Assembly (NCBI GenBank): GCA_027002405.1
Contig: JALWZT010000340.1
Span: forward strand, 1-33,817
Source: Anaerolineae bacterium
GTDB taxonomy: Bacteria; Chloroflexota; Anaerolineae; J102
DNA: 33,817 nucleotides
Reading direction: 5' to 3'
Shown here piece after piece: positions 1 through 33,817 of this stretch. The notes beneath the pieces are model-generated. The model had not been told where the DNA came from. It saw only the letters and a list, made by a program, of their open reading frames with translations, and did not search any database. Within the stretch, counting starts at the first letter, position 1. Each line of letters starts with the position of its first letter. The translations under genes and the position numbers were made by a program.

Positions 1-208
1 GGGGGGGGCTGGGGGTGGGGCGCGGGGTCGGAGCCGCAGTGACCGGGGCCTGCACAGGGGGCGCGGAAGGTGTCGGGCTGACCGCGGGCGGCCGAGTGGG
101 CGAGACAGAGGGCTGAGCCCCGGGCGGGGTGCTGCAACCCGCCAGTGCGAGGCTCGCCAGAAGAACCAGTCCCAGCAGTCGGGTCCATAGTGGCAGATGT
201 CGAATCAT
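1..208 (-). CDS. Lipoprotein, N-terminal part (gene runs off the window)
   Basis: Reading the minus strand from ATG at 208 gives a short basic start (MIRHLPLWTR), a hydrophobic stretch and a lipobox LALAGC with the lipidation Cys at about residue 25, followed by a low-complexity Pro/Thr/Ser/Ala-rich linker that is still open at base 1. This is a textbook type II (lipoprotein) signal peptide followed by a flexible tether, so the product is probably exported and anchored in the outer leaflet of the cytoplasmic membrane. The functional domain lies outside the window, so no function can be assigned. The gene is divergent from the M23 peptidase gene. An extended -10-like TGTACAAT lies about 9 bases upstream of the ATG, which would give an almost leaderless mRNA. 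Confidence 0.8.
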   Translation of the reverse strand, partial: MIRHLPLWTRLLGLVLLASLALAGCSTPPGAQPSVSPTRPPAVSPTPSAPPVQAPVTAAPTPRPTPSPP

Positions 209-216
209 ATCGGCCT

Positions 217-224
217 ATTGTACA
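217..224 (-). promoter_or_regulatory. Putative extended -10 element of the lipoprotein gene
   Basis: On the minus strand the bases read TGTACAAT, an extended -10. The -35 region (near 240-246, TTCCCT-like) is weak. The predicted start of transcription would be within a few bases of the ATG at 208. Confidence 0.4.
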
Positions 225-279
225 TCCGAGCCTTATGGAAAGGGAAATATTCCCCGGGCCTCTCTGGCCCTCATCATAC

Positions 280-308
280 TTGCCATCCTTTTCCCTTTAG
301 GCTAGGAT
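280..308 (+). promoter_or_regulatory. Putative sigma70-type promoter of the M23 peptidase gene
   Basis: TTGCCA at 280-285 and TAGGAT at 303-308 are separated by exactly 17 bases. The predicted transcription start falls at about 315, directly before the ATG at 316, so the mRNA would be leaderless. No Shine-Dalgarno sequence is visible before that ATG, which agrees. Confidence 0.4.
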
Positions 309-315
309 CGGGGTT

Positions 316-1548
316 ATGGTCACCTCCCTTCGTTTTCGTATCCTGCTCATGGTGATCCTGGCCATGGGGGTGTTCTTCGCGCCCGGGGTTGCGCACGGGC
401 AGGAGGGCGCCACCCACTATACGGTGCAACCGGGCGATACTCTCCTCCTCATTGCCCAGCATTTCCATGTCCCCATGGAACTTCTGGCCCAGGCCAATGG
501 GATCCAAGACCCCAATTTGATTCAGGTGGGCCAAACGTTGGTGATCCCCGACGCGGGCATGGTGGCACAGGCTCAGGTGCAGGCGCGGCTGCAGGAGATG
601 GCGCCCGCGCTGGCACGTACCTGGCGAGCAGAAGGGATGTGGGCCATGGCGCCTCTGATCCAGGCTCTGGGCTGGCCCGAGCTTTCGCATCTGGCCCCCT
701 GGGCCACCCGCTGGGCCGCGCGAGATGCCCATGTCCCCCCGCCCTTGCTTCAGGTCCGGGCCCCGACCCGCATCGTGCAAGGTCGCACAGCCACGATCCG
801 GATCACCTCCCTTTCGCCCATCCCCCCTGCGGGGCGGTTTCAGAACCGGGACCTGTTCTTTTTGGGGGAAGGGCAGGATACCCTGGGCTATCACTTCGTG
901 GCTTTGATCCCCACCGGCGCGTTGGATAAGCCTGGGGACAAGCCCCTGACGCTCCGTATAGGCCCGGTCACCTGGCAGGTGCCCATCACCATCCTGGCCG
1001 GCGTGTACGAAACCCAACACATTGTGCTGCCCCCCAGCAAAGGCAAACTCCTGGCTCCCGATAAGCTCAAGGCCGAACGAGAGCGGCTCTACGCGTTGTG
1101 GGCTCGGATTTCGGGTCCTCCCCGCTGGTCCCAACCTTTTCGTTTCCCCATTGCCGAGGGTTTCCCTCGCACCTCCCCTTATGGCACGCGACGGAGCTAC
1201 AATGGCGGGCCCGTGGCCTCCTTCCACGCGGGCTCCGATTGGGGCGCGCCCGAAGGAGAGCCCATCCTCGCGCCCGCGCCCGGCGTGGTGGTCCTGGCCG
1301 AAAACCTCTTCGTGCGCGGGGGTGCGGTGATCCTGGACCACGGCGCGGGGGTGTATTCCAACTTCTGGCACATGTCCCGCATCGATGTGCACCCCGGGGA
1401 TGTGGTCCAGGCCGGGGATACCCTGGGCCTGGTGGGAAACACAGGTCTTTCCACAGGCGCGCATCTTCATTGGGAGGTGCGGGTGAATACCGTGGCCGTG
1501 GACCCCATGCAATGGACGCAAACCCCGCCTGTTGTCAGTAATCAGTGA
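316..1548 (+). CDS. Secreted LysM / M23 family metallopeptidase (cell-wall hydrolase)
   Basis: The 410-residue product has an N-terminal signal peptide (hydrophobic core about residues 8-22), a LysM peptidoglycan-binding domain at about 34-78 (YTVQPGDTLLLIA to VGQTLVIPD), a 200-residue middle region without a recognised domain, and a C-terminal lysostaphin-type M23 domain at about 280-400. The zinc ligands are visible as HxxxD (HAGSD, His304) and HxH (HLHWE, from residue 383). Family members cut peptide cross-links of peptidoglycan or, when degenerate, activate amidases; here the metal motif is intact. The last residues (VSNQ) and the TGA stop are encoded by the heptamer repeat that follows, so the native C-terminus was probably slightly different. 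It is the first gene of a run with nadK, the B-box gene and recN. Confidence 0.9.
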   Translation: MVTSLRFRILLMVILAMGVFFAPGVAHGQEGATHYTVQPGDTLLLIAQHFHVPMELLAQANGIQDPNLIQVGQTLVIPDAGMVAQAQVQARLQEMAPALARTWRAEGMWAMAPLIQALGWPELSHLAPWATRWAARDAHVPPPLLQVRAPTRIVQGRTATIRITSLSPIPPAGRFQNRDLFFLGEGQDTLGYHFVALIPTGALDKPGDKPLTLRIGPVTWQVPITILAGVYETQHIVLPPSKGKLLAPDKLKAERERLYALWARISGPPRWSQPFRFPIAEGFPRTSPYGTRRSYNGGPVASFHAGSDWGAPEGEPILAPAPGVVVLAENLFVRGGAVILDHGAGVYSNFWHMSRIDVHPGDVVQAGDTLGLVGNTGLSTGAHLHWEVRVNTVAVDPMQWTQTPPVVSNQ

Positions 1549-1569
1549 TCAGTGATCAGTCATCAGTTC
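1534..1569 (+). repeat. Heptamer array TCAGTNA between the peptidase gene and nadK
   Basis: Five consecutive units of a 7-base period (TCAGTAA, TCAGTGA, TCAGTGA, TCAGTCA, TCAGT). It starts inside the peptidase reading frame, supplies its stop codon, and ends 2 bases before the nadK ATG. Confidence 0.9.
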
Positions 1570-1571
1570 TT

Positions 1572-2405
1572 ATGCACCACGTTGCTGTTCTCACCCACCC
1601 CAAAATCCCTGTTTCCGAAAGCATTGGCGGCGCCATCGTAGAATGGCTGCAAGCCCAAGGCGTGAAAACCTGGCTGGGGTCCAGTTGGGGGCTGGAGGAA
1701 GACCACATCCCTCTGGCCGATCTGGACCTGATCATCGCTTTGGGCGGGGACGGCACGCTGCTACGGACCACGCGCCTGGCCGCGCCTCATGATCTGCCCA
1801 TCCTGGGCATCAACCTGGGACGATTGGGCTTTTTGGCCGAGGTGAACCCCGATGCCTGGCGACGGGCCCTGGAGCGGGTCTTACGAGGGGATTTCTGGGT
1901 GGAACGGCGGCTCATGCTGCGAGTGGAAGTGTATCGAGATGGAGAGCCGGTGTTGAAGGATGTCGACGCGTTGAACGAGGTGGTGGTGAGTCGGGGCGGC
2001 GTGGCCCGGGTGGTGCGGGTGACCACCGAGATCAACGGGAGCTACCTGACCACCTACGTGGCCGACGGCGTGATCGTGAGTACCCCCACAGGCTCCACCG
2101 CCTATGCCCTGGCCGCGGGGGGTCCCATCCTCGCGCCCGAACTTCACAACCTCACCATCGTGCCCATTGCGCCTCATCTCAGCCTGGCCCGCTCGCTGAT
2201 TTTACAGCAGGATGTGGTGATCGCCATGCGGGTGCGCACCGACCATAAGGCCATCCTCACCACCGATGGTCAAACTTACTACGATCTGCAGGATGGAGAC
2301 CGGGTGATTGTCGCGGCCAGCCCCTATCGCGCCTCCTTTATCCGCCTGCGGTCTCGTGATTATTTCTATCAATCCCTCATGGAACGCTTGCAATGGACGA
2401 TTTAA
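1572..2405 (+). CDS. nadK: NAD kinase
   Basis: ATP (or polyphosphate)-dependent NAD kinase, the cytosolic enzyme that makes NADP from NAD. The 277-residue protein shows the GGDGT nucleotide motif at residues 58-62, the following NLGRLGFLAE segment, the NE motif (ALNEVVV) in the C-terminal beta-sandwich domain and the conserved glycine-rich GSTAYALAAGGP segment. Length matches the family. The ATG at 1572 is chosen because the upstream in-frame start at 1545 would translate the heptamer repeat (ISDQSS), while the homologous sequence (HHVAVLTHP) begins right after 1572. No Shine-Dalgarno sequence is present, since the repeat occupies that space. The stop codon is one base from the next ATG, so it is co-transcribed with the B-box gene and recN. 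Confidence 0.95.
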   Translation: MHHVAVLTHPKIPVSESIGGAIVEWLQAQGVKTWLGSSWGLEEDHIPLADLDLIIALGGDGTLLRTTRLAAPHDLPILGINLGRLGFLAEVNPDAWRRALERVLRGDFWVERRLMLRVEVYRDGEPVLKDVDALNEVVVSRGGVARVVRVTTEINGSYLTTYVADGVIVSTPTGSTAYALAAGGPILAPELHNLTIVPIAPHLSLARSLILQQDVVIAMRVRTDHKAILTTDGQTYYDLQDGDRVIVAASPYRASFIRLRSRDYFYQSLMERLQWTI

Positions 2406-2406
2406 G

Positions 2407-3195
2407 ATGACAGACATCGAACTGATCAACCTGGTGAAACAAGCCAATGTGGCCGCGGCCAGTGGTGACCGAAAACACGCGATCCAGATATTCCGAGAAG
2501 TGGTACGCCAGGACCCGGACCACGCGTCGGCCTGGATGCAATTGGCAACCCTGGTGGAGGACCCGGAAGAAAAGCGCGCGTGCTTGCAGCGGGTCCTGGC
2601 CCTGAATCCCTATCACGAGGATGCCCGGGCCATGTTGGCCACGTTGGAAGGGGAAGAAACCCATGCCCCAGAGGTTGCGAATGATGAGGACGTGGAAGTG
2701 CTGACCTGTTTTTATCATCCCAATCGCACGACCACCCTGCGGTGCAACAAATGCGGCAAGCCCATTTGCCCCGAATGTGCCATCCGCACGCCTGTGGGCT
2801 ATCGCTGCCCCGATTGTGTGCGAGAACAGCAAGATAAGTTTTACACAGCCACCTCCACCGATGTGCTCATGGGCGCCGCGGTCGCGTGGGGAAGCGGTCT
2901 GGTCGCGGGCGTGATTTTGTGGCTGGTGATCCAGATCTTGGGGGCGTTGGGGTTTTTCGGCTTCCTGGCCGCGTTTTTCTTGGGGCCCGCGGTGGGGGGG
3001 ATGGCTGCCGAATTGGTGCTCCGGGCCATGGGGAAACGCCGGGCCCGGCGCTTCCCCTGGGTAGGGACCGCAGCCCTGGTGGTGGGCATCCTCATGGTCG
3101 CCGGGGTCACAGGCGCGCTTTTTATAGCCTTGCTCACCAGCGGTCTTTTCCTGGTTTTAGCCGCATCCACCTTTTATGCACGCATCAAGTTTTAA
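2407..3195 (+). CDS. TPR / B-box-type zinc finger membrane protein
   Basis: The 262-residue product has three parts. Residues about 5-80 are helical, TPR-like (QANVAAASGDRKHAIQIFR then WMQLATLVEDPEEKRACLQ). Residues 101-137 hold a B-box-like zinc site with Cys101, His104, Cys113, Cys116, Cys121, Cys124, Cys134 and Cys137. Residues about 158-256 are strongly hydrophobic with three or four membrane segments interrupted by a basic loop (GKRRARRFPW). Bacterial B-box/TPR membrane proteins of this kind are mostly uncharacterised; a role as a membrane-anchored protein-interaction scaffold is inference only. The ATG at 2407 follows the nadK stop by one base; longer in-frame starts would lie inside nadK. 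The recN start is 4 bases after its stop. Confidence 0.75.
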   Translation: MTDIELINLVKQANVAAASGDRKHAIQIFREVVRQDPDHASAWMQLATLVEDPEEKRACLQRVLALNPYHEDARAMLATLEGEETHAPEVANDEDVEVLTCFYHPNRTTTLRCNKCGKPICPECAIRTPVGYRCPDCVREQQDKFYTATSTDVLMGAAVAWGSGLVAGVILWLVIQILGALGFFGFLAAFFLGPAVGGMAAELVLRAMGKRRARRFPWVGTAALVVGILMVAGVTGALFIALLTSGLFLVLAASTFYARIKF

Positions 3196-3199
3196 GGCC

Positions 3200-4936
3200 A
3201 TGCTTCTCGAACTTCATGTGCGCGATTTCGCCATCATCGACGACCTGCAGGTCACCTTTCATCCCGGTTTCAACGTGCTCACCGGGGAAACGGGCGCGGG
3301 GAAGTCCATCCTCATCGATGCGATTGATCTCCTGCTGGGCGGGAAAGGCCAGCAAGAAATGGTCCGGGCCGGAGCCGCCAGCGCCCGGGTGGAAGGGATT
3401 TTTCAGATTTCCGGCTCCCGCGCGGCCCAAATCCGGGCCTGGTTGCAGGAACACGCCCTGGATGAAGAGGAGGATACCCTGATCCTGACCCGGGAGGTGC
3501 GACGAACAGGGCGAACCGTCGCCCGCATCAATGGTCGGGCCGTGGCCCAGTCGTTGTTGGCCCGGTTGGGTGAGATGCTGGTGGATATCCATGGGCAAGG
3601 TCAACATCTTTCCTTGCTGAATCCCCGCACCCATATCGATCTCCTGGATGCCTACGCGGGGCTGCTGGGCCGCCGCGGCCATCTGGCCCATCTGGTGGCG
3701 GCACTGCGCCAGACCCGGGCCGAATTGAAACGCCTACGCCAGGACGCCCGGGAGATCGAACGGCGGTTGGACCTGTTGCGCTATCAGGTGGAGGAGATCG
3801 ACGCGGCCGCGCTGACGCCGGGCGAGGAGGAGGCTCTGGAAAGTGACTTGCGGCGTCTGGCCAATGCCGAAACCCTGATGGCAGAAACCGCCATGGTGGA
3901 CGCCCTGCTGATCGAAGGGGAAGGCGAAACCCCTTCGGCCCTGGACCTGGTAGGCCGGGCGATCCAGCATCTGGAAAAGCTTGCCCGTCTGGACCCAGAC
4001 CTGGATCGATGGGTCCAAGCGGCCGATGCGCTTTTCGATGGCCTCCAAGAACTGGCCCGGGAGGTGGCGGATTATGCCGAGGCATTGGAATTCGACCCCG
4101 CGCGACTGGCCCAGGTGGAAGAACGCCTGGCCCTGATCGCCAACCTCAAACGCAAGTACGGAGATACCATCGAGGATATCCTGGCCTTTGGCGAAGAGGC
4201 CCGGGCCGAGCTGGCGCTCCTGGCAGACCGGGAAACCCGGACCGAGGACCTGGAAGCCCGGGAGGAGGCGCTGCTTCGGGCCATCGGGCAGGAAGCCCAG
4301 GCCTTATCCCAGGCCCGGGAGGCCGCCGCGCGCACCCTGGCCCAGGCCGTGGAAAAGGAACTGGCCGATTTGCGCATGGGGGGCGCGCGCTTCCAGGTGG
4401 CGATACACCAGCGCCCGGACCCCCAGGGGTGTTATGTGGGCGACGCGCGGCTGGCCTTCGACGCCACCGGCGTGGATGAGGTGCGTTTTCTGGTTTCGGC
4501 CAACCCCGGCGAGCCGTTGCGTCCCCTGGCCAAAGTCGCGTCGGGCGGCGAGACCGCGCGACTGATGTTGGCATTGAAGCATGTGTTATCCCAGGCAGAC
4601 CCGACCCCCACCCTGATTTTTGATGAAATCGACCAGGGGATTGGCGGCCGCGTGGGCGCGGTGGTGGGCCGCAAAATGTGGGCCCTGGCCCGATCCCATC
4701 AAGTGTTATGTGTGACCCATCTTCCCCAGATCGCGGCCTACGCGGATTTGCATTTACAGGTGCGCAAAAGCCAGGTGGGGGAACGCACCATCAGCCGGGT
4801 GCAGATATTGGAAGGGGCAGCCCAGGTGGAGGAACTGGCCGCGATGTTGGGCGCGCCCACCCCCGCAGGCCGGGCCTCGGCGCAAGAACTTCTGGCAGAA
4901 GCCCAGGCCTCGAAATCAGTAATCAGTAATCAGTGA
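3200..4936 (+). CDS. recN: DNA repair protein RecN (SMC-like ATPase)
   Basis: RecN is a cytosolic SMC-family ATPase that acts in double-strand break repair. The 578-residue protein begins with the family start MLLELHVRDFAIID and has Walker A GETGAGKS at residues 29-36, a long charged coiled-coil middle (about 150-360), the ABC signature (ASGGETARLMLALK) and Walker B TLIFDEID near the C-terminus, followed by the VTHLPQIAAYAD switch region. The ATG at 3200 is preferred over 3176 because it matches the family N-terminus and avoids overlap with the upstream gene. The last six residues (SVISNQ) and the TGA are made by the heptamer repeat, so the native C-terminus has been replaced or extended by repeat sequence. 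It converges with ftsZ across a repeat island. Confidence 0.95.
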   Translation: MLLELHVRDFAIIDDLQVTFHPGFNVLTGETGAGKSILIDAIDLLLGGKGQQEMVRAGAASARVEGIFQISGSRAAQIRAWLQEHALDEEEDTLILTREVRRTGRTVARINGRAVAQSLLARLGEMLVDIHGQGQHLSLLNPRTHIDLLDAYAGLLGRRGHLAHLVAALRQTRAELKRLRQDAREIERRLDLLRYQVEEIDAAALTPGEEEALESDLRRLANAETLMAETAMVDALLIEGEGETPSALDLVGRAIQHLEKLARLDPDLDRWVQAADALFDGLQELAREVADYAEALEFDPARLAQVEERLALIANLKRKYGDTIEDILAFGEEARAELALLADRETRTEDLEAREEALLRAIGQEAQALSQAREAAARTLAQAVEKELADLRMGGARFQVAIHQRPDPQGCYVGDARLAFDATGVDEVRFLVSANPGEPLRPLAKVASGGETARLMLALKHVLSQADPTPTLIFDEIDQGIGGRVGAVVGRKMWALARSHQVLCVTHLPQIAAYADLHLQVRKSQVGERTISRVQILEGAAQVEELAAMLGAPTPAGRASAQELLAEAQASKSVISNQ

Positions 4937-5289
4937 GCAGTAATCAGTGAGCAGGCGCCACGCGCGGCAGCTCGCCGATACCGAGGAAAACGCCTCGCGG
5001 CCAGGCTGGCGCGGGAAGCCAAGTACGTGATGCGTAATGCGTGATGCGTAAGCCTCTCACGTTTCACGTTTCACGCATTACGCCCGTTGTCGCCTCGCTC
5101 AACGTTGTCCTGACGATCCTCAATCCTAATCCTGATCCGAATCCTATTTACAAAGCAGTCCAACGGCGAGCTCGCCCGCGCCGATACCGAGGAAAATGGG
5201 AACGCAGATGCACGCAGATGCAACGCAGATTCCTACTGATTACTGATAACTGATCACTGATTACTTCCTTCGTGCCTTCGTGGCTTATT
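4916..5289. repeat. Repeat island between recN and ftsZ
   Basis: No gene seen. In order: heptamer array (4916-4953) overlapping the recN end; a CGCCGATACCGAGG block plus CCTCGCGGCCAGG linker (4955-5022); a long palindrome (5027-5083) whose arms are GCGTAATGCGTGA and TCACGCATTACGC; a linker (GTCGCCTCGCTCAACG); a CCTAATCC (GGATTA) array (5115-5150); a second CGCCGATACCGAGGAAAATG block with ACGCAGATGC repeats (5158-5232); a minus-orientation heptamer array (5233-5264); and a CTTCGTGCCTTCGTGG motif directly against the ftsZ stop. The same modules recur in every other island of the window. Confidence 0.85.
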
Positions 5290-6387
5290 TTACGGTCGTT
5301 TGCGGCGGGTGCGACGGAGGAAGGGCGGGATTTCAATGTTTTCCGTGTCCGAGACCGCGGGCGGGGGTTCGGGCGGCGGGGTCGGTGCGGACCGGGAAGA
5401 AGCACGCCCCCGAGGAGGAACCAGGGATGTGTCGGCGGTGCTGTCGAAGCCGGTCGCGATGACGGTGATGCGCAGGGTGTCGTTGAGGGAAGGATCAATG
5501 ACCGCACCGAAGATGATGTTGGCATCGGGATGCGCGGTGCGACGGATGATTTCCGCGGCTTCGTTCACCTCGAAGAGGCTCATGTCTTCACTGCCCGTGA
5601 CGTTGAAGAGGATGCCCCGGGCGCCATCGATGCTGATATCCAGAAGTTTGGAATGAATGGCTTCTTCCGCGGCCTGCTGGGCCCGGTTTTCCCCCCGGCC
5701 CGTGCCAATGGCCATCAGGGCCGCGCCCCCCTCGCTCATGATGGAGCGGACGTCCGCGAAGTCCAGATTGATAAGACCGGGGATGGTGATGAGCTCGCTG
5801 ATGCCCTGGATACCTTGACGCAACACGTCGTCCGCGGTGGCGAAGGCTTCTTGCACGCTGGCCCGCTTGTCGACGATCTGCAATAAGCGGTCGTTGGGGA
5901 TGACAATGAGGGTATCGACATGTTCCTTTAAGCGTTCGTGCCCCTCTTCCGCGATCTGGCGCCGGCGAGAGCCTTCGAAGCTGAAGGGTTTCGTGACCAC
6001 GCCAATGGTCAGCGCGCCGGTTTCGCGGGCCAGGCGCGCGATGACAGGGGCCGCGCCTGTGCCTGTGCCGCCCCCCAGGCCCGCGGTGATGAAGATCATA
6101 TCCGCGCCTTTCAGGACTTCCTTCAGCTCTTCGGTGGATTCTTCCGCGGCCTGTTCGCCGATTTTGGGGTCCCCACCAGAGCCAAGCCCTTTCGTGAGTT
6201 TGTCCCCAATACGGACGCGAATGGGGGCTTCGGAAAGCATCAGCGCCTGGGCGTCGGTGTTGACCACAATGAATTCAACGCCTTGGATCCCTTCCTGAAT
6301 CATGCGATTGACTGCATTGCCACCGCCGCCACCAACGCCAATGACTTTGATTTGGGCTAAATTTTCAACATAGGGTCGGGAGCTCAT
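5290..6387 (-). CDS. ftsZ: Cell division protein FtsZ
   Basis: Tubulin-like GTPase that polymerises into the Z ring at the future division site. The 365-residue protein shows the N-terminal glycine loop (GVGGGGGNA, from residue 18), the tubulin signature GGGTGTG at 105-111, the T7 catalytic loop NLDFADV at 207-213, a Pro-rich linker at about 320-345 and the conserved C-terminal peptide IPPFLRR, which binds FtsA and other partners, followed by a basic tail. The ATG at 6387 is chosen because a clear Shine-Dalgarno GGAGGA (6395-6400) lies 7 bases upstream; an in-frame TTG at 6390 is too close to it. It is the last gene of the cluster, after ftsA, and also has its own promoter. Its TAA is followed at once by repeat sequence. 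Confidence 0.98.
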
Positions 6388-6424
6388 CAAGCCTTCCTCC
6401 GAAAGGTGTTTGCAACAGTATCAT

Positions 6425-6452
6425 ATCATAGCGTGAAAAGAAGAAAATGCAA
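6425..6452 (-). promoter_or_regulatory. Internal ftsZ promoter
   Basis: On the minus strand TTGCAT (6447-6452) and TATGAT (6425-6430) are 16 bases apart in the ftsA-ftsZ gap. The predicted start is near 6418, about 30 bases before the ftsZ ATG, leaving room for the GGAGGA ribosome site. A dedicated ftsZ promoter next to ftsA is common in bacteria. Confidence 0.55.
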
Positions 6453-6460
6453 AATTGGTC

Positions 6461-7684
6461 TTAGCCAGGAAGTAGATGACGCATCCATTGGCCAAGCTTA
6501 TCCAAAAAGCCGCCGCCCGCGTGGGCGGGTTGGGTGGCATAGAGATTGTTTTCTTGCACCGCGTGCATCAAAAGCCCGATGCCGCAGGCATTTTCGGGGG
6601 TGAGGAGGCTTTTAGGGATATCCCCCACCTCGTGGGGGTGGCCTATCCGCACGGGCAGGCGCAGAATATCTTGCCCCAGGATCTCCATCCCGGGCAAACG
6701 CGCGCCCCCTCCGGTGAGCACCAACCCCGCGGAAAGCAAATCCCCATACCCGGAACGGATGATCTCGCGCTGGATGAAGAGGAAGAGCTCTTCGGCCCGG
6801 GCGTTGAGGATTTCGGCAATGTATTGGCGGGGGTAGCGCTGAGCCACCCGCTCGCCGAATGCGGGTGCCTCCACCATTTCATCCCGGGGGATGTATTCGG
6901 GCAGGGTATGACCGTGGCGGGTTTTGAGCTTTTCGGCCACCGCGTAGGGGGTGTGCAGGACCGTGGCCAGGTCTTTGGTGAAATGAGCGCCACCGATCTG
7001 GAGGATGGTGGTATGCCACACCGCGCCATTGAGATAGATGGCGATATCCGTGGTGCCGCCCCCGATATCCACCACAGCCACGCCCGCTTCCCGTTCTTCG
7101 GCCGTCAAGACCGCTTCGCCGCTGGCCAGGGGTTCCAGGATCAGGCTTTTGATCGCGATCTCGTTGCTTTCCACACACGTTTTCAGGTTGTTGACCGCGG
7201 TGCGGGCGCCGGTAATGATGTAGGCATCCACCTCCATGCGTCGGCCATACATGCCCACCGGCTCTTGCACCCCCTCCTGCCCATCAATGATAAAGGTGCG
7301 GGGGATCACATGGATGATATCTCGGTCGGCAGGGATGGGAATCGCCGCGGCCGAGGCCAGGACCCGTTGGATTTCGTTTTCGGTGATGGCCCGGTTGCGA
7401 GGGATGGTCACGACCCCTCGGCTGCTTTCAAAGCTGATGTGGCCTCCCACGATCCCCACATGCGCTTCTTCCACGGTCACGCCCGCGCGCTCTTCCGCGG
7501 CCTCCACCGAGTTGGTGATGGCTTCGGTGGCTGCGGCGATATTCACCACCACCCCCCGGCGCAGGCCTTTGCTGCGCGTGCAGGCCGCGCCCAAAAGATG
7601 CACCTGATTTTCGGGCGTTAACTCAACAATAAAGGTGCAAATTTTGCTGGTACCTACATCAATGGCGGTGATGGTTTCGGACAC
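6461..7684 (-). CDS. ftsA: Cell division protein FtsA
   Basis: Actin-like ATPase that tethers FtsZ to the membrane and links it to the divisome. The 407-residue protein has the phosphate-1 motif DVGTSK at residues 9-14, the inserted 1C domain after about residue 85, the phosphate-2 motif DIGGGTTDIA near 205-214 and the adenosine motif LTGGGARLPG near 323. It ends with a short amphipathic tail (DKLGQWMRHLL), the expected membrane-targeting helix. The start is GTG at 7684, four bases after the ftsQ stop and preceded by GAGG. There is no ATG that preserves the N-terminal motif. It is translationally close to ftsQ and upstream of ftsZ, the usual ftsQAZ order. Confidence 0.97.
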   Translation of the reverse strand: MSETITAIDVGTSKICTFIVELTPENQVHLLGAACTRSKGLRRGVVVNIAAATEAITNSVEAAEERAGVTVEEAHVGIVGGHISFESSRGVVTIPRNRAITENEIQRVLASAAAIPIPADRDIIHVIPRTFIIDGQEGVQEPVGMYGRRMEVDAYIITGARTAVNNLKTCVESNEIAIKSLILEPLASGEAVLTAEEREAGVAVVDIGGGTTDIAIYLNGAVWHTTILQIGGAHFTKDLATVLHTPYAVAEKLKTRHGHTLPEYIPRDEMVEAPAFGERVAQRYPRQYIAEILNARAEELFLFIQREIIRSGYGDLLSAGLVLTGGGARLPGMEILGQDILRLPVRIGHPHEVGDIPKSLLTPENACGIGLLMHAVQENNLYATQPAHAGGGFLDKLGQWMRHLLPG

Positions 7685-7688
7685 GCCT

Positions 7689-8549
7689 TTACCTCACATA
7701 GATATGTCGGGAACGCAAGTCCACATCCTGAACGGGACGCTTTTGTCGCAGAAGTTGCCGGTGTATGGTTTCCCATCGGGCCAGTTTGGCTTCCATCTGC
7801 TGGGCATCTCCCAAATAGACCCGCCAACCTTCAGGACTCAGGAAATACAACCCGTATTCCCGACGGTAGCGGAATTCCTTTAGATCAGGGGCCTTTTGAT
7901 GCAATTGTACCACAGCCTGGACCAAACGGGCGTCCATGGTATGCCCATCGCTGGCGCTGGCATCGTCATCCAAAAGCGCGGGGAGATCGGTACGTATGTC
8001 GTCGCCGAGGGGGAAGAGGTGGCCTTCTTCATCCACACCCCATAGTTCCCCTTCGCGTACGTAGAGGAGAACCGGGTCTCGTTCTATGATGAAGATCACC
8101 GCGCGGTTGGGCAAACCCAGACGTACCCGCGCGCGCTTGACCCGGGGCAGGAGCTGCACCCGGGCCGCGACCTGGTCCACATCCAGGGTGAAGATGTTGG
8201 CCCGGTCCAGGTGAGCTGTGCGGAGGACTTGCGCGGCATCCAGGGTCTGAAGACCTTCGACCTGAGGGGCCACGATCGCGAAATGAGGGTTGGTGAAAAG
8301 GATGAAAAGGCCGATGATCCCCATCACGGCGAAGAGGCCGGCCATGTAGTGGGAAAACCCCCACCGGGCCGTGAGCTTGCGCAGCCACCCATGGCCCGAG
8401 CGCTTGCCTTTTTGGGCCGAGCCCGCCGTGCCGCGGCCCCGAGCCGAAGAGGATGCCCGGGCAGATTGACGCCGCGTGCCCGGCCACAGGACAGGGATGC
8501 TGGGCGCTTCAAAACGTTTGCGCTTGCGGGTAGAACGACGACGGGCCAT
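7689..8549 (-). CDS. ftsQ: Cell division protein FtsQ / DivIB (POTRA domain)
   Basis: Bitopic divisome protein linking cytoplasmic and periplasmic-side division proteins. The 286-residue product has a long basic cytoplasmic N-terminus rich in Arg, Lys and Ser (about 1-66), one membrane helix (about 69-86, GLFAVMGIIGLFILF), a POTRA domain directly after it (about 90-160, starting VAPQVEGLQTLDAAQVL) and a beta domain with the typical VRLGLPNRAVIFIIERDPV strand. The cytoplasmic tail is longer than in E. coli. There is no Shine-Dalgarno sequence: the upstream bases are a GGATTA-type repeat that ends about 6 bases before the ATG. It lies 4 bases upstream of ftsA. Confidence 0.92.
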   Translation of the reverse strand: MARRRSTRKRKRFEAPSIPVLWPGTRRQSARASSSARGRGTAGSAQKGKRSGHGWLRKLTARWGFSHYMAGLFAVMGIIGLFILFTNPHFAIVAPQVEGLQTLDAAQVLRTAHLDRANIFTLDVDQVAARVQLLPRVKRARVRLGLPNRAVIFIIERDPVLLYVREGELWGVDEEGHLFPLGDDIRTDLPALLDDDASASDGHTMDARLVQAVVQLHQKAPDLKEFRYRREYGLYFLSPEGWRVYLGDAQQMEAKLARWETIHRQLLRQKRPVQDVDLRSRHIYVR

Positions 8550-8552
8550 GGT

Positions 8553-8718
8553 GAGGGTTAGGATCGGGATTAGGATTAGGATCAGGATTAGGATTGAGGG
8601 GTATCGGAACAGGTGACACGAGCCACGGCTCGCCGATACCGAGGAAAATGGGAACGCAGAGATGCACGCAGATGCGACGCAGATTTCTACTGATTACTGA
8701 TCACTGATTACTGATCAC
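8553..8718. repeat. Repeat island between ddl and ftsQ
   Basis: GGATTA/GGATCA hexamer array (8555-8598), a CGCCGATACCGAGGAAAATG block (8628-8658) with ACGCAGATGC repeats, then a minus-orientation heptamer array (8689-8718) that runs into the ddl reading frame and supplies its stop codon. Confidence 0.85.
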
Positions 8719-9775
8719 TATATTCCAAAACCGGTACCGACCGTTGCGCGTGACGCTGAAAGCCAAGCTGGATCAGTTCATGGATGAGTTCAGGATAGCT
8801 CAGGCCGCTGGCCATCCACAATTTGGGAAACATGCTGATGCGGGTGAACCCGGGCATGGTGTTGATTTCATTGAGGAAGACCTCGCCCGTGGCATCGTTG
8901 AGCAAAAAATCGACCCGGGCCAGCCCGCTGCCATGAATGGCCCGGAAGGCCCGCAGGGCCATCTGCTGAACCTGGGCCGTGAGCGCAGGGGAAATGGGCG
9001 CGGGGATGCGCTCCTGGCTGCGGTCGCTGAAGTATTTGGCTTCGTAATCGTAAAATTCATGCCCCGGGATGATTTCGCCCGGGATAGAAACGCGTGGCTG
9101 TTCATTGCCCAGCACCGCGACCTCGATTTCGCGCGCATGAGGCACCGCCTGTTCTACCACCAGGATTGTATCATAAGACGCGGCTTCGCGCAGACCAGCC
9201 AGAAGCGCCTCTTGGTGCGCGACCTTACGAACGCCTACACTGGAACCCAGGTTCGCAGGCTTGGTGAACATGGGATACGTCAGTTCCGCCTCCACCCGGG
9301 CCAGAACGTAGGCCGGCGCGTGCTGCAATTGCTCGCGATGAATGGTCACCCACGGGGTTTGGGGCAAGCCATGGGCCTGGAAAACCCGCTTGGCCAGGGC
9401 TTTATCCATGGCCACGGCCGAAGCCAGCACACCATTACCCACGTAAGGCTTGCCCGCCAGCTCGAAAAATCCCTGGATCACGCCATCTTCGCCGTTGGGG
9501 CCATGGAGCACTGGGAAGAGGATATCGACCTGGTCAAGGATGGCGGGCGGGGGCCACCGGGGCGCGTCCGCCCCTGCGCGTTCCCCGGCCAGGAGTGCTT
9601 CCAATGGGCGATGGAAGATCCAACGACCTTGCTTATCAATACCCATGAGCAGAGGGGTGTAGCGCGCGGGGTCCAGCGCGGCCAGGACCGATTGCACGCT
9701 CATCAGGCTGACTTCATGCTCGCCCGATTGACCGCCAAAAATGACGCCTACGGTGATGGGTGCGTTAGGGGACAT
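8708..9775 (-). CDS. ddl: D-alanine-D-alanine ligase
   Basis: ATP-grasp enzyme that joins two D-Ala to make the dipeptide used by MurF. The 355-residue protein starts with VGVIFGGQSGEHEVSL (family N-terminal motif), has the central KPANLGSSVGV segment (ATP-grasp), the acidic LARVDFLLND strand and the metal-binding EINTMPGFT motif near the C-terminus. Length fits the family. The final residues SDQ and the TAA come from the heptamer repeat (in minus orientation), so the end of the protein has been altered by the repeat. The leader before the ATG is C-rich (TCCTCCCCCT) without Shine-Dalgarno. It sits alone between two repeat islands, separated from murB and ftsQ. Confidence 0.96.
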   Translation of the reverse strand: MSPNAPITVGVIFGGQSGEHEVSLMSVQSVLAALDPARYTPLLMGIDKQGRWIFHRPLEALLAGERAGADAPRWPPPAILDQVDILFPVLHGPNGEDGVIQGFFELAGKPYVGNGVLASAVAMDKALAKRVFQAHGLPQTPWVTIHREQLQHAPAYVLARVEAELTYPMFTKPANLGSSVGVRKVAHQEALLAGLREAASYDTILVVEQAVPHAREIEVAVLGNEQPRVSIPGEIIPGHEFYDYEAKYFSDRSQERIPAPISPALTAQVQQMALRAFRAIHGSGLARVDFLLNDATGEVFLNEINTMPGFTRISMFPKLWMASGLSYPELIHELIQLGFQRHAQRSVPVLEYSDQ

Positions 9776-10570
9776 AGGGGGAGGACAGTGATTAGTAATC
9801 AGTAATCAGTTATCAGTTATCAGTAATCAGTTATCAGTTGACTCTGCGTCCTCTGCGTTCTCTGCGGTGAGTGACCTTTCTACAGGGGAGTCAGGGATCA
9901 GTCATCCAGTGTTCAGTAGCAACTCCCGTGGCCAGCCCGCAGGGGGCGTCAAAGACCTTGAAGGTCTGGGAGACCCTTCAAGGTCTGACCGCGTTGGCCC
10001 CGCGGATGGCGATGCGAGGGCCAGCCGTCTGCGCCAGGGGATAATTCCCCCGGCCAGAAACAGCGCCCCTGCGGGGCTAGCCGGATTCATCCGGCGCCGT
10101 TTTATAGCCCGGCGACTTCATCGCCGGGCGGGCGTGGCAGACGCCACTTCGCTCGGCTAAACCACGCCAAATGTCTGCTTTGTAAATAGGATTCGGATCA
10201 GGATTAGGATTAAGATCGCCAGATCCACGTTGGGCGAGTCGGCAAAGGTTCGTATTGCGTATTCCGTATTCCGTCCAGTCGTTACGCAATACGCAATACG
10301 GAATACGAGTCACGCCGCCCTGGCCGCGAGGCGTTTTCCTTGGTATCGACGAACTGCCGTTCGTGGTGACTGCTTTGTAAATAGGATTCGGATCAGGATT
10401 AGGATTAAGATCGCCAGACCCACGTTGAGCGAGGCGGCAAGGGGCGTGATGCGTGAAACGTGAAACGTGAGCCCCTTACGCATCACGCATTACGCATCCC
10501 GGGCTCGGCTTCCCGCGCCAACCTGGCCGCGAGACGTTTTCATCCGTATCGGCGAACTGCCGTTCGTGGC
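9776..10570. repeat. Repeat island between ddl and murB
   Basis: No gene seen. Heptamer array (9786-9839); CTCTGCGTCCTCTGCG block with a TCAGTCATCCAGTGTTCAGT end (9840-9920); an AGACCTTGAAGGTCT palindrome pair (9953-9986); a REP-like hairpin block (10057-10175); then two tandem copies, 195 bases apart, of a composite unit that begins TGCTTTGTAAATAGG at 10176 and at 10371. Each unit contains a GGATTA array, a GTTGGGCGAG linker, a long palindrome (10251-10308 and 10444-10498), a CGCGAGGCGTTTTC linker and an inverted CCGATACCGAGG block. The second unit runs 31 bases into the murB frame. Confidence 0.85.
10057..10175 (+). repeat. REP-like multi-hairpin block, copy 1
   Basis: Four consecutive hairpins: GCCCC-tgc-GGGGC, GCCGGAT-tc-ATCCGGC, CCCGGCGA-cttca-TCGCCGGG, and a longer GGCGTGG to CCACGCC pair, ending AAATGTCTGCT. 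Nearly identical copies lie at 11772-11898 and 19634-19762, and inverted at 33390-33488. Confidence 0.85.
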
Positions 10571-11553
10571 GCCCGTTCCGTACGTGGGTCTGGCAGAGGG
10601 GGGTCCTGAGGCCACTGGCCCACCAGGAGGATTTCCGGTTCCAGCAGGATGTGAAAATGACGCCACACCTCGCGACGGGCCAGGATCATGAGATCAAGGA
10701 CGTCGTGGGCCCGGGCCTGGCCTCGGTTGATGATGAAATTGGCGTGTTTTTGGCTAATGCAGGCCTGGCCAATGCAATGGCCTTTGAGCCCAACCGCGTC
10801 GATGAGCCGACCTGCGTAGTCGCCCGGCGGGTTTTTGAAAATAGAGCCCGCGCTGCGGTCGATGGGTTGGGTGCGCCGCCGGTAGGTCATGGCCTGACGG
10901 GCCGCTTCCTGAGCCCGCCCCGCCCTATCGGGCTCCAGGCGCAGGGTCACATCCAGCAAAACGGGGGGCGTGCCGGGCCGCGCGGCCAGGGGTTTGAGCC
11001 GACTGAAGCGATAGGCAAAGGCCATGGCTTCCGGGCCCCAGCGCGTGATCCGGCCCTGGTGCCACACCCGCGCGCTGACGAAAATCGAAGCGATATCGTG
11101 ACCATGGGCACCCGCGTTGCCGACCACAGCCCCCCCGACCGTGCCCGGCACACTCACGGCCCAACTGAGCCCGGCCAGGCCCCGCTGCAGGGCCTCTCGT
11201 GCCAGGCCCGCCAGGGGCACGCCTCCCGCGGCGGTCACGGTCACTGGTCCCCGGTAGGGAGGATCCGGCCAGTGCACCTCGCGGCAGCGGTGTTGGATCA
11301 CCACCCCGCGGACTCCCGCATCGCTGATGAGCAGGTTGGTCCCCCCGGCCAGGAGCCAGTAAGGCACCCGGGCCTGATGCAGCGCGTCCAACGCGGCTTG
11401 CAGGTGGTCAAGCTGCGTCAGGGTGACCCAAAAATCGGCCGGGCCCCCGATGCGGAAGCTGGTGTAAGGGGCCAGGGGCACCCGTTGGCGCAGGCCCCCT
11501 TGGCTCAAGGCATCCAGTCGGGCCAGGAGCTGGGTGGGAGGTGGGGAGGGCAT
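10540..11553 (-). CDS. murB: UDP-N-acetylenolpyruvoylglucosamine reductase
   Basis: FAD- and NADPH-dependent MurB makes UDP-MurNAc, the second committed step of peptidoglycan synthesis. The 337-residue protein has the FAD-binding segments [14 protein letters not shown] (about 28-41), [18 protein letters not shown] and [19 protein letters not shown], then the C-terminal substrate domain with [10 protein letters not shown] containing the catalytic Ser, and ends the family-conserved part at LEPEILLVG. The last about 20 residues exceed the usual end, and the final ten (PRTAVRRYG and flanking residue) plus TGA are translated from the inverted CCGATACCGAGG repeat module. The GGATTA array ends 3 bases before the ATG, so no ribosome site is present. 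The gene stands alone between two islands. Confidence 0.96.
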
Positions 11554-11771
11554 TGGGGATTAGGATTAGGATTAGGATTAGGATTAGGATTGGCAGGCCG
11601 AGGGTAGGCGCGAGTGGGAGTGGGAGTGGGAGTAATCAGTAATCAGTTATCAGTTATCAGTTATCAGTTATCAGTTGACTCTGCGTTCTCTGCGTTCTCT
11701 GCGGTAAGTAGCCTTTCCGTAGGGGGGTCAGGGATCAGTCATCCAGTGTTCAGTGTTCAGTAGCATCAAGG

Positions 11772-11898
11772 CTAGAAACAGCGCCCCTGCGGGACCAGCC
11801 GGAATTATCCGGCGCCGTTCTATAGCCCGGCGACTTCATCGCCGGGCGGGCGTGGTGGACGCTACTTCGCTCGGCTAAACCACGCCAAATGTCTGCTA
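11772..11898 (+). repeat. REP-like multi-hairpin block, copy 2
   Basis: Same series of hairpins as at 10057-10175, with small changes in the first two (GGGACCAGCC, GGAATTATCC) and the perfect CCCGGCGA/TCGCCGGG hairpin conserved. It ends with AAATGTCTGCTATG. Confidence 0.85.
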
Positions 11899-12223
11899 TG
11901 AAATAGAACCTGTTATGAACTTATCGCCAATTTCACGCGATTTTGTGGATGGCGGGCGTTTCAATTCGCCACGGATGATGCTGATGCGACGGATCGACAC
12001 GGATTTTTTGGGAAAAAACATGGTATCTGTTTGAAAAATCCGCGAAAATCTGCTTTATCCGCGTTATCCGCGGCCAATTCCAACCTCCGATGCGGCGATC
12101 CTGAGCTTTGAGGGAAGCAAAGTGCATAACAGTCCAACGGCGGGCTCGCCCGCGCCGATACCGAGGAAAATGGGAACGCAGATTTGCGCTGATGCTCCGC
12201 AACGCAGATTTTCGCAGATATTC

Positions 12224-12335
12224 GTCATGCTGAGCGACCGGAGGGAGCGAAGCATCTAGCGAGCGAAGCGAGCGCCATGCCGTGGTCTTTTGCGCTTCGC
12301 TAGATTCCTCGGTCGCTGCGCTCCCTCGGAATGAC
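12224..12335. repeat. 112-base imperfect inverted repeat (MITE-like)
   Basis: The ends are GTCATGCTGAGCGACCGGAG on the left and, read on the other strand, GTCATTCCGAGGGAGCGCAG on the right; the arms continue to CTAGCG(A) near the centre. The arms are similar but shuffled, so the element can fold into a long imperfect hairpin. No coding capacity. Confidence 0.7.
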
Positions 12336-12467
12336 GTCGCGGGGCTCTACTGATTACTGATAACTGATCACTGATTACTCTATTTACAAAGCAGTCGCCA
12401 CGAGCGGCGGCTCACTGATACCGAGGGAAACGCCTCGCGGCCAAGTTGGCGCGGGAAGCCGAGTTCG

Positions 12468-12713
12468 TGATGCGTAATACGTAATGCGTAATGAGCTCAC
12501 GTTTCACGTTTCACGCATCACGCCCGTTGTCGTCTCGCTCAACGTCGGCCTGGCGATCCTTCCGCAGCCGACGATCATGCTATTTTCAAAGCAGTCATCA
12601 CGAACGGCAGTTCGCCGATACGAATGAAAACGCCTCGCGGCCAGGGCGGCGTGACTCGTATTCCGTATTGCGTATTGCGTAACGACTGGACGGAATACGG
12701 AATACGCAATACG
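12468..12713. repeat. Two long palindromes in the murB-murC island
   Basis: 12468-12524 has arms of the GCGTAATACG / TTTCACGCATCACGC type; 12657-12713 has arms GTATTCCGTATTGCGTATTGCG and its complement around a GTAACGACTGGACGG centre. The second is the exact inverse of copies at 10251-10308 and 19831-19889. Each lies between a CCTCGCGGCCA linker and a CGCTCAACGT or CGCCCAACGT linker. Confidence 0.8.
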
Positions 12714-12777
12714 AACCTTTGCCGACTCGCCCAACGTCGGCCTGGCGATTCCTCAGCAACCAGCGATCATTCTATTT

Positions 12778-14175
12778 TCATAGCAGGATCTCGGCCAGGC
12801 GGGTGGCCGAGCCCGCACTGAGGATGATGACCAGGCTGTTGGGGCCCAGGCGGGGCATCAGGTATTGGGCAATGGCCTCCAGGGAAGGGATGGCTCGGGC
12901 ATCTTCATGATGGGTGGCCGCGGCCACCAGCTCCGGGGTGATGTGAGGGTCCTGAGGTTCCCGGGCCGCGTAGATTTCGGTGATGATGACATGATCCGCC
13001 GCGCTGAACGCACCATGGAATTGATCCAAAAACGTACGGGTACGGCTGTAGGTGTGGGGCTGGTAGATGGCCCAGATCTCTCGCTGGGGATAGGCCGTGC
13101 GCGCGGCCTGCAGGGTGTGGCGCACTTCGGTGGGATGGTGGGCGTAGTCATCGATGATTATCGCGCCCCGGACTTCCCCCTTCCATTCAAAACGGCGGGC
13201 CGCGCCCTGATAGGTCATCAGATGAGGGATGGCTTCCTCCAGCGAAAGCCCGGCTTCGCGCACGGCCAGCAACGCGGCCATGCTGTTGAGGATGTTGTGC
13301 AAACCGTGCAGCCGCAATTGCACGGGGTAATCATGCCCCTGGATGTGGAGGCGGTAGCGGGCTCCCTGGGGCCCCATCTCGATATCCTCGGCCCGGGCAT
13401 AGGCGCCATGAAAAGCGCCGTAGCTGAGGCCATGCTCCAGGCGTTGTTCCCGCTCCCAGCGGCGCAGGGTGGGGTCGTCCCGGTAGTAGAGCACACGGCC
13501 CTGAGCGCGGACCTGTTGGAGCAAGCGCAGAAACGCGTCCTCATAAGCCTCGGGCGTGGGGAAAAGGTCGGGGTGATCCCAATCCAGGTTGGTCAGGACC
13601 AGACGCCAGGGCTTGAGTCCCAGGAACATGTAATCGTACTCATCCGCTTCGATGACGAACAGGGGTTCCCGGCCCGCTTCGCTGAAGCCCAGGCCCGGGA
13701 TTTCGCTGCCGATGATGTAGCCCGGGCGACGCCCTGCCTGGGTGAGGATGTGCGCAATGAGCGCGGTGGTGGTGGTTTTGCCATGGGTCCCTGCCACGGC
13801 CAGGACCTCGCGAGCCTCCAGCAGGGGCCCCAGCAGGTCTTTGCGCTTGACCACGGGCAGGCCCCAGGCCTGGGCCTGTTGCACCTCCGGGTTGGAGGGG
13901 GGAACGGCCGAGGAGATCAGGACCAGATCGGGCCGTGAAGGGGGATCGGGGCTAAGGAGATGCTCGGGCCGATGCCCCTGGAAAATCCGGGCGCCCAGGG
14001 CCTCCAGGGCCTGGGTGCGGGTGTTGCGCTCGCGATCGCTGCCGCTGATTTGAAATCCCATCTGCGCCAGGACCCGGGCGATGGGGGCCAGGCCCGTGCC
14101 GCCCGCTCCCACCAGATGGATGCGATGCTGGCGACGTTGGTCAGGAAGGAGGGTGAAGAGGCTCTGCCAGGGCAT
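12778..14175 (-). CDS. murC: UDP-N-acetylmuramate-L-alanine ligase
   Basis: ATP-dependent cytosolic ligase that adds L-Ala to UDP-MurNAc, the first amino acid of the stem peptide. The 465-residue protein shows the UDP-binding N-terminus (HLVGAGGTGLAPIARVL, about 19-35), the P-loop AGTHGKTTTTALIAH near residue 125, the DEYDYMFL segment, the YAHHPTEV motif and HTYSRT in the C-terminal domain. Length is normal. The TGA overlaps the boundary of a repeat module (CTGCTATGAAAATAG, compare CTGCTTTGTAAATAG elsewhere). The ATG is 3 bases after the stop of the upstream membrane-protein gene, without Shine-Dalgarno, so it is probably translationally coupled. Confidence 0.97.
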   Translation of the reverse strand: MPWQSLFTLLPDQRRQHRIHLVGAGGTGLAPIARVLAQMGFQISGSDRERNTRTQALEALGARIFQGHRPEHLLSPDPPSRPDLVLISSAVPPSNPEVQQAQAWGLPVVKRKDLLGPLLEAREVLAVAGTHGKTTTTALIAHILTQAGRRPGYIIGSEIPGLGFSEAGREPLFVIEADEYDYMFLGLKPWRLVLTNLDWDHPDLFPTPEAYEDAFLRLLQQVRAQGRVLYYRDDPTLRRWEREQRLEHGLSYGAFHGAYARAEDIEMGPQGARYRLHIQGHDYPVQLRLHGLHNILNSMAALLAVREAGLSLEEAIPHLMTYQGAARRFEWKGEVRGAIIIDDYAHHPTEVRHTLQAARTAYPQREIWAIYQPHTYSRTRTFLDQFHGAFSAADHVIITEIYAAREPQDPHITPELVAAATHHEDARAIPSLEAIAQYLMPRLGPNSLVIILSAGSATRLAEILL

Positions 14176-14178
14176 GGG

Positions 14179-14727
14179 CTATTTGCGCACACGAAAGAGG
14201 AGCATGATGGTCATCAAAATGGCCCAAAACGCAGGCGGGACCACATAAGGGGGCAGATAATTGGCAATGGTTTCGCCCAGAGGAGTCAGGGGAAGATAAA
14301 GGAGATGGAAATCGGTGATGGGGTAATTGTAGTTGTCCTGAAAAAACCAGAGGGTTCCTGCGATGAGGTACCCGTTGATCATGCCCACCAGCAGGGTGAA
14401 GAGAAATCCCTTGAAGCCCGAAGCCGGGCTGCCTTTGAAGCTGAAGGTCTGGCCAGCGTAACTGGCAAAGATGATGCCGATAAAGGTCAACGAAAAGATG
14501 GAGGCCAGGAGATGTTCCTCCTGCCGCGGCGTGGGGGGCGCGCCCAGGAGTTTGATGAAAATTTTATCCAGAATGGCCGGAAGTTTGGGCACGCCAATGT
14601 AGGTGATGAGGAACAGGGCCGCGAAGATCAGGGTCATGGTCCCCAGCTCGTTGGGGTATTTACGCACGAACGCGATGAAAACAAAGATGATAAAAACAGT
14701 GAGCCAGAGGTATTCGAAGGGGCCCAT
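14179..14727 (-). CDS. Integral membrane protein, CvpA-like, unknown function
   Basis: The 182-residue product is highly hydrophobic with about five predicted membrane segments (roughly 5-25, 30-48, 74-92, 106-128, 160-178). The segment GFKGFLFTLLVGMINGYLIAGTLWFF resembles the second half of CvpA-family proteins, but the similarity is weak. An AAGGA ribosome site lies about 8 bases before the ATG. It sits between a second CvpA-like gene and murC with gaps of 12 and 3 bases, so it belongs to the same transcript. A role in envelope synthesis or division is inferred only from the location. The functional assignment is uncertain; the gene call itself is firm. Confidence 0.75.
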   Translation of the reverse strand: MGPFEYLWLTVFIIFVFIAFVRKYPNELGTMTLIFAALFLITYIGVPKLPAILDKIFIKLLGAPPTPRQEEHLLASIFSLTFIGIIFASYAGQTFSFKGSPASGFKGFLFTLLVGMINGYLIAGTLWFFQDNYNYPITDFHLLYLPLTPLGETIANYLPPYVVPPAFWAILMTIMLLFRVRK

Positions 14728-14739
14728 GACGCGATGTCC

Positions 14740-15429
14740 TTAACTTTTTTTCTTGGCGGGATTCAGGCTGAAAAGAATGATGACAATGACGGCCAACAAC
14801 AGGATGGGGATGGTCCACTGACCAAAGATATCGTTGAGGAATCCAAAAAGCCAGGCCAGAAAGTGGAACGCGGTTTGGAGCAGGTATTTGAAGAGGGCAA
14901 AGAGCTGTTTGAGGATCCCGGCCAGGCTGAGGCTTTCCAGTTGAAAGGGCGGGGTTTTGGGCAAGATGGGGATGAAGATCGCGGAAAGCAACAGGCCGTT
15001 GAAGGCCCCTGCCACCAGGCCCAGGCCAGGGGAGGCACGTTTGGCAAACTTGGCAACCACATACCCCACGAGGATCAGAAAGATCATGGCCAGGAAGAGG
15101 GCGATGTCGGTCCGGTCTCTGGGGATGAGGCGAATGCCACCGATTTCCTGGAAGATGCGGTTGAGGGTGTCGGCATTGAAGTTGCCGGTGAGGATCGCTT
15201 TCAGCCCTCCGTGAAGGAGGAACTGCACAGAAAGCCAGATGCCATTGACCGCTTGCAGCAGGTATTTGCCCAAAAGGTCTTTTTGGCCCACCAGGAAACC
15301 GACAATGATGAAACCAAACTTCACCAGCTCGGACCATAGCCCGCGCTGATAGCCCTGCCAGGCAAACAGGGCGATGATGATCCAAAAGAGGATGTTGGCC
15401 TGAAGCTCGGCCAGGGTGGCGGGGTCCAT
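14740..15429 (-). CDS. CvpA-like integral membrane protein
   Basis: The 229-residue product has several membrane segments. The N-terminal part (FAWQGYQRGLWSELVKFGF then IIVGFLVG) matches the CvpA pattern of a G-x-x-RG-x-W/F-x-E motif after the first helix, followed by an amphipathic middle region with RDRTDIALFLAMIFLILVGYVVAKF. The CvpA family includes the colicin V production protein and uncharacterised envelope proteins. A C-terminal extension with two further hydrophobic segments ends in the basic KKKS. It starts the murC segment after a repeat island; the leader is pyrimidine-rich without Shine-Dalgarno. Partner of the neighbouring gene, possibly as a two-component membrane complex (inference). 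Confidence 0.75.
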   Translation of the reverse strand: MDPATLAELQANILFWIIIALFAWQGYQRGLWSELVKFGFIIVGFLVGQKDLLGKYLLQAVNGIWLSVQFLLHGGLKAILTGNFNADTLNRIFQEIGGIRLIPRDRTDIALFLAMIFLILVGYVVAKFAKRASPGLGLVAGAFNGLLLSAIFIPILPKTPPFQLESLSLAGILKQLFALFKYLLQTAFHFLAWLFGFLNDIFGQWTIPILLLAVIVIILFSLNPAKKKS

Positions 15430-15679
15430 GAGGCAAAAAGGGGAGAGACGGGAGAACTAACTAAAAGTCATCATGAGCAATGGCTCACCGCATAACGACA
15501 AAAATGGAACGCAGGTTTGCAAGTTTGCAAGTCGCAAGTGGCAGGTGGGGAGAACGCAGATGCACGCAGATGCAACGCAGATTCCCACTGATTACTGATC
15601 ACTGATAACTGATTACTCCTGCTCGCGCCTAACCTCGGCATGACAATCCTCAATCCTAATCCTAATCCTGATCCTGATC
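15430..15679. repeat. Repeat island between murG and the CvpA-like genes
   Basis: Contains a GGCTCACCGCATAACGAC variant block (15480-15510), a GCAGGTTTGCAAGTTTGCAA stretch (15511-15552, again at 33342 and 33661), ACGCAGATGC repeats, a minus-orientation heptamer array (15587-15618), a CTCGCGCCTAACCTCGGC linker and a CCTAATCC array (15645-15680) reaching the murG stop. Confidence 0.85.
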
Positions 15680-16810
15680 CTATTTTATGGCCAGGTCGAG
15701 CAGGGCCTGGGCGATGGTTTGCGCCGCGTGGGGGCGAGCCAGGGCCGCGCTGGCCCGACTCATGGCCGTCAATTGGGCAGGATGCCGGATAAGTTCCTGA
15801 ATGGTGGGGAGAAGCTGGGTGGGCAGCGCGTCATTGTCGATCATCACGGCCGCGCCGCGGTCGGCCAGGTAGCGGGCGTTGTGGCGTTGATGCCCCCCCG
15901 AGATAGGCAAAGGGACCAGGATGGCCGGGAGGCCCAGGGCAGGGAATTCGCCCAGGGTGGAGGCTCCCGCACGGGCGACCACCAGGTCGGCCGCGTGCAG
16001 CGCGGGGATCATGGCTTCGTGCAGGTAGGGGAAGAGCCGGTAATGACTCTGCTGAGCGGGGGAAAGGTTCTGAGCCCGAGCTTGGGCCGCGGGGTGGTCC
16101 AAATGACCGCTGATGTGGATGACCTGCATGGTCTCCAGCAAGATGGGGAGGATGGCGGCCAGGGCCTGGTTGATGGCCCGGGCCCCGCGCGAGCCGCCAA
16201 AGACCAGCAGGGTGGGGCGTTGGGGGTCCAGGTGGAAGGCCTGGCGGGCCTGGGCTTTGCTCATGGTGCGCTGCTGGAGTTCGGGCCGGACCGGATAACC
16301 CGCGTCGATGATGCGGGCCCGAAGCCCCTGGAAGTGTTGGGCTGCCTCGGGGAAGGTGACCGCGATGGCGGTCGCGTGCCGGGCCAGGCGCTGCACCCCC
16401 AGGCCCGGGGTGATATCGGGCAGGTAGATGAGCACCGGCACCCCATGCCGGGCCGCGGCCCAGACCACCGGGCCGCATACATAGCCCCCTGTGACAAACA
16501 AAGCATGAGGCCGCCATCGTTGGATGAGGCGATGAGCCTGGAACCCGCCCAGGCCCATACGCAGCGCGTTTCGGGCCAGCTTCAGGGGGTTGTAAATGCG
16601 GATCTGCCCGGCCGAGATGGGGGCAAAGGGGATGCCCGCGCGGGGCACCAATTGGGCTTCGACGCCATCGGCCGTGCCCGCGTAGAGCATTTCCAGCGAG
16701 CGTTGCGAGGAGGCCGGATGCTCCGACCAAAGGATTTTAAGAGCGGCTGCGACGGTGAGCACGGGATACACGTGCCCGCCGGTTCCTCCGCCGGAAAAGA
16801 GCAGGCGCAT
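15680..16810 (-). CDS. murG: UDP-GlcNAc:undecaprenyl-PP-MurNAc-pentapeptide GlcNAc transferase
   Basis: Membrane-associated GT28 transferase that adds GlcNAc to lipid I to give lipid II. The 376-residue protein has the N-terminal glycine loop FSGGGTGGHVYPVL (about 5-18), VTGGYVCGPVVWAA in the acceptor domain, GGSRGARAINQAL in the linker to the donor domain, and VARAGASTLGEFPALGLPAILVP plus GGHQRHNARYL for UDP-GlcNAc. The usual EQN box is replaced by YLPDITPGLGVQRLAR. The start overlaps the ftsW end by 74 bases, which suggests coupling. The TAG stop lies within AAATAGGATCAGG, a module boundary of the GGATTA array. Confidence 0.95.
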   Translation of the reverse strand: MRLLFSGGGTGGHVYPVLTVAAALKILWSEHPASSQRSLEMLYAGTADGVEAQLVPRAGIPFAPISAGQIRIYNPLKLARNALRMGLGGFQAHRLIQRWRPHALFVTGGYVCGPVVWAAARHGVPVLIYLPDITPGLGVQRLARHATAIAVTFPEAAQHFQGLRARIIDAGYPVRPELQQRTMSKAQARQAFHLDPQRPTLLVFGGSRGARAINQALAAILPILLETMQVIHISGHLDHPAAQARAQNLSPAQQSHYRLFPYLHEAMIPALHAADLVVARAGASTLGEFPALGLPAILVPLPISGGHQRHNARYLADRGAAVMIDNDALPTQLLPTIQELIRHPAQLTAMSRASAALARPHAAQTIAQALLDLAIK

Positions 16811-17921
16811 GAAGGGAAAAGCTACCTTGACCGTTTTTGGAAATGTTGAGCAGGATTCCCAACCCGGCCATGATGAGGAGGGTATTGGACCCGCCGTAGG
16901 AGAAAAAGGGAAGGGGCATGCCGGTGTTGGGGATCACCACGGTGATGACGGCGATGTTGATAAAGGCCTGCAAGGTCACCCAGGTGGTGATGCCAAAGGC
17001 CAGGAGCCGACCAAAATCATCTTTGGCCTGCAAGGCAATGTGCACGCCCCGATATGCCAGGGCCAGAAAGAGGGCGATGACCACCAGCGCGCCCAACAGG
17101 CCAAGCTCTTCGCCGACCACCGCGAAGATGCTGTCGGAATGGATCAGGGGCAAGTGGCCCAGCTTGTACTGGCCCTGGGCCAGCCCTTTGCCAAAAAGTC
17201 CCCCCGATTTCAGCGCAAAATACCCGGTGCGGGTTTGCAAGTCGGGGCTGTTCCAGGGGGCGACAAAGGAGGCAAGAAATTGGTTGATCCGCTTGATGGC
17301 ATAATCTTGCCGGGTCACGGCCAGACCAAAGGCCGCGGCCAGGGAAAGGAGCAGGATCGCGATCTGGATGAGATCCGCGCCCGCCACAATGAACATGGCA
17401 ATGGCTGTCAGCGCGATCAGGGCCGAGGTGGAAATATCGGGCTCGAGAATGATCAAAGAAAGGAAAAAGCCCATGATCATGCCAAAGGGGATGAGGCCCA
17501 TGCTGAGATCGCTGATCTTCTTGCCTTTGGAAGCCAGCCACGCGGCAATATAAATGATAATGGCCAATTTTGCCAATTCCGAAGGCTGGATGGACCCGCC
17601 CCGGAGATGGCGCCGGGCTCCCCCTTCCCCCTCTTCGCCGATCAACAGGACCAGGGCCAGCAGGATCATGGTTATCATCATGGCGGGAATGGCTAAATTT
17701 TGCCACAGATGATAATCTACCTGCATGATGAGGAACATGCCGGTTAGTCCTAGGGCCAGCCACATTCCATGTTTGATGATGACGCGATAGGGGTGAGCGG
17801 GATTGAGCGCGTAAGACGCGCTGAATTGCATGACCGCGCCATAGCCGATCAAGATGAAGATGATCACCATCAGGAGGTAATCGATGTGGGTGGGGGCAGA
17901 GGTTTTAGATGAGCGGGACAC
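16737..17921 (-). CDS. ftsW: Lipid II polymerase FtsW (SEDS family)
   Basis: SEDS-family glycosyltransferase that polymerises lipid II at the septum together with FtsI. The 394-residue protein has about ten membrane helices, the LEPDISTSALIALTAI segment (family LEPDfGT-like motif) near residue 158, GHLPLIHSDSIFAVVGEELGLLG (family motif) near 260 and PLPFFSYGGSNTLLIMAGLGILLNIS at the C-terminus. The basic tail (RRRNRRARVSRAHRRSRS) is read from bases that also encode the MurG N-terminus. The start is GTG at 17921: the next in-frame ATG would remove part of the first helix. No Shine-Dalgarno is seen because the heptamer array occupies the upstream bases. FtsW rather than RodA is chosen from its place in the dcw cluster. 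Confidence 0.92.
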   Translation of the reverse strand: MSRSSKTSAPTHIDYLLMVIIFILIGYGAVMQFSASYALNPAHPYRVIIKHGMWLALGLTGMFLIMQVDYHLWQNLAIPAMMITMILLALVLLIGEEGEGGARRHLRGGSIQPSELAKLAIIIYIAAWLASKGKKISDLSMGLIPFGMIMGFFLSLIILEPDISTSALIALTAIAMFIVAGADLIQIAILLLSLAAAFGLAVTRQDYAIKRINQFLASFVAPWNSPDLQTRTGYFALKSGGLFGKGLAQGQYKLGHLPLIHSDSIFAVVGEELGLLGALVVIALFLALAYRGVHIALQAKDDFGRLLAFGITTWVTLQAFINIAVITVVIPNTGMPLPFFSYGGSNTLLIMAGLGILLNISKNGQGSFSLHAPALFRRRNRRARVSRAHRRSRS

Positions 17922-17925
17922 GATG

Positions 17926-17959
17926 TTCAGTAATCAGTCATCAGTGATCAGTCATCAGT
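17926..17959 (+). repeat. Heptamer array between murD and ftsW
   Basis: TCAGTAA, TCAGTCA, TCAGTGA, TCAGTCA, TCAGT with a 7-base period. It fills the whole murD-ftsW gap, supplies the murD stop (on the minus strand) and comes within 5 bases of the ftsW GTG. Confidence 0.9.
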
Positions 17960-19426
17960 TTGCAAAGCCAGGACCAACTCGCGGAAGTGGCGGCCGCGAT
18001 GGGCAAAGTCGGGATACGCATCAAAGCTGGTGCCGCCGGGGGAAAGGAGCACCACCTCCCCCGGTTGAGCCACATGGGCCGCCGCGGCCACGGCCCGAGG
18101 GAGGTCTTCGACAAGCTGAAGTTGTTCCAGCCGAGAATGGGAGGGCGCGTGGGCCAGGGCCTGTTGGATGATAGGACGGGCTTCGCCGAACGCAATGACC
18201 ACCCGCACCCGGCGATGGACTTCTTGGGCCCACAGGTCCCAGGGCAGGTGCTTGTCCCGGCCCCCGGCCAGCAGGATGATCGGTTCCCGAAAGCTGCGCA
18301 GCGCGGCCAGGGCCCGTTCCGGCGCGGTGGCGATGCTGTCGTTGATCCAGAGAACCCCCTGAATGCGGGCGACTTCTTCCAGCCGGTGTTCCACCCCCCG
18401 GAAGGTGCGCACGGCTTCGGCCACACCCTGAGGGGTCGCGCCCGCGGCCGTGGCAATGAGCGCGGCCGCCAGGACATTGGCCAGGTTGTGGCGCCCCCGC
18501 AGGCGGATGTCCTGGACCGGAAAAAGAGGTTGGATGTGGCCCTGCCATCGTAGCATGACCCGGTCATCTTGAATCCAGGTGCCATCCTGGTCAGGTGGGG
18601 GAGGATCAAAGCCAAAGGTGAGGACCTGGCCGGGGATGGGGAAGGTTCGTTCGGGTTGGCCGGGCCCGGACGGGATGTGCACCCGCTTTTGGGCAGCCCA
18701 TGAGGCCAGGGTGGGGTCCTCGCGAGGAAGGATGGCCCAATCCTGAGAGCTCTGATAAGCCAGGATGTTGGCTTTAGCCGAGGCGTAATGGGCCATGGAA
18801 GGGTGACGATCCAGATGATTGGGGGTGAGGTTGAGGATGGCCGCGACATGGGGGCTGAGGCCCTGGGAGGCGTTCCAGGGGGGAGGAGCCCCGGGCCAGG
18901 CCGCGGTGGGCCCCCAGTAGAGAAGCTGAAAGCTGGAAAGTTCCATCACGACCCGGTCTTGGGGGCGGACAGCCGAGAGTTGCGGGAGCAAAGGATGGCC
19001 GATATTGCCCCCCAACCACACAGGCAGGCCCGAGGCTTCCAGCATGCGTGCCACCAGGGTGGTGGTGGTGGTTTTGCCGCTGCTGCCGGTGATCCCAACC
19101 AGGGGGGCCGGGCAGGCCTGGGCAAAGAGGCGGGGCTCGGTGGTAATGGGCAGGCCACGAGCCCGGGCCGCTTGCAGAAGGGGAATGTCTTGGGGCACCC
19201 CCGGGCTCACTACCAGGGCGTCGATGCCCTGGAGCAGAGCTTCGGTTTGGGGGCCGATGTGAATGTGAACGCCCAAACCTTCCAGCTCATCCCGGATGGG
19301 AGGGGAGGGTGCACGCAGGTCGCTGGCATGGACGCGCGCGCCCTGGCGGGCCAGCCAGAGGGCGGCCGCACGGCCTTCCCGGGCCAGGCCGATGATGAGC
19401 ACGGTTTGGGAGGAGAATGATGCCAT
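17948..19426 (-). CDS. murD: UDP-N-acetylmuramoyl-L-alanine-D-glutamate ligase
   Basis: ATP-dependent cytosolic ligase that adds D-Glu to UDP-MurNAc-L-Ala. The 492-residue protein has the N-terminal Rossmann segment (VLIIGLAREGRAAALWL, about 9-25), the P-loop GSSGKTTTTTLVARML near residue 112, the family motif LNLTPNHLDRH, the WINDSIATAPERALAAL segment and GGRDKHLPW of the C-terminal domain. It is somewhat longer than E. coli MurD (438), mostly from insertions in the central domain. The final TDD and the TGA stop come from the heptamer repeat. The leader is C-rich (CCTTTGCCCCC) without a ribosome site. Confidence 0.95.
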   Translation of the reverse strand: MASFSSQTVLIIGLAREGRAAALWLARQGARVHASDLRAPSPPIRDELEGLGVHIHIGPQTEALLQGIDALVVSPGVPQDIPLLQAARARGLPITTEPRLFAQACPAPLVGITGSSGKTTTTTLVARMLEASGLPVWLGGNIGHPLLPQLSAVRPQDRVVMELSSFQLLYWGPTAAWPGAPPPWNASQGLSPHVAAILNLTPNHLDRHPSMAHYASAKANILAYQSSQDWAILPREDPTLASWAAQKRVHIPSGPGQPERTFPIPGQVLTFGFDPPPPDQDGTWIQDDRVMLRWQGHIQPLFPVQDIRLRGRHNLANVLAAALIATAAGATPQGVAEAVRTFRGVEHRLEEVARIQGVLWINDSIATAPERALAALRSFREPIILLAGGRDKHLPWDLWAQEVHRRVRVVIAFGEARPIIQQALAHAPSHSRLEQLQLVEDLPRAVAAAAHVAQPGEVVLLSPGGTSFDAYPDFAHRGRHFRELVLALQTDD

Positions 19427-19992
19427 GGGGGCAAAGGCTGTTCCGTAAATAGGATCAGGATTAGGATTGAGGATTGTCAGGCCGAGGTTAGGCGCGAGTA
19501 GGAGTGGGAGTAATCAGTAATCAGTAATCAGTTATCAGTTGACTCTGCGTCCTCTGCGCTCTCTGCGGTAAGTAACCTTTCCGTAGGGGGGGCAGGAATC
19601 AGTCATCCAGTGTTCAGTGTTCAGTAGCGCCGAGGCTAGAAGGAGGTCCCCTGCGGGGCTAGCCGGAATTATCCGGCGCCGTTCTGTAGCCCGGCGACTT
19701 CATCGCCGGGCGGGCGTGGTGGACGCCACTTCGCTCGGCTAAACCACGCCAAATGTCTGCTATGTAAATAGGATTCGGATCAGGATTAGGATTGAGATCG
19801 TCAGGCCGACGTTGGGCGAGGCGGTAAAGGTTCGTATTGCGTATTCCGTATTCCGTCCAGTCGTTACGCAATACGCAATACGGAATACGAGTCACGCCGC
19901 CCTGGCCGCGAGGCGTTTTCCTCGGGATCGGCGAGCCGCCGCTCGTGGCGACTGCGTTGCATCTACGCAAATCTGCGTTCCCATTTTCATTT
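19427..19992. repeat. Repeat island between mraY and murD
   Basis: No gene seen. GGATTA array with a GTCAGGCCGAGGTTAGGCGC linker (19445-19508), heptamer array (19511-19540), CTCTGCGTCCTCTGCG block (19541-19628), REP-like hairpins (19634-19762), one composite palindrome unit starting TGCTATGTAAATAGG (palindrome 19831-19889) and an inverted CCGATACCGAGG-type block ending in ATTTGCGTTCCCATTTTCAT next to the mraY TAG. The order is the same as in the first part of the ddl-murB island. Confidence 0.85.
19634..19762 (+). repeat. REP-like multi-hairpin block, copy 3
   Basis: Same hairpin series as at 10057-10175, with the CCCGGCGA/TCGCCGGG hairpin and the GGCGTGGT/ACCACGCC pair intact, ending AAATGTCTGCTATG. 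Confidence 0.85.
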
Positions 19993-20994
19993 CTAGATCA
20001 ACGCCAACGCAATGCCGATCATGCCGGAGAGGATGCCGATGATGAAAAAGCGTTGGGTCACGTGGTTTTCGGCCCAGCCGCTGAGCTCAAAGTGGTGATG
20101 CAGGGGGGCCATTTTGAAGGGACGGATGTCCCGACCCAGAAATCGGCGGCTGAGTTTGGCCGAGCTCACTTGCAGGATCACGGAAAGGGCTTCGGCCACA
20201 AAGGGCAGGCCAATGACAGCCAGCAGCAACCATTGCCCGGTCATCAGGGCCACGATGCCCAGGGTGGCACCCAGGGCCATGGACCCGGTATCGCCCATGA
20301 AAAGTTGGGCGGGGAAGGCGTTGAACCACAGGAACGCGAAGAGCGCGCCCACCGTGGTAAAGGCAAAGGCGGCCAGCCAGACCTGCCCCTGCAAGTAGGC
20401 GATGAGCCCGTAGGAGGCAAAGCTGACCGTAGCCAGGGAACCGGCCAGGCCATCCAGCCCGTCGGTGAGGTTCACCGCGTTGGCGGTCCCGACAATGATG
20501 AAAAGGGCGATGGGCAGCCACCAATAGCCGATATCGATGCGGGAAGGGACCGTGGGGATGGCGATGCTATGGATATCCAGGCGCCAGAACATGATACCGG
20601 CCAGGAACGCGGCCAAAAGGAGCTGGATGGGGAATTTGGACCGGGCCAGCAGGCCCTGGGCATCCCCCCGTTTGCGTAAGATGCCGGCCAGATCATCCAA
20701 AAAGCCCAGGCCACCAAAGGTGAGCATGGCAAAGACCGGCACCAGCACCGATTCGCCGATGAGGGTAAAGCCCAGGAGATTGGCCAGGTTCAGGCCCAGG
20801 TTGATAAGGACCACCGGCGCGATGAAGAGGATGCCGCCCATGGTGGGGGTGCCCGCTTTGGATTGATGGGATTGCGGGCCTTCCAGGCGGATGCGTTTGC
20901 CTAACTGGTAATGGCGAAGCAGGCGAATGAGGGGGGTCCCCCAGATCACGGCCAGGAAGAAGGCCAGGGTGGCGAGGGTGAGCGGGTAGGACAT
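19993..20994 (-). CDS. mraY: Phospho-N-acetylmuramoyl-pentapeptide transferase
   Basis: Polytopic membrane enzyme that links phospho-MurNAc-pentapeptide to undecaprenyl phosphate to make lipid I. The 333-residue protein has about ten membrane helices and the family motifs SKAGTPTMGGILF (about 46-58), FLDDLAG (Asp pair), NAVNLTDGLDGLAG, GDTGSMALGATLG and the C-terminal PLHHHFELSGW with the HHH cluster. The start is 3 bases after the murF stop, so it is translationally coupled. Its TAG is followed directly by repeat-module sequence. It ends the mraZ-to-mraY segment, which contains no repeat islands. Confidence 0.98.
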   Translation of the reverse strand: MSYPLTLATLAFFLAVIWGTPLIRLLRHYQLGKRIRLEGPQSHQSKAGTPTMGGILFIAPVVLINLGLNLANLLGFTLIGESVLVPVFAMLTFGGLGFLDDLAGILRKRGDAQGLLARSKFPIQLLLAAFLAGIMFWRLDIHSIAIPTVPSRIDIGYWWLPIALFIIVGTANAVNLTDGLDGLAGSLATVSFASYGLIAYLQGQVWLAAFAFTTVGALFAFLWFNAFPAQLFMGDTGSMALGATLGIVALMTGQWLLLAVIGLPFVAEALSVILQVSSAKLSRRFLGRDIRPFKMAPLHHHFELSGWAENHVTQRFFIIGILSGMIGIALALI

Positions 20995-20997
20995 GTA

Positions 20998-22440
20998 TCA
21001 GGGGGTGGATTCGGTGTCAGGGGAAGTGAGGGCAGCGACGATGGCATCCATGTGCATGGCCCGGGAGCCCTTGATGAGCACGAAATCGCCCGGTTGCAGC
21101 AAGGTCCGGGCCAGAGCAATGGCTTGTTCGGCGTTATCGAGGGGGTAAACCGCGGAGGCAGGCATGCCCTGGCGCTGGGCTTCTTCTGCGATCCATCGGG
21201 CTCGGGTGCCCACGGTGATGAGCAGTTGGGTGGTTTCGGCCGCGCGGGCCCCCACCAGGCGATGTCCTTTCTCTTCTTCCGTGCCCAGTTCCAGCATGTC
21301 GCCCAGGATGGCCACCCGGCGACCTTCCATTTCGGCCAAAAGGTTCAGCGCGGCCAGGGTGGAAGGAGGACTGGCGTTGTAGGTGTCATCGATGAGGGTG
21401 CTGCCATGGTAACCGGGCACAATCTCGATGCGAAGCTGCGCGTTGATGTCCTTGAGACCACGGATGATCTCTTCCCAGGGAAGGCCGGCCAAAAGGCCCA
21501 CCGCGGCCGCCCGGAGAGCGGTGTGGACACTGTGGCGGCCCAACAGGGGCAGTTGCACATAATAGGTCTCTTCTCGGCCGTCCCGACGGTGATGAAAGCG
21601 GAAGCGAATGCCTGCCAGCCCATAGCTTTCGATCGCATCGGCCCACAGGTCCGCTTCGGGGGTGAGCCCGTAGGTAAACACGGGCGCAGGGCTGATTTCG
21701 GCCATCTGTCGCACCCAGGGGTCATCCCAATTGAGCACGGCCCAGCCATCGGCCGGCAGGGCCTGAATGAGCTCCGACTTCCCCCGGAAGATGGCTTCCA
21801 TGCTGCCGGCCCGTTCCAGATGAATGGGACCGATGTTGGTGATGACCCCTATGTGGGGTTGGGCCATGCGGCAGAGCTGAGCAATGTCCCCTTCCACGTA
21901 GAAACCCATCTCCAGGACCGCGTAGCGGTGGTCCTGATTGAGCTGCAGGAGGGAAAGGGGGAGGCCGATCTCGTTGTTGTAGTTGCCCGGGGTCCACAGG
22001 GTGGGATAGCGCTGGCGCAGGACCGCGGCAATGAGTTCTTTGCTGCTGGTTTTGCCCACACTGCCGGTGATGCCTACCACGGTGACGTGGTGACGGGCCC
22101 GCCAGTAGGTGGCCAGTTGTTGCAGCGCGGCCAGGGTGTCCTGGACCAGGAAGATAACCGGGAAGGTGATGGACGGAGGAAAGGGGTCCTGGCTTGGGCG
22201 GATGAGGGTGCCGGGAGGAGAGGGGGGGAGACGATGGGCCAGGATGGCCCGGGCGCCCCGGGCCGCGGCATCCTGAATGTAATCATGGCCATCCACCCGC
22301 TGCCCCGGCAAAGCCACAAAGCAATCGCCCGGTGCCACCTGCCGCGAATCGATCACCACCTTTGGGATGGGGAACGCGGCGGCTGTGGGGGCGTGTTGCC
22401 CCCCCAGGCCCAAGTAGATGTCCTTCAGGGTCAGGCTCAT
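20998..22440 (-). CDS. murF: UDP-MurNAc-tripeptide-D-Ala-D-Ala ligase
   Basis: ATP-dependent ligase that adds the D-Ala-D-Ala dipeptide to complete the UDP-MurNAc-pentapeptide. The 480-residue protein shows the N-terminal substrate domain with DSRQVAPGDCFVALPG, the P-loop GSVGKTSSKELIAAVL near residue 124, NYNNEIGLPLSLL, and the C-terminal DDTYNASPPSTLAAL motif. The ATG at 22440 overlaps the ftsI TGA (ATGA); a longer in-frame start at 22542 would lie inside ftsI and add an unconserved Pro/His-rich leader, so it is rejected. A three-base gap separates it from mraY. murE, the usual neighbour, is missing upstream. Confidence 0.96.
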   Translation of the reverse strand: MSLTLKDIYLGLGGQHAPTAAAFPIPKVVIDSRQVAPGDCFVALPGQRVDGHDYIQDAAARGARAILAHRLPPSPPGTLIRPSQDPFPPSITFPVIFLVQDTLAALQQLATYWRARHHVTVVGITGSVGKTSSKELIAAVLRQRYPTLWTPGNYNNEIGLPLSLLQLNQDHRYAVLEMGFYVEGDIAQLCRMAQPHIGVITNIGPIHLERAGSMEAIFRGKSELIQALPADGWAVLNWDDPWVRQMAEISPAPVFTYGLTPEADLWADAIESYGLAGIRFRFHHRRDGREETYYVQLPLLGRHSVHTALRAAAVGLLAGLPWEEIIRGLKDINAQLRIEIVPGYHGSTLIDDTYNASPPSTLAALNLLAEMEGRRVAILGDMLELGTEEEKGHRLVGARAAETTQLLITVGTRARWIAEEAQRQGMPASAVYPLDNAEQAIALARTLLQPGDFVLIKGSRAMHMDAIVAALTSPDTESTP

Positions 22441-24239
22441 GGTGCGGGATGGAGGCGGATGTCGTCCGGGGGTAAGCCCGTGATGCGGATGATATCTTGG
22501 GCAATGGCCTTGAAGGTGGGGGCCGCGGTTTTGCCGGCCCAAGCCGAGGTTTTGGGACGATCTAATTTTACCAGAATCAGAAACTGCGGGGCATCCGCGG
22601 GGAAGAATCCGACAAAGGTGACTTCGGTTCGGGCTTCTTTGTAGCCCCCCAGGCCCGGGATTTCGGCCGTGCCGGTTTTGCCCGCGATGGCGTAGCCGGG
22701 GATGATGGCGGCTTTGGTGTGGTTGGCCGCGGCCACCATCATTTGGGTGAGGGTGCGCGCGGTCTGGGGAGAGATGGCCCGACTGACAGGCTCGCTTTCT
22801 TTGACCCGGATCACGTCATCTTTGATGGACATCCGGACCACGTGAGGGCGATGAAGCACCCCGCCCGAGGCGATGGCCGCAACAGCATTGGCCACCTGCA
22901 AAGGGGTGACACTGATGGCCTGGCCAAAAGAGTTGGTGGCCAGATACCCGGGGGCCCAACTGGCTGTGCCCGGCCGGTGAACAATGCCCGGGGCTTCGTA
23001 GGCCAGTTCGATGCCACTGTTGACCCCAAAGCCGAAACGGGTGAGGGTCTTGTAAAAATCCTCTTTGCCCACCTCCACCGCGATCTTGGCCGTGGTGACG
23101 TTCAGGGATTGGGCCAACGCCTGTTGGGCCGTGACCTTCCCCCGACCTTTGCGGTCCCAGTTGCGGATGGTTTGCTCGCCATAGGTGAAGCTATCATCAT
23201 CCTGGTAGACGGTTTCCGGGGTGATGATGCCTTTTTCCAGGGCCGCGGCAAAGGTGATGAGTTTGAGCACCGAGCCGGGCTCGTAGATTTGACTGATGGC
23301 CGGATTGACGTAGGTTTCGGGGGGATAGTCGGGGTAGGCGTCGGGATCGTAGGTGGGGCGGCTGGCCATGGCCAGCACCGCGCTGGTTTGAGGGTCCAGG
23401 ATGATGACGACACCGCTATCGGCCTGATATTTTTTTAACGCCTCTTCCAGGCGGCTTTCGGCCACATACTGAAACGCCCGTTGAACGGTGAGGATGAGAT
23501 CCCGCCGCGCGGAGGAAGGGATGAAGGGGCTATCGGGGACCACCGCGTTGGGGTCGATCTGCCCCAGGGCTTTTTCGAGTTTGGGGTCTGGCCGGGGGCG
23601 GATGTGGCTGGTGGGGGCCAAAAGGAAGTTGTTGAAGTATTCTTCCACCCCATAATGCCCTTCGTTATCCACATTCACAAATCCCAGCAGGTGGGCGGCC
23701 ATGGTCTTTTCGGGGTGGAAGCGTTGAGGATAGATGTAAACCCCCACGCCATACAACGCTTTATCGGCCAACAGCGCTTCGCCCGCCTCCGGAGGGATGG
23801 AAGAGCTCAGCAGGAGGTATTTCTGGTCTTTGTGTTGGAGGAATCGGGCCAGCAGGGCTTCGGGGGTGGTTTCCAGCAAGGGCGCGAGTTTTTCGGCTGC
23901 CAGGGCCATGTCCTCTTCATCCATGGCATCGGGGGACGCGACGAGCTCGTAGCGAAAGCTCTGGATGGCCAGAGGATGGCCCTGGGCATCCACAATATGA
24001 CCTCGCAGGCGCTGTTTGGTGGGCGCGGCCGCGTTATGGAAGGGTTGCGGTGGCGGGCCGAAAAGCTGATAGCGTACCAGTTGCCCGGCCAGGAAGAGCC
24101 CCGCGAAGAGAAAGATGCCGAAAATGAATTGGATGCGACGCCGGGGGGTGAGCCAGGGACGCGGCGAACGCGCCTCGGCTTCTGGGAGCGGAGGCGCGTA
24201 GAGGGAACCCCGAGATCGTGAAAAGGATGGGTGGCTCAT
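22437..24239 (-). CDS. ftsI: Septal peptidoglycan transpeptidase (class B PBP, FtsI)
   Basis: Class B penicillin-binding protein that cross-links septal peptidoglycan with FtsW. The 600-residue protein has a basic cytoplasmic N-terminus, one membrane helix (about 37-55, FIFGIFLFAGLFLAGQL), a PBP dimerisation domain (about 70-250) and the transpeptidase domain with the active-site SxxK (PGSVLK, Ser at about 322), SxN (SLN, about 376) and KTG (KTGTAEIPG, about 519). There is no PASTA domain. It is placed between the ftsL-like gene and murF, as expected for FtsI rather than the elongation PBP2. The leader before the ATG shows no clear Shine-Dalgarno; the ftsL stop is 6 bases upstream. Confidence 0.96.
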   Translation of the reverse strand: MSHPSFSRSRGSLYAPPLPEAEARSPRPWLTPRRRIQFIFGIFLFAGLFLAGQLVRYQLFGPPPQPFHNAAAPTKQRLRGHIVDAQGHPLAIQSFRYELVASPDAMDEEDMALAAEKLAPLLETTPEALLARFLQHKDQKYLLLSSSIPPEAGEALLADKALYGVGVYIYPQRFHPEKTMAAHLLGFVNVDNEGHYGVEEYFNNFLLAPTSHIRPRPDPKLEKALGQIDPNAVVPDSPFIPSSARRDLILTVQRAFQYVAESRLEEALKKYQADSGVVIILDPQTSAVLAMASRPTYDPDAYPDYPPETYVNPAISQIYEPGSVLKLITFAAALEKGIITPETVYQDDDSFTYGEQTIRNWDRKGRGKVTAQQALAQSLNVTTAKIAVEVGKEDFYKTLTRFGFGVNSGIELAYEAPGIVHRPGTASWAPGYLATNSFGQAISVTPLQVANAVAAIASGGVLHRPHVVRMSIKDDVIRVKESEPVSRAISPQTARTLTQMMVAAANHTKAAIIPGYAIAGKTGTAEIPGLGGYKEARTEVTFVGFFPADAPQFLILVKLDRPKTSAWAGKTAAPTFKAIAQDIIRITGLPPDDIRLHPAP

Positions 24240-24245
24240 GGCCGC

Positions 24246-24638
24246 TTAGGGTTGAGCCGTGGATATCAGCGAGGGGCTTTCGGCAACCCGCGGCTCCCCT
24301 GGCTTTTGCAACCGCACGTAACGGATTTGTCCGGGACGAGGCGGGCCGTAGCCAGCCGCCCGGGCTCGCTGCACCATCGCGTCCATGCTCTGGGCCGCGG
24401 CATAGTCAGTCAGGCTCAGAATCAGAAGCCGTTGTTCCCGGGCATAGGCCTGATTTTCAGCAGCAATGCGGTATTGGACCTGATAGCTCAGGGATGCCTG
24501 ATACACATACAACCCCAACAGCAGCGTCAGCCCCACGATCATGGCAATGGCCAGCAGGGCGCGATAAAGGGAGACGCGGGATTCCTGAGCCCTCAGGATT
24601 TGCCCTTCGGCAGGGAGGTGGGTTGTGCGGACAACCAT
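24246..24638 (-). CDS. ftsL: FtsL-like bitopic division protein
   Basis: The 130-residue product has a short cytoplasmic part, one membrane helix (about 28-48, LLAIAMIVGLTLLLGLYVYQA) and a following heptad-like helix (YQVQYRIAAENQAYAREQRLLILSL) that would form a coiled coil, then a Pro-rich tail. This architecture and the position between rsmH and ftsI are those of FtsL; sequence conservation in FtsL is low, so the call rests on position and topology. FtsB/DivIC is the alternative. A good ribosome site GGAAGGAGAG precedes the ATG at 24638. Confidence 0.75.
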   Translation of the reverse strand: MVVRTTHLPAEGQILRAQESRVSLYRALLAIAMIVGLTLLLGLYVYQASLSYQVQYRIAAENQAYAREQRLLILSLTDYAAAQSMDAMVQRARAAGYGPPRPGQIRYVRLQKPGEPRVAESPSLISTAQP

Positions 24639-24668
24639 ACGCTTCTCTCCTTCCTCTAGAGATGATGT

Positions 24669-25595
24669 TTAGCGTTTGCGGGCAGCTCGCAAGCGGGCGC
24701 TCCGACTGCGCGGGTTGCGAGCTCGTTCATCGGGGGACGGGGTGAGGCCTTTGCGGTGGATAAGTTGGACTTGCGCCCGGTGGCCGCAGGTGCAGACGGG
24801 GGAATGGGGAGGACAGATGCAGTCGCGGCTTTCCTGACGCAAGAAATGTTTGACAATCCGGTCTTCCAGACTATGGAAGGTGATCACCACCAGGATGCCG
24901 CCCGGTTTGAGCAGACGCAGGGCCTGGGGGAGGGCCGCTTCCAGGGCGCCGAGCTCATCGTTGACGTAGATGCGCAAGGCCTGGAAGGTGCGGGTGGCAG
25001 GGTGCCGACGGGCGCCCGGCTTGCGCCCGATGGCTTGCACCACGATGTCGGCCAACTGGGTGGTGGTGGTGATGGGACGGTGGGCCACCATGGCCCGGGC
25101 AATACGGCGGGCACGGCGTTCTTCGCCGTATCGGTAGAGGATATCCGCCAGGACGTCTTCGTCCAGGGTGTTGACGACCTCCGCCGCGCTGGGGCCTTGG
25201 GTGGGGTCCAGGCGCATGTCCAGGGGGCCTTCTCTGCGAAAGCTAAACCCTTGCTCCGCTTCGTCAAAGTGGTAGGAAGAAACCCCCAGATCGAAAAGGA
25301 TGCCATCGACTTGTTGGAAGCCATGGGCCTGGGCCACGGCTTCGAGATGACGGAAGTTGCTATGGACCAGGATGGCACGAGGGCCGAAAGGGGCCAGGCG
25401 CTGACGAACCCGCTCAATGGCCCGGGGATCCGCGTCCAGGCCCAGGAGCTGACCATCGGGGCTGGAGGCCTGGAGGATGGCTTCGGCATGCCCTCCGCCT
25501 CCCAGCGTGGCGTCGATATAGCGCCCCCCGGAGCGAGGGGCCAGGATATCGAGGGTTTCTTTGAGAAGAACAGGGGTATGGCGATGTTCGTTCAA
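24669..25595 (-). CDS. rsmH: 16S rRNA (cytosine1402-N4)-methyltransferase
   Basis: RsmH (MraW) methylates N4 of C1402 in the decoding centre of 16S rRNA. The 308-residue protein begins with the family motif HRHTPVLLKETL, has the SAM-binding DATLGGGGHAEAIL (GGGGH) at about 25-38, the FDLGVSSYHFDEAEQGFSF segment and a basic C-terminus (PRSRSARLRAARKR). The length equals the family's. A TTG at 25595 is chosen as start: it lies 2 bases after the mraZ stop and directly before the conserved N-terminus. The only ATG in frame, at 25682, would overlap mraZ by 85 bases and add an unconserved Ser/Arg-rich leader. Confidence 0.93.
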   Translation of the reverse strand: MNEHRHTPVLLKETLDILAPRSGGRYIDATLGGGGHAEAILQASSPDGQLLGLDADPRAIERVRQRLAPFGPRAILVHSNFRHLEAVAQAHGFQQVDGILFDLGVSSYHFDEAEQGFSFRREGPLDMRLDPTQGPSAAEVVNTLDEDVLADILYRYGEERRARRIARAMVAHRPITTTTQLADIVVQAIGRKPGARRHPATRTFQALRIYVNDELGALEAALPQALRLLKPGGILVVITFHSLEDRIVKHFLRQESRDCICPPHSPVCTCGHRAQVQLIHRKGLTPSPDERARNPRSRSARLRAARKR

Positions 25596-25597
25596 AG

Positions 25598-26068
25598 TCA
25601 GATATCCAGCTCTTCCCAATCGTCCTGCATCTCTTCCGCGTCCAGGGCTTCTTGATGAGCTTGCCACTGAGCTGCATCCCAAATTTCGAAGTGGGTATCG
25701 ACACCGGCGAAGATCACATCCCCGGAAAGTTCCGCGTATTCACGTAAATAGGCAGGGATGTTGATGCGTCCTACTTTATCCGGCGAAACTTGGGAGACAT
25801 TGGAGAAAAAGCGGCGTTTATACTGCCGGGCCTTGGCCGAAGTGAGCTTCAGGTTCTGCATGCGCTGCCGACGACGTTGGAATTCGCTATCGGGCATGAG
25901 CAGCAAACATTTATCGATGCCTTTGGTGATGAAAAGGGCTTCGTTGGCCAGAGCCTCCCGGATAGGTGCGGGCAAGATCACCCGTCCTTTTTTGTCGATC
26001 CCGCGACGGTATTGACCATAAAAGCTATAAGTCGGGGTAGAACGATCGGGGGGGGATGGGTCAGACAT
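25598..26068 (-). CDS. mraZ: Transcriptional regulator MraZ
   Basis: MraZ is a DNA-binding regulator with two AbrB-like SpoVT domains that controls the dcw operon by binding tandem repeats before its own gene. The 156-residue protein has the first domain at about 17-60 (YGQYRRGIDKKGRVILP) and the second at about 85-130 (VSPDKVGRINIPAYLREYAEL), with a short acidic tail (EEMQDDWEELDI). The N-terminus carries about 15 extra residues before the usual start. ATG at 26068 is chosen; a GTG at 26104 is possible but lies within the operator repeats. The mraZ box is present directly upstream, which supports autoregulation. It is the first gene of the cluster. Confidence 0.94.
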   Translation of the reverse strand: MSDPSPPDRSTPTYSFYGQYRRGIDKKGRVILPAPIREALANEALFITKGIDKCLLLMPDSEFQRRRQRMQNLKLTSAKARQYKRRFFSNVSQVSPDKVGRINIPAYLREYAELSGDVIFAGVDTHFEIWDAAQWQAHQEALDAEEMQDDWEELDI

Positions 26069-26090
26069 GGGGGGAGGATATCCTGAGCTG

Positions 26091-26124
26091 CCACTTTCTT
26101 CCACAAATTACCACTTACTCCCAC
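26091..26124 (-). promoter_or_regulatory. MraZ operator: four tandem GTGG boxes with 10-base period
   Basis: On the minus strand GTGG occurs at 26121-26124, 26111-26114, 26101-26104 and 26091-26094, exactly 10 bases apart. MraZ operators in other bacteria are three or four TGGG/GTGG-type direct repeats with a 10-base period just upstream of mraZ, so this is the probable autoregulatory site. It overlaps and follows the predicted transcription start. Confidence 0.85.
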
Positions 26125-26153
26125 ATTATACTCCAAAACAACGCGTTGTGCAA
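26125..26153 (-). promoter_or_regulatory. Main dcw-cluster promoter (Pmra)
   Basis: On the minus strand TTGCAC (26148-26153), a spacer of exactly 17 bases and TATAAT (26125-26130). The predicted start is about 26118, within the first MraZ boxes, so MraZ binding would block transcription. It is the best sigma70-type promoter in the window. Confidence 0.8.
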
Positions 26154-26194
26154 GGGAAAATTCCCCTTATTTGGTGTTTTCTGAAAAATATCTT

Positions 26195-26452
26195 GCCTGG
26201 AGCAATAGCTCACCGCATAACGACGAAAATGGGGGGGCAGGTGGTCTGCTTTATCCGCGCTATCCGCGGCCAATTCCAACCTCCGATGCGGCGATCCTGA
26301 GCTTTGAGGGAAGCAAAGTGCATAACAGCCTCTAGCCTCGGCGCTACTGAACACTGAATACTGAACACTGGATGAAGATTACTTACCGCAGAGAACGCAG
26401 AGGCCCCAGAGTCAACTGAACACTGATTACTGATTACTGATAACTGATTACT
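26195..26452. repeat. Repeat island between mraZ and the proline dehydrogenase gene
   Basis: No gene seen. A GCTCACCGCATAACGAC variant block (26206-26232), the 84-base block shared with 12049-12132 (26245-26328), then the inverted CTCTGCG block and minus-orientation heptamer and octamer units (ACTGAACACTGAATACTG, 26344-26450). Confidence 0.8.
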
Positions 26453-26471
26453 CTATTTACGGAGCAGCCTG

Positions 26472-26480
26472 TGGTATAAT
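26472..26480 (+). promoter_or_regulatory. Extended -10 promoter of the proline dehydrogenase gene
   Basis: TGGTATAAT is a perfect extended -10. The -35 region falls in the end of the repeat island (TCTATT) and is weak. The predicted transcription start at about 26487 lies downstream of an ATG at 26479, which is why that ATG is rejected as a start. Confidence 0.6.
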
Positions 26481-26526
26481 GGAACCACCACCTTCTCCCT
26501 TCCCGCTCATTCCCCAAACGATTCTT

Positions 26527-27459
26527 ATGATCCTACGACATCTCCTCATCGCCCTTTCCCATAGTAGCACCATGCAGCGCATGACGGTGGATTTTCCCCC
26601 GGCCCGTCGTGTGGCGCGGCGTTTTGTGGCCGGAGAAAGCCGAGAAGACGCGCTGGCCGTGATCCGCACCCTGAACCAGGCCGGGGTTTTGGTGACGTTG
26701 GATTACCTGGGGGAGCATGTGACGGATCGGGCGCTGGCCCGAGCCAGTGTGGGAGAGTACAAGGCCATGTTGCGGGCCATTGGTGCCGAGAACTTGCAAA
26801 GCGGGGTTTCGCTGAAGTTATCGGCCATGGGGGTGCACATTGATGAAGCGTTTTGTGTGGACAATGTGCGGGAGGTGGTGGCCCAGGCCCGGGAAGTAGG
26901 GCGCTTTGTGCGGATCGATATGGAGGAGTCCAGTTTGGTGGATACCACGTTGCGCATTTACCGGCGCCTACGGCAGGAATTTGATAACGTGGGCGTGGTG
27001 CTGCAGGCCTATTTGCACCGCACCCGGGGGGATTTGGAGGCGTTGATCCAGGAAGGGATCGCGGACGTGCGCCTGGTGAAGGGCGCGTACGATGAACCGC
27101 CGGACATCGCGTGGCATGATCGGGCCAAGATACAACAGGAGCTTATCGCGTTGTGCGAGATGATGCTCTCGCCCGAGGCGCGGGGCCACGGCGCGCGGCT
27201 GGCGTTGGGTTCCCATGATGACGTGGTTTACAACCGGGTTATCGCGCTGGCCCGGGCCCAAGGGGTCCCCCCTGATCAATGGGAGATTCAGTTTTTGTAT
27301 GGGATCCGCCGAGATGAGTTGCAGCGCCTGGTGGCTGCCGGGCATCGCATGCGTGTGTATGTGCCCTATGGGGAATCCTGGTACCCCTACTTTATGCGGC
27401 GTTTGGCGGAGCGCCCCGCCAACTTGCTTTTCTTCCTGCGCGCGATGGCAGGCAAATAA
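26527..27459 (+). CDS. Proline dehydrogenase
   Basis: FAD-dependent, membrane-associated enzyme that oxidises proline to pyrroline-5-carboxylate and feeds electrons to the quinone pool. The 310-residue monofunctional protein has the N-terminal helix LRHLLIALSHSS, the RRFVAGESREDAL segment, GVSLKLSAMG, VRIDMEESSLVD and the barrel motifs VRLVKGAYDEP, GSHDD, EIQFLYGIRRDELQRL and YVPYGESWYPYFMRRLAERPAN, which hold FAD and substrate-binding residues (the last two Arg are the typical carboxylate-binding pair). Length matches bacterial single-domain PRODH. No P5C dehydrogenase gene is adjacent. The ATG at 26527 fits the family start. The gene ends 1 base before an intrinsic terminator. Confidence 0.93.
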   Translation: MILRHLLIALSHSSTMQRMTVDFPPARRVARRFVAGESREDALAVIRTLNQAGVLVTLDYLGEHVTDRALARASVGEYKAMLRAIGAENLQSGVSLKLSAMGVHIDEAFCVDNVREVVAQAREVGRFVRIDMEESSLVDTTLRIYRRLRQEFDNVGVVLQAYLHRTRGDLEALIQEGIADVRLVKGAYDEPPDIAWHDRAKIQQELIALCEMMLSPEARGHGARLALGSHDDVVYNRVIALARAQGVPPDQWEIQFLYGIRRDELQRLVAAGHRMRVYVPYGESWYPYFMRRLAERPANLLFFLRAMAGK

Positions 27460-27460
27460 A

Positions 27461-27489
27461 AAAGGGCGCCACTTAATTCGGCGCCCTTT
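27461..27489. terminator. Bidirectional intrinsic terminator
   Basis: Ten-base stem AAAGGGCGCC / GGCGCCCTTT with the loop ACTTAATTC. On the plus strand it follows the proline dehydrogenase stop with only a short T run; on the minus strand it is followed by TTTTTTATTT, a proper U tract, so it terminates minus-strand transcripts best. Confidence 0.85.
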
Positions 27490-27642
27490 CGAGAGAAGCG
27501 ACTGAGCACATTAGCGCATTGCTGAGATCCGTCCCCCGACAAATCTCGTGTGGTGCTCTTGTCGGCCGCCACTGGCGGCAAACTTCAGGACTCAGGATAA
27601 AGTAGGTTCCCCCTGCCTACTTTAACCTTCGGATGTCCTGAC
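27461..27642 (-). ncRNA. Candidate structured small RNA ending at the terminator
   Basis: Read on the minus strand from about 27642 to 27461 (about 180 bases). Helices seen: an outer TCAGGAC (27641-27635) with GTCCTGA (27591-27585) enclosing AAAGTAGG / CCTACTTT (27623-27616 with 27606-27599); GCCGCC-agt-GGCGGC (27579-27565); CCGACAA / TTGTCGG (27565-27559 with 27542-27536); and a possible pseudoknot by GAGCAC (27558-27553) with GTGCTC (27509-27504), enclosing GAGAT / ATCTC (27547-27543 with 27528-27524). A TATATT (27650-27645) could be the -10. The terminator has a U6 tract. No gene follows on that strand for 1.3 kb, so it is a stand-alone RNA rather than a riboswitch. I do not recognise the family; the length is like 6S RNA but no rod with central bubble is visible. 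Confidence 0.55.
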
Positions 27643-27750
27643 GTAATATAAGACGGAACTTTTGGCAAAAAGTTACGGGTGGGAAAGGGCGAATTTGAAA
27701 TTTTTTTCATATTCCAGATGAATGGGACAATTCTATCACTTCCAAGTCCT

Positions 27751-27793
27751 TGTGACATTTGTCACTGCCTGCGACGGCGGCTTTGATTATAAT
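27751..27793 (+). promoter_or_regulatory. CRP/FNR-type operator and -10 upstream of the anion permease
   Basis: Palindrome GTGAC-ATTT-GTCAC (27752-27765; with flanks TGTGACATTTGTCACT, close to the CRP pattern TGTGA-N6-TCACA), 22 bases, then TATAAT (27788-27793). With a start at about 27800 the palindrome centre is at -41.5, the class II activator position. The -35 hexamer (CTGCCT) is poor, as expected for an activated promoter. The same arrangement exists before the ATPase gene. Confidence 0.7.
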
Positions 27794-27808
27794 AAAAATA
27801 ACATCATG

Positions 27809-27995
27809 GTAACTATACACCTATACCCTTCCATAGCAAGGTGAAAACCACGAAGACACGAAGGCACCAAGGCACGAAGGAGAAAATAAAAGGTTCTCTT
27901 CGTGTCTTCGCCTCTCCCCCCGTGTGCGGGGGGAGCCGGAGGGGGGCCTTCGAGCCTTCGTGGCAAAGCGTTGGGTGGGATACCTGTATAGTTAC
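27809..27995. mobile_element. MITE-like element between a promoter and the permease gene
   Basis: The ends are an inverted repeat: GTAACTATACA followed by CCTATACCC on the left (27809-27828) and GGGATACCTGTATAGTTAC on the right (27977-27995). Eleven outer bases match perfectly and the rest imperfectly. Inside are CACGAAGACACGAAGG and its inverse and a CTCCCCCC-gtgtgc-GGGGGGAG hairpin (27914-27935). No transposase and no clear target duplication. It lengthens the permease 5' leader to about 275 bases. Confidence 0.5.
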
Positions 27996-28074
27996 GAAAT
28001 TTTTTCCGTGAACCCCTTATTTTTCTCTGTGTCCTCCGTATCTCCGTCTTGAAAAACCTTTTTACAATGGAGCC

Positions 28075-29166
28075 ATGGCTGCACTACGAAAAAAGTACGC
28101 TTTCATCGATTTTATCCTAAAAGAATGGTTGTTGGTTGCATCGGGCGTTGGTCTGGCACTGACCTCGCTGCTGACCACGCGCCTGCCGCGCTTTTCGGAG
28201 GATGAGCTGGGCGTACTCCTGATCCTTTTCGCCCTGTTTATGACGGTAAAAGGGCTGCAAGAAAGCGGTCTCATTGCCAATGTCGCCCGCAGGATCGAGC
28301 AAGGTCGGGCCATTCCCCTGAAGTTGGTACTGGGGACATTTTTCCTGGCGATGCTGATGACCAACGATGTGGCCCTGGTAGTCATGGTTCCTTTGACGTT
28401 ATCTCTGCAAATCAGGCGCAAGGACATTCTCGTAATCCTGGAAGCATTGGCCGCGAACGCCGGGTCTGCGTTGATGCCCTTCGGCAATCCGCAGAATTTG
28501 TATCTCTACTGGCACTATCGGGTGGGTCCCGTGGACTTCATATCTACCATTGCGCCCTTTTCATTGGCGTTCCTCGTGCTACTGGCTGGTGCCGCTTCGG
28601 TCACGAAGACGGAAAACAGCGCTGCCGCTGGGGCATCTCTGCCCGCCATCCACCGAATTGCCTGGGGGTTTGGCGTTCTTTTCCTCATCCTCATCCTCGC
28701 CATCCTGCATGTGCTGCCATTGTTTGTGGCGGTGTTGGTGATTCTGGCCGCGGCCGCGTTGGACAGGCGGGCTTTGCGGGTGGATTATGCGATTCTGGTC
28801 ACTTTCCTTCTTTTTTTCGGAATCACGGACAATTTGAGATATATCTTGACGGCTGAATTGCATCAAGCCGGGCATGTCTTTTTGTTGTCCGCCTTGATAA
28901 GCCAATTCATCAGCAATGTACCCGCGGCCCTCTTGTTCGCCGAATTCACCCCTCATTGGCAGGCGCTGCTGTGGGGCGTCAATGCCGGCGGCTTCGGGAG
29001 TCTCGTCGCGTCCCTGGCGAACCTGATCGCCTACAAGTTCTATCTGGCCGATGGCCAAACCAAAGCGCCTTTTGTCTTCACCATCAAGTTTATGGCAATG
29101 GGATTCATGGCGCTGGCGATCGCCATCCTGCTGTATGGCATGCGTTTTGGTCTTGGGGCAATATAA
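28075..29166 (+). CDS. Anion permease of the ArsB/NhaD/SLC13-like (ion transporter) superfamily
   Basis: The 363-residue product is a polytopic membrane protein with about ten helices. The two half-repeats carry the superfamily motifs: AANAGSALMPFGNPQNLYLY (about residues 125-145; compare the S-x-x-TP-x-GN-x-x-N hairpin of ArsB, CitM and SLC13) and QFISNVPAALLF (about 281-292) with NAGGFGSLVASLANLIAY, the second hairpin. The substrate (arsenite, dicarboxylate, sulfate or Na+/H+ exchange) cannot be told. It is shorter than most members (about 420-600) because the central loops are short. TACAAT just upstream (28063-28068) has no good -35. GGAG is only 2 bases before the ATG, so translation signals are weak. 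Its promoter geometry links it to the following ATPase gene. Confidence 0.8.
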   Translation: MAALRKKYAFIDFILKEWLLVASGVGLALTSLLTTRLPRFSEDELGVLLILFALFMTVKGLQESGLIANVARRIEQGRAIPLKLVLGTFFLAMLMTNDVALVVMVPLTLSLQIRRKDILVILEALAANAGSALMPFGNPQNLYLYWHYRVGPVDFISTIAPFSLAFLVLLAGAASVTKTENSAAAGASLPAIHRIAWGFGVLFLILILAILHVLPLFVAVLVILAAAALDRRALRVDYAILVTFLLFFGITDNLRYILTAELHQAGHVFLLSALISQFISNVPAALLFAEFTPHWQALLWGVNAGGFGSLVASLANLIAYKFYLADGQTKAPFVFTIKFMAMGFMALAIAILLYGMRFGLGAI

Positions 29167-29186
29167 GCAGCGGCTTTTCATCGGCC

Positions 29187-29228
29187 GTGACAAAAGTCAC
29201 TGCAACAAGGCCGAAGGAACGCGATAAT
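29187..29228 (+). promoter_or_regulatory. CRP/FNR-type operator and -10 upstream of the H+-ATPase gene
   Basis: Palindrome GTGAC-AAAA-GTCAC (29187-29200), then TGC and in total 22 bases, then GATAAT (29223-29228). The centre is at about -41.5 from the predicted start near 29235. Operator, spacing and -10 coincide with the promoter at 27751-27793, although the sequences between them differ. Confidence 0.7.
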
Positions 29229-29289
29229 GCAGATGAACCTGGCCGTCCGGGCGCTGCCCAACGCCGGCCACACAGAGGAGCCTGATATC

Positions 29290-31932
29290 ATGAAGAAAAC
29301 CGATGCATACCAAAACCAATCCATCGACGAAACCCTCAAAGAGCTGGGAACCGACCTGCAAAAGGGCCTCAGTTCGGAAGAAGCCCAAAAGCGCTTGCAG
29401 CAATACGGCCCCAACGCCATCGAGGAGAAAGAGGAGCCCCTGTGGCATCGCGTCTTTCGCCGCTTTTGGGGCCCGATCCCCTGGATGATCGAGATCGCGG
29501 CCATCCTCTCCGCCGCGGTCAAGAAGTGGGAGGATTTCGTCATCATTCTCATCATGCTGCTGGTCAACGCCGGTCTGGACTTCTATCAGGAAGGGCGGGC
29601 GTTGAATGCCCTCAAGACCCTGAAGCAGAAGCTGGCCCGGCAGGCCATTGTGCTGCGGGATGGCACATTCAAGCCCATTCCCGCCAGGGACCTGGTGCCG
29701 GGCGACATCATCAAACTCAAAATCGGTGACGTGGTCCCCGCGGATGTGCAACTGCTGCAAGGGGATTACCTGCTGGTGGACCAATCGGTGCTCACCGGCG
29801 AATCCCTGCCCGTGAGCAAGAAGCCGGGCGAGGTCGCCTACGCCAATACCATCGTCAAGCAGGGCGAGATGGTAGCCGTGGTGGTGAACACGGGCATGCA
29901 TACGAACTTCGCCCAGGTGGCGGCGCTGGTGGCCCAGGCTCAGGAAGAGGAGACCAGCCATTTCCAGAAGATGGTCATCCAGGTGGGCGACTATCTGATC
30001 CTGCTCACCATCGCCCTGGTCGTTATCATCGTCATGGTGGGCATCTTCCGCAACGAAAACATTCTGGAGCTCATTCGATTTGCCCTGGTGCTGACGGTGG
30101 CGGCCATACCCGTGGCCATGCCCGCGGTGCTGTCGGTGGTCATGGCCCTGGGCGCGGTGAACCTGGCCAGGAAACAAGCCATCGTCAGTCGCCTGGTAGC
30201 CATCGAGGAACTGGCGGGGGTGGATGTGTTGTGCAGCGACAAGACCGGCACCCTCACCCTCAATCAGCTCCAGGTGACCCAGCCCACGGTTTTTGATGGG
30301 CATGATGAGCAGGAGTTGCTGCTCATGGGCGTGCTGGCTTCCAGACCGGAGGACCAGGACCCCATCGACCTGGCCATTTACAACTACCTGAAAGTCCATT
30401 ATCCCGATCTGAACTGGCAGGACTACCAGCAAGTTCACTTCACCCCCTTTGATCCCATCCGCAAGCGCACCGAAGCCGACATCAAACATGGCGACGAGAC
30501 GTTTGTGGCCATCAAGGGCGCGCCCCAGGTGGTCATGGAGCTGGCCAAACTGCCCGAGGAGGAGGTGGCGAAGCTGAACAAGCTCGTGGACGACTTCGCC
30601 AGCAAGGGCTATCGCACCCTGGCCGTGGCCAAAAAGGTGGGGGATCGGGTCGATCTCATCGGCCTCATCCCCATGCTGGACCCGCCCCGGCCCGATTCGA
30701 AGGAGGTCATCGAAGACCTGCGTCGGCATCACGTGCAGGTGAAGATGATCACAGGGGACAATATCGCCATTGCCAGGGAAATCGGGCGCATGTTGGGGCT
30801 GACCGGTCCGGCCATGCGGGCGCGGGAACTGCGCACCAGCAAGGATGAGGGCATCGTCATGCTCACCTCCATCCTGGCCAAAGCCATCTACGAAAAGCTC
30901 TATCCCGACGCGGACAAAGAGTCCGTACAGAAATTTGCCGAGGAGGTGGTGCGGGAAGTCGAGGCCCAGTTCGACACCAGCGAACTGAGCAAAGGCCTGG
31001 TCAGCGCCCACGAATCGGACATCATCGCCAAGATCGAAGAGACCGAGATCTTCGCCGAAGTCGTGCCCGAGGACAAATTCCTCATCGTCAAGGCCCTGCA
31101 AAAAGCGAATCACATCGTGGCCATGACAGGGGACGGCGTCAACGACGCCCCGGCATTGAAAAAGGCGGATTGTGGCATCGCCGTGGCCAACGCCACGGAC
31201 GCGGCCCGCGCGGCCGCGGATATCATCCTCACCACCCCGGGCCTGGCCGTAATCAAAGACGCGGTCAAACTTTCCCGCAGCATTTTCGAACGCATGAAGA
31301 GCTATGCCACCTTCCGCGTGGCCGAAACCATCCGGGTCATCTTCTTCATGACCCTGAGCATCGTGGTCTTCAACTTCTACCCGGTGACCGCGCTGATGAT
31401 CATCATCCTGGCCTTGCTCAACGATATTCCCATCATGAGCATTGCCTACGACAATACGCGGGTAGACAAGAAGCCCGTACGTTGGAACATGCAGGAATTG
31501 CTGGCCGTCTCCACCACCCTGGGTTTGACCGGCGTCCTCTCATCCTTCCTGCTTTTCTTCATCATGGTGCAAATGCACCTGTCCCATCCTTTGATCCAAT
31601 CCCTGTTTTTCGCTAAACTGGTGATCGCCGGGCACGGCACCATCTACAACACCCGTATCGATGACTGGTTTTGGAAGAAGCCCTATCCTTCCTGGATTCT
31701 GTTCGGCGCCACCTTCAGCACCCGGGTGTTGGGCACACTGTTCGCGGTCTATGGCTGGTTCATGGAGCCCATCGGCTGGAAGCTGGCCCTGCTGATGTGG
31801 GCCTATGCGCTCATCTGGTTCGTATTCAACGACGTGGTGAAGATGCTGACCTACAAATGGCTGCGCACTCGCCGCGGCCGGGCCTATCTGGCCAGCAAGA
31901 ACCTGCGCGGCGCCCTGCGGCAGTTGGTTTGA
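29290..31932 (+). CDS. Plasma-membrane-type H+-transporting P-type ATPase (type IIIA)
   Basis: Proton-pumping P-type ATPase. The 880-residue protein has the actuator motif TGES (169-172), the phosphorylation site CSDKTGTLTLNQ with Asp317, the hinge TGDGVNDAP (from Thr613) and membrane helices at about 60-110, 230-285 and 640-840. In helix M6 the LLND motif places Asp712 where plant and fungal H+-ATPases have the proton-binding Asp (AHA2 Asp684). GIAVANATDAARAAADIILT is typical of type IIIA. It lacks the long C-terminal autoinhibitory domain of eukaryotic enzymes. ATG at 29290 has a GAGGAG ribosome site 9 bases upstream; the ATG at 29227 lies in the -10 element. The APC permease follows after 47 bases, probably in one operon. 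Confidence 0.9.
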   Translation: MKKTDAYQNQSIDETLKELGTDLQKGLSSEEAQKRLQQYGPNAIEEKEEPLWHRVFRRFWGPIPWMIEIAAILSAAVKKWEDFVIILIMLLVNAGLDFYQEGRALNALKTLKQKLARQAIVLRDGTFKPIPARDLVPGDIIKLKIGDVVPADVQLLQGDYLLVDQSVLTGESLPVSKKPGEVAYANTIVKQGEMVAVVVNTGMHTNFAQVAALVAQAQEEETSHFQKMVIQVGDYLILLTIALVVIIVMVGIFRNENILELIRFALVLTVAAIPVAMPAVLSVVMALGAVNLARKQAIVSRLVAIEELAGVDVLCSDKTGTLTLNQLQVTQPTVFDGHDEQELLLMGVLASRPEDQDPIDLAIYNYLKVHYPDLNWQDYQQVHFTPFDPIRKRTEADIKHGDETFVAIKGAPQVVMELAKLPEEEVAKLNKLVDDFASKGYRTLAVAKKVGDRVDLIGLIPMLDPPRPDSKEVIEDLRRHHVQVKMITGDNIAIAREIGRMLGLTGPAMRARELRTSKDEGIVMLTSILAKAIYEKLYPDADKESVQKFAEEVVREVEAQFDTSELSKGLVSAHESDIIAKIEETEIFAEVVPEDKFLIVKALQKANHIVAMTGDGVNDAPALKKADCGIAVANATDAARAAADIILTTPGLAVIKDAVKLSRSIFERMKSYATFRVAETIRVIFFMTLSIVVFNFYPVTALMIIILALLNDIPIMSIAYDNTRVDKKPVRWNMQELLAVSTTLGLTGVLSSFLLFFIMVQMHLSHPLIQSLFFAKLVIAGHGTIYNTRIDDWFWKKPYPSWILFGATFSTRVLGTLFAVYGWFMEPIGWKLALLMWAYALIWFVFNDVVKMLTYKWLRTRRGRAYLASKNLRGALRQLV

Positions 31933-31979
31933 ACTTTCACTCGTAGCCCTTGCTTCATTCTCACTCACAGGAAACCCCC

Positions 31980-33281
31980 ATGACCACCCAAACACAAGTC
32001 ACCACCGAACAACTTTCTCTGGCCGAGCTCATCGCCCTGGGCGTGGGGGGCATGGTCGGGGGCGGCATCTTCTCGGTGCTGGGGCTTTCGGCCCTGGTTT
32101 CGGGCCATGCCGCGCCTCTGGCCTTTGCCTTCGGCGGGGTCATCGCCCTGCTCACAGGATACAGTTACACCCGCCTGGGGCTGCACTTCCGCTCGGATGG
32201 CGGCAGCTTTACCTATCTGGAGCATGCATTCCGGCAGCGCAATATCGCGGGCATCGGCGGTTGGCTGCTGCTGGTGGGGTACATCGGCACCATGGGCCTG
32301 TACGCCTACACCTTTGGCGCGTATGGCGCGGCCATGCTGGGCGACAAGCTGAACATACCCCCGATCCAGCACGCGCTCGCGTCCCTGGTGCTGCTCATCT
32401 TTTTGGGCATCAATCTGTACGGGGTCAAGGCGTCGGGGACGACCGAACTGATTTTGGTGGGGGTGAAGGTGGCCATTCTGGCGGTCTTTGCCGTGGCGGG
32501 ATTGATGACCCTCCAGTCGAATCGCCTGTTGCCCCTGTTCAACAAGGGCGTGGTGGGGTTGGTCATGGGCGCGGCTTTGATTTTCGTGGCCTACGAGGGC
32601 TTCGAGCTCATCCCCAACGCGGTGAACGAGATGAAAGACCCCCAGCGCAATCTGAGTCGGGGCATCTTCATCTCGATTTTGATCACCACGGCCATCTACA
32701 TTGGCGTGGCCCTGGTGGCGGTGGGCAACCTCACGCCCGAGGAGATCAACAAATACAAGGAATACGCCCTGGCCGTGGCAGCCAGGCCCGCGCTGGGCGA
32801 ATTCGGCTTCCTGCTCATCGGCCTGGGCGCGCTGCTTTCCACCTCCTCGGCCATCAACGCCACCCTGTTCGGCACGGCCCGCCTGGGCATGGTTATGGCC
32901 CAGGAAGAGGAACTGCCCAAAGCCTTCAGTTACACCGCTCGCACCAAACCCGTGCCCTGGGTGAGCCTGGTGGTCATCTCCCTGGTCACCCTGGTATTCG
33001 TCAACATCGCCAATCTAACCATCATTTCCTCCTTCGCCAGCTCCACCTTCCTGCTCATCTTCATCGCCATCAACCTCTCGGCCATCCGGCTGCGCCGCAC
33101 CATCGGGGCCAATGTCTGGGCGCCGGGCCTGGGGCTGGTGTTGGCCGCGGGGTCGTGGGCCGTGCTCATGGGCTATCTGTGGCAGCATTCCCCCGAGAGC
33201 CTGTATCAGATCGCCTTCTTTTACATCGTTGTCGTGGGCGCGGAGTTGCTGTTCAGCCAGCGGGCGTTGATCCGGCGATAG
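31980..33281 (+). CDS. APC-family amino-acid permease
   Basis: The 433-residue product is a polytopic protein with 11-12 membrane helices. The N-terminal part (LAELIALGVGGMVGGGIFSVLGLSA, about 12-37) contains the glycine-rich unwound helix of APC transporters, followed by RLGLHFRSDGGSFTYLEHAF (conserved loop with G-G-S-F-x-Y), FVAYEGFELIPNAVNEMKDP (helix 6 and the EMK/P motif) and STSSAINATLFGTARL (helix 8). Substrate unknown; amino acids or polyamines are likely. As an H+-coupled symporter it could use the gradient from the ATPase upstream (inference). The ATG at 31980 follows an AGGAAA ribosome site; the longer in-frame start at 31950 is not supported. Repeats begin shortly after the stop. 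Confidence 0.88.
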   Translation: MTTQTQVTTEQLSLAELIALGVGGMVGGGIFSVLGLSALVSGHAAPLAFAFGGVIALLTGYSYTRLGLHFRSDGGSFTYLEHAFRQRNIAGIGGWLLLVGYIGTMGLYAYTFGAYGAAMLGDKLNIPPIQHALASLVLLIFLGINLYGVKASGTTELILVGVKVAILAVFAVAGLMTLQSNRLLPLFNKGVVGLVMGAALIFVAYEGFELIPNAVNEMKDPQRNLSRGIFISILITTAIYIGVALVAVGNLTPEEINKYKEYALAVAARPALGEFGFLLIGLGALLSTSSAINATLFGTARLGMVMAQEEELPKAFSYTARTKPVPWVSLVVISLVTLVFVNIANLTIISSFASSTFLLIFIAINLSAIRLRRTIGANVWAPGLGLVLAAGSWAVLMGYLWQHSPESLYQIAFFYIVVVGAELLFSQRALIRR

Positions 33282-33389
33282 AACTCGGAACAGGCGCCAC
33301 GAACGATGGCTCACCGATACCGAGGAAAATGGGAACGCAGTCTGCAGGTTTGCAAGTGGCAAGTGGCAGGTGGTCACGGTGTGCGTCTC

Positions 33390-33488
33390 AGACATTTGGC
33401 GTGGTTTAGCCGAGCGAAGTGGCGTCTGCCACGCCCGCCCGGCGATGAAGTCGCCGGGCTATAAAACGGCGCCGGATAATTCCGGCTA
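33390..33488 (-). repeat. REP-like multi-hairpin block, copy 4 (inverted)
   Basis: Inverted copy of the block at 10057-10175: AGACATTTGGCGTGGTTTAG, GAGCGAAGTGGCG, CCCGGCGATGAAGTCGCCGGG and GCCGGATAATTCCGGC are all recognisable. Confidence 0.85.
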
Positions 33489-33698
33489 CTCCCGTGAACA
33501 CTGATTACTGATAACTGATCACTGATTACTCCTGCTCGCGCCTAACCTCGGCCTGACAATCCTCAATCCTAATCCTAATCCTAATCCTGATCCTGATCCT
33601 ATTTACGGAACAGGCGCCACGAACGATGGCTCGCCGATACCGAGGAAAATGAGAACGCAGTCTGCAGGTTTGCAGGTGGCACGTGGCAGGTGAGCATG

Positions 33699-33733
33699 AG
33701 ACCTCGGAGGGTCTGCGCAGACCTCCGAGGTCT
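33699..33733. repeat. Perfect 12-base-stem hairpin
   Basis: AGACCTCGGAGG (33699-33710) and CCTCCGAGGTCT (33722-33733) with an 11-base loop. A related element (AGACCTTGAAGGTCT) lies at 9953-9986. Confidence 0.85.
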
Positions 33734-33817
33734 GGGACCACCACGCCCGCCCGGCGATGAAGTGAGGCTGTTGGCAAACCTCGAGCAGGCTGCTGAGCAA
33801 TCCGGCAGGGGCGATGA

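What the first reader, a model, noticed from the sequence alone, without database searches (positions are those of the whole stretch)
27461..27650. Unassigned structured small RNA with a possible pseudoknot, convergent to proline dehydrogenase
The minus strand holds four local helices, a pair of mutually knotted helices (GAGCAC/GTGCTC against CCGACAA/TTGTCGG) and a strong intrinsic terminator with U6, about 180 bases after a TATATT -10-like box. The base composition and lack of repeat modules differ from the islands. No open reading frame follows, so a stand-alone regulatory RNA is more likely than a riboswitch. I do not recognise it as 6S, tmRNA, SRP or RNase P RNA.
Basis: partly seen in the sequence, partly recalled or inferred. 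Interest (0 to 1): 0.75.

Follow-up and report, generated by a model that had tools for sequence, protein, structure and literature searches.

The report
Stress-sigma-factor small RNA in Chloroflexota
This stretch encodes a real, previously uncatalogued small RNA, found in one order of Chloroflexota bacteria, that appears to be switched on by an envelope-stress sigma factor and probably silences cell-envelope genes by pairing its two five-G loops with a CCCCC tract next to their ribosome-binding sites.

Summary
In detail: window 27458-27645 (minus strand) encodes a single-copy, ~188-nt, terminator-ended structured RNA (fold z = -5.8), absent from Rfam. Homologues exist in 17 of 20 genomes of the same order (Caldilineae/Anaerolineae, Chloroflexota) and in none of 376 other genomes of the class. 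Four helices covary; the proposed pseudoknot does not, and nested pairing replaces it. The TATATT box is not the conserved promoter. All eight same-genus copies start from CCCGTAAC-N16-CGTC, an ECF-sigma-type promoter that also precedes an ECF sigma gene (followed by a DUF5667 membrane protein) and secreted subtilases. The RNA displays two conserved G5 hairpin loops (AAGGGGGAA and YGGGGG). The complement, UUCCCCC, is rare in ribosome-binding sites (1 of 535 genes sampled) but recurs in orthologues of envelope genes: an MG2 lipoprotein (5-10 nt matches to the RNA in the eight species compared; 10 nt in this genome), a LysM-YkuD L,D-transpeptidase and membrane RmuC. Hfq and CsrA are not detected in the order. 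Best reading: an ECF/sigma-E-like envelope-stress sRNA, the Chloroflexota counterpart of MicA/RybB/MicL and FoxI/FoxJ, with a G-rich rather than C-rich seed. RNA and promoter are well supported; targets and direction of regulation are inferred.

The parts
27652..27679 (-). ECF-sigma-type promoter CCCGTAAC-N16-CGTC (-35 about 27679-27672, -10 27655-27652)
   Evidence: Identical in all 8 same-genus homologues with spacing exactly 16; variants with the same spacing in the other genera; shared with an ECF sigma gene
27458..27645 (-). small RNA gene, about 188 nt; 5' end inferred from the -10 element, 3' end at the U run
   Evidence: Fold z -5.79; homologues and covariation
27583..27642 (-). hairpin P1 with the first G5 loop
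   Evidence: Covariance model R2; 35 cells with compensatory change versus 11.1 in shuffles, 14 sequences; found in 17 of 20 order genomes, 0 of 376 others
27604..27613 (-). predicted seed GGGGGAACCU in the P1 loop and its 3' strand, reverse complement of AGGUUCCCCC
   Evidence: 10-nt perfect match to the SD-to-AUG stretch of the MG2 lipoprotein mRNA in this genome and in G007
27565..27579 (-). hairpin P2 (GCCGCC-AGU-GGCGGC)
   Evidence: Covarying in the genus (helix 3)
27499..27564 (-). domain P3: stem CGAC..GAGCAC / GUGCUC.GUCG enclosing P4
   Evidence: 98.8% of cells paired, one compensatory pair; stem also present in other genera with different sequence
27524..27547 (-). hairpin P4 GAGAUUUGU-CGGGGG-ACGGAUCUC with the second G5 loop
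   Evidence: Invariant in the genus; stem sequence changes but the G5 loop is kept in 8 other genomes of the order
27458..27489 (-). intrinsic terminator, stem AAAGGGCGCC/GGCGCCCUUU then U6; overlaps the stop codon of the convergent proline dehydrogenase
   Evidence: Sequence; terminator hairpin kept with covarying pairs in 8 homologues

Best explanation
It is a trans-acting small regulatory RNA of an ECF-sigma (envelope or extracellular stress) regulon, working like the sigma-E-dependent sRNAs of Proteobacteria and Fusobacteriota. When the ECF sigma factor is released from its membrane partner (probably the DUF5667 protein encoded next to it), RNA polymerase transcribes the sigma gene, secreted proteases and this ~188-nt RNA from CCCGTAAC-N16-CGTC promoters. 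The RNA folds into P1, P2, a P3/P4 domain and a terminator, and presents two G5 loops (AAGGGGGAA and YGGGGG). These pair with UUCCCCC tracts flanking the Shine-Dalgarno sequence of envelope mRNAs (MG2 lipoprotein, LysM-L,D-transpeptidase, membrane RmuC; in other genera the leader of the sigma gene itself) and block ribosome binding, so new envelope synthesis falls during stress. Shown: the structured RNA, its conservation and limits, the promoter and its sharing with the ECF gene, the two loops, and conserved complementary tracts in several envelope RBSs. Inferred: transcription in vivo, control by this particular ECF factor, base pairing, and repression as the direction.
For: Covarying structure. 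Order-specific single-copy conservation: 17 of 20 genomes, 0 of 376 others. Invariant promoter with exact N16 spacing; 29 CCCGTAAC-N16-CGTC sites in 9 genus genomes versus 8 for the reversed control, 7 of them directly upstream of orthologous ECF sigma genes, others upstream of signal-peptide subtilases. The sigma gene's own promoter has the same form across most of the order. Promoter-to-P1-loop distance 36-42 nt in 16 of 17 homologues, and a second G5 loop in 16 of 17 with changing stems. TTCCCCC occurs in the 30 nt before the start of only 1 of 535 sampled genes of G007, and that gene is the LysM-YkuD protein whose orthologues in G001, G003, G004, G006 and G008 also carry it. The lipoprotein RBS keeps a C-tract in all 9 genus species while the rest of its leader diverges; exact matches to each species' own RNA are 6-10 nt in 7 of the 8 species tested and 5-6 nt in G003. 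Motif-bearing gene families are enriched for N-terminal signal or TM segments, 18 of 40 versus 55 of 306, p = 2.5e-4. No Hfq and no CsrA above the cut-off, as in F. nucleatum, which lacks Hfq and ProQ yet has sigma-E sRNAs with homopolymer seeds (PMC11005410).
Against: No transcript data. The seed is short and G/C-rich; in G001 and G006 the lipoprotein match is 6-7 nt and in G003 5-6 nt. G014, where neither the RNA nor the ECF orthologue was found (81% complete assembly), still has GGAGGUUCCCCCAUG before a LysM protein and a lipoprotein, so the tract may have another role. ECF leaders in the window's own genus lack the C5 tract. Outside the genus the RNA's -35 often differs (GTATC, GTGTC, GCGAC) from that of the sigma gene, so control by the same ECF is less certain there. 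The 40 motif families come partly from hits I chose by RBS appearance, and the truncated list means the target set is not exhaustive. Composition-matched permutations show no genome-wide enrichment of TTCCCCC in RBS regions.
Confidence: 0.6

Rival explanations
1. A stand-alone structured RNA of the ECF regulon whose G5 loops bind a protein (a sponge or a ribonucleoprotein), not mRNAs; the C-tract in some RBSs is unrelated.
For: The loops are more conserved than needed for a short seed, and P4 is perfectly conserved over 24 nt in the genus. Two similar loops in one RNA resemble protein-titrating RNAs. G014 has the RBS motif without a detected RNA.
Against: The classic partner CsrA is not detected above the cut-off in any of 20 genomes, and no partner gene is linked. 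The 10-nt match from Shine-Dalgarno to start codon in G000 and G007 and the envelope bias of motif genes are not explained.
Confidence: 0.2
2. The loop AAGGGGGAA mimics a Shine-Dalgarno sequence and pairs with the anti-SD end of 16S rRNA (CCUCCUU), acting on ribosomes under stress.
For: AAGGGGG can form 7 pairs with CCUCCUU, one of them G-U (sequence reasoning).
Against: A true SD (AAGGAGG) would pair better, yet GGGGG is kept without exception in all 17 copies, as expected for a CCCCC partner.
Confidence: 0.07
3. A different ECF factor, or several, drives the RNA; the shared promoter form is only the common ECF consensus.
For: These genomes hold up to 6 related ECF genes, and AAC-N16-CGTC is common among ECF promoters (general knowledge).
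Against: In the genus the match extends to CCCGTAACYTTT, beyond the usual core, and the recurrent other site is upstream of this ECF gene.
Confidence: 0.2

Closest known systems
FoxI and FoxJ, sigma-E-dependent sRNAs of Fusobacterium nucleatum (PMC11005410)
   Same: Transcribed with the sigma gene from an ECF promoter, target envelope protein mRNAs, homopolymer seed (in a predicted hairpin loop in FoxJ), no Hfq in the organism
   Different: Their seed is a C-stretch, here it is G5 in two loops; unrelated sequence and phylum; here only predicted
MicA, RybB and MicL of Escherichia coli (PMC12249550 and references therein)
   Same: Noncoding arm of an envelope-stress ECF sigma factor; MicL represses the major lipoprotein Lpp and here too a lipoprotein is the best predicted target
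   Different: Those are Hfq-dependent (own knowledge); no sequence or structural relation; no match to any Rfam family
C-rich-loop sRNAs of low-GC bacteria (the class described in PMC11005410)
   Same: A homopolymer loop positioned against ribosome-binding sites
   Different: Mirror image: G-rich loop against a C-tract placed beside the SD rather than against the G-rich SD itself

Membership tests
ECF/sigma-E-dependent envelope-stress sRNA (functional class) | Transcribed from a promoter of an envelope-stress ECF sigma factor | tested here: inconclusive
   By sequence only: CCCGTAAC-N16-CGTC in 8 of 8, shared with an ECF sigma gene; not tested biochemically, and the stress sensed is unknown
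ECF/sigma-E-dependent envelope-stress sRNA (functional class) | Short noncoding transcript ended by an intrinsic terminator | tested here: met
   By sequence: terminator at 27489-27458 kept in the genus; transcript itself not observed
ECF/sigma-E-dependent envelope-stress sRNA (functional class) | Base pairs with RBS regions of envelope-protein mRNAs | tested here: inconclusive
   Conserved complementarity and envelope enrichment, but no binding or expression data and G014 is a counter-example
ECF/sigma-E-dependent envelope-stress sRNA (functional class) | Hfq dependence (Proteobacterial members only) | tested here: not met
   No Hfq in 20 order genomes; FoxI and FoxJ also lack it
Any Rfam 15 family (6S, tmRNA, SRP, RNase P, riboswitches) | Covariance-model match at the gathering score | tested here: not met
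   0 matches in the window; only chance-level matches at E up to 10
CsrB/RsmZ-type CsrA sponge | Presence of CsrA in the organism | tested here: not met
   0 of 20 genomes above the cut-off
Riboswitch or cis-regulatory leader | Co-directional gene downstream | tested here: not met
   Terminator followed by a convergent proline dehydrogenase in the window and L040, and by a convergent DinB-like gene then proline dehydrogenase in L029

The most novel reading that the evidence does not exclude
A complete sigma-E-like regulatory circuit with a noncoding arm evolved in Chloroflexota without Hfq or CsrA: an autoregulated ECF factor makes an sRNA whose twin G5 loops recognise a dedicated UUCCCCC mark beside the Shine-Dalgarno sequence of envelope genes and, in other genera of the order, of the sigma mRNA itself (negative feedback).
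Probability: 0.4. Interest if true: 0.82.

Novelty: new variant of a known kind. Interest (0 to 1): 0.7.

Why it matters
My literature searches found no described sigma-dependent sRNA for Chloroflexota. If right, the stress-sigma-plus-sRNA design known from Proteobacteria and Fusobacteriota would extend to a third, distant phylum, with the seed chemistry reversed (G-rich loops reading C-tracts). It gives a concrete promoter, RNA, seed and target list that could be tested directly.

Tried and rejected
Pseudoknot CCGACAA/TTGTCGG: no compensation. Rfam families: none, including a permissive search. CsrA sponge: no CsrA. Repeat-derived sequence: single copy in the genome. A genome-wide excess of TTCCCCC over its permutations in RBS regions was not seen, so a large regulon is not claimed. 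RNA/ECF co-occurrence in the order (16 both, 1 and 1 single, 2 neither; p = 0.046) is weak because of incomplete assemblies. The literature searches found no description of this RNA (open-access PMC papers only).

Full report
OBSERVATION. The minus strand of 27461-27650 folds at -83.2 kcal/mol against a shuffle mean of -59.2 (z -5.79, 0 of 200 shuffles). It ends in a GC-rich hairpin and U6 run (27489-27458) that overlaps the stop codon of a convergent proline dehydrogenase. It is single copy in its genome and matches no Rfam family, even permissively.

CONSERVATION. BLAST found it in 7 of 8 same-genus genomes. A covariance model of the core (R1) added six further genomes of the order, and a model of hairpin P1 (R2) raised the total to 17 of 20 order genomes, with none among 376 other genomes of the class. 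Named copies are Chloroflexota MAGs labelled Anaerolineae, Caldilineae or Caldilineales. In other genomes it often lies downstream of a DUF5656 membrane protein gene that sits next to a CHAT gene, and convergent to proline dehydrogenase.

STRUCTURE. Eight same-genus sequences give 93.2% standard pairs, 15 pairs with compensatory changes and 31 such cells (shuffles 11.2; 0 of 500 as high). P1 alone over 14 sequences gives 35 such cells versus 11.1. Two features are kept when everything else changes: the P1 loop [A/C]AGGGGGAA closed by G-C, and a second hairpin with a G5 loop inside P3. Its stem reads GGUGU/ACACC, GGAGU/ACUCC, GGGUG/CACCC or GACGUU/AACGUC in different genera. G009 keeps only P1.

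PROMOTER AND REGULON. All eight genus copies have CCCGTAAC-N16-CGTC upstream, the form of an ECF-sigma promoter (general knowledge). The TATATT box is not conserved. The same string occurs 29 times in nine genus genomes versus 8 for the reversed control. Besides the RNA, the recurrent site lies directly before an ECF sigma gene (Pfam Sigma70_r2 and r4_2), whose next gene encodes a protein with a single predicted TM segment and a DUF5667 domain; other sites precede secreted S8 proteases and a CBM-like exported protein. Orthologues of this ECF gene occur in 17 of 20 order genomes, mostly with CCCGTAAC/CCGTAGC-like, N16, CGTCTTGAC promoters. In other genera the RNA promoter keeps N16 (N17 in one) and CGTC (AGTC in one) but its -35 varies. 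The inference that this ECF factor drives the RNA is therefore firm in the genus and probable elsewhere.

TARGETS. Neither Hfq nor CsrA above the cut-off was found in the order. The complement of both loops is [U/G]UCCCCC. In an unbiased 753-kb sample of G007 only 1 of 535 called genes has TTCCCCC in the 30 nt before its start. That gene is a LysM-YkuD L,D-transpeptidase, and its orthologues in G001, G003, G004, G006 and G008 also carry UUCCCCC next to the SD. Independently, a motif search led to an MG2-domain lipoprotein: every one of nine genus genomes has a C-tract in the RBS (for example UUCCCCCGGAGGUUCCCCC-AUG in G007, GACGAGGUUCCCCC-AUG in this genome), while the leader around it has diverged. 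AGGUUCCCCC is the exact complement of GGGGGAACCU in the RNA of G000 and G007; G003 is the weakest species with 5-6 nt. Further recurring families are membrane-anchored RmuC (G001, G007, G008) and, outside the genus, a second lipoprotein (G010, G014), a FtsW-like membrane protein (G011), CHAT (G009, G015) and the ECF leader itself (UUCCCCC-AGACGAGG in several genera). Motif-bearing families are enriched in N-terminal hydrophobic segments, 18 of 40 versus 55 of 306, p = 2.5e-4 (the weaker any-TM test gives p = 0.035). Hits were fetched on RBS appearance before their proteins were read, but the set is partly hand-chosen.

INTERPRETATION. The combination of an ECF promoter shared with the sigma gene, a short terminated structured RNA with exposed homopolymer loops, and complementary tracts at envelope-gene RBSs is the design of sigma-E-dependent sRNAs. 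FoxI and FoxJ of F. nucleatum, which lacks Hfq and ProQ, are the nearest published parallel and use C-stretches (PMC11005410). Here the seed is G-rich. No homology to any known sRNA is claimed.

LIMITS. There is no expression data. Motif RBSs also occur in G014, where the RNA was not found; own-genus ECF leaders lack the tract; the target list was truncated; gene calling was simple; and a genome-wide excess of the motif was not seen. A structured RNA gene is therefore rated near-certain, the regulon likely, and the target mechanism a better-than-even inference.

Noticed in passing
window 9786-10582 and 11546-12786: Gene-poor islands made of direct and inverted copies of 70-175 nt modules plus 7-nt (AGTTATC) and 6-nt (GGATTA) tandem repeats; parts of the two islands are inverted copies of each other (arms up to 95% complementary), flanking the murB-like gene.
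   Followed up: partly
window 27690-28060: Between the RNA promoter and the CitMHS-type transporter lies sequence without a long ORF, with short CACGAAGG repeats, where other genomes have a DUF5656 membrane gene; this genome seems to have lost that neighbour.
   Followed up: no
L029:1402-4023, L040:3941-6420: Conserved divergent pair upstream of the RNA: a CHAT-domain protein and a multi-TM DUF5656 protein; in G009 and G015 a CHAT-like gene itself has the GGAG-UUCCCCC-AUG type RBS.
   Followed up: partly
L023-L028, L141, L143, L144 (about 15-35 nt upstream of the -35): Outside the genus a conserved box CTTAAANTTTN-CGCGC precedes the RNA's promoter; it may be an UP element or an activator site.
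   Followed up: no
L228, L235, L238, L241, L244 (G017): Five copies of a near-identical leader (GAGCCGGTGAGCAGGAGATTCCCCCATG type) before small MDRND... ORFs: a repeated gene or element family.
   Followed up: no

Follow-up and report, generated by a model that had tools for sequence, protein, structure and literature searches.

At class II promoters of Escherichia coli, a CRP or FNR dimer is centred at position -41.5. In Pseudomonas aeruginosa, a cation P-type ATPase (PA1429) and universal stress proteins have been connected with Anr-type regulation; Anr is an Fe-S protein of the FNR type that recognises TTGAT half-sites. HcpR is an NO-responsive member of the CRP/FNR family with the consensus wTGTGAnnnnnnTCACAw (PMC545781, PMC1274295). 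The promoters described here lie in a contig of 33,817 nt from an Anaerolineae bacterium (the whole of this stretch is termed the window), which belongs to a genome of 4.3 Mb in 363 contigs. They share with the E. coli systems the operator core GTGA-N6-TCAC, a weak -35 region, a good -10 region and an operator centred at a predicted -41.5, and the candidate regulator, encoded on contig C46 of the same genome, has the R-E-x-x-x-R recognition helix. Unlike CRP and FNR, however, the C46 protein lacks both the cAMP-clamp arginine and the FNR cysteines; further, the inner C and G of the palindrome are fixed here and the targets differ. The operator core is also common to HcpR, both proteins lack Fe-S cysteines, and the composite motif (palindrome plus spaced -10) has an HcpR-like gene content near it elsewhere in the class. 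Within the genus, in contrast, the targets are universal stress protein (usp) genes, an H+-ATPase, a ClC channel and a permease, and the two systems are likened by the operator core alone; no hcp target was found among the sites examined. With respect to Anr, the C46 protein differs in having no cysteine and in being predicted to read GTGAC.

The features of the two promoters in the window, and of the genes they precede, are as follows.

27752-27765, plus strand: operator GTGACATTTGTCAC on the permease side, an exact match and one of the genome's three intergenic copies, with its centre at a predicted -41.5
27766-27768, plus strand: TGC following the permease-side operator
27788-27793, plus strand: -10 hexamer TATAAT on the permease side, predicted +1 at 27800
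27809-27995, no strand assigned: MITE-like element of 187 bp that separates the promoter from the permease gene; terminal inverted repeats GTAACTATACA/TGTATAGTTAC
28075-29166, plus strand: gene for a CitMHS/ion-transporter-like permease of 363 aa (PF03600, 5.3e-23)
29187-29200, plus strand: operator GTGACAAAAGTCAC on the H+-ATPase side, an exact match, invariant across four genomes of the genus
29201-29203, plus strand: TGC following the H+-ATPase-side operator, conserved in four genomes
29223-29228, plus strand: -10 hexamer GATAAT on the H+-ATPase side, predicted +1 at 29235
29290-31932, plus strand: gene for a plasma-membrane H+-efflux P-type ATPase (TIGR01647, above cut-off)
31950-33281, plus strand: gene for an APC-type amino acid permease (PF13520), just 3′ of the ATPase gene

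The palindrome, the TGC, the 22-base gap and the TATAAT or GATAAT hexamer reported in the first-pass annotation were all present to the base at both promoters. The claimed centre at about -41.5 was likewise obtained in both cases, relative to predicted starts that were set at seven bases past the -10 hexamer and from which the palindrome centres were counted. The window contains two exact palindromes, while 0.013 were expected from a first-order Markov model of the window; the composite motif did not appear in any of 300 trials of this model. The pattern GTGACN4GTCACKGC gave three matches (both strands counted), as compared with 0.00 in shuffles. Across 13 sites of the genus, the four central bases of the palindrome were free, while the GC that follows it was invariant (13 of 13), being preceded by T or G. 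This GC may extend the half-site or, alternatively, represent what remains of a -35 contact (CTG versus TTG at a 17-bp spacer). The -35 hexamers of all genus sites were poor (1-3 of six positions matching at 17 bp), as expected of activator-dependent promoters. The promoters therefore combine a fixed spacing to the -10 region, a weak -35 region and a centre at -41.5 from the predicted start, as class II promoters do.

The H+-ATPase promoter is the secure one of the two. An alignment of the upstream regions from four genomes showed the ten fixed bases of the palindrome, two inner As and the TGC to be invariant and the -10 hexamer to be nearly so, while the spacer between operator and hexamer varied. 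Since the first ATG of the ATPase open reading frame (29227) overlaps the -10 hexamer, the start codon is likely to be that at 29290, giving a leader of 55 nt. An AGAGGA sequence lies 10 bases upstream of 29290, and the ortholog in G007 starts at the aligned ATGAAGAAAACC and has no ATG equivalent to that at 29227. The APC-type permease gene is probably part of the same operon; the ATPase-APC gene order is also found in genomes G003 and G007.

The evidence for the permease promoter is weaker. A sequence search of the PDB yielded no closer identity for the permease. The MITE-like element begins nine bases past the predicted start and its end lies 79 bases from the permease ATG. It has 45 matching places in the genome, with the termini present in several copies, and it folds strongly as an RNA hairpin (z-score -7.7); no clear target-site duplication was seen in the copies looked at. 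No Rfam family matched in the window, indicating that the long permease leader contains no known RNA element. Upstream of this promoter, at 27461-27489, a perfect 10-bp inverted repeat (AAAGGGCGCC/GGCGCCCTTT) lies just 3′ of the proline dehydrogenase gene and is probably a terminator. The presence of the repetitive, strongly folding element raises an alternative to which we assign somewhat less than an even chance, namely that the ATPase promoter is functional while the permease-side copy has lost control of the permease through the intervening repeat. In agreement with this, neither of the two close permease orthologs (85-87% identical; loci L099 and L100) was found to have the permease-side site upstream. 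However, the permease side retains an undamaged operator, the TGC, the spacing and a perfect TATAAT, and transcripts can read through MITE-like elements.

The first-pass annotation had proposed a search of the genome for the motif at the same spacing. The genome contains 14 exact palindromes, as compared with two for the reversed (backwards) pattern. Eleven of them lie within open reading frames; their centres, for the most part GC-rich, fit Val-Thr codons, and codon usage (e.g. GTG ACC NNG GTC AC) is their probable origin. The remaining three fall between genes, two of them being those of the window, while the third is on contig C46, at 1496-1509. A -10 hexamer at 22 bases was found at these three and at no other of the 14, so that the genome holds exactly three exact composites, all intergenic. 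No composite with one mismatch was detected in the genome scan, and those with two mismatches were near the control level (six versus five). The concern that the palindrome might be frequent outside promoters thus touches only the coding matches, since every intergenic copy shows the promoter geometry. A separate sequence, CTGACTAAAGTCAC, occurs in eight copies within ∼1.2 kb on contig C141 of this genome (locus L199), apparently as a repeat unrelated to promoters.

Five CRP/FNR-type proteins with a helix-turn-helix scoring above cut-off are encoded in the genome. The homologue that had been sought was found next to the third intergenic palindrome:

Contig C46, 1522-2271, minus strand: CRP/FNR-family gene, the candidate regulator
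Contig C46, 535-1479, minus strand: usp gene beside the CRP/FNR gene

The palindrome occupies the 42-bp gap between these two genes and is followed, in the direction of usp, by exactly 22 bases and a GATAAT. The C46 protein contains a cNMP-binding domain (PF00027, 1.3e-17) and a Crp-type helix-turn-helix (PF13545, 2.3e-17), both above cut-off. Its recognition helix, TAREVVSR, is of the CRP type (REVVSR); the form GTAREVV[S/T]R is kept in five orthologs, while that of G034 reads AREVVTR. Rodionov et al. 2005 associated Arg180 and Glu181 with the G and A bases of TGTGA half-sites (PMC1274295). By this rule, the R180, E181 and R185 pattern of C46 matches a GTGA half-site (PMC1274295), so that the helix predicts the half-sites actually seen in the operator. 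The 237-residue protein has no cysteines and hence no candidates for an N-terminal Fe-S cluster, indicating that it is not an Fe-S FNR protein. In an alignment with the Mycobacterium tuberculosis CRP, the cAMP pocket reads FDIPPVFDNKPHV, in which the positions that we take to be the pocket glutamate and the phosphate-clamp arginine are changed to aspartate and histidine, respectively; both replacements are kept among the orthologs. Since the clamp arginine is replaced, canonical sensing of cAMP, like that through an Fe-S cluster, appears unlikely for the C46 protein. We tentatively put forward, as a possibility that falls somewhat short of probable, that it represents an undescribed Anaerolineae subgroup of the CRP/FNR family, marked by the change of the clamp arginine to histidine, which would sense a signal other than cAMP and switch on proton-pump, anion-transport and universal stress genes. 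Candidate signals might be, for example, low energy, NO or oxygen sensed through haem, or acid.

Close orthologs of the C46 protein (E up to 1e-35) were present in six of the 298 genomes of the class: the present one, G001, G003 and G007, which belong to the same genus, and G034 and G052, from other families. Within the genus, eight exact composites occur in the four genomes that encode an ortholog and none in the five that lack it (4/4 versus 0/5; Fisher, 1/126, uncorrected for relatedness). As these four genomes may be closely related, the co-occurrence is supportive rather than a formal proof. In G001, G003 and G007 the ortholog locus again includes an exact palindrome, each time ahead of usp; G003 has a second site at this locus, which precedes a divergent ClC chloride channel gene. 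The H+-ATPase promoter is kept in all four genomes that encode the ortholog, and the other copies lie before usp genes, a ClC channel gene and a SpoIIAA-like gene. In G034, a usp-ATPase gene pair that shares a contig with the CRP ortholog, ∼5 kb away from it, has ahead of it a site with one mismatch and the 22-base spacing. A second usp gene of G034 follows an exact site spaced at 21 bases. Positions 1-20000 of this contig (L186, G034:C164) bring together the CRP ortholog, usp, H+-ATPase, APC permease, second usp and FtsH-like genes within 20 kb. Weaker related sites (GTGACAAAAGTCATTG) were observed at L193, L196 and L204 (G001, G006 and G005, respectively), with a usp gene downstream in G001 and G006; since no C46 ortholog was detected in G005 and G006, another CRP may use a similar operator there.

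Across the class, the exact composite gave 21 matches in 16 of the 298 genomes, as compared with one match for the reversed-pattern control. When the spacing of a composite with TATAAT was left free between 14 and 32 bases, 24 of 35 matches fell at 22 or 23 bases and 30 at 21 to 24. Beyond the genus, in other families of the class (L206-L218), the genes that follow or adjoin the composite include those for a protoglobin, a flavodiiron-type protein, a DUF438-hemerythrin protein, a cytochrome c and, in divergent arrangement, a multicopper oxidase and a COX1-like protein; in G148 the site adjoins a CRP gene. This is a gene set of the low-oxygen or nitric-oxide type, like those of HcpR regulons, and suggests that the C46 regulator may descend from, or resemble, an oxygen/NO-type regulator. 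The literature searched contained neither a regulon of this type in the phylum nor an HcpR regulon in Chloroflexi.

The composite also occurs outside the genus in genomes without a close C46 ortholog, indicating that other CRPs can read it and that related regulators must share its specificity. The sites of the present genome could accordingly be bound by a different CRP/FNR protein, or by several; the protein of contig C145 (helix SRESVSR), for instance, also carries the R-E-x-x-x-R pattern. We consider this unlikely. G001 has exact sites and no C145 ortholog, while G002 has a C145 ortholog and no exact site; moreover, C145 and its orthologs have no exact palindrome beside them, whereas every C46 ortholog of the genus has one. 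C145 is therefore disfavoured as the regulator, its distribution fitting the sites less well and its gene lacking flanking sites. A little less likely still is that the sites are operators for a repressor, the dimer covering the -35 region and blocking RNA polymerase. The palindrome does overlap the -35 region and CRP/FNR proteins can repress; indeed, both activating and repressing sites have been predicted for HcpR (PMC545781). However, the -35 hexamers are poor at every site, and the gap to the -10 region is held at 22-23 bases class-wide, as for an activator, while the position of a repressor site is usually free to shift. That the palindromes precede genes by mere chance is very improbable and was rejected on the basis of the shuffles and the conservation across genomes: most genomic copies do lie in coding sequence, probably through codon usage, yet the window was expected to hold hardly any, and the composite is nearly absent from the controls.

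From the sequence, the spacing, the genome-wide specificity, the conservation, the adjacency to the regulator gene and the co-occurrence with it, all of which were observed directly, we infer binding, activation rather than repression, and the start sites. The preferred reading, class II activation, is that a CRP/FNR-family dimer, likely the C46 protein, would sit on GTGACN4GTCAC with its centre at -41.5, overlapping the weak -35 region and contacting RNA polymerase; in this way it would rescue promoters whose -10 is good but which lack a -35. This dimer would drive the H+-ATPase/APC-permease operon, with its short leader, and the usp gene beside its own gene; in this genome it would also drive a transcript that starts nine bases before the MITE-like repeat, upstream of the permease. 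As judged from the sequences compared, we hold it probable that the C46 protein activates in this way one small regulon of universal stress proteins, the proton pump and some anion transport. The class II architecture and shared regulon advanced in the first-pass annotation, and its view that the twin promoters reflect conserved architecture rather than a recent duplication, were supported by searches at three scales (genome, genus and class) and by the matching regulator beside the third copy. Its description of one regulon for anion transport and proton export holds in part. The proton pump is a conserved member; the commonest members, however, are usp genes and the regulator's own locus, and the permease site was detected in no other genome and has a repeat element between it and the gene. 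Of the two promoters of the window, related bacteria share only that of the proton pump.

The proposed regulon is new and its presumed mechanism is a textbook one. Genes from a class of bacteria that is largely uncultured can be assigned a candidate regulator and operator together with the exact architecture of their promoters, and GTGACN4GTCACKGC followed by a -10 at 22 bases provides a search motif for further members of the regulon with almost no background. The assignment ties a P-type H+-ATPase to universal stress proteins, the same pairing as is found around Anr in Pseudomonas.
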